NCBI RefSeq assembly: GCF_039555335.1
Contig: NC_092647.1
Location: 11,002,313 to 11,066,312, forward strand
Source: Amphiura filiformis
Lineage: Eukaryota; Echinodermata; Ophiuroidea; Amphilepidida; Amphiuridae
Direction: 5' to 3'
DNA length: 64,000 bases
Shown: in pieces, positions 1-64,000 of the stretch
Layout of the letters: the number at the start of each line of letters is the position of its first letter
Numbering within the stretch: the stretch's first letter is position 1
Program-made: the position numbers and the translations under genes
The notes under the pieces: generated by a model
Databases searched by the model: none
Seen by the model: only the letters and a program-made list of their open reading frames with translations
What the model was told of the DNA's origin: nothing

Positions 1-2139
1 AATAAAAAACACCTGCAAATCTTGCTGCAATTTCCAAATAGTATTTCTATTACTTAAATAATTATTTTTGTTATTTCTTTTAATACAAACACATTACTGC
101 TATGACGACTTTATCGTATTACTTACATATCAAAATCAAGTAATAATTACAAAACTCGCCGTAAACTATCACCTCTGTGGGTGTTTGGGATATAACCGGC
201 ACAAATATTTTCTCAACACTGCGGTATGTGAAAAAGTAGGTCAATAGTCAGAGAAATATAGGGCGGGTGCGGCACGCCGCACCCGCCCAAAAAGACTAAC
301 AAATGGACGGAAAATTTTCAAACTCATTATTTAGCTAATATGAATTTAAAATATATGTAAATAGCGCCCTCAATTTTCACACAAATGTATGGCAGTTTAT
401 AGTATAAAAATTACCACAAAAAGCAGAAAGAGATGAATAATTTGATGTGGAAACGAAAATCTCTGTTAAGAATAAAAGTATATGGGTATATTCGTGTGAT
501 AGCTGTTGGTATTGTCCAGATCTAGAATATTTAACATATAATATTTTGTTAGAAAAATAAACAAATGATCACATCAAAGAACCGTGACTAAATATTAATT
601 GCCATTTATTTTGCACGTTTCTCATAAATATCAATTGCCATTTCTTTTGCACTTTTCTCAAAACTCAATACTTATGGTCATTTCTTTTGCGCTTTTCTAC
701 ATTAGGCTACCATTACATTTGTACTTTTCCCATACATATCTATTAAACAATACCCTGAAAAGAGAATGCTAGAATCACAAGATGCCCTTTACGTGTAATA
801 GGCCTATACACAAGTGTTTTATTCCCGGTCGCGAAAAATAATGCGATGCATTGGAAACCAGAAATAAATTTTAATTTTAATTTTAATTAAAATTGCTTTA
901 GGTTGGAAAAGTTAGGTTTAAAGCTCCAGTGCGTGTTAGATATAGGCTTCACGAAAAAGTTCAAGTTTTGAGATATAAAATATCAAGAGCTATCTTAAGA
1001 ACCACTGGAGCAATAAAAGTCTTGTTTGTACTCATTTTAATGCATTTTTCATGCTGATTCCAAATATGGTCACAAAAATTTACATTTCTGAAACATTTGA
1101 ATTTTTAAAACAAAATTTGAAACTTGTCGTCTGCAGTCGACACACACTTTGAGTAGAAGCACGTGAGTGGGGGATATCAACAACGACAAGAAAATAATCA
1201 ATGCATCTCTGAGCTTCTGGACAAAAATAGAGATGACGAGTTATTTGATATTAAGTCTACTTCAAAGCACATCATAATTAAGTAGCTAAATTTAGTAGCT
1301 AAATATATAAATCTCTTGACGCGTTTTTACACTAGGAATGATGGAAGCCGTCAAATTTGGCGTCGTGTTTGTTAGAAATAGATAAACATCAATACACTCT
1401 TGCACTGGAGACAAGAATACCAAAATTTGAGGTATTCTTGTTTCAGCTCTTGCATGCATTGCGAATTTAACAGGTTTACTTTTTATCTCGTGATATACAG
1501 ACAAGATACAGGCCGTATCAAAACCAACATTCTTGTTAGTCTAGTTACTGTAACAATTTGCACCCGGTTTTCCTCGCAAAATCCTTAGCATGAGTCTATG
1601 TTTTGAAAAAAAAAAACCCAAATCCGTAGACATGGGTCTCACGAAATGACGTAACCCGGGGACGTAACATAGTTCTATTAATAAATGAGGGTCATTCAAA
1701 AGTTCTACCTGTTATCTTACGTGTCATGAAATTAAAAGCCATAATTATACTCTTAAATCCTGGCTACAAAATAAAAGTTATTTGATGAAAATGTGATTTT
1801 TGGTTGTTAAGATCTTGTTGGTTAAAGCGAATACATATTTGGTACGTCGAAAACGGTACGTCTGAAGAGAAAGGTTAAAGTTTGATTAGGTTACCCACAC
1901 CTATGTAGAAATCAGTACAGATTTATGAACTGAAAATTATTGAATTGCTTTATTTTGTCCAAATAATTTAAGCAATAGCTAATGCTTGCAGATAGTAGAG
2001 GTTTACTGGGTATCGTGTATTATTCACAATAAAACTGATACAAGTTCAGAAAAACCTACATGTTGACCCTTTTCCATAGGTTGTTGACCTCGATTGGGTG
2101 AGCACTTGTTGGTTCAAGTTGTATTAATTGGTTCATTAT
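1..2139. other. Gene-free AT-rich stretch
   Basis: No coding region is supported here; open frames are short and without recognisable domains. It holds a GC-rich hairpin at 261-288, an A/T repeat near 868-890, a thrice-repeated phrase around 'tttcttttgc' at 600-700, and a perfect 11-bp stem hairpin (arms 1411-1421 and 1431-1441). Confidence 0.6.
261..288. repeat. GC-rich perfect hairpin, possible Helitron 3' end
   Basis: Arms of 12 bp (gggcgggtgcgg and its exact complement) enclose a 4-base loop. The surroundings are strongly AT-rich. The hairpin is followed 6 bases later by CTAA at 295-298. Helitrons end in a short hairpin followed by CTRR, so this could be a Helitron terminus. The next base is C rather than the usual T, and no 5' end was identified. 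Confidence 0.35.
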
Positions 2140-2388
2140 GACCGTTCACAAACACTTGTTGGAGTGCTGATGCCAAAACATTTCATCCCGAAATATTTTC
2201 AGGCCCCTCCCTTTACAGACCTCAACAAATTCAGCCCCCCTTTTGACATGAAAATTATGGGTCAACCCCATAAAAAAGCATATAAATTTGAAATCATTTT
2301 TTTCCAGGGCCTCCCCTTTGGATGGTCAAAAAAATTTCAGGCCTCCCATTTTGCATCAGCCCCCCCTAACACGTGTTTGTGAACGGTC
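2140..2388. mobile_element. MITE-like element with 20-bp terminal inverted repeats
   Basis: The left end (gaccgttcacaaacacttgt) is the inverted complement of the right end with one mismatch. The interior is 249 bp in total, non-coding and C-rich. No clear target-site duplication is seen, so the superfamily is unassigned. Confidence 0.6.
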
Positions 2389-2662
2389 CCTACGTTAAAA
2401 TCAAATAAGGATGATGCACAGTTTGTGTATTTTTGTAAGTATGTATATAGAAGTATAATTATATAGGATTATTAACAAACTGTTCATCTTATTTCCATGT
2501 CAAGATGCTAAGGACGTAAATGCGAAATACCTTTAAACATGGTACTTGTTGAAAGCTGGCAAATTTCACTAACATTTCTGTGTCTGTTGAGCACTTCGAT
2601 GTTTTCTTCTCATATAAAGATGTTTATTTTGTTTTGAAGTCCCAAGGCATGTCGGGGAGAAA

Positions 2663-2860
2663 TATTCGCTACTTGCACGGTTCCGCCATTATGCACTATG
2701 TGCGGGGAGAGCCTCGAACTGGCAGCATACATGAATGGGAATTGAACTAGTCATAACGTTCTGTGTAAGGTTACATAATTCTTCCTTTCATGTATGCTGC
2801 CAGTTCGAGGCTCTCCCGCACATAGTGCATAATGGCGGAACCGTGCAAGTGGCGAATTGA
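2663..2860. repeat. Foldback repeat with arms of about 70 bp
   Basis: Sequence at about 2663-2737 (including ttgcacggttccgccattat) recurs inverted at about 2786-2860, with only a few differences and a loop of about 50 bp. It is non-coding and probably a foldback MITE. Confidence 0.65.
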
Positions 2861-3064
2861 TCACGAGGAAGCAGTTGGACAACCGTTACATCTAATCAGG
2901 GCTGTGCAATAAGGTGCCCGGGGGAGCAGCACAGATTTTTTTTTTTTGCAAACTGAGCGTGAGGAAAGCAATTTTTGGCAGGCCAGGGGGGACAAGCAAT
3001 TATTACTGTGTATCACACTTAGAAAATACAACATACAGCATGTCTAAAAAGAATTGTGCAAGAG

Positions 3065-3207
3065 AAAGGCGCCCTCTTTGGCAATTAGAAAATACCGTTG
3101 TGACATGGTGCTTACATCCACGTCAAGGGCGTAGTCTTAGCTCTCAAATGCCATTTGTAAGCATCATGTCACAACGGTATTTTCTAATTACCAAAGAGGG
3201 CGCTTTT
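3065..3207. repeat. Foldback repeat with arms of about 53 bp
   Basis: Sequence at about 3065-3118 (including gcgccctctttgg) is present inverted at about 3152-3207, with a loop of about 33 bp. It lies only 200 bp from the previous foldback but shares no obvious sequence with it. Confidence 0.65.
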
Positions 3208-3959
3208 CACCTGTACAAGGCTGTACTTGTAATAGTCTAATACATTAAATTATGTGCTGCAAAATGTGACAATAGTGCTATTAAGTTATCAATTTATAAA
3301 GTTTTACTAACAATACTGACGATATCATACTTTATTTTACCAAATTTAAAACACTGACCCATGTAAAAATAAAATTACACTTAGAAAATACAACATCTTG
3401 TTATAGTCCAGTTACAGACACATTTAAAACAATTTGCAAAGTGTGCTAAATGTAACAATAGTTCTATTAATTGATCAAGCTATGCTATATAATTTTACAT
3501 CCAATACTGAACATTGTTAAATTTACCAAATTCAAAACACTGACACAAGTAAATATAAGATCACGCCCTAAAGCCATATTGTAATATTTGCTGAGGAGGA
3601 TGCCCTCAATTTTTTCAAAATTATGTTTTTACATGATTGTAATGTACTTTAGTAACTAACTTGCCCTGCAAAAAGCAAGAATTTATGTGCTGTAGTTTTG
3701 ACAACAGTTTTGACAGCATCTTGTGAATGGTAGTGAGATTTGGTTAAAAATGCATTGACCATTTCATAGCGAGTGTGTAGAAGAATTCAAATATCATAGA
3801 TATACTTTTGTAGGTCATGTGGTTCTTGAGTTATGTTGTAAAGAGGGCTGAAATAACAACAACTGTAAAAAGTACATTAAAAAAACTCACAGTAAAACTC
3901 ATTAACAACAAAAATCAAGCAAGTTATCAAAGTATATGATTTGTAGAATTTTAAAACTT
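3208..3959. other. Intergenic, nothing recognised
   Basis: AT-rich sequence without a supportable gene. The phrase 'cacttagaaaatacaacat' occurs at both about 3016 and 3378, so part of it is an old direct repeat. Confidence 0.5.
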
Positions 3960-5770
3960 TTGCAAAACATCAGGCCTACTACTTTCACCATCCAAATGCT
4001 TTCCCCATGCCTGACTATCATGACATCTTCGTCATTTAAAACACATTTATCAGTTGCTCTGTTCACAGCTCAGACTGAAATTATATTTGTAATAAATATT
4101 ATAAATTCTCACAAATTAAAATCACAAACCGCGAAAGATCGCCAACAACTGCCGCTGAATATTGATATCCAACTAGATTTCCCCACAGGGCTATAAAGAA
4201 CCACAAACCGCGAAATTTGGATATCCAACTAGATTGCCCGCAGGGCTACAAAGAATCACACACAACGAAATATGGATATCCAACAAGCTTAAACTATAAA
4301 TTAGCTCCCGATAGAGGGCAGGGCTTGATAAGGGAAATTAAAATCACAAACCGCGAAAGATCGCCGACAACCGCCGCTTAATAGGGATATCCAACTAGAT
4401 TGCCCCGCAGGGCTACAAAGAACCACAAACCGCGAAATGTGGATATCCAACTAGATTGCCCGCAGGCCTATCGATTATAAAGAACCACAAACGCGAAATA
4501 TGGATATCCAACAAATTAAGACCACAAACCGCGAAAGATCGCCAACAACTGCCGCTCAATATTGATATCCAACTATATTGCCCCGCAGGGCTATAAAGAA
4601 CCATAAACCGCGAAATTTGGATATGCAACTAGATTGGCCCACAGGGCTACAAAGAACCACAAACCACGAAATATGGATATCTAACAAGCTTAAACTATAA
4701 ATTAGCTCCCGATAGAGGGCAGGACTTGATGAAAACCACAAACCACGAAAGATCGCCGACAACCGCCGCTTAATAGGAATATCCAACTAGGTTGCCCCGA
4801 AGGGCTACAAAGAATCACAAACCGCGAAATTCGGATAGCCAAGTAGATTGCCCCGCAGGGCTACAAAGAACCACAAACATTAAAACACGATTATCTTGCC
4901 TAGTCGGGGCATTTAGTATAGGCTTAAATATAAGCGCATTTACTAGTTCCGACTTGAAGTAGGCCTAAATCGGACTTACTCTCTGTGTCTCTCTGGCATT
5001 GTCAACATTGGGTGTGTGTTGTTCATATTTATATTTTCTTTACATATTTACGTTGCCTTGAATAATTTAAGTATACTAGTATTAAAATGTATATTGATCA
5101 TTGTATACGCCTCTTAACATTACAGTCACGCGTGACGAGCAAGTTTTAAAAATAAACGACTGATAAAGTTTTGTTTAATTAGGGCCTATTTATTGTCATG
5201 AATCAAGAATAGCAACTTCAAACATCTCTTTTTCGTTTTATGGAGCACTTCGTAACCTGATGACTTTCCAAGCTTGGAGCTGCTTGGCTACATTCATAAA
5301 AAGAAAAGAAATCTACCAAAAAAACGTTGACAACGTAAAGAAATCAGCAAGTTTAAAAAAACCCACCTCGGCTCACTTTTTGAAACTTGGTCCCATTTTG
5401 AACACCAACAGCAAATCAGTGTTTTTATTTTATTTCAACAGATTACAGCGTTTCCAACAAGATTACAGGCCTACTTGTTATTCGTTTAATTCAATCATTA
5501 ATCATGATTATTATAAATAATAGGATATTGGCTTACCATGCAAGAACAAGATAATAACCTTTCAGGTCGTTCCAGAAAGCTTACAAATTAATATCGCATC
5601 TGCACATTAAAGATACATAACACTTCTGGATATGTTTAAAATTTATATAAATATGTTTAAATCAGTACCTTTTACAAATGGGACCAAGTTTCAAAAGTGA
5701 GCCGAGGTGGGTCTTTTAAAACTTGCTGATTTCTTTACGTTGTCAACGTTTTTTTGGTAGATTACCAATA
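3960..5770 (+). mobile_element. Element A, copy 1 (left arm of a giant inverted repeat)
   Basis: This stretch is repeated in inverted orientation at about 7429-10010, and again in the same orientation within 35040-40210. Order within the copy: a block ending in the minisatellite (4085-4880), a linker (4880-5260), and two inverted subterminal blocks at 5260-5420 and 5680-5765. Both blocks carry aacgttgacaacgtaaagaa and cccacctcggctcac. No coding capacity was found. It matches no family I can name; a non-autonomous DNA transposon is the best inference. This copy lacks the tRNA-like head module of the other two. Confidence 0.65.
4085..4880 (+). repeat. Degenerate minisatellite of element A
   Basis: Recurring units of roughly 55-60 bp carry ggatatccaactagattg, a 'gcagggctacaaag' segment and 'accacaaaccgcgaaa'. 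A longer variant unit carries the 'ctcccgatagagggcag' block. GGATATCC is itself palindromic. Short minus-strand open frames here are by-products of the repeat period. Confidence 0.8.
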
Positions 5771-7428
5771 CACTGACACAAATGTAGTTCCTTGTACATG
5801 TTGTAGCAAAAGGCAGCAGTAAGATATTTTGGTCCCGATCGGGGATATCGAAGGAAACAAAGCACTCAAAAAGGATGATTTGACATTACTTTAATTTAGG
5901 GTACGGTATCGCGGCAACAGCAATAAAATATTGGCCTAATGGCGTGATACATGTGTCTATGATTGCAGACATAGACAGGTGATGAGTGCAACCTGATGAG
6001 TGCAACCTGCTTGTAGTGCAGGGCAATGTATTCAAAAATTGTGTTCATCTATTGATATGGTAGTTAACCCGATTATTACGTAACTTCGACGACGAACATG
6101 GTCAGCTTAAAGGGCAGGTCTATTGCAAAAACAAGTTTATCTCTATTCGAGGAGCTTTATTACATTACAAGTTGACACTCGTTGCAATTTTTTATGCGTA
6201 TTTCTCCTGAAAAAAGAGAAATTGTGTGGGTAAAGTTCGGGCTCGAACGTGTTCCACTCCCGTTTGAAGCAAAATTAATTTTCAAGACAGCCGGCTAATG
6301 ACGTAAGTAAATGAAGCGGATACTATATCATGCTCTCATTTACTTGTGTGACACAATCACAGTCACTTTGACAAGTTTGACATTAGCAACAACGAGTTAT
6401 TATTTACCATAACAATACTGCATAACAATATGCGGACTATTGTTCTCATTTTGGAAACAAAGCCTACACAGTATTATTACTATGCGTTTGCTTTGTAATA
6501 TTTCATCCAACTGAAACTATAATAACTTTAGCATTGCAATATCGCACAGGGAAATCAGATACATGAGTTTGTGGACTTAAAGTCATAATGTACGATCTTA
6601 TAATATGAATTTGGTTAATTTTTTTCAAACCTGATTTTTTGGCATATTTGTAATGTTTACACATGTCACAACTTGCACCTAAATGGAATCAGCCAAATTT
6701 GTTGTGTTTGTAGGTAAACAGAGTAAAGTTCGACATAAAATCATAATTCAAGAAATTATGACTTTATGTCCGCCCATAGAACTGCGTGTTAAACGGCCAA
6801 AATAACAAGCAGTGTTTCTTTCACGTTACCTCGTTATTTCAGCTCAAAATGGACAGAAACCATTCCCGATCATTATTACTAGTATTATTTCAGCATTTTG
6901 AGTATATAATGACAAATTTAAAATTGGAAGGAAATCGTACATTACGCCTCTAACACGGTTTATATGCTAGTCTCAGATTGATCACGCTGAAATTCTAAGC
7001 TCAATTTTTTGTTAGCCCAAATATTTCTCATGATTGATATACATATGAATTGTAATATCACAATTTACTAATATATAAAAAAGAAGCGGCTGATTTTATC
7101 CATATGTTTAAAAACCATTAAATTTATAATACTTAATAGAGTTTTTTTTCTGTGAACAACAAGAGTATACGTTCTGTGCATTGAGAATGTTTATAGTGCC
7201 TTCTGGCAAAGCAGATACAGTCATTCATGACATCAACTTTTTCTAGGTCAAATCTGTCTCGTTCGAAGCAACTCATCGCTTAAGGTTACACAAAGAGACG
7301 TATAAAAAACGTATAAAAGACGTATAAAGTTGTTCTCTAAAACAGAGTTTTCTCAGTAATCAAATATCGCAGCGAGTGAAATGTTGGTGCATTGGATGTA
7401 GCTTAACATTTTTGTGTGTGTTATATAC
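5771..7428. other. Spacer of the giant inverted repeat
   Basis: About 1.66 kb of non-coding DNA separates the two opposed copies of element A. The part at about 6585-6960 is a dispersed repeat with a second, same-strand copy at about 59170-59520 inside an intron of the transporter gene; both contain 'cataatgtacgatctt' and 'atatttgtaatgtttac' or close variants. No gene is seen. Confidence 0.6.
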
Positions 7429-7638
7429 AAATCTACCAAAAAAACGTTGACAACGTAAAGAAATCAGCAAGTTTAAAAAAACCCACCTCGGCTCACTTTT
7501 TGAAACTTGGTCCCATTTGTAAAAGGTACTGATTTAAACTTTTCATATTTACATCAATTTAAAACATTTCCAGAAGTGTTATGTATCTTTAATGTGCAGA
7601 TGCGATATTAATTTGTAAGCTTTCTGGAACGACCTGAA

Positions 7639-8057
7639 CAGGGGCGTAGCCAGCTTTCTTGTTCAGGGGGGGCAAAATAAAATTTTGGGGGCACAGACGA
7701 AAAAAATTGCAGTTGCATCATAAAATACATAGAGACTGTATGTCTTCGAGCTTCCCGAAAAGGGCCTTATTGGGATGATGTGCGCGCGTAGCGCGAAAAA
7801 AATGGTATTTTACACTATTTTCGCCCATTATGCGGCTAAAAAAGGGCTTTATTGTTACAATTTGCGCGCGTAGCGCGGAAAATTTTTGTATTTTACACTA
7901 TTTTGGCCCTGAATTTTGCTAGAAAAGGGGCTTCTTGCTTTTCCTTGGCCCTCCTGATTTTCTCTCTCATTTTTTGTCAGAGGTGCACTTTTTCTTTCAT
8001 TTTTTGTCAGGGGGCACTCTGCCCCACCTGCCCCCCCCACCGCTGGCTACGCTACTG
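7639..8057. mobile_element. hAT-like MITE with 8-bp target-site duplication
   Basis: The element begins CAGGGGCGTAGCCAGC and ends with the inverted complement of CAGTAGCGTAGCCAGC. It is flanked by the direct repeat gacctgaa (7631-7638 and 8058-8065). The uninterrupted site is visible in copy 1 of element A, which confirms the insertion. Eight-bp duplications and CAG..CTG ends fit the hAT superfamily. Inside, a block of about 100 bp with 'tgcgcgcgtagcgcg' occurs twice. Confidence 0.85.
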
Positions 8058-8754
8058 GACCTGAACGGTTATTATCTTGTTCTTGCATGATAAGCCAATA
8101 TCTTTTTGTGTTTTGTTTTATAATATCATGATTAATGACTGAATTAAACGAATAACAAGTAGGCTTGTTTGTAATCTTGTTGCAAACGCTGTATTCTGTT
8201 GAAATAAAATAAAAACACTGATTTGCTGTTGGTGTTCAAATGGGACCAAGTTTCAAAAAGTGAGCCGAGGTGGGTTTTTTTAAACTTGCTGATTTCTTTA
8301 CGTTGTCAACGTTTTTTGGTAGATTTCTTTTCTTTTTATGAATGTAGCCAAGCAGCTCCAAGCTTGGAAAGTCAGGTTATGAAGTGCACCATAAAACGAA
8401 TAAAACGAAAATGGATGTTTGAAGTTGCCATTCTTGATTCATGACAATAAATAATTAAACAAAACTTTATCAGTCGTTTATTTTTAAAACTTGCTCGTCA
8501 CGCGTGACTGTAATGTTCAGAGGCGTACACAATGATCAATAAACATTTTAATATACTTTAATTATTCAAGGCTACGTAAATATGTAAATGAAATGTAAAT
8601 ATGAACAACACACACCCAATGTTGACAATGCCAGAGAGACACACATAGAGTAAATCCGATTTAGGCCTACTTCATGTCGGAACTGGTAAATGCGCATATA
8701 TTTAAGCCTATACTACGGAAGCGTCTAAATGCCCCAGATAATCGTGTTTTAATG

Positions 8755-9865
8755 TTGGTGGTTCTCTGTAGCCCTGCGGGGCAATCTACTTGGGTATCCG
8801 AATTTCGCGGTTTGTGGTTCTTTGTAGTCCTAGTTGAATATTCCTATTAAGCGGCGGTTGTCGGCGATCTTTCGTGGTTTGTGGTTTTCATCAAGCCCTG
8901 CACTCTATCGGGAGCTAATTTATAGTTTAAGCTTGTTGAATATCCATATTTCGTGGTTTGTGGATCTTTGTAGCCCTGTGGGGCAATCTAGTTGCATATC
9001 CAAATTTCGCGGTTTGTGGTTCTTTATAGCCCTGCGGGGCAATCTAGTTGGTATCAATATTAAGCGGCAGTTGTTGATCTTTCGCGGTTTGTGGTTCTTT
9101 ATAATCGAATAATCGATAGGCCTGCGGGTAATCTAATTGGATATCCCAATTTCGGGGTTTGTGGCTCTTTGTAGCCCAGCGGGGCAATATAGTTGAATAT
9201 CGTGGTTTGTGGTTTTAATTTCCCTCATCAAGCCCTGCCCTCTATCGGGAGCTAGTTTATAGTCTAAGCTTGTTGGATATCCGCATTTCGTGGTTTGTGA
9301 TTCTTTATAATCGATAGGCCTGCGGGCAATCTAGTCTTTCGCGGTTTGTGGTTCTTTGTAATCTTTCGTGTTTTGTGGTTTTAATTTCCCTCATCAAGTC
9401 CTGCTCTCTATCGGGAGCTAATTTGTAGTTTAAGCTTGTTGGATATCCATATTTCGTGGTTTGTGGTTCTTTGAAGCCCTGTGGGGCAATAGTTCCATAT
9501 CCAAATTTCGCGGTTTGTGGTTCTTTATAGCCCTGCGGGGCAATCTACTTGGATATCAATATTGAGCGGCAGTTGTTGGCGATCTTTCGCGGTTTGTGGT
9601 CTTAATTTGTTGGATATCCATATAATCGATATGCCTGCGGGCAATCTGGTTGGATATCCAAATTTCGCGGTTTGTAGTTCTTTGTAGCCCTGCGGGGCAA
9701 TCTTGTTGGATACCCCTATTAAGCGGCGGTTGTCGGCGATCTTTCGCGGTTTGTGATTTTAATTCCCCTAATTAAGTCCTGCCCTTTAGCCCTGTGGGGA
9801 AATCTAGTTGGATATCAATATTCAGCGGCAGTTGTTGGCGATCTTTCGCGGTTTGTGATTTTCAT
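8755..9865 (-). repeat. Minisatellite of element A (inverted copy)
   Basis: Same degenerate unit as at 4085-4880 on the opposite strand (for example 'ttcgcggtttgtggttcttt'), with more copies than the left arm and several 'catcaagccctgc' variant units. Confidence 0.8.
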
Positions 9866-10010
9866 TTATTATATTTATATCAAATATAATTTCAGTCTGA
9901 GCTGTGAACAGAGCCACTGATAAATAAATAATAAATAAATTTCGGTGTTTTAAATGACGAAGATGCCATGATAGTCAGGCATGGTGATAGCATCTGGATG
10001 GTGAAAGTAG

Positions 10011-10880
10011 GCCCAAGGCCTAGGCCTAAATGTGAATAAAAAATCAAACATGTTTGTTTGATAAAAAAAATAATAATATCACAATAGCAATGGATGTTCG
10101 AAATGGTGTTATTCTTGATTTACGACAATAAATTGATTAATAAAACATTAAAAAAAAGTGGTGGGAAGTTTCGAACTTGAGCAAAAATTCATAAATGGAT
10201 TAGAAGTCCATGGCCTTAACCACTTCGCCACGGGGACGTCCCGTTATTACGATATGTGAAAGTGGAGTATTTATTAATATGAATATATGCCGTGGTCCGG
10301 AAAGAATAAAAGAATTGTGAAAAACTTGATTTTTTGGCGAATGGGGTCCAGAATTTGTATGTAGGGTATCCAGGAAAATGCCTGGGTATATTTGAAAGTG
10401 AATCTGAAAAATTAGTGACAGTGACAGCCATGTATGGCTGTAGCAGTGTCGAAAGATTGTGGATATCAGTATGATTAGCTATGATTTGCCACTAATTTTG
10501 GCTATGAAATACCGCGTGAAATAAAGCAAGAATGTTTGTTTATTATCAAACAATCGGATTGACTGTAAGATTCGTGTAACTTTTTGAAATAAAGAGTTAT
10601 TAAAATATGACACTTTGGACAGTAAATACGATTTAGCATGGTTTTAGATATATTTTGTACCCAGCGAAAAATATCATAGAACAATAGCGTTTTGTTCCGT
10701 GTAAATATAGTCTCGCGGTGCATCTGTTTATTCTTCTTTATCAGTCGTTTTTTTTTAAACTTGCTGGTCAAGCTACCGCGTGACTCTAATTATTAGAATA
10801 AATTTGAAAATCCTTCGTTTAAAGCATTTTTACCCACCATGTTCACAAGATCAAAAACACGTTCCATGAGGTTTTTTTTC
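10011..10880 (-). repeat. Head module of element A with tRNA-like sequence
   Basis: Reverse complement of 35000-35760 over most of its length (matching 'ttggcgaatggggtccagaat', 'agggtatc', and the accaagcaagttt-type end). Near 10785-10750, read on the minus strand, lies the motif 'gtcacgcggtagc..gaccagcaagttt'. This motif recurs at 35055, 37094 and 44549. It is non-coding and sits outside the minisatellite block, as in copy 3. Confidence 0.6.
10158..10243 (-). pseudogene. tRNA-like sequence (anticodon-like TCT)
   Basis: Read on the minus strand it has an A-box-like 'gtggcgaagtggttaagg', a perfect anticodon stem (atgga/tccat) around loop cttctaa, a long variable segment, and a T loop 'agttcgaaact'. 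The acceptor stem is not convincing. It resembles a class II (Ser/Leu type) tRNA and probably served as the head of a repeat, not as a working tRNA. Confidence 0.5.
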
Positions 10881-11280
10881 AAATGTGCGCTCCGTATAAA
10901 TCCACACCGAGCGATTGTTTTTTTCTTTTTCGTATTGTATTACAAATCGATCAAAGAAATAATGTTGCCATGGGGAAGAACCAAATACAGTACCGATTAA
11001 ATTTTAAAAGCCCGTTTTGGGGAAAATTTTGGAGAATTTGCTTGAGAAAAAAGCTGGTTTGTGAAATTATCGATATCTTGATTACGAGACGTTAATTTAG
11101 ACATCTGAATACCTACATTATTTCTCAACATTCTGCCAATTGCTATTCCATTTGATTTTCACTCCAAAACTTTCTGAAACAGGGACCTAAAAAATCCCTT
11201 GGAGGAAAATCAACTGGCAACTCTAAGATCAACGCTGGAACTACTTCTAGCGTCGGTTGTCAGTAGCAGTCACTACCAAT
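10881..11280. other. Intergenic, nothing recognised
   Basis: No supportable coding region or repeat family was recognised here. Confidence 0.4.
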
Positions 11281-11330
11281 CAAGTGTTGATAAAGACAAC
11301 AGGTGTTGTTGAAACGTACACAAGTAAGTG
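11280..11330 (+). ncRNA. Hammerhead-like motif of PLE-tail type
   Basis: The order TTGATAA (11287-11293), stem II agacaac/gttgtt (11294-11310), GAAAC (11311-11315), GTA, CAC follows the core layout of a hammerhead ribozyme. GTG before the core can pair with CAC after it. The first core base is T instead of C, so activity is doubtful. Such motifs are typical of the terminal repeats of Penelope-like elements. Confidence 0.35.
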
Positions 11331-11615
11331 AACTTTCTGGATCAGATACAAGGAACTTTGTTAACCAGTTTACTATACCGATCCTGATGAATCTGTTCAA
11401 TCAAATTGAAGCTAGTTTTGCAAAAAACGAGGTTTTCCTCCATCAGTTCGTTCAAAATTTCAGCGCCGACATGCGTGTTTATTCTAAGAGCCATAATGCG
11501 GACGCGATTGTAATCATGTAAATTTGCATCCAATTATAGTTATATCATCCGCTTTGAGAACAGTCAATTGTGTAAGGTGATCTATGGCCCCCCAGAGGTA
11601 GTCCTTTATGCCCCT

Positions 11616-11694
11616 TTTTTGGCCGAGTGGATAGAGCGTTGGACTGGGAATCTAATATGAACTATTTTTGTGGGTTCGAGTCTCCGTGTGGCTG
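11616..11694 (+). pseudogene. tRNA-like sequence followed by pyrimidine tract
   Basis: It has an A-box-like 'tggccgagtggatagagc', an anticodon arm ttgga-ctgggaa-tctaa, an extended variable region and a B-box-like 'gggttcgagtctc'. A matching acceptor stem is not seen. A degenerate class II-type tRNA or SINE head is most likely. Confidence 0.5.
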
Positions 11695-11885
11695 AATTTT
11701 TCTTTCTTTTTCTCTTTTCTCATTTTTACTTCCTTTCTTTCCTCTTTTCTTTCTCCCGTTTTCTTTTTTCTTTTTTTTTTTCATTTCTTTTTTTCTTTCT
11801 TTCTTTTTCGTTCATTTTCTTTCTCTCTCTTTCTTTCTCTTTTCACTATTTCTTTATTCTTTCTTGCTCCTTTCTTTTTAGTTTT
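11695..11885 (+). repeat. T/C-rich low-complexity tract
   Basis: About 190 bp of almost pure pyrimidine (ctttctttt-like) directly follows the tRNA-like sequence. The phenylalanine- and serine-rich open frames across it are artefacts of composition. Confidence 0.9.
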
Positions 11886-12540
11886 ATTTGATTGATTCGC
11901 TGAGTGCAGTGAATCGTGATTGATTGTTTTTCACTTTATATAATTCAGAAATGTGTAGGCCTGCTAAGTCTGTCTTGTTGATTTTCATCCCAAATTCGAT
12001 TTACAAATAATTGCTTTTTGATATTGTTGTTGTTGCCTACCCTTACATTGTAATCAGGGGAATAGCAGCATTGATTTCATCAAAGATATCAAGGCTATAA
12101 ATTCATAATCAACACATTTTCCAGGGCGTAGCTTGACGAAGTGCCCCCAATCAATTTTAAAATTTATAAAATCCTTGTGAAAATTGCCGAAAACGGCTTG
12201 TGCCACCCCCCCGGCATCCGAGCTCCGGGCACGAGCTAAGCCAAGTTTCATAGTATTTTCATGTCTTGACCGTGGATCGATATTCTATTGTAAGTAGGCC
12301 TACGTCCCGGTACGCTTGTTCATTTTCTGCATGGCTGTTTCTGTTATGAACTTACGCCCTCTGAAATCAAGCGCATGAAAAACTCTCGGCTAACCTTAAG
12401 TTGGTTTTTGCGGAATATCAATTTTAAACGTCTTATTTTCTCAAAAAAAGAGTCATTTTCATTGTCCTCAAAATATTAGCTTGCCAATGATATGATGTTG
12501 TCCGAGCAATATATATGACCTTTATGATCATTTGTAGACT
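11886..12540. other. Intergenic with a hAT-like remnant
   Basis: No gene is supported. Around 12124-12250, 'cagggcgtagcttgacga' and a C-rich interior resemble the hAT-like MITEs elsewhere in the window, but neither a clean right end nor a duplication is visible. Confidence 0.4.
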
Positions 12541-12720
12541 GATTAAAGGCCCATTCAGTGATTTGCTCATCCGAACGATCGTAAAAATCATCAGTCAAAA
12601 TTCAGATTTTGGTACCTTTGTCATTGTCATAACTATGTTAACATAGCTTGCTAGTCGTTCAGCCGAAAGCCATGTATTTAAGACAAAAATAAGCAATATA
12701 CAGTACATGAATCTGTAAGT
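12541..12720. mobile_element. TTAA-type MITE, partial
   Basis: Matches the left part of the element at 20035-20373 ('aggcccattcagtgatttgc', 'ttcagccgaaagc', 'tgtatttaagacaaaa') and is preceded by TTAA. The right end is missing. It lies about 70 bp beyond the stop codon of the receptor gene, within its likely 3' flank. Confidence 0.6.
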
Positions 12721-12755
12721 TTGATAATTATACTTTATCATTTTTGTCAAGATTC

Positions 12756-12761
12756 TTTAAT
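12756..12761 (-). promoter_or_regulatory. Possible polyadenylation signal ATTAAA
   Basis: ATTAAA on the minus strand, about 30 bases downstream of the receptor stop codon. It is a weak short-motif match in AT-rich DNA. Confidence 0.25.
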
Positions 12762-12791
12762 ATTTGCTTGGATTGAACAATTTGGTAATTG

Positions 12792-13979
12792 TTAGGTTAA
12801 CTGGTTTCGTTGTTGTTCAATATCTCTTTTCAATTTCCGTTTTTCAGCTCGTTTCTTTCTATAATCAGAAATGATGTCAGCAATGGTATATATATATGGG
12901 TTAATGGCAGAATTAATGGGCAGAATAAATGTAACACACCATGCAAAAACAGATGGGGGTAGAGTAATCACCCTGGTTTGAACCAAGATCCCGAGGATGA
13001 TTATCGGAGACCAACAGCAAAAGTCTGTTACAACGATGGCTGATACTTTGGTTGTGAGCGTGATCTGTTCTTTCATTTCAAGAGAACGTCCAGATCGCTC
13101 GGCGGATTTGTAATAAGCCCTCACTAACCCTATGTAACAGCCAAGTATTACTAGGTAACATACACAGTTAAGGCCTAAGAAAACAGCTGTTGAATAAAAT
13201 AGCCCATTAGTCAGACCCTTGAATTCGGTATCATAGATGGCATAGGGAAATTTCGTCCAAATAGAATTTGTTTCAATATTGAATATTTGCGTTTTATTTT
13301 TTTCAGTATTATATATCTTGGTCAAAGCTAGTGGTAGTCCAATGCAAACGTGTGAATTGTCATAAAATTTAAAAAACATTCCTGACAAAGCTGATGGAAC
13401 GATGCCTAATACAAATGAAATAATCCATGTCAAAATCACAACGATTGTGGCAGATTTTTTTCTCAATTTGTGAGTGGTATAAGGAAACCTGATAGCAATT
13501 AATCTGTCTATGCTTATTAATGTCACAAAGAACACAGAAGCTTCACTGGATATTATTGACAAAGCTCCTGCAATTCTGCAGGTAATGCCATATCTCCAGG
13601 TTTCAGATTGCATTGGGAAATAATCACCGAAATATGAATCAGCTGTAGCAATGATCACAAGATAGATTCCCATCAGAAAATCTGATGCGGCAAGATTGCA
13701 CAGCAATATTGCATTCACTTTATTCTTTTGAGCCATTTTCTTTCTGGCAACTAGTACACACAGATTTCCTCCAAGTGCATTTAAACCGATGAGCCACATT
13801 ACCACTGCCAATGTTCTATCAGAAAGCAGCCTATCACATGTAAGATATGGGGATCTGCTTCCTGCGGCAATACAATGGATATGAGTAGGGACATAACAAT
13901 TACATATTTCATGTTGACTAATAAATAATTTTAACCTAATTGACAGGGAAGAAAACGAATCGCGAGTTATTCTGGTCAA
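12792..13979 (-). CDS. LRR-GPCR segment 4: LRR cap and 7TM domain
   Basis: 395 residues; the frame is open upstream of this Met, so it is not a true start. Residues 1-50 hold the end of the LRR array and a cysteine-containing cap (CNCYVPTHIHC, then SPYLTCDRLLSDR), diagnostic for GRL101/relaxin-type receptors. Seven membrane segments lie at about 57-78, 87-110, 134-157, 175-197, 257-285, 311-333 and 343-366. Visible class A features: GN in TM1, Asp100 in LAASD of TM2, a Cys134-Cys212 disulfide pair, DRL (159-161) in place of DRY, CWSP (322-325) in TM6 and NPYIY (360-364) in TM7. The tail is short and lysine/arginine-rich. It probably couples to G proteins; the ligand is unknown. Confidence 0.88.
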   Translation of the reverse strand: MTRITRDSFSSLSIRLKLFISQHEICNCYVPTHIHCIAAGSRSPYLTCDRLLSDRTLAVVMWLIGLNALGGNLCVLVARKKMAQKNKVNAILLCNLAASDFLMGIYLVIIATADSYFGDYFPMQSETWRYGITCRIAGALSIISSEASVFFVTLISIDRLIAIRFPYTTHKLRKKSATIVVILTWIISFVLGIVPSALSGMFFKFYDNSHVCIGLPLALTKIYNTEKNKTQIFNIETNSIWTKFPYAIYDTEFKGLTNGLFYSTAVFLGLNCVCYLVILGCYIGLVRAYYKSAERSGRSLEMKEQITLTTKVSAIVVTDFCCWSPIIILGILVQTRVITLPPSVFAWCVTFILPINSAINPYIYTIADIISDYRKKRAEKRKLKRDIEQQRNQLT

Positions 13980-13996
13980 ACTGTTGTTAACGAGAT

Positions 13997-15214
13997 TTAA
14001 GAAAGCTCTAGACGAATCAGGTACTTCATGTTTGGCATTTCTGTTAATTTATTTGCTGACAAATCAGCCAGCAATAGTTTGACTGCGTGTTTAAATATGT
14101 TGCTATCTAAATGTGTTAGATCATTGTGTGATATATCGAGAATTTCCAACTTTCTTAAATCTTGCATCACATTTTGGTTAAACGATCGTAATTTGTTAGA
14201 GTGGGCATAGAGTATTTTTAAATTTAACACGTTTTTGAAGATACCATCAGGGAATGCAGTTAACTTGCTACCATTAAGTTTTAGGATGTTCAGCCTCCTT
14301 AAATTAGAGAATAAATCCATATTGAATGTAGTATATTCATTTTCACTCAATGACAGAGAAAACAAATGGGGTAAGTCTCTAAAACACCCTTCAGGTATTG
14401 AACTCAAGACGTTGTTTTGAAGTGAAAGCCTTTTGAGATTGTTCATACCGTGGAAACTTTTCACCTCCAGTTTAAATAGTTTATTTCCATTGAGGATCAA
14501 TTCTTCCAAATGTTTTAAATCGTGAAACATCCCGTTAGGCAATACACTCAACAAATTATCCGAAAGCGAGAGTATTTGAAGGTTTTTCAAACTTTTAAAG
14601 CTCACGTCAAGTTCTGATATCTGATTTCCATTAAGGTGCAGTTCTTCCAAGTATATCAAATCTTGAACTATCTCGTCAGGTACACTACTTAAAAAATTAT
14701 CAGAAAGCCAGAGTATTTTAAGATTTTTCAAACTCCGAGTCATTATCACACCAAGTTCTGATATAAGATTTCCGTTGAGATTCAGTAGTTCCAATCTAAC
14801 CAAATATTTGTCAACCGGTAATATACTTAATAAATTATCGTAAAGCCAGAGCTTTTTGAGATTTTCCAAACTTTGAATCATTTCTACTTCCAGATCTGAT
14901 ATTTGATTTCCACCAAGGTCCAATTCTTCCAAATTTACCAAATTTTGAAATATCCCGTCAGGTAAATCGCTCAAGTAATTATCAGAAATCAAGAGTATTC
15001 TAAGATTGTTCAAATTTCGAAACATTTTTACATCAAAATTTGATATCTGATTTCCATTAAGGTTCAGTTCTTCCAAATTGATCAAATCTTTAATTATCTC
15101 ATCAGATAATGTACTCAACAAATTTTCATCAAGCCACAGTAGTGTGAGATTGTTCAACTTGAAACATTGCAACATCCAGATCTGATATGAGATTGCTAGT
15201 AAGGTATAGTTCAA
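13997..15214 (-). CDS. LRR-GPCR segment 3: about 16 more divergent LRRs
   Basis: Continues the ectodomain after the second break. Repeats here are more diverged from each other (GNQIS, DNYLS, GNLIS, NNVLS, ENEYT, SNKLR, HNDLT, ANKLT) than those of segment 1, so the membrane-proximal part is older and the distal part more recently amplified. The first 20 or so residues before LNNLTLLWL are out-of-frame read-through. The frame ends in a TAA near 13997; the receptor frame reopens one base away near 14004. Confidence 0.7.
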   Translation of the reverse strand: MNYTLLAISYQIWMLQCFKLNNLTLLWLDENLLSTLSDEIIKDLINLEELNLNGNQISNFDVKMFRNLNNLRILLISDNYLSDLPDGIFQNLVNLEELDLGGNQISDLEVEMIQSLENLKKLWLYDNLLSILPVDKYLVRLELLNLNGNLISELGVIMTRSLKNLKILWLSDNFLSSVPDEIVQDLIYLEELHLNGNQISELDVSFKSLKNLQILSLSDNLLSVLPNGMFHDLKHLEELILNGNKLFKLEVKSFHGMNNLKRLSLQNNVLSSIPEGCFRDLPHLFSLSLSENEYTTFNMDLFSNLRRLNILKLNGSKLTAFPDGIFKNVLNLKILYAHSNKLRSFNQNVMQDLRKLEILDISHNDLTHLDSNIFKHAVKLLLADLSANKLTEMPNMKYLIRLELS

Positions 15215-15587
15215 TCAACATTATCATATCTTGAAATATCCCATGAGGTAATTTGCTCAATAAATTACCATTAAGATGGAGTGTTTTGAGATTGTTCAAA
15301 TCTTGAAACACTTCTACATCCAGATCTGATATCTGATTTGAATAAAGGTATAGTTGCTCGAGCGTTATCAAATCTTGAAATACTCCATCAGGTAATTTAC
15401 CCAATAAATTATCCCCAAGCACGAGTGTTTTGAGATTGTTCAAATCTTGAAACACTTCTACATCTAGATCTGATATCTGATTTGAATGAAGGTATAGTTT
15501 CTCCAACGTTTCCAAATCTTGAAATATCCCATCAGGTAATTTACTCAATAAATTATACGCAAGCGCTAGTGTTTTGAGATTGTTCAA
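15129..15587 (-). CDS. LRR-GPCR segment 2: six LRRs
   Basis: Open frame continuing the LRR array after the break near 15595, where a neighbouring-unit comparison shows one base missing. It contains six repeats of the same alternating types (YNLLS, SNQIS, DNLLG, SNQIS, GNLLS, SNLIS) and loses frame again near 15157. The ATG at its start is an internal Met of a repeat, not a real initiator. Confidence 0.7.
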   Translation of the reverse strand: MNNLKTLALAYNLLSKLPDGIFQDLETLEKLYLHSNQISDLDVEVFQDLNNLKTLVLGDNLLGKLPDGVFQDLITLEQLYLYSNQISDLDVEVFQDLNNLKTLHLNGNLLSKLPHGIFQDMIMLIELYLTSNLISDLDVAMFQVEQSHTTVA

Positions 15588-18013
15588 ATCTTGAAAACTT
15601 CTACACCCAGATGTGATATCTGATTTTTATCAAGGTGTAGTTCCTCCAACGTTATCAAATCCCGAAATATCCCATCAGGTAATTTATTCAATAAATTATA
15701 ACGAAGTCTGAGTGTTTTGAGATTGTTCAAATCTTGAAATATCCCATCAGGTAATTTACTCAATAAAATATTCGAAAGCCCGAGTGTTGTGAGATTGTTC
15801 AAACCTTGAAACACTCTTACATCCAAATTTGATATGATATTTCTAATAAAGTGTATACCCTCCAACGTTATCAAATCTTGAAATATCCCATCAGGTAATT
15901 TACTCAATAAATTATCGTCAAGCCGGAGTGTTTTGAGATTGTTCAAACCATGAAACACTCCTATATCCAGATCTGATATCTGATTTCTATCAAGGCGCAA
16001 TTCCTCCAACGTTATCAAATCTTGGAATATTCCATCAGGTAATTTACTCAATAAATTGTCATAAAGCGTGAGTGTTTTGAGATTGTTAAAATTTTGAAAT
16101 ATCCCATCTGGTATTTTACTTAATAAATTATCGGCAAGCCAGAGTATTTTGAGACTATTCAAACCTTGAAACACTCCTGCATCCAGATTTGATATCTGAT
16201 TTGAATAAAGGTATAGTTTCTCCAACGTTATCAAATCTTGAAATATCCCATCAGGTAATTTACTCAATAAATTATCCCCAAGCACGAGTGTTTTGAGATT
16301 GTTCAAATCTTGAAACACTCCTACATCCAGATCTGATATCTGATTTGAATAAAGGTATAGTTGCTCGAGCGTTATCAAATCTTGAAATACTCCATCAGGT
16401 AATTTACCCAATAAATTATCCCCTAGCACGAGTGTTTTGAGATTGTTCAAATCTTGAAACACTTCTACATCCAGATCTGATATCTGATTTGAATGAAGGT
16501 ATAGTTGCTCCAACGCTTTCAAATCTTGAAATATCCCATCAGGTAATTTACTCAATAAATTTTCAGAGAGCCAGAGTGTTTTGAGATTGTTCAAATCTTG
16601 AAACACTTCTACATCCAGATCTGATATCTGATTCTTACCAAGATATAAAACCTCTAACGTTTTCAAATCCTGAAATATCCCATCAGGTAATTTACTCAGT
16701 AAATTATATTCAAGCGCGAGTGTTTTGAGATTGTTCAAATCTTGAAACACTCCTACATCCAGATCTGATATCTGATTTGAATAAAGGTATAGTTGCTCCA
16801 GCGTTATCAAATCTTGAAATATCCCATCAGGTAATTTACTCAATATATTATCCGCAAGCACGAGTATTTGAAGATTGTTCAAATCTTGAAACACTTCTAC
16901 ATCCAGATCTGATATCTGATTTGAATGAAGGTATATTTCCTCCAACGTTATCAAATTCTGAAATATCCCACCATGTAATTTACTCAATACATTATAAGAA
17001 AGCCGGAGTGTTTTGAGATTGTTCAAACCTTGAAACATCAGTGTGCCCAGTTGTGATATTTGATTTTCATAGAGGTCTAGTATTTCCAAATTTGTCAAAT
17101 CTTTAAATATTTCATGAAGTACTGTGCTTAAGAAATTATGCTCAAGTTGCAGTATTTTGAGGTTGTTTAAACCTTGGAATAATTCTACCTTAAGTTCCGA
17201 TATCTGGTTAAACGCCAAATTTAATACCTCTAAATATTTCAAGTCTTGAAAATATTTGCCAGACACTTGCACAATGTTATTTCCTGATATATCTAAATGA
17301 GTTGTGTAAAGTGGGTAGATGATTACAGCAGTGCTGTTTTGACCATGTGCGCAATCTTCATACACTACTTCTCTGGTACCAAGAAAGGCTGCACAATTTG
17401 GGGGAAACGTAAGCGTACAGTTATTGATAAATTGTGGATCACACGTAACTTTGCTGTTGTACCCTTTAACATTGCTACAATGATTTCTACTTACTCTGTT
17501 ACCATGGTGATCTGTATTGGCATTATTTTCCACTTCAGGGCATCCAAATAACGTACCATTATCACGTAATTCACCTATATAAACACTTGCATCACCTTGC
17601 AAATTAACTCGGAAACTTGACTCAAACAAGGTTGAGCTACACGTTTCTGGTTGAACATTGATTACTACATACTTATTCTTACAGTCTTCTAAGTCTCCAT
17701 TTCGCTCAATATAAAGGAATGTCGGTTCTGTAGGGTCTTTAACATAGCCATGTATTTGTAGCTCAGCGAAGGATCCTTGCGATGCTGTCACTTGAAGGAT
17801 ACATATGTAATTCGCGCTTCCTTTGAAGAAAACTCCTCCTTCGGTCTCTTTAAGAACAGAACAAGGATGGGTTCCCTTGAGAGGCACATCCCAAAGAGGT
17901 TCCACCAGCAACTGAGCTTCAACGACCATTCCATTCTTCACTGTGTTGTTGTTAAATGACAATGTCATAATGATGACAGAAAGTTTAAGGATATAACAGA
18001 TTTCACCCGCCAT
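15584..18013 (-). CDS. LRR-GPCR segment 1: N-terminal domain and about 24 LRRs
   Basis: 809 residues from the ATG at 18013. The N-terminus has a hydrophobic stretch (YILKLSVIIMTLSF) compatible with a signal peptide. Residues about 45-250 form a cysteine-rich domain with several N-glycosylation sequons. It vaguely resembles a CUB-type fold (spaced Cys, 'FLYIERNGDLEDC') but the assignment is uncertain. It shows no LDL-receptor class A module, which relaxin and GRL101 receptors normally carry. From about residue 235 onward come 24-residue LRRs alternating between an NQISDLDV type and an NLLSKLPDGIF type. The frame ends at the first break, after HLGVEVFKI. Confidence 0.75.
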   Translation of the reverse strand: MAGEICYILKLSVIIMTLSFNNNTVKNGMVVEAQLLVEPLWDVPLKGTHPCSVLKETEGGVFFKGSANYICILQVTASQGSFAELQIHGYVKDPTEPTFLYIERNGDLEDCKNKYVVINVQPETCSSTLFESSFRVNLQGDASVYIGELRDNGTLFGCPEVENNANTDHHGNRVSRNHCSNVKGYNSKVTCDPQFINNCTLTFPPNCAAFLGTREVVYEDCAHGQNSTAVIIYPLYTTHLDISGNNIVQVSGKYFQDLKYLEVLNLAFNQISELKVELFQGLNNLKILQLEHNFLSTVLHEIFKDLTNLEILDLYENQISQLGTLMFQGLNNLKTLRLSYNVLSKLHGGIFQNLITLEEIYLHSNQISDLDVEVFQDLNNLQILVLADNILSKLPDGIFQDLITLEQLYLYSNQISDLDVGVFQDLNNLKTLALEYNLLSKLPDGIFQDLKTLEVLYLGKNQISDLDVEVFQDLNNLKTLWLSENLLSKLPDGIFQDLKALEQLYLHSNQISDLDVEVFQDLNNLKTLVLGDNLLGKLPDGVFQDLITLEQLYLYSNQISDLDVGVFQDLNNLKTLVLGDNLLSKLPDGIFQDLITLEKLYLYSNQISNLDAGVFQGLNSLKILWLADNLLSKIPDGIFQNFNNLKTLTLYDNLLSKLPDGIFQDLITLEELRLDRNQISDLDIGVFHGLNNLKTLRLDDNLLSKLPDGIFQDLITLEGIHFIRNIISNLDVRVFQGLNNLTTLGLSNILLSKLPDGIFQDLNNLKTLRLRYNLLNKLPDGIFRDLITLEELHLDKNQISHLGVEVFKI

Positions 18014-18650
18014 ATTGGTCAGTTTGCTTTTAGATCGCTATGTCCAAATTTCAAGAAATGAAATCAGTAAACGTACGTGGAATATCGAATCAATGTTCAG
18101 AATAAATGCGGAGTTTGTAGCCGTTTACGTCCACTTTTTTAGCTTTTAACAACAGATAAAGAATACTTTTCAATTATATTGAAAGAAAGTCATAGCTAAT
18201 ATATAATATGACTATGCATGGTTTGTGCAGAGTAAATCAGCCTGGTAAATCAGACACTGTATGTATTAGATACATTTGTTCAGTTTCTTTTGTACAAGTA
18301 ATATACAGGTGTTTTTCTCCGGCCCGGGGTCTCCTACACGCGATCCTCAATCATATCATATCAGTACCAGTATTGCTATATGAACGGCGACATGGAATAT
18401 CGGATATCACTCGGTAGTTATGTATATAGATCATAATAGGTGCCTACACTAGAAACAGTACTCAATAGGCATTATTCTATTCAGTTAAAAACAAAACATC
18501 TTATTAGGTGCATTGGCTACCTTCATCATGATAAATTACAATCAAAAATGTAAAATATCTCGTGTTCGATGTGCGTGGTTCAAACTTTGACAGTGCTCAA
18601 ACCTTTTCGCGCAAACCGTATTTTGATGTTTCTCTGATAAAGTAGACAAA
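18014..18650. other. Upstream flank of the LRR-GPCR
   Basis: No coding region is seen. It would contain the promoter on the minus strand; no convincing core promoter motif was identified. Confidence 0.4.
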
Positions 18651-18654
18651 TGAG

Positions 18655-19035
18655 GGGAGCGTGGCCTAGCGGTTAAGGCGTTGGACTGTGAATCCAAGGG
18701 TCGAGGGTTCGAATCCCAGGTCCGCCTGAGCTCGGCTGGCTCTTTGTGTCCTTGAGCAAGGCACTTCACTCTACATGCTTAGTGCTCCGGAGGGAACTTT
18801 AAGCTGTCGGTCCCGTATACATGCATATTTTCTCACATTAATGTAGTGTGTACGTTAAAGAACGTCACAGGCTGTTCGTAAAGAGCAGGGGATCATCCCG
18901 GTACTGTTGACTGTACTTCAAAAATACACTCATCTACTCTAGGTTCCAGAGTAAAAATAAGTACAGCTTGTCTGTACGCAGTGCGATAATACTCATACAA
19001 TGAGGGAGGCACATATAAGGAAGAAGAAGAAGACA
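18655..19035 (+). mobile_element. tRNA-derived SINE
   Basis: The head resembles a tRNA: A box 'gtggcctagcggttaagg', anticodon arm ttgga-ctgtgaa-tccaa (anticodon-like GTG), B box 'agggttcgaatcccag'. The acceptor stem is poor. The body carries 'ccttgagcaaggcacttcac', a phrase shared with tRNA-related SINEs of other marine animals, and the 3' end is a short (GAA)n tail near 19018-19033. No target-site duplication was pinned down. Confidence 0.7.
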
Positions 19036-20034
19036 AAATTGAAGTTTTGATTGTACTCTCGTTTCCTCTTACGACACGCTGGTGCTGGTATCTGCCAACT
19101 TTGATGAGTTTATTGAAGTAAGTTTGAAAAGAGTGTCTTATAATGATAATACCGACATTCCAAAATTTATTCAGATGAAACGACACCAGATCAAACACAC
19201 CGGCATATGATTACATCAAGTGTATTGTGCTACTCGACACTGGCATTCGCGTCGTGTTTTTGAATAGCAGTGTCTATGCATCCACCATATTTTCCGATTT
19301 ACAAATACAAATATTATCTACCTATCTCCTTTTATCATATCTTATTATCATAATTGTCATCCAGGGTACTGTATGAATATATCTGCGCATGACAAAATTA
19401 AATACTTGGGGCGTGTCTTTTCACACCAATTCAGATCATGAAGAAAATAAGAGCGAGTAAAGAAGCGTAGAGAGGGCGATGTTGTAAAAATACACACATC
19501 AAACTAAAAAAGTTCCTCACTTGGTTGAGTGGTCATATATATTTTTGAGCATATTAAAATCACTAAAATCTAAATGGACGTGTTAGAGAATTGTGTTAAC
19601 TACAGCTTGATACCATACTTAATTAAAAACAAGTTGGAATGGTCGAGTGAATAACATTTGGAGCAATATGAAAGGTTACAGCGTCATTTATTGTTTAAAA
19701 GGATATATTTTTTAATGGGTATCGACCACGCAAAGTGTTCTCAGGTTAAAAACACCGCGTTCAGCATGATCACTTACCTATCAATGACTCAATGCCATAG
19801 ACATCATAATACGAGATAATTTAATTATATTTATTTATATTTATTATATAAAATCATTTGTGCCGAAAAATGACGAGCATTTGCACTTTTCTTTATTTCC
19901 AGCAGCGTGTGGCGTTTGTTAGCGCAATCGGTACAGGACTATTCTAATTCTAGCCCCATCACGGGCGTGTTTATTTTTGCAACCATAATGGACCTTCATA
20001 GTTGCAATACGCTATAAACCCAAACCCTAAACTT
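19036..20034. other. Intergenic, nothing recognised
   Basis: AT-rich; no gene, repeat family or strong motif was recognised. Confidence 0.5.
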
Positions 20035-20373
20035 GAAGGCCCATTCAGTGATTTGCTTATCCGGACAATCGTAACAGTCATCAAAATTCAGATTTTGGCA
20101 CCTTTGTTACTGTCATAGATATGCTAACATAGCCTGCCAGTGGTTCAGCCGAAAGCTGTGTATTTAAGACAAAATAAGTATATAAATTAGCTACATGTAT
20201 TTGAATGGGGCCTCAACTTTGTTAATACTGCTGTTTTCCTCATTTTTCGCCAAATGTTTTCATTAAAAAAATACCTATAATGACAATTTTAATGATTTAT
20301 CCTTCACTTTAGGCAATTTATAAACAATTTTAATTGTTTTGCACTTTCGCTGGGATCACTGAAAGGGCCTTTA
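20035..20373. mobile_element. TTAA-type MITE
   Basis: The ends are inverted: 'aggcccattcagtgatttgc' on the left and 'gatcactgaaagggcct' on the right. The right flank is TTAA and the left flank TTGA. It is related to 12541-12720 and, in its terminal sequence, to 35821-36154. TTAA targeting suggests piggyBac-like mobilisation. Confidence 0.65.
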
Positions 20374-21137
20374 AAGGCCGCTATAAATATCTGGAAAACA
20401 CATTAAGTTGGGAGCTGTACAAAGTTTGGTGGTATAGAGGTGAACATTGACTTGATTATATTTTAAGCCTACTGAATTGGGTTGTCCTTGAAAGTTTGCC
20501 TGGTCAACTGGATCCCCTTTAACTTAAGGCAGAGTCAATTGGTTTCGTATTCTACTGGTCCTTCGGGCCAGTGAGACAGCTTGTACAGCTACTGGCCCAG
20601 CTTTCTCTATATTTCCGACTGCAAAATTATTTCTATAAACATGATCAATTATCAAATGACAACCAAGTAAATTATATCTCCCATTTTGGGAGATGTCCCG
20701 CGATCTATATAGCATTTTAATCACCATCACGATTTTAATCTTGATCACGGTGTTCTTGTTTAATTCTTTAAAGAGGTTGGGAGCACGCATAATTATCAAG
20801 AAAACTCTCCATTTTGAACATTATTTGTGTCAGGCCAGCTCAAATTTACCATTTTTAGCTAGGCGCAGACATGAAATGTTCAGGGTATTCCTGTCCCTAT
20901 TGGGCCTATAGATTTTTCTTTATTGATTGGTTAAAATGTGTCACATGAAATAAACACACTATTCTGTGAGGAAGTGCAGAAATTAAAGTACTCCGTAAAT
21001 AGTACTTCTGGGATCTCTGGATATTTACAATATAACATGTGCACATCGCAGTCCATAAAGAATAAAATAACATTGAACCTGGACATTGACTGTGAGAATA
21101 TTCTACCGACCAGATATAACTGAAGACCGAAATAAAA
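20374..21137. other. Intergenic, nothing recognised
   Basis: No gene was found; short open frames have no recognisable features. Confidence 0.45.
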
Positions 21138-21262
21138 AGACTACTTTGCGTCTGACGTCCTGTCAACCAGACCAAAAATGCCGTACTGCGCAGGTCAGCA
21201 ACCAATCACACCGCGCCGTTGCCCTGACGTCAGACGCAAACTAGTTTTTTATTAAGTCTTCA
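21138..21262. promoter_or_regulatory. Inverted repeat with two CRE-like palindromes and a CCAAT box
   Basis: 'tttgcgtctgacgtc' on the left and 'gacgtcagacgcaaa' on the right form an inverted pair about 80 bp apart. The right copy holds a full TGACGTCA-type palindrome (consensus CREB/ATF site). 'accaatcac' lies between. It could be a small MITE or a promoter for the transcript starting near 21284. Confidence 0.4.
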
Positions 21263-21283
21263 ATTTTAGACGACAATACAAAC

Positions 21284-21406
21284 ATGGCTGAATATTCCGA
21301 GCTTGAGCGGCTGCTACTGCTGAAGAAGATCCGCTATTTCAGCTGTTTAACTGAATATCAACCAATACATAGTCAGATTCAGAGCGACACTGACATTATA
21401 AGCTAA
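21284..21406 (+). CDS. Possible 40-residue micro-ORF
   Basis: ATG with a fair context (acaaacATGG) opens a 40-codon frame starting MAEYSELERLLLLKKIR. It follows directly after the CRE/CCAAT cluster. No homology is recognised; it could equally be the 5' remnant of the downstream LINE or chance. Confidence 0.2.
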   Translation: MAEYSELERLLLLKKIRYFSCLTEYQPIHSQIQSDTDIIS

Positions 21407-21424
21407 ATAAAAACTTAAATTTGG

Positions 21425-21475
21425 TTATTGACCTGAGCTTTCGATCCCAGCATGATCTTTATCAAAGGCAAAGTG
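21425..21475 (-). ncRNA. Hammerhead-like motif of PLE-tail type (minus strand)
   Basis: On the minus strand the order is TTGATAA (21465-21459), stem II agatc/gatc, GAAA, GCTC, AGG, with CCT before the core able to pair with AGG after it. The layout matches the motif at 34105-34152 (same GAAAGCT). No PLE coding part lies next to it, so it is a tail remnant. Confidence 0.35.
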
Positions 21476-21519
21476 ACAACACAACAATCAAACATATATT
21501 TATATACCAAACATAAATA

Positions 21520-22291
21520 TCGTGGCTTAGTATGTGATGAGTGTGGATCGTGGGTACACATCAAATGTGGTGATGTCATTACCAACGTACGAACTGTTCC
21601 TGCTCCTAGAAATCTTTACTAGGATCTGTCCGAAATGTGCACTTCAAAACTTCATCGATAGTTTCTTCAATGAAAGTAATATGGTAGACGAGAACCCGCA
21701 TGACTCCATTTCTGAGTTGGACTGCAGCGCCAAAGGTACAGTCAAGATATAGACCAAGAAATGGGACATCATCAAGTAATGACAGAAACAAAGATTGGAG
21801 AAAAACGCACAACACAACACTAAAGGCAAAAAAACTGAATAAAGGGAAATTAAAGTGTATAGCAATAAACGTCCAGGGTTTCAAGGGAAAAGAATGTCCA
21901 AGATACCTTACCACTATAGTGGATAATGAACAACCTGGTATCATCATGGGGCAAGAATCAAAACCTGGTGGTACTTAAACAAAGTTTTCCCTGTGGGCTT
22001 TCTGGTGAAAAGATTGGACCGAACCAGGAACGGCGGTGGTACTTTCATTGCCTACGCGACAACCTGGTAGTATAAAGTGAAGTAAAAAGACATTGGAAAA
22101 AACTGCGATTCAATGGTTCTCAAAGTTGAAGTATGGAAATCATCACCTATCTACATTGCTTCATTCTACAGACCAACAGACAAAGATCCAACACCTCTTG
22201 TATCATTGCAAGCTGCGTTGGAGAAATTATTCAATCATAAGAGTACTACGAAGCTGATACCCTGTGGAGATTTTAATGTACCTGATATATG
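21520..22291 (+). pseudogene. CR1-like LINE, 5' part (PHD finger and endonuclease)
   Basis: Frame-broken LINE coding sequence. Near 21530-21650 a PHD-type zinc finger is visible (CDECGSWVHIKCGDV, later CPKCA in another frame). From about 21840 comes an APE-type endonuclease domain: AINVQGFKGK, then IIMGQES (QE motif), YIASFYRPT, and CGDFNVPDI near 22270. PHD plus APE endonuclease followed by this RT type fits CR1-group non-LTR retrotransposons. Several stops and shifts show it is dead. It continues at 23532 after an insertion. Confidence 0.75.
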
Positions 22292-23524
22292 AGGTACCTG
22301 ATATATAACTACCGTACAATCAGCCTCATCAGCCACCCCAGCAAAATAATGTTATATTAAGCCTCATCTTCATCAGACTGAAACCTCTGGTGGAGAACAT
22401 CATCGCTGAAGAACAGACAGGCTTGCTTCTGAGCAGGAAGGAGTACCACAGAACAGATATTCAACCTTAGAATACTGTGTGAAAATATCTCCAACACCAG
22501 CAGGACATATACCATGTCGTCATTAACGTACAACATCAACCCAACACTAGTGCGTACCATCGAACAGTGTACTATTGGACTTTAATGCCATGAGTGCAAT
22601 GCTGGCAAATGGGAGCGTAGGCGAATGGTTTCGAACAACAGTGGGGTTAGACAAGGATGCCTGCTATCACCAATGCTATTCAACTTATTCCTTGAAAGAA
22701 TTATGGCTGATGCGCTATAGAACCATGAGGGAACGGTTGGCATTGGAGGCAGAGCAGTATCCAATCTTTGCTTCGCTGATGATATAGATGGCTTAGCTGG
22801 CAGTGAGCAAGAACTAAAGTCCCTGATTACTAAACCCCATCAAGCATCACAGAGATATGGAATGGAAATAAGTGCCGAAAAGACCAAGCTGATGACCAAC
22901 AATCCAACAGGAATCAGTGGAAATAAGTGAACAAAGGTTAGGCACTGTAACCAGATTCAAATATCTTGGTGTGATTATACCAGAGGAAGGGTCAAAACCT
23001 GAAGTGCTTTCCAGGATCGCACAAGCAACAAGTGCCATGGCTAAAGTAAAACCATTATGGAATGATAAGAACATATCACTGGGATCAAAAATCAAACTAA
23101 TGCGCACCCTCATCATATCCATCTTCCTGTATGCTTGTGAATCGTAGACACTAACAAAGGAGAATACAAGCACTGGAATTGAGGTGTTTCCGTAAGATTC
23201 TCAACATCTCATATAAAGACCACGTGACCAACGAGGAGGTGCGGACCAGGGTGAAGCAAGCTATTAGTCCCTATGACGACCTACTAACAACAGTCGGTCA
23301 ACGTAAACTACGTTGGTACGGCCACATTTCTCCCTCCTCTTGTTTAGCTAAGACAATCCTGTAGGGTACAGTGAATGAGAAGACAACTTAAGAGAATGGA
23401 CTGGCCTGAAGTTTGCAACCTCACAGAGGGCAGTGAAATGCAGAAACAGATGGAGAGAGATTGTCAAGATGTCATCAGTGGTGCCCCGACGACCATGCCG
23501 GTTAAGGTTGCAGTAAGTAAGTAA
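22292..23524 (+). pseudogene. Second LINE inserted in the first (RT and 3' end)
   Basis: RT fragments of a different non-LTR clade: YRTISLISHPSK, GRSTTEQIFNLRIL, GVRQGCLLSPMLFNLFLE, a FADDIDGLAG-type catalytic box (frame broken), FKYLGVIIPEEGS, ISYKDHVTNEEVR. It ends in a TAAG microsatellite (taagtaagtaag) near 23514-23524. The repeat gatatat flanks it (22285-22291 and 23525-23531), as expected for a target-site duplication. It is 5'-truncated and full of stops. Clade assignment is open. Confidence 0.75.
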
Positions 23525-23531
23525 GATATAT

Positions 23532-23872
23532 CATGGCTAACCTACACTATGGCTTCCTGTAAATGAGGCTATACTTGACCTGGTAGAAATATTTTACTTG
23601 GAACAACTGCATGAGTCAACTAGACTAGACAATAATTCTCACCACAACCTGATAGTGTTGGCAATCGATAAAGTAGTCCCAGGCATGAGTGACCACGAAG
23701 CGGTGACAGCTGAATGTGACACAAGTATTAAAAACAAGAAAAACTAAGGACAGCTGTAATTCTATCAACGAGGCAAATAAAGATGAGATAAAAGAAGAGC
23801 TGAAACAATTTTCTGAGGACTTCATGACATCGCATGAGAATAGAAATTGGGAGCTGTTCAAGGATTCTTTAA
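23532..23872 (+). pseudogene. CR1-like LINE, endonuclease-RT linker
   Basis: Resumes the first LINE after the nested insertion: SWLTYTMASCK, DLVEIFYLEQLHE, AIDKVVPGMSDHEAV (C-terminal endonuclease SDH box), then EANKDEIKEELKQFSEDF and NWELFKDSL. It is interrupted at a TTAA by the next MITE. At least two frame breaks are present. Confidence 0.75.
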
Positions 23873-24941
23873 CTCTAGAACTACTGAGCCATATTTTGTA
23901 ACACGGACTACGAAGGGGGGGGGGGGTTGTTGCACCCCTCCCAATTTTTTACCGAACGTTCTCCTCAATATAAAAGGAAATGGCTATTTCAACCTAACTA
24001 ACAAGATAAAAGTCAGTAGCTGTAGGAATAATTTTGAAAATCATTGACTTTACTGTAGAAACCAATGGTGGACCACACCCCGCCCCTATGGTAATCCCCA
24101 GCAAACACAAAAACGTTTATAAAACGTTTTAAATAAGTTATATTTTGGCTTTTGGTTTAGGTAAAAACGTTTTAATAACATTAAAATGTCGGGTTATATA
24201 AAGGTCATGATAACGTTTTAAAACGTTTTGTATGAAAACACACTACAACAATATTTTGTAATGTTTTCAAAAAATGTTATTGTAAACTATTTTTGCAAAT
24301 ATTTTTGCCAAATATTGTGTCAATACTTAAATAACATTATGTTGAAATATTTGAACCCAGCAAACACAGAAATGTTCTTAAAATGTTTTTTTTCAAAACC
24401 TTTTAATAACATTTAAATGTCGGGTTATATAAAGGTCATGAAAACGTTTTTAAAACGTTATTGAAAATATTTTGGGCAAACATTTTTCGCAAAAATAACA
24501 TTCTGTTTAGAATGTTTTTTATCAAGTTTTCAAGAATGTTTTTGGAATGTTATTAAAACGTTTTTATACCATTTATATAACCCGACATTTAAACGTTTTC
24601 TGTATTAAAACATTTTCGTTTGGTGAGCAGTAGATTATCAAAAAATGTTTTTTAAGGTTATGGAAACGTTTTATACTCTTAATATGCCCTTTATATAACC
24701 CGACATTTAAATGTTTTCTGACAACCTTTTATAACCTTTTGCGAATGATGTCGAAAACGTTTTGTGTTTGCTGGGTCTTTGACGGCGGGTCCTACCCCCG
24801 GGTAAGGTGTTGATGTAAAAAATATATCACTTAAATGAGCGCAAAGGATGGATCTACGATTAGCTAAGATCGTTTGCGTTTTTTACGGCGGGTAAAAAAT
24901 CTTAGGGGATAGGTACACCCCCCCCCCTCGTAGTTCTACGG
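23873..24941. mobile_element. TTAA-flanked MITE inside the CR1-like LINE
   Basis: TTAA occurs on both sides (23869-23872 and 24942-24945). Removing the insertion would restore a continuous LINE frame, which is strong evidence for the exact boundaries. Ends share 'tagaactac' in inverted orientation, with poly-G/C tracts just inside. TTAA targeting fits piggyBac-like elements. It contains another MITE. Confidence 0.85.
24097..24775. mobile_element. Nested MITE with CCCAGCAAACAC ends
   Basis: Terminal inverted repeats cccagcaaacacaaaaacgtt and its complement near 24754-24775. The interior has sub-repeats around 'gtcgggttatataaaggtc' in both orientations and a second internal 'cccagcaaacaca' at 24357. 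It is non-coding; no clear duplication is seen. Confidence 0.8.
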
Positions 24942-24945
24942 TTAA

Positions 24946-26218
24946 AGGATGCCACGGGCAACCACATTCCCACTAAATTGATTTCTTGTAGATGGAATCT
25001 ACCATGAATGAACAAAGACATTAAGCGACTTATAAGAAAGAGACATAGAAGATATAATGCCTGGAAGAAGTGTAGAGACAAGGCACACCTTACAGAGTAT
25101 AACAAACTAAAGAAAGATGTGGAGAAAAGCATTCAACAAGCACACAACAAATATGTGGAAGGACTCTTTGAAGGAGAAGGTTGTGGAGTTATGTCAAATC
25201 CCTCAAGATTGATAAGATCGGCATTCCATCTTAAACATGTAAACATGAAAAATGATGTAACATATGTACTTGCCAGGAACATCAAAAAACATCTCGACCA
25301 AAACAACATTCTAAGCACATCTCAACATGGCTTTCGGAAAAGACACAATTGCGAAAGTTGATTAATACTGTTGAAGATCTAGCAAGGAGCCTTTACCAGC
25401 AAAAGCAGACAGACTGTCTCATATTAGACTTTTCGAAAGCTTTCCATTCGGTACCCCACCAACGTTTGCTCTACAAGATGGACTGGTAAGGCATCGGAGG
25501 TGAAACACGCACATGGATCGAAAACTGGTTGACCTCTAGAACACAGAGTGTGGTAATCGACGGTGAGAAATCTGAAGAAGGGGTCGTGATCTCCGGGGTC
25601 CCCCAAGGCACTATTCTAGGGCCTCTCTTATTCATCCTTTACATAAATGACATAGGAGAAGGAACGTCATCCACCATTCGCTTATTTGCTGACGACGCCT
25701 TGATATCACATCAAGAGCAGACACAGAAACCCTTCAGAAAGGCAAGTTGGTTCAATGGTCAACTAATTGACAGATGAGGTTCAACCCAGCAAAGTGTCCT
25801 CTTCTCCAGGTTACCAGAAAAAGAAACATCGTAAAGGCCTTCTTTGTGATGATGGGAACAGTGTTAGAAATAGCGGAACAACATCCATCCTTGGAGTTGG
25901 GCTACATTCAGGACTTGAATGGAAACAACGCATCAAGCAGGTGACCGGAAAAGCGCAACGGACCCTGAATTTCCTACAAAGAAACTTGTACCGATGTCCT
26001 CAGAGTGTGAAACAAGCGTACACCACTCTGGTTCGCCCAACACTGGAGTATGCGGTCACAGTATGGAGCCCGCACCACCAGAAGGTGATTGATAGCTTGG
26101 AAAGAGTTCAAAGAAGAGCCATAAGATTTGTCACAGGAAACTACCACGGGAGAACCAGCGTCACTGTTTTAAGGTTTGACATTGGTGTACCAACTCTGGA
26201 GTAGAGGCGAACAGTAGC
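24946..26218 (+). pseudogene. CR1-like LINE, reverse transcriptase part (first copy)
   Basis: Reads as CR1-group [56 protein letters not shown] (motif A), SGVPQGTILGPLLF (motif B), FADDALI (motif C), then the thumb/C-terminal LEYAVTVWSPHHQKV and RVQRRAIRFVTGNYHG. The frame is broken near 25355-25362, stopped by TAA at 25487-25489, and shifted again near 25750. The same lesions occur in all later copies of the array, so the LINE was dead before amplification. The 3' end is fused to a foldback-MITE fragment at about 26219. Confidence 0.85.
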
Positions 26219-26243
26219 TTTTGACACCTCATTTGTAGCAATT

Positions 26244-26887
26244 CGTCGGCTGTATTCCATAGTGGCGTATAGTGATTTTTGGTCATTTTTTTGAAAATGT
26301 GCACATATGTTTTTAATGATGTTCTCTTTCATTTTTCTAAGTCTCATCAGTCATAATTAGCTAATTAATTAGTAATTAATTAATTAAATGTGGCGTATAG
26401 TTACAAAGTGACATTTTCGTATTCCATAGTGGCGTATCGACCATACGCCACTTTTTATACACATTTTATAATTATGAAATATCGGCAAAAATGAAAAACA
26501 TCGTATGTCATAGTGGCGTACGCGTATCGGACCTATACGCCACTATGGAATACGAAAGACGAAAAGTAACGCCATAGGGATTACACGGCGACCGAGGTGA
26601 CGTACGGTTAACGTAAGGTTAGGGTATTGCGTTTTGTTCGTTTTCCATAGTGACGTATAGATTTATTGTCAGTTTGCCAGCAATAGTATGTATTTATTTC
26701 TTTTGAAAAATATATAACAATAAAAGCTATTTAGTTTACTACAGAAATTTCACATCATTTACAAAATATAATGAATGTCTGATTTACACAACTCGATTTT
26801 AAATTGGCATTTCTTCAAACCCGATTTTCTCGAAAAGTTGTTTATTCGCGGCGCCCCACTATACGCCACTATGGAATACGGACGACG
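26244..26887. mobile_element. MITE with 29-bp TIRs, present only in array unit A
   Basis: Ends read cgtcggctgtattccatagt... and, inverted, cgtcgtccgtattccatagt..., with 26 of 29 positions matching. It is flanked by AATT (26240-26243 and 26888-26891). Units B-D show the empty site 'gtagcaattgtctaaa'. The phrase 'catagtggcgta' recurs inside in both orientations, giving secondary hairpins. It is 644 bp and non-coding. Confidence 0.9.
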
Positions 26888-27450
26888 AATTGTCTAAATA
26901 TTGACGCCGCAGCGTACATTTAAATCAACGTAACCCAAGATTTGAAAGTTGCAGTAAATTCTATTGATATGTATTCAGTATAATGGACAAATCTGCTCGG
27001 CTCTTATGGGAATGTTCGTTTTGTTTCATGCATTTGGGGGTCAATCACTCAAAATATCGGGAAAATCAATATCAATTATCATATTGTGGGATAGGCTTTT
27101 ACGACGGGAATTCATAACAATTAGTGGGTTTTTAGCGGGTTCGCCGTCGGACAAGGGGCGGTCTACCGTTGTTATGGACAAAGATAAGTACCAAGAGAAA
27201 ATGAACAACTTTTTGTCTGAAGGCGATACTTATCAGGTCATGAAGAAAGATCCCACCCTATCTCTTGAACGCAAGATAGGTAAGGCCATCTCTGAGTTGA
27301 AGGAACAGAACAAGGTTGATAAGAAAAAGGCATCACATTTAACACCTAAGCACACTGTGTCTCCACGTATATATGGTCTACCGAAGATTCACAAAGAAAC
27401 CATGCCACTTAGACCTATTGTCAGCTCAATCAATTCACCATGTTACAATT

Positions 27451-29100
27451 ATGTGGAAGGACTCTTTGAAGGAGAAGGTTGTGGAGTTATGTCAAATCCC
27501 TCAAGATTGATAAGATCGGCATTCCATCTTAAACATGTAAACATGAAAAATGATGTAACATATGTACTTGCCAGGAACATCAAAAAACATCTCGACCAAA
27601 ACAACATTCTAAGCACATCTCAACATGGCTTTCGGAAAAGACACAATTGCGAAAGTTGATTAATACTGTTGAAGATCTAGCAAGGAGCCTTTACCAGCAA
27701 AAGCAGACAGACTGTCTCATATTAGACTTTTCGAAAGCTTTCCATTCGGTACCCCACCAACGTTTGCTCTACAAGATGGACTGGTAAGGCATCGGAGGTG
27801 AAACACGCACATGGATCAAAAACTGGTTGACCTCTAGAACACAGAGTGTGGTAATCGACGGTGAGAAATCTGAAGAAGTGGTCGTGATCTCCGGGGTCCC
27901 CCAAGGCACTATTCTAGGGCCTCTCTTATTTATCCTTTACATAAATGACATAGGAGAAGGAACGTCATCCACCATTCGCTTATTTGCTGACGACGCCTTG
28001 ATATCACATCAAGAGCAGACACAGAAACCCTTCAGAAAGGCAAGTTGGTTCAATGGTCAACTAATTGACAGATGAGATTCAACCCAGCAAAGTGTCCTCT
28101 TCTCCAGGTTACCAGAAAAAGAAACATCGTAAAGGCCTTCTTTGTGATGATGGGAACAGTGTTAGAAATAGCGGAACAACATCCATCCTTGGAGTTGGGC
28201 TACATTCAGGACTTGAATGGAAACAACGCATCAAGCAGGTGACCGGAAAAGCGCAACGGACCCTGAATTTCCTACAAAGAAACTTTTTACCGATGTCCTC
28301 AGAGTGTGAAACAAGCGTACACCACTCTGGTTCGCCCAACACTGGAGTATGCGGTCACAGTATGGAGCCCGCACCACCAGAAGGTGATTGATAGCTTGGA
28401 AGGAGTTCAAAGAAGAGCCATAAGATTTGTCACAGGAAACTACCACGGGAGAACCAGCGTTACTGTTTTAAGGTTTGACATTGGTGTACCAACTCTGGAG
28501 TAGAGGCGAACAGTAGCTTTTGACACCTCATTTGTAGCAATTGTCTAAATATTGACGCCGCAGCGTACATTTAAATCAACGTAACCCAAGATTTGAAAGT
28601 TGCAGTAAATTCTATTGATATGTATTCAGTATAATGGAAAAATCTGCTCGGCTCTTATGGGAATGTTCGTTTTGTTTCATGCATTTGGGGGTCAATCACT
28701 CAAAATATGGGGAAAATCAATATCAATTATCATATTGTGGGATAGGCTTTTACGACGGGAATTCATAACAATTAGTGGGTTTTTAGCGGGTTCGCCGTCG
28801 GACAAGGGGCGGTCTACCGTTGTTATGGACAAAGATAAGTACCAAGAGAAAATGAACAACTTATTGTCTGAAGGCGATACTTATCAGGTCATGAAGAAAG
28901 ATCCCACCTATCTCTTGAACGCAAGATAGGTAAGGCCATCTCTGAGTTGAAGGAACAGAACAAGGTTGATAAGAAAAAGGCATCACATTTAACACCTAAG
29001 CACACTGTGTCTCCACGTATATATGGTCTACCGAAGATTCACAAAGAAAACATGCCACTTAGACCTATTGTCAGCTCAATCAATTCACCATGTTACAATT
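27451..29100 (+). repeat. Array unit B
   Basis: Contains the CR1 RT fragment (27451-28516), MITE fragment (about 28517-28635) and PLE 5' part (about 28770-29100). Private changes: one extra T in 'aactttttaccg' near 28285, which shifts the RT C-terminal frame, and one missing C near 28908 ('cccacctatc'), which breaks the PLE frame. The two indels cancel in length. Confidence 0.9.
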
Positions 29101-30750
29101 ATGTGGAAGGACTCTTTGAAGGAGAAGGTTGTGGAGTTATGTCAAATCCCTCAAGATTGATAAGATCGGCATTCCATCTTAAACATGTAAACATGAAAAA
29201 TGATGTAACATATATACTTGCCAGGAACATCAAAAAACATCTCGACCAAAACAACATTCTAAGCACATCTCAACATGGCTTTCGGAAAAGACACAATTGC
29301 GAAAGTTGATTAATACTGTTGAAGATCTAGCAAGGAGCCTTTACCAGCAAAAGCAGACAGACTGTCTCATATTAGACTTTTCGAAAGCTTTCCATTCGGT
29401 ACCCCACCAACGTTTGCTCTACAAGATGGACTGGTAAGGCATCGGAGGTGAAACACGCACATGGATCAAAAACTGGTTGACCTCTAGAACACAGAGTGTG
29501 GTAATCGACGGTGAGAAATCTGAAGAAGTGGTCGTGATCTCCGGGGTCCCCCAAGGCACTATTCTAGGGCCTCTCTTATTTATCCTTTACATAAATGACA
29601 TAGGAGAAGGAACGTCATCCACCATTCGCTTATTTGCTGACGACGCCTTGATATCACATCAAGAGCAGACACAGAAACCCTTCAGAAAGGCAAGTTGGTT
29701 CAATGGTCAACTAATTGACAGATGAGATTCAACCCAGCAAAGTGTCCTCTTCTCCAGGTTACCAGAAAAAGAAACATCGTAAAGGCCTTCTTTGTGATGA
29801 TGGGAACAGTGGTAGAAATAGCGGAACAACATCCATCCTTGGAGTTGGGCTACATTCAGGACTTGAATGGAAACAACGCATCAAGCAGGTGACCGGAAAA
29901 GCGCAACGGACCCTGAATTTCCTACAAAGAAACTTGTACCGATGTCCTCAGAGTGTGAAACAAGCGTACACCACTCTGGTTCGCCCAACACTGGAGTATG
30001 CGGTCACAGTATGGAGCCCGCACCACCAGAAGGTGATTGATAGCTTGGAAAGAGTTCAAAGAAGAGCCATAAGATTTGTCACAGGAAACTACCACGGGAG
30101 AACCAGCGTCACTGTTTTAAGGTTTGACATTGGTGTACCAACTCTGGAGTAGAGGCGAACAGTAGCTTTTGACACCTCATTTGTAGCAATTGTCTAAATA
30201 TTGACGCCGCAGCGTACATTTAAATCAACGTAACCCAAGATTTGAAAGTTGCAGTAAATTCTATTGATATGTATTCAGTATAATGGAAAAATCTGCTCGG
30301 CTCTTATGGGAATGTTCGTTTTGTTTCATGCATTTGGGGGTCAATCACTCAAAATATGGGGAAAATCAATATCAATTATCATATTGTGGGATAGGCTTTT
30401 ACGACGGGAATTCATAACAATTAGTGGGTTTTTAGCGGGTTCGCCGTCGGACAAGGGGCGGTCTACCGTTGTTATGGACAAAGATAAGTACCAAGAGAAA
30501 ATGAACAACTTATTGTCTGAAGGCGATACTTATCAGGTCATGAAGAAAGATCCCACCCTATCTCTTGAACGCAAGATAGGTAAGGCCATCTCTGAGTTGA
30601 AGGAACAGAACAAGGTTGATAAGAAAAAGGCATCACATTTAACACCTAAGCACACTGTGTCTCCACGTATATATGGTCTACCGAAGATTCACAAAGAAAA
30701 CATGCCACTTAGACCTATTGTCAGCTCAATCAATTCACCATGTTACAATT
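29101..30750 (+). repeat. Array unit C
   Basis: Same layout as unit B without its two indels. The PLE part is open from about 30264 to the junction with the next CR1 fragment, giving a fused reading frame that is PLE in its first part and CR1 from [10 protein letters not shown] onward. Confidence 0.9.
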
Positions 30751-32400
30751 ATGTGGAAGGACTCTTTGAAGGAGAAGGTTGTGGAGTTATGTCAAATCCC
30801 TCAAGATTGATAAGATCGGCATTCCATCTTAAACATGTAAACATGAAAAATGATGTAACATATGTACTTGCCAGGAACATCAAAAAACATCTCGACCAAA
30901 ACAACATTCTAAGCACATCTCAACATGGCTTTCGGAAAAGACACAATTGCGAAAGTTGATTAATACTGTTGAAGATCTAGCAAGGAGCCTTTACCAGCAA
31001 AAGCAGACAGACTGTCTCATATTAGACTTTTCGAAAGCTTTCCATTCGGTACCCCACCAACGTTTGCTCTACAAGATGGACTGGTAAGGCATCGGAGGTG
31101 AAACACGCACATGGATCAAAAACTGGTTGACCTCTAGAACACAGAGTGTGGTAATCGACGGTGAGAAATCTGAAGAAGTGGTCGTGATCTCCGGGGTCCC
31201 CCAAGGCACTATTCTAGGGCCTCTCTTATTCATCCTTTACATAAATGACATAGGAGAAGGAACGTCATCCACCATTCGGTTATTTGCTGACGACGCCTTG
31301 ATATCACATCAAGAGCAGACACAGAAACCCTTCAGAAAGGCAAGTTGGTTCAATGGTCAACTAATTGACAGATGAGGTTCAACCCAGCAAAGTGTCCTCT
31401 TCTCCAGGTTACCAGAAAAAGAAACATCGTAAAGGCCTTCTTTGTGATGATGGGAACAGTGTTAGAAATAGCGGAACAACATCCATCCTTGGAGTTGGGC
31501 TACATTCAGGACTTGAATGGAAACAACGCATCAAGCAGGTGACCGGAAAAGCGCAACGGACCCTGAATTTCCTACAAAGAAACTTGTACCGATGTCCTCA
31601 GAGTGTGAAACAAGCGTACACCACTCTGGTTCGCCCAACACTGGAGTATGCGGTCACAGTATGGAGCCCGCACCACCAGAAGGTGATTGATAGCTTGGAA
31701 AGAGTTCAAAGAAGAGCCATAAGATTTGTCACAGGAAACTACCACGGGAGAACCAGCGTCACTGTTTTAAGGTCTGACATTGGTGTACCAACTCTGGAGT
31801 AGAGGCGAACAGTAGCTTTTGACACCTCATTTGTAGCAATTGTCTAAATATTGACGCCGCAGCGTACATTTAAATCAACGTAACCCAAGATTTGAAAGTT
31901 GCAGTAAATTCTATTGATATGTATTCAGTATAATGGAAAAATCTGCTCGGCTCTTATGGGAATGTTCGTTTTGTTTCATGCATTTGGGGGTCAATCACTC
32001 AAAATATCGGGAAAATCAATATCAATTATCATATTGTGGGATAGGCTTTTACGACGGGAATTCATAACAATTAGTGGGTTTTTAGCGGGTTCGCCGTCGG
32101 ACAAGGGGCGGTCTACCGTTGTTATGGACAAAGATAAGTACCAAGAGAAAATGAACAACTTATTGTCTGAAGGCGATACTTATCAGGTCATGAAGAAAGA
32201 TCCCACCCTATCTCTTGAACGCAAGATAGGTAAGGCCATCTCTGAGTTGAAGGAACAGAACAAGGTTGATAAGAAAAAGGCATCACATTTAACACCTAAG
32301 CACACTGTGTCTCCACGTATATATGGTCTACCGAAGATTCACAAAGAAAACATGCCACTTAGACCTATTGTCAGCTCAATCAATTCACCATGCTACAATT
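30751..32400 (+). repeat. Array unit D (joins the native PLE)
   Basis: Last copy of the CR1 and MITE fragments. From about 32071 its PLE part runs on without a junction into the rest of the PLE, which identifies it as the original PLE context. Confidence 0.9.
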
Positions 32401-32912
32401 TAGCGAAACACCTAGCGGATATATTGACACCCTTATCAGGAAACGGCACTTCCTACATCAAGAACTCGCAACATTTTGTTGAAAAGGCAGGGCAAATACC
32501 CATAGAACCAGGTGACTTATTGGTCAGTTTTGATGTGGTATCATTATTCACTAATGTACCAATTGATGATGCTAGTAAGATTATAGGAGATATCTTGCGT
32601 GATGACGATACACTTAAAAACAGAACACGCATGACAAGCGATGAGATCGTAGAACTTATGAAGTTATGCCTCACATCTACGTACTTCAAATGGCAAGGGA
32701 AATTCTATGAACAAAAAGAGGGTCAGGCAATGGGTTCACCTCTCTCCCCAGTAACATCGAATATCTTCATGGAACACTTTGAAACCAAAGCACTAGATAC
32801 GTATCCTTTGATACACATTCGTCGTCAGGCGACATGGCAAAGACGAACTGGTCAAATTCCTAAGTCATTTCAACAATCAACACAAGTGTATCCAGTTCAC
32901 AATGGAGATTGA
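32100..32912 (+). pseudogene. PLE reverse transcriptase, catalytic box lost
   Basis: PLE RT motifs in order: [44 protein letters not shown] (motif A aspartate present), YFKWQGKFYEQKEGQAMGSP (motif B), NIFMEHFETKAL. Just after, near 32815-32835, where YVDD should stand, the sequence is short and shifted: RT-like reading resumes in another frame with DTFVV-type sequence. The polymerase is therefore inactive. The region before PKIHKE ([19 protein letters not shown]) is the PLE N-terminal domain. Confidence 0.85.
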
Positions 32913-33597
32913 GGAGGCGGGTGGCATACCTTTCCTTGATGTCAAAGTGCAGAGATCAGACACTAGCTTGAGTTTCGCCATATACCGAAAACCCACTCAT
33001 ACTGATCAATATCTTCATTTTAACTCTAGTCACCATATGTCTGCCAAGAACAGTGTTGTCAATACACTGGTTCACAGAGCACTGACTCTGTGTGATGAAG
33101 AACATCGAAAAGACGAACTCAAACACATTGAAAAAGCGTTGAACAAGAATGGCTATCCCTCAAACCTCATTCACAAGGCAATCAAGAAACAGACAGGAGA
33201 ACGATCAGAAGAATTGGTGGACGATGAACACAAAGGCGTTACCTTCATGCCATATATCAAAGGTGTATCAGACAAAATCTGTCGGTTTCTAAACCGATCA
33301 GGGGTCAAAACATTCTACTCTAGGTCGGCCAAATTAAGAGACATCCTAAGCCACCCAAAAGATCCTCTGCCCAAGGATCGTGCACCATGTGTGAACTCTA
33401 TACCTTGCAGTTGTGGTGAGCAATACATAGGCCAAACCAAACGACCACTAAAGGTCAGAATATCTGAACACCGAAGAGCCACAAGACAAAAGAAAGAAGA
33501 AGGCTCGGCATTAGCTGAACATGCTTGCAAAGAAGGCCATGAACATCTGTGGGACGAAACAACAAGTTTCTCACTTGGGGATGAGGTTGACCCGTGA
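32902..33597 (+). CDS. PLE RT thumb and GIY-YIG endonuclease
   Basis: 231-residue open frame after the RT break. It begins MEIEEAGGIPFLDVKVQRSD (end of RT), then YRKPTHTDQYLHFNSSHH, a linker, and the endonuclease: CVNSIPCSCGEQYIGQTKRP, LKVRISEHRRATR, AEHACKEGHEH. The YIG half, the catalytic Arg and EH are visible. The frame shifts at 33597; the remaining C-terminus (ALEIRVNETSTINR, RMWRSLF) continues at 33595-33709 in another frame. Confidence 0.85.
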   Translation: MEIEEAGGIPFLDVKVQRSDTSLSFAIYRKPTHTDQYLHFNSSHHMSAKNSVVNTLVHRALTLCDEEHRKDELKHIEKALNKNGYPSNLIHKAIKKQTGERSEELVDDEHKGVTFMPYIKGVSDKICRFLNRSGVKTFYSRSAKLRDILSHPKDPLPKDRAPCVNSIPCSCGEQYIGQTKRPLKVRISEHRRATRQKKEEGSALAEHACKEGHEHLWDETTSFSLGDEVDP

Positions 33598-33837
33598 AGC
33601 GTTGGAAATCAGAGTTAATGAAACTTCTACTATCAATAGAAATGACGGCAAAGACATCAGTCGTATGTGGCGCTCTCTATTTTCAAACAACCAATCACAG
33701 AGCCGCTAATCTGTACCACGTCCGCAATTAAGTGATATAAACGCTCATCGTGCATACAATCAATCAATCGGTCCATGAGTGGCCATACGGTTCCTGGTAA
33801 GCCGTACACTTCTATTACAGTATATGCAATCTACATG

Positions 33838-34100
33838 TTCTCTGTTGACAAGGGGCAGTCTTCATTGAACAGCTCTTCCTCAGAGCGAACAAACCTTTAA
33901 TTTAGCAGATAGGCGAGGTCTGCTTGTTTTCTGTAGACAAGGGGCAGTCTTCATTGAACGGCTCTTTTCAGAGCCACCAAAACTTACAAAATCAGCAGAT
34001 AGGCGAGATCTGCTAGTTTCTGTTGACAAGGGGCAGTTTTCAGCAAACGGCTCTTTTCAGAGTCATCAGTAGACAAGGGGTGGTCTACATGTCTCATTCT
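33838..34100 (+). repeat. PLE 3' tandem repeats
   Basis: Three to four imperfect units starting 'gacaaggggcagtc', followed by 'ttcattgaacggctcttttc' and 'cagcagataggcgag'. Spacing shrinks from about 93 to 50 bp. They are part of the PLE terminal repeat. Confidence 0.8.
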
Positions 34101-34104
34101 TAGG

Positions 34105-34152
34105 TACTTTGTCCTGAAGAAGTCAGAGCTACTCCTGACGAAAGCTTGACAG
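34105..34152 (+). ncRNA. Hammerhead ribozyme-like motif in the PLE tail
   Basis: Stem I TGTC (34110-34113), core CTGAAGA (34114-34120), stem II GTCAG/CTGAC (34122-34139), GAAA (34140-34143), a minimal helix III AG/CT, candidate cleavage after U at 34147, and GACA (34148-34151) closing stem I. All conserved hammerhead positions are met. A helix III this short is known for hammerheads of PLEs, which are thought to work as dimers. Activity is inferred, not shown. Confidence 0.6.
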
Positions 34153-34349
34153 TTTTAAACTTGTCCGACGGCGAACCCGCTAAAAACCCACTAGTTATCA
34201 ATTATTATTATTCTTATCGTTAGTCAATATTCACTTAATCCCTAGTTGAAACATGAAGAGTTAACACATTTTAAAGGCCCCGCCAAGTTGTCATTTTAAC
34301 GGTTAAGTTAGATCAGGTTAGGCTGGTCATCTTCGTAACATCTCACCTT

Positions 34350-34530
34350 TTGAACATGCCAAGGTTACAAGAGACTTCATCTTGATGGACGATAATGCAA
34401 CTCCACATAGGGCTAGGATAACCAACCAGCTTCTGGAACAAGAAGGCATCAATCGTATGTTATGGCCTGCCAAATCTCCAGACCTGGACCCATTGTTGCA
34501 TTTGTGGGGACAGTTAAGGGGACTCGATCT
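34350..34530 (+). pseudogene. Tc1/mariner transposase fragment
   Basis: Reads FILMDDNATPHRARIT, LLEQEGINRML, WPAKSPDLDPLLHLWGQL, matching the second half of a Tc1 DDE domain. The second catalytic Asp (DDNA) is present. The third acidic residue, normally in the IEHLW box, is replaced (LLHLW). Only this fragment remains. Confidence 0.8.
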
Positions 34531-34590
34531 TTTGTGCGTAATTATAGAGTGCCAGGGGATTTACTCTATCATTAAAAAAATTATTTAAAG

Positions 34591-35039
34591 AAGTCAAAGA
34601 GCCCTAAGAATAAAAACTGTAGTGTAATTCACACCAGACAAAATTTCTTTACATGACTTAAAATTAATTTTTGTAATCGATCAAAAAACAAACGTTTTAT
34701 ATCAATTTTAAATTTAGCCTGAATCCGTAAATATGGTACCTGTCACCCTTTTTATAGGTCAAGGCTGTTTTTACCATTATGCAGCGAACCATTGTTGAAG
34801 CTATTTCACATACATGTACAAAACATTCTAGAGAAAGAATGAGGCCATATACTGTTGAAATATCTTTTGTTGATTTCGAATGAAAATGTCATGAAGTCGT
34901 AAATTTTAAGGTTATATTCCTAAAACCAAAACAAAACATTGTGACGTAGATATTTCCCAACTTACGCAATTTCATCATCACATCAGTGTCTTTATTATTT
35001 GTTTGAAACCTTTCCCAAACGTTCGTGCTCTTTATGCAT
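34591..35039. other. Intergenic, nothing recognised
   Basis: No gene or repeat family was recognised in this stretch. Confidence 0.4.
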
Positions 35040-35599
35040 AAAACGGCTAATTAGAGTCACGCGGTAGCCGTGACCAGCAAGTTTAAAAGAAGACTGTTAA
35101 AGAAGACTAATAAGATGCTCCCGCGAGACTATATTTACACCTAACATTAAAACACTTGACTTCTATTGTTCTATGATATTTTTCGATGGGTACAAAGTGT
35201 ATCTAAAACCATGTTTAATGTTATTTAGAGTCCCAAATGTAATATCTTGACAACTCATTAATTCAAAACGGGACACCAATCCTACAGTCAACCATTGTTT
35301 AATAATAAACAAACACTTTTGCTTCATTTCACCCGGTATTTCATAGCGAAAATTAGTGGAAAATAATACTGATCCAGAATTTTTTAACAAGGCTACAGCA
35401 CTAGCGGGCAATCACCTACACACTACTTTTTCAGATTGACTTCCAATTATACCCTAGCATTTTCTGAGATACCCTACATAAAAATTCTGAGCCCCATTCG
35501 CCAAAAAATGAAGTTTTTCACAATTCTTTTGTTCTTTCCGGACGATGCACCCATTCATAAAATAAATAATGTACTTCGACACAGCAATTTATATCAGAG

Positions 35600-35675
35600 T
35601 CCCGTAGGTAAATGGTTTCGGCGTTCGACTCCGGATCTGGGGATCTGAGTTCGAAACCCGATGACCAACTGGTTG
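35600..35675 (+). pseudogene. tRNA-like sequence in head of element A
   Basis: Has A-box-like 'taggtaaatggtttcggc', anticodon arm ttcga-ctccgga-tctgg and B-box-like 'gagttcgaaaccc'. It corresponds in position to the tRNA-like sequence at 10158-10243 in copy 2, although the two have diverged. Confidence 0.5.
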
Positions 35676-35820
35676 TTTTTTTTCAATATTGTATTAAACA
35701 ATACTTTTATTGTCATTAATCAAGGATAACACAATTTTAATCATCCAGTGCTATTGTGATATTATTTTTTCTTATCAAAGCAAGATGTTTGATTCTTAGG
35801 TTTATTATTTATTATATTAA

Positions 35821-36154
35821 AGGGCATTTCGTGATCCACAGCCTCATCCCCCACTTTTCCCAAAAAAGTTGAGATTTTTACACCACTGGATACCTCTGGC
35901 TACATAATGTTTATGTACCAAATATTTCTTGCAGATTAATTCGTTTAGCAAAAATATCGCCAAATTTGAATTTCGTTCTGGTGCACCAGAACGAAATTAC
36001 AACACATTGTCTATGGAGCAGTGTAATACACATAATCATGCCTAACTCACAAACGCAAAATCGGAATCAACTGAAATTTTGGAAATAAGCTTTTTCGTGG
36101 ATATCTACTGAAAAATGTCATAAAAAGAGGATGCTAGGATCACGAAATCCTCCT
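35821..36154. mobile_element. TTAA-flanked MITE
   Basis: TTAA on both sides (35817-35820, 36155-36158). Inverted ends agggcatttcgtgatcc and ggatcacgaaatcctcct. It interrupts element A; copy 2 lacks it at the matching position. Non-coding, piggyBac-like by target site. Confidence 0.8.
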
Positions 36155-36304
36155 TTAAGGGCCTATTTAAAAAAAAAAACCTATAGTGCAGCCGCTAGCA
36201 GAACAAATAATAAAAAAAATCTCTTTATTACTTTTATTTATTTAAATCTGAACAACACAACAATCTGAATCAGGTTACCAATATTTTCTCATTTAAATTA
36301 AAAA

Positions 36305-36890
36305 CTCAACAACCGCCGCTCAATAGGGATGTCAAACTATATTGCCCCGCAGGGCTACAAAGAACCACAAACCGCGAAATATGGATATCCAAAATTGTTT
36401 AAAAGACAAATTAGCCACCGATAGAGGCCAGGGCCTGAACAAGTAGAGAAATTAAAACCACAGACCGCGAAAGAACGCCAAAAACCGCCGCTCACTAGGG
36501 ATATCCAACTAGATTGGCCCGCAGGGCTACAAAGAACCACAAATCGCGAAATTTGGATATCCAACAAATTAAAACCACAAACTGCGAAAGACAACCAACA
36601 ACCGCCGCTCAATAGAGACATCCAGCTATATTGCCCCGCTTCAAAAACCACACACTGTGAAGTATAGTTATCCAACAAGCTTAAACTATAAATTAACCCC
36701 CGATAGAGGGTAGGGCATGAAGAATGAGGGAAATTAAAACTACAAACCGCGAAAGACCGCCAACAACCGCCGCTTAATAGCAAAATTCAACTAGATTGCC
36801 CCGCAGGGCTACAAAGAACTATCAACCGCGAAATTTGGATCTCCAACTAGATTGCCCCGCCGTGCTACAAAAACCACAATCATTAAAACA
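36305..36890 (+). repeat. Minisatellite of element A, copy 3
   Basis: Same unit as 4085-4880 ('ccacaaaccgcgaaa', 'ggatatccaac', 'gcagggctacaaag'), about ten degenerate copies. Confidence 0.8.
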
Positions 36891-37337
36891 TAATTATCTT
36901 GCTAAGTCGTGGCACTTAGACGCTTCCGTAGTATAAGCCTTGCTACAGAGTCTCAATTTGAAGTAAATCGGACTGACTTTGTGTCTCGCTGGCATCGTCA
37001 ACATTGGGTATGTGTTGTTCATATTTACATTTTCTTAGTTGCCTTGAATAATTAAAATATATTAAAATGTATATGTATCCCTATTAACATTACAGTCACG
37101 CGGTAGCAGTGACCAGCAAGTTTAAAAAATAAACGGCTGATAAAGTTTTATTAAATTATTTACTGTCATAAATCAAGGATAACATAATTTCAAACATCTG
37201 TTTTTCGTTTTATTCGTTTTATGGAGTACTTCGTAACCCGATGACTTTCCAAGCTTAGAGCTGCTTGGCTACATTCATAAAAAGAAAGAAAATCCACCAA
37301 AAAAACGTTGACAACGTAAAGAAAGCAGCAAGTTTAA

Positions 37338-37993
37338 GGGCTGGGGTATGAACGTTTGGACAGTATTTATTTTGGGACATCAGAGCACATCAGACATATC
37401 GAATTGCATTCTGAATACGAAGAATGTCATTCTGATATCAAATAATTTTGATTTTTGAAATTCGCAATTTAATACACATTTTATGGCAAATCATTAAAAA
37501 TTGATATTTTTGATATTTAACAGTACTTGAAGTAAACTTTATAAATCTGATGATTTATACTTAAAGTGTATGTAGGTGGGATAAAAAGCCGACGATCAAT
37601 TGAAAATTTTGACCTTTCGTATTGAAGATATGGATTTTTTTCCCAAAACACCAAAAAAATTAGGTCTTTTGGGAAAAAATCCATATCTTCAATATGAAAG
37701 GTCACAATTTTCAATTGACCGTCGGCTTTTCCTCCCAGCTACATACACATTAAGAATATATCATTAGATTTATATAATTACTTCGAGGACTGTTATATAT
37801 CAAAAATTAGAAAAATATCAAATTTTTATAATTTGTCATAAAATTTGTATTATATTGTGATTTTCAAAAAATGAAAATTATTTGATATCAGAAAGACATG
37901 CTTCGTATTCAGAATGCAATTCGATAGGTCCGAGGTGCTCTCATGTCCCACAAAAAATACTGTCGAAACGCAATAAACGCTCATTTTAGATCC
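37338..37993. mobile_element. Foldback MITE, nearly full-length palindrome
   Basis: 656 bp flanked by TTTAA (37333-37337 and 37994-37998). The two halves are inverted copies around about 37660; for example 'atatcgaattgcattctg' and 'cagaatgcaattcgat' near the ends, and 'tccatatcttcaata' in the middle. It splits the 'cagcaagttta..cccacctcggctc' block of element A, whose unbroken form is seen in copies 1 and 2. Confidence 0.85.
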
Positions 37994-38183
37994 TTTAAAA
38001 AGCCCCCACCTCGGCTCACTTTTTGAAACTTGGTCCCATTTTGAATATCAACAGCAAATCGGTGTTTTTAACGTTTAAACAATAGCATCATTGCCATTAA
38101 CATGCCTACTTGTTATTCGTTTAATTCAATCATTGGTCATGAACTTAATAATTATTATAAAACAAAACATACTAGTATATAGG

Positions 38184-39111
38184 CATTACGTTTGGGTTTT
38201 GGAAAGAACCTTCTGTTAAATCATGCATGACTCAAGTACAAGTCTCTAAATCCCTTTCTTCTTGTCTATTGATATTTTGAATAGTGTTTATCTTTCCCTA
38301 ATAGATTATGATACTAAATGAACAATCAGCTTGAACAGTTCGCACCAGGTCCTACATCTCATAGGACAATAAAGCTAGTGCCCTGATCGATTCTTCCTGC
38401 ATATCAATATGCTTCATTTACATTACATTACAGAGATCGGACACTAATCCCAACCATAACAAACCATGTATTATTTTGATTGAGCAGGAAAGATGTGATA
38501 CTATTTGTTTTTATATTAGTCTAGTTGCCGGCGTCAGGTATACATAGAATGTTTTTTATTTTTATGATGATGACATAGACGTACTGATTATAGAGGGTAT
38601 TCATTACTACGTCATTGATGTGATTGCTCATGCATAAAATTCCTCCACATAGGTTGTTTAGCTTAATCGGGAGAGTGACCTCTTGAAATGATGATCACAG
38701 TTATCTTTGAGTTATTACAGTGAGGCCACGTACAATGTTCAACACAAAGTGAACAATGCTATAACTTGGAGGACAAACAAACCAACACCGCCAAATTCGA
38801 CTGACATGTGTACAACGTGGGAAGCTATGGGGAAATTGAACACTTGTTGTCTGATCATGCATGTGTTTATGGTTCGGGTAGCGGTTACTTAGCAACTCTC
38901 GTTCCGCTTGGGTTTATTGCATACACTCTATTATGTATGATGCAAACTCATAGGTGTTGTGCGTTTGGCAATTTGGGAGGGGTGGGGGTTCAAAATGACC
39001 CCATAGGATTATGAAATCAAAATTTCTAATTGCTCAAATACCTCTTTCAAATATATCAAATTATTTACATAAATAAACAAAAATAAATAAATAAATAAAT
39101 AAATAAATGAA

Positions 39112-39186
<75 letters not shown>

Positions 39187-39977
39187 ACAAATAAACGAAA
39201 AAAATGTAGCGTAGCATTGAAATCATAAATATAACCATTGCTGGCAGGAGGACTCGAACCAACGATATTGACACTACCACTTAGCTATATGACAGCATCT
39301 AGTGATGAGGATCGAGTTTTTAGCTTATACAGTGTTTGTCTGTGATAATGCCGCTTCGTGAAAGAAATAAATATGAAATCTCAATTTTTAATTTAAATTT
39401 ATTTGATAATTTTCTAACCTATATTTTCTTTAGAGCAGGGACAAATATTTCCCCTTTTATCCAATTAGACAGCTAAATAAGAATCTACTTCTTTTATTAC
39501 TGATTTAATTCCGCGATTTGTTCCATTAAGCAATATCAAAGATTAATGTCAAGCATCTCACAACAGATATTTAGTTGGCTTAGTGGTCTTGCACAGTGCT
39601 TTTTAACCGGGAGGTACTTCAAATCATCCCCAACTGAACGAGGTTCAGGAATGTCCTCTCATTGTTAATTGTTGGTTAGCCCACCACTTGAGCAGGATTT
39701 AGCCAAAGCAAACAAAGACTTCAGCTTTTTACTAATGCTATACATAAGTATAAGCTTATTATCCTCTTCAACAATAGGATTAAAGATTGGTGCTTGACTG
39801 GAATTACGTGCTAGTGTCATTGGTTATTGTTAAAAGGCAATAAGGGGTGTAATTGCAATATTTCCTCTGAATAGGAAAGACTCTCTACATCGAACCATGG
39901 ATGCTGAAGGTTCGCAATACTGTTATTAGCTGTTATTTAGGGGAAGGTATCTTCCAACCCCAATTTCAAATGTATTG
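38184..39977 (+). mobile_element. 1.8-kb non-coding repeat inserted in element A
   Basis: Begins 'cattacgtttgggttttgg' and ends near 'caaatgta'. A second copy in the same orientation lies at 52446-54119. In this copy it sits inside element A at a site that is uninterrupted in copies 1 and 2, so it behaves as an inserted element. It carries tRNA-like remnants (39247-39290 minus; 39574-39610 plus, truncated), and the (AAAT)n tract. About 350 bp at 38570-38920 are absent from the other copy. No ORF or terminal repeat was recognised. Confidence 0.7.
39068..39195. repeat. (AAAT)n microsatellite
   Basis: About 28 copies of aaat with few interruptions. The short version at 53048-53083 in the other copy shows length variation. 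The open frame of repeated Leu-Phe-Ile-Tyr across it is an artefact. Confidence 0.95.
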
Positions 39978-40212
39978 GCCAAGAACAACTTAATAACCTT
40001 TCTGATCGTTCCAGAATGCTAACAACTTAATATCGCATCGGCATATCAAAGATACATAACACTTCTGGAAATGTTTTAAGTTGATAATTATGACAAAGAT
40101 TAAATCAGTATCTTTTACAAATGGGACCAAGTTTCAAAAAAAGTGAGCCGAGGTGGGGGCTTTTTAAACTTGCTGCTCTTTACGTTGTCAACGTTTTTTG
40201 GTGGATCTATCT

Positions 40213-40299
40213 TTACAAAACGCGTCTTTTTTTAGTAAACAAAAGGCTAAAGATGGCATTATGAGATTTATCATTTATCATTACACTCCTCCACTCAAC
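40213..40299. other. Junction to the next repeat region
   Basis: Short AT-rich sequence after the end of element A; nothing recognised. Confidence 0.3.
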
Positions 40300-40385
40300 T
40301 GTCAGCGTGGCCGAGTGGTAAAGCGTTAGACGCGGAATCAAAGGAAGTTTCCGAGTCGCTGGTTTGAATCCCAACGAAGCCTGTG
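40300..40385 (+). pseudogene. tRNA-like sequence, class II type
   Basis: Reads 'gcgtggccgagtggtaaagc' (A box), anticodon arm ttaga-cgcggaa-tcaaa, a long variable arm (ggaagtttcc) and 'gctggtttgaatcccaac' (B box). The layout is of the Ser/Leu type, but the stems have mismatches. It could be a decayed tRNA or SINE head. Confidence 0.5.
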
Positions 40386-40739
40386 AAAACTTTTTTTTCT
40401 TCAAAATTCATGATCGCATTCCGAAATGAGTCACTTGTCGGTAAATCATGTACAACCATGGGCATCCTAGTATTACGTAACAAACCGGAAGATGTAGTTT
40501 AAGTCTAGACAATAGGCGGATTAGCGGCCATTTTGTCTTCTACATGATTTTATTCACGTGTCCTTATACTTTAGTACACAAGTATATAAGTTAACAGGTT
40601 TACAATTTTAAAATTATATTTTGTGTATACAATATATTCTGTAGTAAATCGATCAAATGACGGTGATTGTTCAGGTATTAATGCTTGATAGAATTAAATT
40701 GTCTGACCAGCTAGTATTCTCCTCCGCTGTCATTGTGAT
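40386..40739. other. Intergenic, nothing recognised
   Basis: No gene or repeat was recognised. Confidence 0.4.
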
Positions 40740-41070
40740 TCCAGTCACTCCACGTACCGTGTTGCGAAGGTGGAGGAGACTAAAGCTGTATTAACGGAAA
40801 CGGAAGGGGTTAAAAATGATGTAGTTTAAGTTGAACAATAGCGTGACGTAGTTTCCGGCATTGTTCCTATGCACTTTCACCCTCCTGTCATGTATCGTAT
40901 CCTTAAAGTACCGGGTAGACAAGAGGGTCAAGCCAACAACAACTTTGATTGGACTGGAACAAATTCTGAGACGGGAATGGGCAGCAATAGACCAGAGACG
41001 CATTAGACGTCTTGTAAACGGTATGAGGCGAAGGTGTTCAAAGGAAGCCACACCCAATATTAACTGATAT
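40740..41070 (+). pseudogene. Tc1-like transposase remnant (N- and C-terminal scraps)
   Basis: VTPRTVLRRWRRLKLY near 40745 resembles the Tc1 helix-turn-helix. LEQILRREWAAIDQRRIRRL and VNGMRRRC near 40945-41035 match the C-terminal end of Tc1 transposases. The catalytic core between them is missing, so this is an internally deleted copy. Confidence 0.6.
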
Positions 41071-41330
41071 GAAAGTGAACATTACAACAGCACTTACAAT
41101 TAGAGACATTTGTAAAAAACATTAAATCACATGAGTTTAAAGCTGAAAATGACAATGTGTGTAATGATATATGAGTGTTTTTGTATTGTTGTAAGTGCAA
41201 CTTTCAAATCTGGACCTCACTACATTAAATTGACCGGTGTTTTATTGTTGTCTGGGCTATTGTATCAAATGAGGTGTCAAAATGCGCAGAAATAAATTCT
41301 GCTCTCAACACATTCTACACATTTGTAATA

Positions 41331-42610
41331 AAGTCTGCACAAAAAGTAACTCAGCTGTTATAAATACGCCTATAGATTCAGAACTAATAGGGGAGAGTGG
41401 GGTAAGTTGAGCCACTTTTTACATTTACTGTTACTACGCTCAAATAAATAAAGCAGGACCCAAGTGCAGTGTTACAAATGAAACATATGTATGTTTACTT
41501 GGTTATGATACCACAAAACTTTAATCAATATTTTGCACTTTCTCACAGTGAGACGCCAAAAATCATTTGCAAATTGGCTCAACTTACCCCAATGGTGGGG
41601 TAAGTTGAGTCAGTCGCTGGGGCAAGTTGAGCCACCATAGAAATGCACAGTATATGCCATAGCTGTGAAATTCAATTTTGCCTTTTTTTTTTAAATTGTT
41701 GTTTTCAGCTATTTATTTCGAAATATAGTTTGATATAGAAGTAGTTTGATCTAAATAATTTCTGACAAGGTTTTACTTTAAATAAAAAAAGTGGGAAAAT
41801 TTATACAGGTTTTTCCTGTGCTCAACTTGCCCCATGGCCTGTGGCTCAACTTACCCCATGTGACTCTTTTTGTCAACAACCAAGCCTCCCGTCTGACTAA
41901 AACTTGTTACAGTTGTAAATAGTTTTCTAAAATAGTGTTCATATATCACATACTCAATACCCAGAATGCTATCATTTTAGCCTTTTTCTTTCTTGGTGAA
42001 ACATGAAAAAAATTGGTTTTTGCCAAAAGTTCAACAAAAGTGCGAAAAATGAACTTTTTAATGCAGCTTTCTTACCCTATGTGCAAGTGATTCCATATTA
42101 CACTTGAGAAGCCTCTGTTATGTCATGTACAAATAAGTGGAACTGCAAAGTAAGATAAGTTTCTAATTTTCTTTCCAGAGGGGGTGGCTCAACTTACCCC
42201 TTGGCTCAACTTACCCCATACTGTTTTCACAATATTTTAATACCCCATTCGTCAAATTTCGTTCAATATTACCAATACAGTAGTGCTTTAACAGAAAAAT
42301 ACCCGAATTTAAAGGTTGCAGTTTACAGCGATCAATGGTTATATGCCAGCACTGTAAACACGTAAAGCCCGCCATGATTATCTTCGCGCTTACTTCAAAT
42401 CAATACAAATAACTGCAACTTTTAAATTAGGGTATTTTTCTTTCAAAACACTGCTGTATTGTCAATATTGAACAGAATTGGACAAATGGGGTATCAAAAT
42501 GCGGGTAAATAAATAATCCTTCTTTTTATGTTGAAGTATTGTGAAAACAACTATTAGTTCTGAATCTATAGGCGTATTTATAACAGCTGAGTTACTTTTT
42601 GTGCAGACTT
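41331..42610. mobile_element. TA-flanked (Tc1/mariner-like) foldback element
   Basis: Terminal inverted repeats of about 62 bp start aagtctgcacaaaaagtaac; TA stands on both sides (41329-41330, 42611-42612). Comparison with the uninterrupted MITE at 46.5 kb shows that TA was duplicated. The element is 1,280 bp and has no transposase. The interior includes a 'ggctcaacttacccca' repeat block and an inverted pair at about 42237-42320 / 42410-42500. Confidence 0.85.
41392..42232. repeat. Nested 'gtggggtaagttgagccac' repeat
   Basis: At least six copies of ggctcaacttacccc or its complement, including both ends ('gtggggtaagttgagccac' at 41398 and the inverted form near 42185-42220). It looks like a third level of nesting within the TA-flanked element. 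Confidence 0.6.
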
Positions 42611-42690
42611 TACAATAACCTGTTTTTGAATAAAGGCCATTATTTAAGGGGGGGTTAGTTACTTTTTTTTTAGATGTTTAGTTCGCTAAT

Positions 42691-43050
42691 GAAGGATTTT
42701 CCCAACTTCCTAACGCACATCACCGTGAGCTATAAATTATATCATAGTTTTGTCAGAATTTCGGTTTTGATTTGCACACCATTTTTCAATTCCGACTAAC
42801 AATTTCGTTAAAATCGACTCGCGAATGTACCCATGGATGGATGATTTTACAAGCCACAATAAAATATCGATTATTTCTACTGGTTAGAAATGAAGTACTA
42901 AGTTGGACATTTTGGAAGTCACAAGTGAAAAAGTGAAATCAAAACGGATATTCTGACAAAACTATAATATATAGACCCACACGATGTTCCTTATAGAGGT
43001 GGGAAAAATCTTTCTTTAGCGAAATATATTAGTTTGAAACGCTAAGAAAT
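42691..43050. repeat. Foldback repeat
   Basis: Arms at about 42690-42790 and 42935-43045, including 'atagttttgtcagaatttcg' and its inverted counterpart with mismatches. Non-coding. Confidence 0.55.
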
Positions 43051-43970
43051 AAAAAAAAAAAAAAAAAAGCTCACGGCCGAAGTTGAGGCCTATAAAAAGA
43101 CACACAATTTCATGCCTAACATTTAAATTTGTAACGCCAGGATTTAAAAAAAAAAAGTATATCCAAGCACAATGTTTTTATCCGACATTGAAAAAAAAAA
43201 TATTGTTTTTTATTTGACCGAGAAAATTAATTCCAAAGCAAAAAGGTAAACTGAATTGTATTTCTGAATTGTGCGGATTGTATCGATCGACTTTTAGCAC
43301 GACTATGCATAACAATAGAGGATGGTCAGTAGCGTTCTGAGTGTGTGGCACAGTGTCATCGACCCTATATCTTCATGGCAGAAATCGCCAAGGTAGGTTG
43401 AATCCACAGCCACGATTGGCCATTTGGTTCAGACCTTTGAAGCTCTTTGAGACGAATAATTAGTCGAGGGACATGACTAAGGCTACTCACAATAGCGGTG
43501 TAATTGATCTTGGTATACCCCATTGAAGTCAATGGTCATCGACTTTTATACTGCCTAGTAGTGAGTGCAGCTGTACTGCACGATGTAGTCCATACAGGAC
43601 CAACGCAATATAAAATTAGAGTTTTGGTCCGATTTTGAGTTCAAAGCGCACGGCCAATTTTCAAAGCGCATTCTAGCGACCATCATATCTGTTCAACACG
43701 TATTTTCAAGTGTATGAGACCACATCTGGTTTCTTGAGAAAAATTAATTTACGGGAGATATTCATCATTTTCTAACCCGGTATCCGAAGATTTTCGTCTG
43801 ATATCAAAATCGTGCATAGCAATTCACGTGTATCGATCCCGTGTATTCATTTTAGTGTCTCTGCTACACCAACTAATTATTAGCCAGGCAGTGTCGGTGT
43901 GTGTGGGGAATACACACGGCCTTCCAGACAGAGCACAAAAGTGCTGTACAATCGCGACGCAAGATTACAG
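43051..43970. other. Intergenic, nothing recognised
   Basis: Poly-A tracts near 43050 and 43145; no gene or known repeat was recognised. Confidence 0.4.
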
Positions 43971-44092
43971 TGGCGTAGCGTTAGTCATCCGGAGAAGGGG
44001 GCACAATCCATTTTCGGCAATTTTGGGATTTTATAAATTGTCAAATTGATTGAGGGGGACGTGGCCCGTGTCCCTATGACGATACGCGACTG
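43971..44092. mobile_element. hAT-like MITE, degraded
   Basis: Left end CAGTGGCGTAGCGTTAGTCAT and an inverted right end near 44072-44092 (atgacgatacgcgactg). Flanks do not give a clean 8-bp duplication. Confidence 0.45.
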
Positions 44093-44156
44093 CGCAGGAA
44101 AAGGGACAGATCGAGGACAAATCAGGAAAGAAAAATATAAATTATACAGAGCCTAT

Positions 44157-44340
44157 CAGTGGCGTGCGCAGTACATTGAAAGTGTGTGTGTGTGTGTGGG
44201 GGGGGGGTTGTTGTTGTTCAGTTCCCCCGAATGGCGTCTGATTAGGAGTGTAAGGTGCGGGCGGAATGACTGTTTCCCCGAATGACCAACAAAAGTGGGG
44301 GGAGTGTGCCCCCCCCCCCCCTCCTTTGCGCACGCCACTG
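44157..44340. mobile_element. hAT-like MITE with 8-bp duplication
   Basis: Ends CAGTGGCGTGCGCAG and its inverted complement. Flanking octamers gagcctat (44149-44156) and gagtctat (44341-44348) differ at one base. A (GT)n/poly-G tract lies inside. The open frames across it are proline/histidine-rich artefacts. Confidence 0.8.
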
Positions 44341-44548
44341 GAGTCTATGCCAGAGCGTTTATAAATAAGTATAACTTCAGGTTTGGTTATTGGTGAGTAC
44401 AAATTTTAATCAAGATTATCAGAAAAAATAGTTGAAAAAGTATTTTAAGCTTAGAACGGTAGATTTGATTTAAAAAAACGATTTTAATTTAGATATGGGG
44501 GTTTCTTATCAGCTCTGTCTCACTGCATAATGATCAATATATCTAATT

Positions 44549-44610
44549 AGACTCACGCGGTAGCTGTAGCCAGCAAGTTTTAAAAATAAATTACTGATAA
44601 GATAAGCAAC
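44549..44610 (+). repeat. Head-module remnant of element A
   Basis: 'agactcacgcggtagctgtagccagcaagtttt' type sequence, the same module as at 35055 and 37094; the remainder of the element is absent. Confidence 0.6.
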
Positions 44611-45030
44611 TATATTTACCCATGCCGGTAAGCAGATGCCCGTCATTTCGAAAGCTGAGCTCCCCCCGCCCCCCAGCCCGGGCCAGAAACGGTCCGAAAT
44701 GTTCTCTACTTGCCCACCGGGCCAACATTGTTGAATATTTACTGGCCCGACGTAATACTGGTGCGGGGCCACCAAGCTGTGCTTAAATCGGACCATGCCA
44801 AAAGGTTTAGTGGTATTGTGGCCCAGTATGGTTGCAAATTGAAATCAAGTGCAGCGGGGCCCACAGTGTCATATTTCACTTCTTGAGGAAAATTGAGCTG
44901 ATTGAAATTCCCTTGGATAAGGAACTTACTGTTATTATTCCTGTCTACCCATACAAAATTCCTGGCTGCGATGGTTATTTGCATTTGCATCATTTGGGCT
45001 GATTAGGATACTTCGTGCTTGTATCTTGAT
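44611..45030. other. Intergenic, nothing recognised
   Basis: G/C-rich between 44640 and 44780, with no recognisable protein or RNA. Confidence 0.35.
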
Positions 45031-45038
45031 AAAGATTT

Positions 45039-45900
45039 TTAAAGATGCTTGTTCATGTTTTTATTGCATGTCATTTAGACCAATGCAATAGTCTTCTTTA
45101 TGGCTTTATACGCGACTTACAGATCTCCAAACTCCAACGAATTCAAAATTCAGCTGACAGATTAATTTCGCTTTTTAAGAAATGTGATCACATTAATCAA
45201 ATCCTTCGTGATTTACATTGGCCACCTGTGAAATACCGCATTATATACAAAGTTCTCCTCCTCACTTACAAATGTTTTCATGGACTTCAAATTCAGACTA
45301 TTTGAGCCCAAAGGCGCGAGATGTACAAAATATGTTGCAATTTTGCCCTATTTTCCCCAAATCATGTTTATATTGATGTAAAAGAAGAAGATGCACAGGG
45401 CAATTGTCGTCGAATTAAGAAATGTGATCACATTAATCCAATCCTTCGTGATTTACATTGGCTACCTGTGAAATACCGCATTATATACAAAGTTCTCCTC
45501 CTCACTTACAAATGTTTTCATGGACTTCAAATTCAGACTATTTGAGCCCAAAGGCGCGAGATGTACAAAATATGTTGCAATTTTGCCCTATTTTCCCCAA
45601 ATCATGTTTATATTGATGTAAAAGAAGAAGATGCACAGGGCAATTCTCGTCGAATTAAAAAATGTGATCACATTAATCCAATCCTTCGTGATTTACATTG
45701 GCTACCTGTGAAATACCGCATTATATACAAAGTTCTCCTCCTCACTTACAAATGTTTTCATGGACTTCAAATTCAGACTATTTGAACCCAAAGGCGCGAG
45801 ATGTACAAAATATGTTGCAATTTTGCCCTATTTTCCCCCAAATCATGTTTATATTGATGTAAAAGAAGAAGATGCACAGGGCAATTCTCGTCGATATCTT
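45039..45900 (+). pseudogene. LINE 3' fragment with 240-bp triplication
   Basis: Reads HVFIACHLDQCNSLLYGFIR, LQRIQNSADRLI, KKCDHINQILRDLHWPPVKY, RIIYKVLLLTYKCFHGL, matching the C-terminal end of CR1/jockey-type LINE proteins. From 45175 the last part is repeated three times with a period of exactly 240 bp (aatgtgatca at 45181, 45421, 45661). Copies 2 and 3 share LHWLPV where copy 1 has LHWPPV. The third has one extra C. Confidence 0.85.
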
Positions 45901-46103
45901 CTCGGTATAGATGAACATTTTTATTATATTTTTATATTCTCTTAGAATGCTAAGGGAAGCTACCCCCAAAGAAAATAATAGGGTCCCTCCACCAATCCCC
46001 CTACCCATCCCCCACCCGTATCCAACGGTTTTGCACCCATTCCATACCCGTTTCCACCGGTTTTGTTTGATTGTGTTTGAAGTTTGTGTAAAGCGCGGTG
46101 ATC

Positions 46104-46590
46104 ATATAAACATCTCAAAAAAAGTAACTAACCCCCTTAAATAATGGCCATTATTCAAAAAGGGGCTATTGTATTGCAAATCTGTACAATGCGTTGGAAG
46201 CAGAATTTATTTCTGCGCATTTTGACACCTCATTTGATACGATAGTCCAGAAAACAATAAAACACCGGTCAATTTAATGTAGTGAGGTACAGATTTGAAA
46301 GTTGCACTTACATACAAATTTTTACAATACAAAAACACTCAGATATCATCACAAAAATTTCCTTCCATTACACTGAATGCAAAATCAATAGAATTTACTG
46401 CAACTTTCAAATCTTAGGTTACATTGATTTAAATGTACGCTGTGACGTCAATATTTTGTCAATTGCTACAAATGAGGTGTCAAAATGTGGAGAAATAAAT
46501 TCTGCTTCCAACGCATTTTACAGATTTGTAATACAATCACCCGTTTTTGAATAATGGTCATTATTTAAGGGGGGTTAGTTACTTTTTTTG
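46104..46590. mobile_element. Foldback MITE, intact
   Basis: Left end 'aaaaaaagtaactaaccccc' and its inverted right end near 46570-46590. Inner inverted parts include 'ttttgacacctcattt' near 46218 and its complement near 46477. About 490 bp, non-coding. Its right-central part is the MITE fragment embedded in every unit of the 25-32 kb array. Confidence 0.85.
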
Positions 46591-46910
46591 ATATGTTTAT
46601 AACAGTCTTTTATTTTATCATCATCTAGCCTACAACTTCTTGTTGTACGTAGTATTCACTTTCTATTTCAACTTTATTGATTTCAATTTGCTTTTCAATG
46701 ACAACTACCAAAAATAACATCATTTTTAAATCTCACAATCTTGCACCCAATTTCATCCTTCATTTCAACTTATTGGCGTTAAGCCCGGGTAAAATAATAT
46801 ATAGATTAAACGCCAAAAAGTAAATTATATTTTCAAACAAGAGAATATAATCTCGTGCCTATAATTCCAACGGCGTGATCGCTTTGATTTGCAACGTTTT
46901 TGGTAGCAAT
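46591..46910. other. Intergenic, nothing recognised
   Basis: No gene or repeat was recognised. Confidence 0.35.
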
Positions 46911-46934
46911 TGCGGTATCAAATTGAGGCTGACA

Positions 46935-47075
46935 AAATGTGATTTCTTTGGGGAAAAATGTGATTTTTTGGAGGAAAATGTGATTTTTTTGGGGGGAAAA
47001 TGAGATTTTTGGTGAAAAAAATGAGATTTTTGGTAAAAAATATGTGATTTTTGTAAAAAAGTTATTTTTAATCTA
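46935..47075. repeat. Short degenerate repeat of about 20 bp
   Basis: Five to six runs of 'aaaatgtgatttttgg' with G-runs between them. Confidence 0.7.
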
Positions 47076-47234
47076 AAATGTGCTTTTGTTTCGAAATGTT
47101 TATTTGATGAAAATTGACAAACATCAATCTGATGATTTTATGGACAAAACATTAACAAGACGTATTTATTAATTGTTTGCCAAACATTTATTTAATTCAT
47201 TTAATATACATCGCTACTAACCAAAATGCTAACG

Positions 47235-47672
47235 GTTGTCAAACAATTGCCGATCACAAACGTTTGTCAAACATTTATAATCAAACTGTTTGTGATCGCT
47301 AAATGTTTGTCAAACTTTTATAATCAAACTGTTTGTGATCGCTAAATGTTTGTCAAACATTTATAATCAAACTGTTTGTGATCGCTAAATGTTTGTCAAA
47401 CATTTATAATAATCAAACTGTTTGTGATCGCTAAATGTTTGTCAAACATTTATAATCAAACTGTTTGTGATCGCTAAATGTTTTTCAAACTTTTATAATC
47501 AAACTGTTTGTGATCGCTAAATGTTTGTCAAACATTTATAATCAAACTGTTTGTGATCGCTAAATGTTTGTCAAACATTTATAATAATCAAACTGTTTGT
47601 GATCGCTAAATGTTTGTCAAACATTTATAATCAAACTGTTTGTGATCGCTAAATGTTTGTCAAACGTTTGGC
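47235..47672. repeat. 43-bp minisatellite with higher-order pattern
   Basis: Nine copies of a unit containing 'gtttgtgatcgctaaatg' at 47288, 47331, 47374, 47420, 47463, 47506, 47549, 47595 and 47638. Variants (caaactttta; extra taa) recur every four units, giving a 175-bp higher-order repeat. Each unit has the internal inverted pair aaatgtttg/caaacattt. Confidence 0.9.
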
Positions 47673-47975
47673 GAAAACGGCTATGTACCCCCCCCCCTCG
47701 AGAATATCTTAGACGCGGGCAATTCTTGAAACAATTTAATCTCTCTCACCACACTAGGATTTTTTTTAAATAATTCGTGTTTAAAAAAGTGTTTTACAAA
47801 ATAAAATTATTGGTAGGCTATTTTGTTTTACACACTTGCGTTCAGGCACAATGGCTCAGTACGTAAAAAAAATGCATATTTGAAATTCACTTTGGTCCAT
47901 TCAAATATCAGAATGCATAATGTAATTGTTGCACAGCCGCCATCGGCGCTGTGCATTCTTTTTTCCGCGTTCTTC
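47673..47975. other. Intergenic, nothing recognised
   Basis: Short AT-rich stretch; nothing recognised apart from a C run near 47690. Confidence 0.3.
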
Positions 47976-49930
47976 TTCTTACCTAGCCGGGACACCGGCT
48001 AGGTCTTGTGATGCTATCGGATCTTTCTTCTTTCTTCTTCTGCTTCTTTCTTCTGGCAACAAATTTCAAAATGCTTCTTCTCTTACATGTTACATCCTAC
48101 AATGACGTCACTTGCACATATGCATCGGCTATATCCAGTGTCTATAGGATATTCACAAATTTGGGGTCAAAAGGTCATTAAGGGTCATTTCGGTATAAAA
48201 CCAAATATCTTCAAAATGCTTCTTCTCCTACATGTTACATCATATAATGACGTCACTTGCACATATGCATCGGCTATATCCAGTGCCTATAAATTATTCA
48301 CAGAATTTGGGTCAAAGGTCATTAAGGGGTCATTTCCGGTCTGAAAGCTAAAAATATTCAAAAATCACTGTCTTTACAAATTACATAGCAGAGTGTTGTC
48401 ATAAGCACACATGCATTGCTACCAACCAGGGTCTTTGGGGTGTCTACAGTTTTGGGGTCAAAGGTCATTAAGGGGTCTCTACCGGGCAAAAACCAAAAAT
48501 CATCAAATATGTTAATTTTTTTATATCTCAAAACGTAACCAGACCAGAGTGATATAAATTTCATATATGTATTAGTGATACCCGATGTATGCACGGTATT
48601 TTTATTTTTTGGTCAAAGGTCATTTAGACGTCATTTCCGGTTTTAAGCTAAATAACTTCAAGAATTTTTATCTCCATAACTAAGCATAGTAGATTTTTAA
48701 ATTTAAACTGTAACAATGCATTTTCTCGGTGTATACGAGGTTTTTTTTATATTGGGGTCAAAGGTCATTAAGGAGGTCAAAACGTCAAATTTGCAACTGA
48801 ATGTTTAAAGTTAGGGAAAAGTAGCTGTATCTCAGCCTATGGAAGACGGATAAAGCCCCTACATGCTACAGTGATGCACCATTAATGGTGTGAGATGTCC
48901 ATAATAGCCGGTCAAAGGTCAAACTTTAAGTTAAGACTGGCATTTCCGGCCCCGGCTAGGTCCAGATCTGTAACCAGATCTAGTTCTTCTTTCTTTCTTT
49001 CTGTCAACATCATAATCAGCCATCGCAGCCACATGCTTTCAGCCATGTTGATCATAGTTGGTCACTAGGACTATTGGGTGGTGCCACAGATGTCACATGA
49101 TCAACTTCCGATCAAATGTCATCCACTTCCGGTCAGTGGCCAAAACCGTGATTTTCACTAAAAATGCTTCTCCTTCCACATATTACATAACACCGTGATG
49201 TCACTTGCACACATGCATCACCAATAGCCAGTGTCTAAAAGTTGCACACAGAATTGGGATCAAAGGTCATTAAGGGGTCACTTCCGGTAAAAGTCTGAAA
49301 AATTTGTAAAAAATATTCAAAAAATCACTGTCTTTACAAATTACATAGCAGAGAGTCGCCATTAGCACACATGCATCATTATTAGCCAGGGTCTTTAGGA
49401 TGTCTACAGTTTTGGGGTCAAAGGTCATTAAGGGGTTACTTCCGGTCAAAAACCAAAATTATCAAAAATGTTTAAAAAATGTTTATCTCAAAATGTAAAC
49501 AGACCAGAGAAATATAATCATCATACATGAATCAGTGTTACCTGATGTATGCATGGTATTTTTTATTTTTGGGGTCAAAGGTCATTAAGGGGTCACTTCC
49601 TGTTTTTAGCTAAATAACTTCAAGAATTTTTATCTCGACAACTAAACATAGTAGAATTTTTAATTAAAATTGGAACAATGCATTTTGTCGGTGTACATAA
49701 GGTTTTTTTTGATTGAGGTCAAAGGTCATTAAGGGGGTCAAAAGGTCAATCATAAATTTAAATAAAATCAAAATTCATGTATAAGTTCCGATTAAGCTGA
49801 AATTCACCAGGAATATTCCTTATGACATCCTAAGCACTATGTAATATTTTTGCGGGGTCAAAGGTAATTAAGGGATCACTTCCGGTTCTCACAGATTCGG
49901 GGTCATAACTCATTTGTCACTGCTGGCTGT
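47976..49930. repeat. 150-bp-spaced repeat carrying DR1 motifs
   Basis: About eleven degenerate blocks, each with 'ggggtcaaaggtcattaagg' or a variant: near 48164, 48309, 48455, 48611, 48755, 48909, 49257, 49415, 49572, 49716 and 49855. A larger duplication of 960 bp is visible ('aaaatcactgtctttacaaa' at 48361 and 49321). The ends carry 'ccggctaggt' and CTT-rich tracts. GGGTCAAAGGTCA is the textbook DR1 binding site for HNF4, RXR and COUP-TF receptors. Whether this matters for regulation is unknown. Confidence 0.8.
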
Positions 49931-50307
49931 GCATACTCGCGGTCGCAGGCGAACGCAATCAGATCTCGTTACTATTGTTTCAAATGAAATGTGCTACAAA
50001 TTACTTACTTATTTGTTTGCATTTTTGTTTCGAATTATTCTAAAACGGCTGTCAAGTAGCCCTATTTATTCTTCATAAAACAGCACAATATATTTATATA
50101 TTTTTCAGTGGTAAAGAAGAACAAATGTAAAATTGTGACCCGGTCAAGGCAAATGAGTCAGATATCGCTAACATTGGTTTTGAGATATTGGCAAATCATC
50201 ATCATTATCATAAACGCTTCTCGTCAGCAGTTTGACATAGCGCCATCAATAAAGTTTCTCCAAGTACTAAGGTCTCTCTCACTAGAAATTTCAGTCGCTT
50301 TCTTTAT
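49931..50307. other. Intergenic, nothing recognised
   Basis: No gene or repeat was recognised. Confidence 0.35.
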
Positions 50308-50316
50308 GGTTAAGTC

Positions 50317-50859
50317 CCCGGGGGGGGGGGGCCCTCCCTATCTGAAATGGCAGGGATGTGCCTCGGCCATGTTAAAAGTAGGGGGCATTCAGGTCAAATG
50401 TACAATTACAAAAATATGGGGTCATTCAGTACACAACCTGAATAAAAATGGGGTCATTCGGTATGAAACTTTGAAAAAAGGATGGTCATTGGGGTAACAA
50501 AAAGTAAAATGGGAGTCATTGAGTACAGGATTGCCAAAAGAGTATCATTAAGTACACATAAATAAGTGCCAAACTGCGTAAAAACAACTTTGCCATCTTG
50601 GAAATGTGAAAAATCTCATTATTTCTGGAGGAGAACACAAATACCAACTAAATTTGGGAATTAAAAGGGGGGTCATTAGGTATAGCAGGAAATAGAAAAA
50701 GGGGGTCATTGAGTACATGAATTTTTTTTAAGGGGGTCATTGGGTAATAGGTAGGACCATAACACAAAAAAGGGGGTCATAGGGTACAAGCCGGTTTGAA
50801 AAAGGGGGTCTATCCCGAGGCACATGATGCATATCTGTCATGGAAGTGCCCCCCCCGGG
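50317..50859. mobile_element. MITE with CCCGGGGG ends
   Basis: Flanked by ggttaagtc (50308-50316 and 50860-50868). Ends are inverted G/C runs, then 'gaggcacat' and 'gatgtgcctc' inside. The interior repeats 'aaagggggtcattgggta' many times. Similar in style to 51886-52259. Confidence 0.8.
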
Positions 50860-50879
50860 GGTTAAGTCTTCTTTGATTT

Positions 50880-51209
50880 CTTTGTTGTGTTCCTATACCA
50901 CCTTACAACTCAAATCGGTGCATGATATAGACACCCCGCGTGGTTCATATAGGAATATAGGACTTCGCCTTGTCGATGATGTTGTCATCATTTACACCCA
51001 TGATACGTAAGACATTACTCCTTTTGTGTGTGAGCATATTAGTGATACCTACCTTTATGAGAGATACACTTTATATTAGTGATTCCTACCAATAGTCTTA
51101 TATTGACTGACCTTCAGTTGATGAGCACTCACAAAGGACATATACTTTGGCTATTGGCAGAGATGTCCTCCATCCTTTCCAATAGATCCTTCTGTGAGCA
51201 TCCCTCTCA
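50880..51209. other. Intergenic, nothing recognised
   Basis: The only repeat seen is a short one around 'attagtgatacctacc' and 'attagtgattcctacc' at about 51040-51090. Confidence 0.35.
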
Positions 51210-51239
51210 ATGGACAAAAATATGAATCAAATTCTGGAC

Positions 51240-51300
51240 TCACCAACGAATTTTCTAGTAACGTTGCGACCCGTTCACGGGTCTTCATCAGACTGCGCAG
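51240..51300 (-). ncRNA. Hammerhead-like motif, left PLE arm
   Basis: On the minus strand: CTGATGA (51291-51285), stem II gacccg/cgggtc, then GCAAC instead of GAAAC, GTT, ACT, with AGT before the core able to pair with ACT. The A-to-C change at an invariant core position should abolish cleavage. Confidence 0.45.
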
Positions 51301-51589
51301 AGACTTGACTGATGGTTTGGTCACGTGATGGTAATCGGCGAGGAAGTCGTTTCACGGTGGGGTCCCAGGCGTGTGATAACAGGAAACGGAGCCCCTCCCC
51401 CTTCTTATTGAGTTCTGGCAGCTCAGCTCTTTCCCGGATGGCTTCTTTCACTCCCCTCTCAATTAAACCACCTCTCCTCCTTGTCGAAGATTATGATGTT
51501 GTAGGCATTGTTATCACACGCCTGGGACCCCACCGTGAAACATCTTCCTCGCCGATTACCATCACGTGACCAAACCATCAGACAAGTAT

Positions 51590-51645
51590 CTGCGCAGTCT
51601 GATGAAGACCCGGTGAACGGGTCGCAACGTTACTAGAAAATTCGT
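51590..51645 (+). ncRNA. Hammerhead-like motif, right PLE arm
   Basis: Same motif on the plus strand: CTGATGA at 51599-51605, stem II, GCAAC, GTT, ACT. It carries the same GCAAC core change as the left arm, so both descend from one mutated copy. Confidence 0.45.
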
Positions 51646-51885
51646 TGGTGAGTCCAGGATTTGATTCATATTTTTGTCTATTTTATACTACTGGATGACT
51701 CAAAACATTCATAATCTTATCCCTCTCAATGGACTCTATTGTGAGGCCCCTCAAGTTCACATTTCCTGAAACCTCTCTTTATTGTTACAAAGTGTATAGG
51801 AACCCAGTTTCCTACATGAAAATCCTTTTGATCGGATACCAATCTATGTATTATTACGATACCCAATAGAAAGGTTAACTAACAC

Positions 51886-52259
51886 CCGGGGGTACTCAAG
51901 TTTGGTTTTGGTAGGGACGTGCCGCTGAGAATTTGAAAGTGGACCCATAAATATACCAATTTTTCAAGAAATTTGGACCCATTTATATACCAAAAGTCAA
52001 AATTTTCGGCCAAATTTAACCCAAATTGTCTTAGTTTTTACAAATTTTCCCAAAATTTTGGGAAAATTTTGACAATTTTGGCTAGATTAAGGAAAAATTG
52101 GGCTATTTCCCGAAAAAATTGAGAAAATTTTGAAAAAGGACCCATTTATATACCAAAATAGGCTTTGAAAAAGGGGTCATTGATATACCAAAAGGCTGAA
52201 AATGCTACCCATATTTGCGGCACGTCCCCGTATGGTCATTTTGTACTGAGAACCCCCGG
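51886..52259. mobile_element. MITE with CCGGGGG ends
   Basis: Flanked by aactaacac (51877-51885 and 52260-52268). The ends are inverted over about 45 bp with mismatches, both reaching 'ggacgtgccgc'. The interior repeats 'ggacccatttatataccaa'. Non-coding. Confidence 0.85.
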
Positions 52260-53147
52260 AACTAACACAACTTGGAAGTCGTCTTTGCATTACTGCTTGT
52301 GATTCAGTCTGCACGATACATATTATATTGTGAACCTTTACCCACGGTTTACAACAATACTTTCTACGTATGTGTTGAAAACTCCGGGTGAAAACTCTCG
52401 TTACATTCTTGTTTCTGAAAACGTGATTTAGTTTATTATAAGCTCATTACGTTTGGGTTTTGGAAAGAACCTTCTGTTAAATCATGCATGACTCAATTAC
52501 AAGTCTCTAAATCCCTTTCTTCTTGTCTATTGATATTTTGAATAGTGTTTATCTTTCCCTAATAGATTATGATACTACATGAACAATCAGCTTGGGCAGT
52601 TCGTAGTAGGCCCTACATCTCATAGGACAATAAAGCTAGTGCCCTGATCGATTCTTCCTGCATATCAATATGCTTCATTTACATTACATTACAGAGATCG
52701 GACACTAATCTATTCCCAACCATAACAAACCATGTAAACAATGATCACCTATATTACAGGTGATATTACAGGTCTATATTACAGGATTAGATTAGTAAAC
52801 TATGATATATTTGCAAGTATTATTTTGATTGAGCAGGAAAGATGTGATACTATTTTTTATAGTTGCCGGCGTCAGGTATGCATAGAATGGTTTTTTTTAT
52901 GATGATGACATGGACGTACTGATCATCATGTATGATGCAAACTCATAGGTGTTGTGCGTTTGGCAATTTGGGAGGGGTGGGGGTTCAAAATGACCCCATA
53001 GGATTATAAAATCAAAATTTCAATTGCTCAAATACTATATCAAATATAAACAAAAATAAATAAATAAATAAATAAATAAACGAACAAAATTGAACAAATT
53101 GTAGCGTAGCATTAAAATCATAAATATAACCATTGCTGGCAGCGCAG

Positions 53148-53218
53148 GAGGACTCGAACCAACGATACTGACATTAGCAGTCTGATGCTCTACCACTGAG
53201 CTATATGACAGCATCTAG
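53148..53218 (-). pseudogene. tRNA-like sequence (anticodon-like GCT)
   Basis: On the minus strand: 'atagctcagtggtagagc' (good A box and D arm), loop ctgctaa, and 'ttggttcgagtcctcc' (B box). The acceptor stem matches at about five of seven positions; the anticodon and T stems have mismatches. The homologous site at 39247-39290 has lost part of the D/anticodon region. Confidence 0.55.
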
Positions 53219-53492
53219 TGATGCGGGTAGAGTTTTTAGCTTATACAGTGTTTGTCTGTGATAATGCCGCCTCGTGAAAGAAATAATTATAAAATCTCAA
53301 TTTTTAATTTAAATTTATTTGATAATATTCTAACCTATATTTTCTTTAGAGCAGGGACAAATATTTCCCCTTTGACCGCTAAATATATAAGAATCTACTT
53401 CTTTTATTACTGATTTAATTCCGCGATTTGTTCCATTAAGCAATATCAAAGATTAATGTCAAGCATCTCACAACAGGTATTTAGTTGGCTTA

Positions 53493-53552
53493 GTGGTCTA
53501 GCACAGTGCTTTTTAATCGGGAGGTACCGAGATCGATTCCCACCTCTGCCTG
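53493..53552 (+). pseudogene. tRNA-like sequence, partial
   Basis: 'ttggcttagtggtctagcac' (A box) and 'gagatcgattcccacctc' (B box) with an anticodon-like TTT between. The copy at 39574 keeps the A box but has lost the B box by a deletion. Confidence 0.45.
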
Positions 53553-54119
53553 CAATTTTTTTTAAAATAATAACCTGACATTCGCCGCTGACATTCGTAC
53601 TGCAGAAGCGGAGTTATAACTTGTTAAACTTTGCTCCTTCTGTAAAAGGGTACATTATTTTGGCACTACATTATTTCTTTTTTCCACATTGCTGGTATTA
53701 AATATCAAATGGTCATAATTGGCGGTCACTTCAAATCATCCCCAACTGAACGAGGTTCAGGAATGTCCTCTCATTGTTAATTGGTGGTTAACCCACCACT
53801 TGAACAGGATTAGCCAAAGCAAACAAAGACTAAAAGCTTAAAAGCCTTTTACTAATGCTATACATAAGTATAAGCTTATTATCCTCCTCAACAATAGGAT
53901 TAAAGATTGGTGCTTGACAATTTGCCGACTTTACGAGCGGTTTGAGACGGATGGTCACATTACGTGCTAGTGTCATTGGTTATTGTTAAAAGGCAATAAG
54001 GTTTGTAATTGCAATATTTCCTCTGAATAGGAAAGACTCTCTACATCGAACTATGGATGCTGGTGGTTCGCAATACTGTTATTTAAGAGAAGTTATCTTC
54101 CAAATCCAAATCGAAATGT

Positions 54120-54619
54120 ACTATGGCAAGACGCTTCCTTCTTGTGATATCGGATTTTGTGTCCAGAAGTGATCCGATCCGAGATATTCACAGGATCACT
54201 GTCATCATTATCATGATTATAGGCAAAGTTAAAATTCTTTTGTTTTATGTTGAAGAATATATTATATTACATGTTAACACGCAGAGTAATTTTCAAACTT
54301 TTTTAAAATTTTGTTTGGATTTTCATAAAAACAGCTGATTTTAAAGGTTTTTATGCACAGCTCTGTACTATTCCAATATTATACTGGTTTGGGCTCTACC
54401 ATTTTGTGTGTCGGTGTATTAACACGCACTATAGCTGCCCACATTATAGGGTCAGTGAACATTTATTATACTATTTTTGGCTCAATGATCCGGTGCATAA
54501 TTTGTTTCTTTTCGGTAGATTTGCTAAATCCTGTCGCTTTGTTACTGTTTCTTGCAAACTTTCCATTAAAAGTATATCCGGGAGTGGCTGACTAAGTTTG
54601 AAAATAGACACTTCCAAAG
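54120..54619. promoter_or_regulatory. 5' flank / 5' UTR of the SLC22 gene
   Basis: Expected to hold the transcription start of the transporter. No unambiguous TATA or initiator was singled out in this AT-rich stretch. Short open frames (54123-54338, 54353-54595) have no recognisable features. Confidence 0.4.
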
Positions 54620-55024
54620 ATGTTATTTGATGATATTTTGAAGCAGCTTGGTGAGTTCGGTCCCTACCAGAGACGAGTTTATCTTCTGGCTACGCTCTAC
54701 TATATTCCATGGGCATTTCATGCAATTGCTTCAGTATTTTTAGCAGCGGGAACGGATCATTGGTGTTCCATACCAACTCCAGTCAGCGATGCATTTAATT
54801 GTACTGGGTTTGGTCTTGACTTAGAAGAATGTGAACGTGCTCAGAAAAACTTGATTATACCTCGTAGACATGTGGAAGGAGCATTAGTGTATGAGCAATG
54901 TGAGCGGTATAATATCAGTGGTTTTACAGGGGATGCTACTGCAAAACTGAAAACAAATGTGACGCAGGAGTGCGATACTTGGGAGTATGACATGACACAA
55001 TATAAGACTACCGTTGTCCAAGAC
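54620..55024 (+). CDS. SLC22 exon 1
   Basis: ATG at 54620 has an in-frame stop upstream. It encodes 135 residues: cytosolic N-terminus, TM1 (about 18-44), and the first extracellular loop with Cys 49, 61, 71, 94 and 118 and sequons at N60, N98 and N113. Donor GTAAGT at 55025; ends in phase 0 after VVQD. Confidence 0.93.
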
Positions 55025-58000
55025 GTAAGTATGAATTCATTGTTAAAAAGTCCCGGGTAAAAAGTACACATGTTAATCATTACTTTTGCAATAAAAGGAA
55101 TGTTGAAAAATATACATTGAAATTAATAATAATTTTTAAATCAAATCAATATCATCGTGATTATATTTGAAATAATTATATATATATCTACATTAACAAG
55201 ATACACTTCTTTGACTGAAACAGTACATAATCAAAATATAGAAAGAAATGAAAATAACAAAAGAGACAACCTTGAGAAGGTCTAACGTATAAGAGATTAC
55301 TTTACAAGGGCGAACATATCAATTTTGTACTCAACATAAAAAAACTTGTGATGCAGAGAGTGGATACAAGCATAGACTGTAGAGAGTCTACAGTCTATGA
55401 TACAAGTTACTCAGACCGTTTGCTTTTTTAATATCGCTAATACTTAGCAGTTGGGCTGTAAGAGATGTTCATGAGATATATTAAGAGCGCCAATTTAGGT
55501 ACAATTACCGAATAGGGTGCAATTTGCTAGACTTGTGTCCAGGCAACGTTTACGAAGTTTAGGGTTAGGGTTTAGGGTTGGGGTAGGGCAGTCTTGTAAT
55601 AAGACTAGTAGAGTTCCACCCTATTAGGCAATCTAAATGTATTGTTTCCTTATTTCAATGTCAAATGTCTACAGACAATAAAACGGCCCATGTATATGTA
55701 TACAATATTTGTTCGAAGGTTTCCATGGATACTTGGTTCTCGAGAAGAAACATGCCAGAATACATATTTCTTTTTCGACAGCCAAGGGCTGGCTATATGA
55801 TTCGGAGATCGGCTTTGTTGACATAAAATAGATTACTGGTATTGGTGTGGGTCATTTTATTTTATTTTTATTGTGAAAATGTTTAAAAGTATAATGCTAT
55901 TCGATTTGTAAGAAAACGATTGCCGTTTCAACGAATGAAAACGAGACCTCTTCTACATAGAAGCTGGCTTTCCCTTTTAAAGGGAATTTTTATTATTTCT
56001 GCGATGATCCAATGCCCCGTGAATGGGTTCTGTATAGCTAAGAATTAAGTTCATTACAGTTAGACTTTATAGGACTATCAAATTTTTTTCAAAAAATAAA
56101 CATACGCGTAAAATGCATGTATTTTTACCCCACTATCATTAAAACCTTAAAAACAACACACATTTCAACAAAACTGATTTCAGCACATGTGCCTATGTAT
56201 TTTTTCAACACACATTTTAGTACACACATAATAATACTAATAATACACAGCACACAATAATTTTGCCGTTTCAACGAATGAAAGCGAGTGAATATTGCTA
56301 AAGTTATGTTTGAATTAATTATGACCTTAAAAGTTATAGGCCAGGGCTTTACTTACAGCATATGACCCATTCCATGTCAACTCCAGGGATGTGCACCGCA
56401 GCACCTCTTCAATTTTTTTCTTTTTCTGTGTGGTGGTAGATATTGATGAAAAAGTACAATCCCGAAAATTTGAGCTTCATACTCCATTTCGTTTTCCTGT
56501 GGCATCAATTTGAAATTTAGGGGGTCGGTGTAAAAATGTGTGCAACGCGAAGATTGACGTTTGGAGGTCCATAAATGTATAAAGGAACCCTTTACAACTT
56601 TAAAGAGTATGTATCACATGGATAATTATTTGCATGTATAATGACCTATGTACAACTCTATGGAGAATGCAAACCTCACTGATGTGTTGAAGATCATCGA
56701 GTCCTCAAAAGCCAATATCTCTCAGAAATGTTGTCCAAGGACATATTTTCAACATACCTGAAGTTGATGGTGGATCAAAATGTCTGACATTGGTTTTCAG
56801 GGGGGTCAAAATGTACAAAATATGTACAATTGGGGTTTTGATGGGTAATATCTCAGCTAAAATTATTCATGAATAGGCTCAATATTGATAAGAGTAATGT
56901 CCTACCAAAGGGCTCTGACTGGAAAAAATGGACAAAAATTTTTTTACTTTTGGAGTTCTGACCCCAAAGTTGGTCCTGATGGACGAAGTTGCATTTTCAG
57001 GGCCCTATATCTTTTAAAGTAAAGGAGTTACAAGTTTTCTGATGCCAGATTTGAATTCTACACAAATAAGTACCCCATGATACATACTTTTCAAATTTGT
57101 AAAGGGTTCCCTTTATACATTTATGGACCTCCAAACGTCGTCTTCGCGTTGCGACACATTTTTATGCTGACCCCTAAATTTCAAATTGATGCCACGGGAA
57201 AACGAAATGGAGTATGAAGCTCAAATTTCGGGATTGTACTTTCTCATCAATATCTACCACCACACAGAAAAAGAAAAAAATTGAAGAGGTGCTGCGGTGC
57301 ACATCCCGGGAGTTGACATGGAATGGGTCATATCAATGAGAGAAAATTACATCGCAAATGACAGTCATCATGGTCATTACATCATCACATTGGATAAAGA
57401 CAGCCATGCATACAATTTGAAGTGTTTTGGTTAAGCACCTTTCAAGGACAGTTTATCATGTTCACTCAGCATGACCAATTGGAATTTTGGAAACCAACCA
57501 ATCGGTAAGAAAAATTCCCTTTAAAAGGGAAAGCCAGGCTCGGTTGAGAAAGAGTCTTGTTAATAATTAAATCTTTTTATCGTAATAATGTTTGTTGATC
57601 CTCATTCAAGTGTAATGAATCTATGAAGTGGAACGTTTTGTTTTAATGGGGCTATGAGCTGACAGTGCACCGATAAAAAAAAGTTGAAAGCCGCGTAGTT
57701 CCAATGCAAAGAGTGTGCTTGCAGTACCTCACATGTTATTTCACTATACATAAAGTGTATGGAAACCCCTTGCAGCATAACCAACATACCTCGTGTACAT
57801 GCATTATGTGACTTAACCCTTCTTGAAACATAGGTTCTTCAATAAACAACATGGTTGCTTGATTTAAATCACGTAGATTTAAATCTGGATTTAAATCACA
57901 CAAAAATCACTGAATTTAAATCAACTTTTTCATTTTTTTACCATTTGATAAATGAAAGTTATTTCTTCCTTAAATTGACTGTTTTACTTTATTCCTAATG

Positions 58001-61000
58001 TTTCTACAACCTTTGGATGATTAATATACCTCTATGATGTCACTTAATCTATTGCTAAAAAAGTTTTCTTTGAAATTTTTACATATAAAAACATGTTAAA
58101 AACATCAATATTTACATTCATTATCTTGGTACCAGTGGCGTAGATTTCTTTTTGACATTTGGGCGGGGCGGGGGTGGGGTAAATCCATGAAGCAGACTTC
58201 AGAATGAACGGGCGTTTTTCGCTCCCAGAATAACTTTCCTGAGTGCACCCTAAATGTATATATAAAAATGTGCAATTATTGACGTTAAAATGTAGCGTGA
58301 AACTGCTCAAAAACACACGCATTTTAGGGCAAAGTTTAAATTGCTTTCCACTGTATCAACTACTAGTATAAGCATGCAGTGGCGTAGCGTCATAGGGGCA
58401 CAGGGGGGCACGTGACCCCCAATCGATCTGAACATTTAGAAAAAGGGTCAAAAACGGCTTGTTCCCCCCATCAGACCAGGTTGCCCCCCCCCCCAATCGG
58501 ATGACCCACGCTACGCCACTGTAAGCATGTGTATGCTAACCATGGTTGTTTCCGAATTCAACCACCTCACTCGAGCGAATATTGCATCTTTTCATACCAA
58601 TTTCATCACCTTTATTTTCATACACCCTCACATAGTTCGATTTGGTTTGTGAAAACAAGAATCTCCCAAAATATGCCGATTCTGCCTACTTTGCTGGGTT
58701 CCTGATTGGAAATTTTCTATTCGGTAATATTGCCGATTGGTAAGTTATATCATATTTAAGAAATAAAGGGTAATGCATTATCCTTTACACGCAAATAATG
58801 TGTCGAGGCAGTAAAATGTAAATAATGGGTGAGGCGCAGCCGAACCCATTATTTAAACGTTTTACTGCCGAGGACACATTATTTGCGTGTAAAGGATAAT
58901 GCCGCACCCTTTATTTCTATTCTATTACCAGAAAATAGTGCGATTTAAAGAGCAAATATCATTTTTGGCACAAATATTTTAAGTTGTTTACTTCAAGGTG
59001 GAGCGGGTACGCGTAAGTGACAGCGCGTATCGCGGAAATATTGCACGCGTAACCAAGCGTAGAATGTGTTACGGCGCTTGACCCATTATTGCAGAATAAT
59101 GGGCTCTCACGTGACGTGTTTTAACAAATCACAGAGCGCGATTTTGAATAATGGGTCGTAAGAGTAATAGAATTAAGCATAATGTACGATCTTTTTTAAT
59201 CAATTTGGTTCTTTTTTTTTTCAAACCTAATTTTGCCATATTTGTAATGTTTGCACACTGTCCCAACTTATCATTATCATATCAGCCAAACGTGTTGTTT
59301 AGGTAGGATTTTCTTGTAGGACATCAGCAATTTTGGATTAATGACTTTATAATTATGACATTGAATCCCTCATAGAGACAATAAATGGGGTTTCTTTCAG
59401 TTTACCTCATTATTTCGGCTATAAAATGGGCAGAAAACCTTACAATTGTTACTAATACTATTTTGGCAAAGAATGACAAAATTAAACTTAAACCGAAGTC
59501 GTATAATTATTATGGCTTTAAATTTCCCTCTTGTATCTTCTTGTGAAACGAAACCACATTGTGGAATAAATTATTGGAATGAATTCATCAGGACTGGCAT
59601 TATATATTTATCAACGAATTTATCGTTGTACCGTGAGAATAAAGATTTCCTCTCATTAAGCGCCCTGATTGGTTTGCTCAAGTTCGATAGTGACGTAGTT
59701 GCGTTTATTGTTGGGCGCAGTACCGAATCGTGCGCGTAAAGTTAACAGGGCAGAGCGTACACGTACCAGTACACGGACGGTTTGTCAGCACTTGCAGTGC
59801 AACGGCGAAAAGGCATTGGCGTCACTACTAACATGACTACACTTGAAATGAACCAAAGAATAGCGGACACCGGTAACTGCCAGTAACATGTTCCTTGCAG
59901 CAGCTGCATCTTTCGCAATCAAAATTGTTTAATTACACGACCGAGTCAGTCAACTTTCGGAAAATCACAAAAATCAACAATTGTGGTTTTTTATTATTAT
60001 AATATGTTTGCTAGTCTGTTTACTTTTCATTAATTCATTGATGTATTTTGTTCAATTCTCTCGGCACAGGATTGGTCGTTACTTAACATTTTTCATAGCC
60101 GTTGGTTGTATGACTGTATCAGGAACAGTAGCAGCATTTTCGCCGACTTTTACAGCCTACGCTATTATGAAGTTCTTCATAGGATTGACCAATATGGCTG
60201 GGTTATGTGCCTTTACATTAGGTGATTATATTCACAGTGGGCTATTTCAGTTGAAATCCATACATCCCCTTTGGAAGACATGCCCATAATATCCCACACA
60301 GGAAGTGTGAATTTCAAAGGGGGCTACCTGAATGGGTGACTCCATTTGAAATCTAGACCTCTTGTGTGAGAGATTAAGGTCATATCTTCCATAGAGGGTG
60401 TATGGATTTCAAATGGATTGAGGTTTATCAAACACGAAAGTGAAAATGATAACTCGTGATTTATACAGAATATTAACGTCTGTTTGTTAAAATGATGTTA
60501 CACATGCATCTTCATTCGCGTATTTGGGGGGGGGGCTTTGGGTGCGCGAGCCCCCGGGGTAAAAGCAGGGGCGGCCAAAACGAAGGAGCGGCGGAAGAAG
60601 AAGGGGCGGCGGAAGAAGAAGGGGTGGCAAAAAGAATTAGGAAATAAAAAAAGGGCGGAAAATGTGAAAAAGTATAAAAGTTTTTGAATAAATGGTACTA
60701 TACATCAAAATGTGTTGCTTTTTATAGGGCGCTAGCGCCTATAATCCTTTTTTTTTTTTTTTTTTTTGCTCTTCGCTTTTTCAAACCAGAGAAAAAAATT
60801 GGGTCAACCTTTTCGGGCTGTTGAGGGGTAGGAGCGGCCACGGTACGCCACTGATCTTGATGATCGTATTCTGCCGGCTGTCGGCGCAACGCCTTAACCG
60901 CTCAGCCATCTCACCCTCTGAGAGTATGCATGGTTCAAATTGCATCTTAGTCAGCATATTGACTCATTTTCCTTTAAAACCTCTAAACTTTGATATACCT

Positions 61001-63582
61001 CAAGGGTCTAACTTAGGGCCACTTCTCTTCACAACATATTTGAATTCTTTTTACTAAGCTGAAAGGGCTACCGTCTGATATTTGTAATATAAATATGTCC
61101 CTGGCTCTTTGAAAGAAATACTGGAAAGATTTTAATAAAAACTATTCACACACAGTTCTGAACCATTTTACTATCAAATTACCCAATTTGTATTTTAGGG
61201 AGTGAAATCGTTGGGCCTTCCAAGCGAGCAATGGCTGGTAATGTTGGCGGTTTGCTCTTTTCTGTTGGGTACATGTTACTTGCCATCATTGCCTATTTTA
61301 TACGAGACTGGCGACAGCTACAACTTGCAATATCGGTTCCATTAGTGCTCTTTTTCCTGCTTATTCCGTAAGTAATTGGAGAAAATCTAAAAAGTACAAG
61401 GACGCACAATCACGCACCAGCTGTACCAGACATGTTATAAGCTTAACATTGGTGCTGATTTTGTATCATAAAATTTCAAAAATATTTCTTTATACCGTAT
61501 ATTATGCACCAGAAGCTGTTGGTGATACATAGTAACTCACAAACTTAATGCAAGGTAGATTATTTGAAGAGTTTGGTATCAAACCAGGTTAAGTCTACAA
61601 TAATATAAACTTGTGAGTAAAACACATTTTTCAGATATGGCAATTAGGGCTTGACTGATTTTGTTTTTCTTCAACTTTTAAAATTCTTAGGAAGTGTTAT
61701 TGTGTTTTTCTTATCTTTTACAATTAGATGTGTGATGTTATATTGTTGTTTACCATGTATGATATTCGTTTGAAACTTACAGGTCAATAGTCCGAAACCC
61801 CGATAACGGTCGTTATAAACCCTAATCTTGCTAATCCATACCCTAATTCTAACCTGAACCCACACCTTAACACTAACTTATAACATAAGCCCTTATCATA
61901 AACCATAATCATAAACTCAATCCTTACTCTAATACTAACACTGACTATATCCCTAACCTAACCATATCCCTAATACTACCCTAATCCTATCCAAAATGCC
62001 CCAAACTCTAATAGTAACCCTTTTGGACAAACGAGTTGTTGCCATTATTTGATTGTAAGTTCTTTTCCTTGAATACATAGTATCCTGTGTGAATCTCCAC
62101 GTTGGCTTATCAGTAGGGGACAATTTTCCAAAGCAGAACAAATAATACGGAAAGCAGCTAAAGTGAATAAGGCACAATTGCCAAAAGTCTTATTTGAAGA
62201 ACATGAACAAATCATGGAGGTAAGCTTGTTGCGACTTTTGTATTTCAAAGATGGAAAATAAAATATATTTCATTTATTCTTACACAGGTTCAATAAAATT
62301 CTTTCATCTGAACCACATGGTGCAAACGTTGGTATGATGTGGGATAATGCTGTGATCGGACCACCCTCCTATCTTTAAAAAAAAAAAACCACACCGGATG
62401 GTACATTAACAGGAACATTAGGCCATTTCGACGCATTAGGCACAACATTCAATTTGGACCAATAGCGCTATCGGTGCCCGATATAGCTACCGATAGCTCA
62501 TTCTATCGTCCTCGGAAAATTTGCAAGGTGTAAATTTGTTTTTATTTAAATGCAAATGTTCATTATTATGCTTTATACAATATATTATATCACCAAGGTA
62601 TGATAAAAGTAATCAGTCATCAGTAAAAGTGGGTAATGGTGAATCCAACGGACTAGGATACAAAACACTTCAAGGATAAATAAATGATACTAGAGGACAT
62701 CTTGAATATGAACAACTGGACGTGGGGAAGCAAGCAAAATGCAGACAAGACAGTACGGGGGGGACAAAAGCAGCAAATGTGGACATAAGTAGCTAAAGTT
62801 TGTTAGGCAAAAAATACCAGTTCTATTGATTACGACCCCTCTTGACATTTACATCCCGTCAATTAGGACAATACCCTATTGTCCTGTGGTGCTGCTTATT
62901 CATTACTTTATTTATTATATTGCTCCCCAGTTTCCTCTATATAGTGACACAGCTTATTTTACTTTGAGTCATTTGTCTTGTTTGCTGAGTTCAATTGGGA
63001 CTTGCCTTCAGTTTTTGACTTGAATTTGTTTTTAACTACAGCATGTATTTTTGTTGTTTGCTTTTATGTTTTTTTTTGTTTTATGTGGGGGTGTGTTGGG
63101 GTGTGTGTGTGTGTGTTGTTTGTGGTTTTTTTTTGTCTGTTTTGCTTTGTTTGTCAGCTATGTGAACAGTGATTTTCATCACTTCCAGTGTACTCTTGTA
63201 CTGTTTTCCTGTTTTGATTTTTGGCCATCGAACCTGATTTTGTGCCTACATTGGTTGTTTGGTTTATTGTGTTTGTTTAAGTGCACAGTGATTTTCATCA
63301 CTTGTTCCAGGTTGTTTTTGCAGGTCCACCACTTCTGTGAGCCTTTTTGCCTATCGAACTTAACCTACTTCTCATGCCTACATTTGCTGTTTTTGTCACC
63401 CCCCCCGCGTGCTGTCTAGTATGTACCTAATTGGGCACCTATAGGACCAAATTGGACGTGGTGTCTTACTTAATGATCACTCTGTGCTTTATACAGAAAG
63501 AAGACAAAGCTATAGGAACCCCGTGGGATCTGTTTAAAACACCAAATATGAGAGCCAAGTCACTCAACCTGTTCTACAACTG
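54620..63582 (+). CDS. SLC22-family organic cation/carnitine transporter, 5' part
   Basis: Six exons join in frame to about 352 residues, about two thirds of a usual 550-residue SLC22 protein; the rest lies beyond the window. The family are 12-TM major-facilitator carriers in the plasma membrane that move organic cations, carnitine or anions. Seen: N-terminal MLFDDILKQLGEFGPYQRRV, TM1, a large first extracellular loop with cysteines and three N-glycosylation sequons, TM2-TM6, the signature GSEIVGPSKRA, YFIRDWRQLQLAIS, and ESPRWLISRGQ after TM6, then a cytoplasmic loop ending TPWDLFKTPNMR. The usual DRxGRR between TM2 and TM3 reads DWIGR here. Exon phases are 0, 2, 1, 2, 0, 2. The substrate cannot be told from sequence alone. 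Confidence 0.92.
55553..55592 (+). repeat. Short interstitial telomere-like repeat
   Basis: 'tttagggttagggtttaggg' and variants, about five imperfect units of TTAGGG. Too short to be a true telomere relic; recorded as a simple repeat. Confidence 0.6.
55963..57537. mobile_element. Element with 30-bp inverted ends
   Basis: 'ctggctttcccttttaaagg' at 55964 and its inverted form at 57511-57537 match over 30 bp. 'gccgtttcaacgaatgaaa' occurs at 55922 and 56269. It holds the TA-flanked foldback. Non-coding. Confidence 0.65.
56363..57330. mobile_element. TA-flanked foldback (Tc1/mariner-like MITE)
   Basis: Arms of about 240 bp begin tgacccattccatgtcaact and are inverted at about 57095-57330, with TA on both sides (56361-56362, 57331-57332). 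The centre (about 480 bp) is unique. No transposase. Confidence 0.85.
58377..58521. mobile_element. hAT-like MITE with perfect 8-bp duplication
   Basis: CAGTGGCGTAGCGTCAT and the inverted end atgacccacgctacgccactg; taagcatg on both sides (58369-58376, 58522-58529). 145 bp, in intron 1 just before exon 2. Confidence 0.9.
58636..58739 (+). CDS. SLC22 exon 2
   Basis: Acceptor 'ccctcacatag', donor GTAAGT. It encodes FDLVCENKNLPKYADSAYFA and the TM2 part GFLIGNFLFGNIAD, the MFS signature region. Ends in phase 2. Confidence 0.92.
58740..60069 (+). other. SLC22 intron 2
   Basis: Contains the hairpin above and the dispersed repeat shared with 6585-6960 (here about 59170-59520). The open frame at 59446-59739 shows no known domain and is not supported as an exon. 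Confidence 0.6.
58757..58922. repeat. Foldback hairpin in intron 2
   Basis: Arms at about 58760-58832 and 58852-58922 share 'cctttacacgcaaataatgtg' in inverted orientation with few mismatches. Probably part of a MITE reaching to about 59170. Confidence 0.65.
60070..60221 (+). CDS. SLC22 exon 3
   Basis: Acceptor 'tctcggcacag', donor GTGATT (weaker than consensus). It encodes IGRYLTFFIAVGCMTVSGTV (TM3) and AIMKFFIGLTNMAGLCAFTL (TM4). Phase 2 in, phase 1 out. Confidence 0.92.
60222..61198 (+). other. SLC22 intron 3
   Basis: Contains a G-rich block with 'ggggcggcggaagaagaa' repeats (60560-60640), and at 60862-60915 a minus-strand tRNA-like A-box half ('gatggctgagcggttaaggc'), probably a truncated SINE. 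No exon is seen. Confidence 0.55.
61199..61367 (+). CDS. SLC22 exon 4
   Basis: Acceptor 'aatttgtattttag', donor GTAAGT. It encodes SEIVGPSKRAMAGNVGGLLF, TM5, YFIRDWRQLQLAISVP and TM6, the most diagnostic part of the family. Phase 1 in, phase 2 out. Confidence 0.95.
61368..62080 (+). other. SLC22 intron 4
   Basis: Contains a degenerate CCCTAA-like stretch at about 61797-62010 ('ccctaattctaacctgaac'). Otherwise nothing recognised. Confidence 0.55.
62081..62219 (+). CDS. SLC22 exon 5
   Basis: Acceptor 'cttgaatacatag', donor GTAAGC. It encodes ILCESPRWLISRGQFSKAEQ and IIRKAAKVNKAQLP, the start of the large cytoplasmic loop. Phase 2 in, phase 0 out. Confidence 0.93.
62220..63496 (+). other. SLC22 intron 5
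   Basis: T-rich. Around 63120-63400 a segment of about 130 bp with 'acagtgattttcatcactt' occurs twice. (GT)n near 63098-63120. The open frames at 62826-63419 are composition artefacts. Confidence 0.55.
63497..63582 (+). CDS. SLC22 exon 6
   Basis: Acceptor 'tgctttatacag', donor GTAAGC. It encodes KEDKAIGTPWDLFKTPNMRA and KSLNLFYN, the conserved stretch just before TM7. Phase 0 in, phase 2 out. Confidence 0.92.
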
Positions 63583-64000
63583 GTAAGCATTGTGGTAAAA
63601 TATTTTCCTGTTTTATTTTCCTTGTTTTACTAATTTCTCTCCTTTATCCTTTTTCCTTTCTCTCCTTTTTCTAATTTTCTTCCTCTTCTCCTTTCCCTTT
63701 TGGCTAATTTTTCTCTTATTTCTCTCTATTTGTCTTCTTCCATTACCCCACCGCTATTTGTTTATTCTTATATATTGCGCCAAGAAAGTATCCTTACACT
63801 TGGAAAAATAATCACAATTTCACAACTGAACCATATCGGGGTAACTTTGTTTTTTTTTAATAGATGCGCCATCTATTTCGGCACATTTTGACACCCTATT
63901 GAATCCAATGTGACTTCAACAAGCAAAGTTACAAGCATTTGATTAGACGAAGGTCCAGTTTTAAAAGTGACACACTGGTCTATTCAAAACTGCATGGACT
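63583..64000 (+). other. SLC22 intron 6, runs off the window
   Basis: Pyrimidine-rich at first (63600-63740), then ordinary AT-rich sequence. The remaining exons (TM7-TM12) must lie beyond the window. Confidence 0.6.

Follow-up and report, generated by a model that had tools for sequence, protein, structure and literature searches.

A four-unit tandem array composed of the remains of three mobile elements and its probable origin by duplication of a dead element nest

The locus analysed here raises the question of how parts of three unrelated mobile elements, a LINE, a foldback element and a Penelope-like element (PLE), came to be repeated together, head to tail and almost without change, within the window, that is, the whole 64-kb stretch of DNA that was analysed. 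The answer that we consider highly probable is tandem duplication of an element nest that was already dead, followed by growth of the array from inside through unequal exchange and by an insertion into unit 1; the repair pathway, the unequal exchange and the order of these events are what we infer from the sequence.

Composition and divergence of the four units

When the window was compared with itself, the direct-repeat family at 25147-32400 was the outstanding one. It contains a head-to-tail array (25153-32400) of four units, each of 1,650 bp once the insertion in unit 1 and one AATT are excluded (Table 1). Identity among the four units is 99.3-99.7%, with pairwise distances of 0.30% (units 2 and 3), 0.48% (units 1 and 4, and units 3 and 4), 0.55% (units 2 and 4), 0.61% (units 1 and 3) and 0.67% (units 1 and 2), the mean being 0.52%. 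With the insertion excluded, the differences between units amount to 16 substitution sites and two one-base indels. An array of such near-identical units cannot be due to chance. These results confirm the original prediction that four nearly identical units of 1,650 bp occupy this interval, and its proposal that the unit spans parts of three element types was likewise borne out, given that LINE, foldback and PLE-like pieces were found in all four. The repeated block spans at least two unrelated elements, and the internal joins between element parts are the same in each copy. The single-copy flanks continue the LINE on the left and the PLE on the right of the array, and no second copy of 24950-25152 was found within the window.

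Table 1. Positions in the window of the array, its parts and related features.
Feature	Positions	Strand	Remarks
Left single-copy flank	25008..25152	+	same LINE reading frame continued; 25008-25361 open
Unit 1	25153..27450	+	2,298 bp: 1,650-bp unit, 644-bp insertion and duplicated 4-bp AATT (648 bp extra)
Unit 2	27451..29100	+	1,650 bp
Unit 3	29101..30750	+	1,650 bp
Unit 4	30751..32400	+	1,650 bp; right edge continues into PLE
LINE (CR1-like) part, unit 4	30751..31816	+	reverse transcriptase pieces with FADD, interrupted by stops
Foldback-element fragment, unit 4	31817..31938	+	122 bp; 91.9% over 123 columns to 46485-46363
47-bp inverted piece, unit 4	32059..32105	-	inverted relative to PLE 3' region 34160-34203, 91.5%
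PLE-like reverse transcriptase and C-terminal frame	32100..33709	+	breaks in frame near 32.8 and 33.6 kb
644-bp inverted-repeat (MITE-like) insertion	26244..26887		unit 1 only
Fuller foldback-element copy	46105..46601		halves inversely matching, 74.9% over 510 columns
Duplication junction PLE/LINE	27438..27460, 29088-29110, 30738-30760	+

Decayed elements within the unit

Two open pieces of the LINE part matched RVT_1, one at 31088-31372 with a score over the curated cut-off (E=5e-10) and one at 30953-31084 (E=5.1e-4), and the FADD motif is present in the LINE part of all four units; comparison of a LINE piece with solved structures gave no match up to E=1. We provisionally take this part to be CR1-like on the basis of its motifs. 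In every unit, the first 1,068 bases or so of the LINE part have 12-22 stops per frame in all three forward frames. Nearly every position of the LINE part is identical across the four units, and since its stops are common to all of them, at nearly all the same positions, decay of the LINE appears to predate the duplication.

Each unit also includes the first ~300 bp of the PLE-like frame. The PLE-like part gave RVT_1 matches with E=3.3e-6 and 6.3e-6, both with scores that fall short of the curated threshold, and a [YF]xDD motif is absent from all three forward frames over 32100-33720. No Pfam GIY-YIG match was reported up to E=10 in 32812-33594, a search in which filters may drop weak matches. 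By eye, CGEQYIGQTKRPLKVRISEHRR in the PLE-like frame resembles GIY-YIG. With RVT_1 below its curated cut-off and no GIY-YIG match, the PLE label is thus provisional and depends partly on motif likeness. Rfam returned eight matches up to E=5 for 24700-35500. A hammerhead ribozyme, a feature reported in PLEs although not required, was not among them, and six of the eight (MIR2606, four Avashort thermometer and TarB) were set aside, being far under their cut-offs. Against solved structures the PLE-like part gave 13 weak matches, the best to an RNA-directed DNA polymerase (E=0.35) and the other 12 to dishevelled chains, which we took for chance, and the C-terminal part of the frame gave no match up to E=1. 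In a search for PLE relatives in viral contigs, none of eight pattern-matching stretches was confirmed. The 47-bp inverted piece that precedes the PLE-like frame in unit 4 is also found in the other units, at 27109-27155, 28760-28806 and 30409-30455. Because of the stops in the LINE frames, the breaks in the PLE frame and its lack of [YF]xDD, neither parent element is intact, contrary to the description of the flanking CR1 and PLE in the original prediction; stops interrupt the LINE in all four units.

The PLE 3' region contains 2.5 copies of an 89-bp repeat (33837-34062), located between the PLE-like frame and the presumed 3' end. Its middle copy carries a histone-type 3' stem-loop (33955-34000) that matched RF00032 with 34.8 bits, compared with a gathering threshold of 34 (E=2.3e-6). 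The third copy (34044-34086) matched RF00032 weakly (20 bits, E=0.14) and differs at two of 23 core bases from the middle copy, which itself served as the query in this comparison, and in the first copy, near 33868, the stem-loop is more altered. Folding z-scores were -3.6 for the middle copy, -1.4 for the first and -0.5 for the third, in which the stem is not favoured, so that a canonical histone-type stem-loop is present in one of the three copies. Literature searches at title level returned no title reporting a retroelement with a histone-type 3' stem-loop; if the stem-loop belongs to the element, a retroelement with the 3' signal of histone mRNAs would be unusual, and its RNA could be tied to S phase.

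The third component, the 122-bp foldback fragment, corresponds to one half of a fuller element and is whole in units 2-4. In unit 1 it is split (26219-26243 and 26888-26987) by the 644-bp insertion, which is flanked on both sides by AATT (26240-26243 and 26888-26891). The insertion has end repeats of 31 nt (93.5%), or of 36 nt at 94% when the flanking CAATT is counted, with several inner copies of its end motif, and no coding frame of at least 110 aa was found inside it; it therefore combines the terminal inverted repeats, target-site duplication and lack of coding capacity that define a MITE. Units 2, 3 and 4 keep an uninterrupted insertion site with a single AATT, and the site is also uninterrupted, with two mismatches, in the fuller foldback copy (46449-46472). 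In the simplest reading of these uninterrupted sites, the 644-bp insertion post-dates the first duplication, after which it probably entered unit 1. The foldback MITE originally placed in the unit is thus present in all four units if the 122-bp fragment was meant, and in unit 1 alone if the 644-bp insertion, the more conspicuous MITE, was meant. The ~120 bp to the right of the foldback fragment (31939-32058 in unit 4) matched no other part of the window at a threshold of E 1e-3.

Founding junction and growth of the array

The sequence that joins the PLE end of one unit to the LINE start of the next, CCATGTTACAATT/ATGTGGAAGG, has three exact copies in the window, which contains no further match even when up to three mismatches are allowed; 0 copies are expected by chance. 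All three junctions carry a T (27443, 29093 and 30743) where the right flank has a C (32393), which is most simply explained by descent from one founding junction. Three identical junctions derived from one founding junction support the proposal that a block lying across the LINE/foldback/PLE boundary was duplicated and copied head to tail.

At the breakpoints, the left flank reads ACAACAAAT/ATGTGG, the right flank CTACAATT/TAGCG and the junction TTACAATT/ATGTGG; exactly one base is shared on the left side of the break and no base on the right side. Of 19,972 breakpoint pairs drawn at random from the window, 45.7% shared at least one base, and the flanks of the two breaks agree without gaps at 22 of 50 bases on the left and at 11 of 50 on the right, with no longer likeness evident. 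Since one shared base pair is within what chance gives for random breakpoints, nothing points to microhomology; the 2-4 bp of shared sequence originally attributed to the junction, and the microhomology-mediated duplication deduced from them, were not upheld.

Open frames that fuse PLE and LINE sequence run in frame across all three junctions, as had been predicted for some copies. Two have 233 aa (26958-27659 and 30258-30959) and one, at 28872-29309, has 145 aa owing to a base missing in unit 2. The fused frames comprise the N-terminal side of the PLE reverse transcriptase and ~70 LINE residues. Pfam gave no reported match for the frame at 30258-30959 with a limit of E=10, nor for the one across units 1 and 2 at E 0.01. 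The idea that these frames are functional was rejected, given that the frame lacks [YF]xDD and is shorter in unit 2, and we propose that they are by-products without plausible function. They nevertheless constitute an annotation hazard, as they could pass for a gene family though both parents look dead.

Among the 16 substitutions, five are private to unit 1, three to unit 2, two to unit 3 and three to unit 4, and the remaining three separate units 2 and 3 from units 1 and 4; all three informative sites therefore group the units in the same way and none conflicts. Both one-base indels are in unit 2. Because simultaneous copying from one template predicts no shared sites, at least two rounds of amplification are likely, the inner units 2 and 3 forming the youngest pair. 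Such a pattern is expected under unequal exchange, because edge units are fixed in place by their flanks. Of the later unequal exchange put forward in the original prediction, expansion inside the array is thus supported, and unequal exchange itself would be the route behind it. The informative sites are few (n=3), and sequencing error could account for some of the variants, above all the indels of unit 2.

Could the tandem arrangement instead be the work of the assembler, made from two haplotypes or from no more than two real units? Divergence of ~0.5% between units is not above the allelic differences generally known from many marine invertebrates, and we nonetheless judge such an artefact improbable, because every unit has variants of its own, unit 1 has a 644-bp insertion bordered by AATT on both sides, and misjoined haplotypes would not be expected to produce one sharp internal breakpoint three times, identically.

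Duplication driven by the PLE itself appears still less probable. An endonuclease nick by an ATT, priming on read-through RNA of the locus and 5' truncation in the LINE would yield an exact tandem copy, and the right break indeed lies directly after AATT. For a Poseidon-type PLE of Anolis, the account in PMC11167929 describes a preferred ATT motif and reverse transcription that starts inside its RNA, and proposes nicking of its own pseudo-LTR or of other AT-rich DNA. However, with 63% A+T in the window ATT motifs are frequent, the PLE at this locus is dead, and no PLE part was recognised in the nearby 240-bp array described below. Moreover, the PLE tandems presented in that account repeat the element with its pseudo-LTRs and not a block that extends from a neighbouring LINE into the reverse transcriptase frame (PMC11167929). 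Were PLE-driven duplication true, a retroelement enzyme would have made a tandem copy that resembles a DNA-repair product.

That the CR1/foldback/PLE composite is a mobile family with copies elsewhere is scarcely credible: it has no support in the window outside the array, the unit starts and stops inside reading frames and lacks terminal repeats or a tail of its own, the elements at either end run on into the flanks, all three junctions in the window lie inside the array, and the junction had no matches in the external contigs scanned, which were viral and prokaryotic and no fair test of eukaryote genomes.

Tandem duplication of a dead nest, the reading that we favour, would have started from a LINE fragment, a foldback fragment, ~120 bp of unassigned sequence and a PLE copy whose 5' side bore an inverted terminal piece, the elements being already dead. 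In one tandem duplication of this nest, the right break would have fallen in the PLE reverse transcriptase frame (ACAATT/TAGCG) and the left break in the LINE frame (AAAT/ATGTGG), and the ends may have been joined with one shared base pair, as by end joining or template switching at a replication fork; a single shared base cannot discriminate among end joining, template switching and models based on reverse transcription. Two units would then have become four through growth in the interior of the array, for which unequal exchange, whether between sister chromatids or between homologues, is the simplest route; the MITE-like element would also have been inserted into unit 1.

Neighbouring repeats and known parallels

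A second array (45175-45894) lies ~13 kb away and consists of three copies of 240 bp, 98.75% and 97.5% identical, in what by eye is another LINE-like fragment. Its junction contains one base fitting neither flank, with no shared base to the left of the break and one to the right, and it indicates that such duplications recur in this stretch. The window also contains a 43-bp minisatellite (47258-47669; 9.4 copies, a higher-order period of 175 bp with 98% match) and an LRR receptor repeat (14483-17110), so that, together with the 240-bp array, tandem duplication is common in this stretch. The LRR repeat lies within 12792-18037 on the minus strand, where LRR frames (LRR_8, E=1e-118) are followed by a rhodopsin-type 7TM frame (7tm_1, E=9.6e-27), corresponding to an LRR-containing GPCR-like gene whose regular repeats have a period of 144 bp. 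Together with the types of mobile element present, these receptor frames suggest an animal genome. Related repeat blocks with a period of ~56 bp are found at 4111-9800 and 36300-37340 in inverted arrangement (4518-5568 against 9099-8058, 89.8%), and may represent a mobile element that carries repeats.

Inverted pseudo-LTRs and partial tandems are described for PLEs in PMC3846280. The 47-bp inverted copy of the 3' region at the 5' edge of the local PLE recalls such inverted pseudo-LTRs; unlike the partial tandems in these accounts, the 1,650-bp unit runs from inside a LINE to a point in the reverse transcriptase frame (PMC3846280, PMC11167929). On the conversion of transposable elements into tandem or satellite repeats, the review in PMC9659126 describes how end joining or recombination produces a first duplication, which unequal exchange then expands. 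Compared with the satellites derived from element remains that it covers, the array has only four units and shows no sign of having spread or of lying in a centromeric region (PMC9659126).

A close likeness is with the duplicated nests of Drosophila melanogaster, where the account in PMC1794594 describes, for high-density regions, duplications with several element families, often nested and sometimes with extra insertions in single copies, and calls tandem duplication sufficient for some of them. Here, too, there are several families per block and an extra insertion in one copy (PMC1794594), whereas, set against the nests in that account, the present block is short (1,650 bp), occurs in four copies and has its breakpoints in two dead reading frames. 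Duplicated transposon nests have thus already been published, and the array is an ordinary, clear case that involves no new mechanism; with one junction, growth from the inside out and one unit-specific insertion, it represents a readable early stage of a tandem repeat made from transposon remains.
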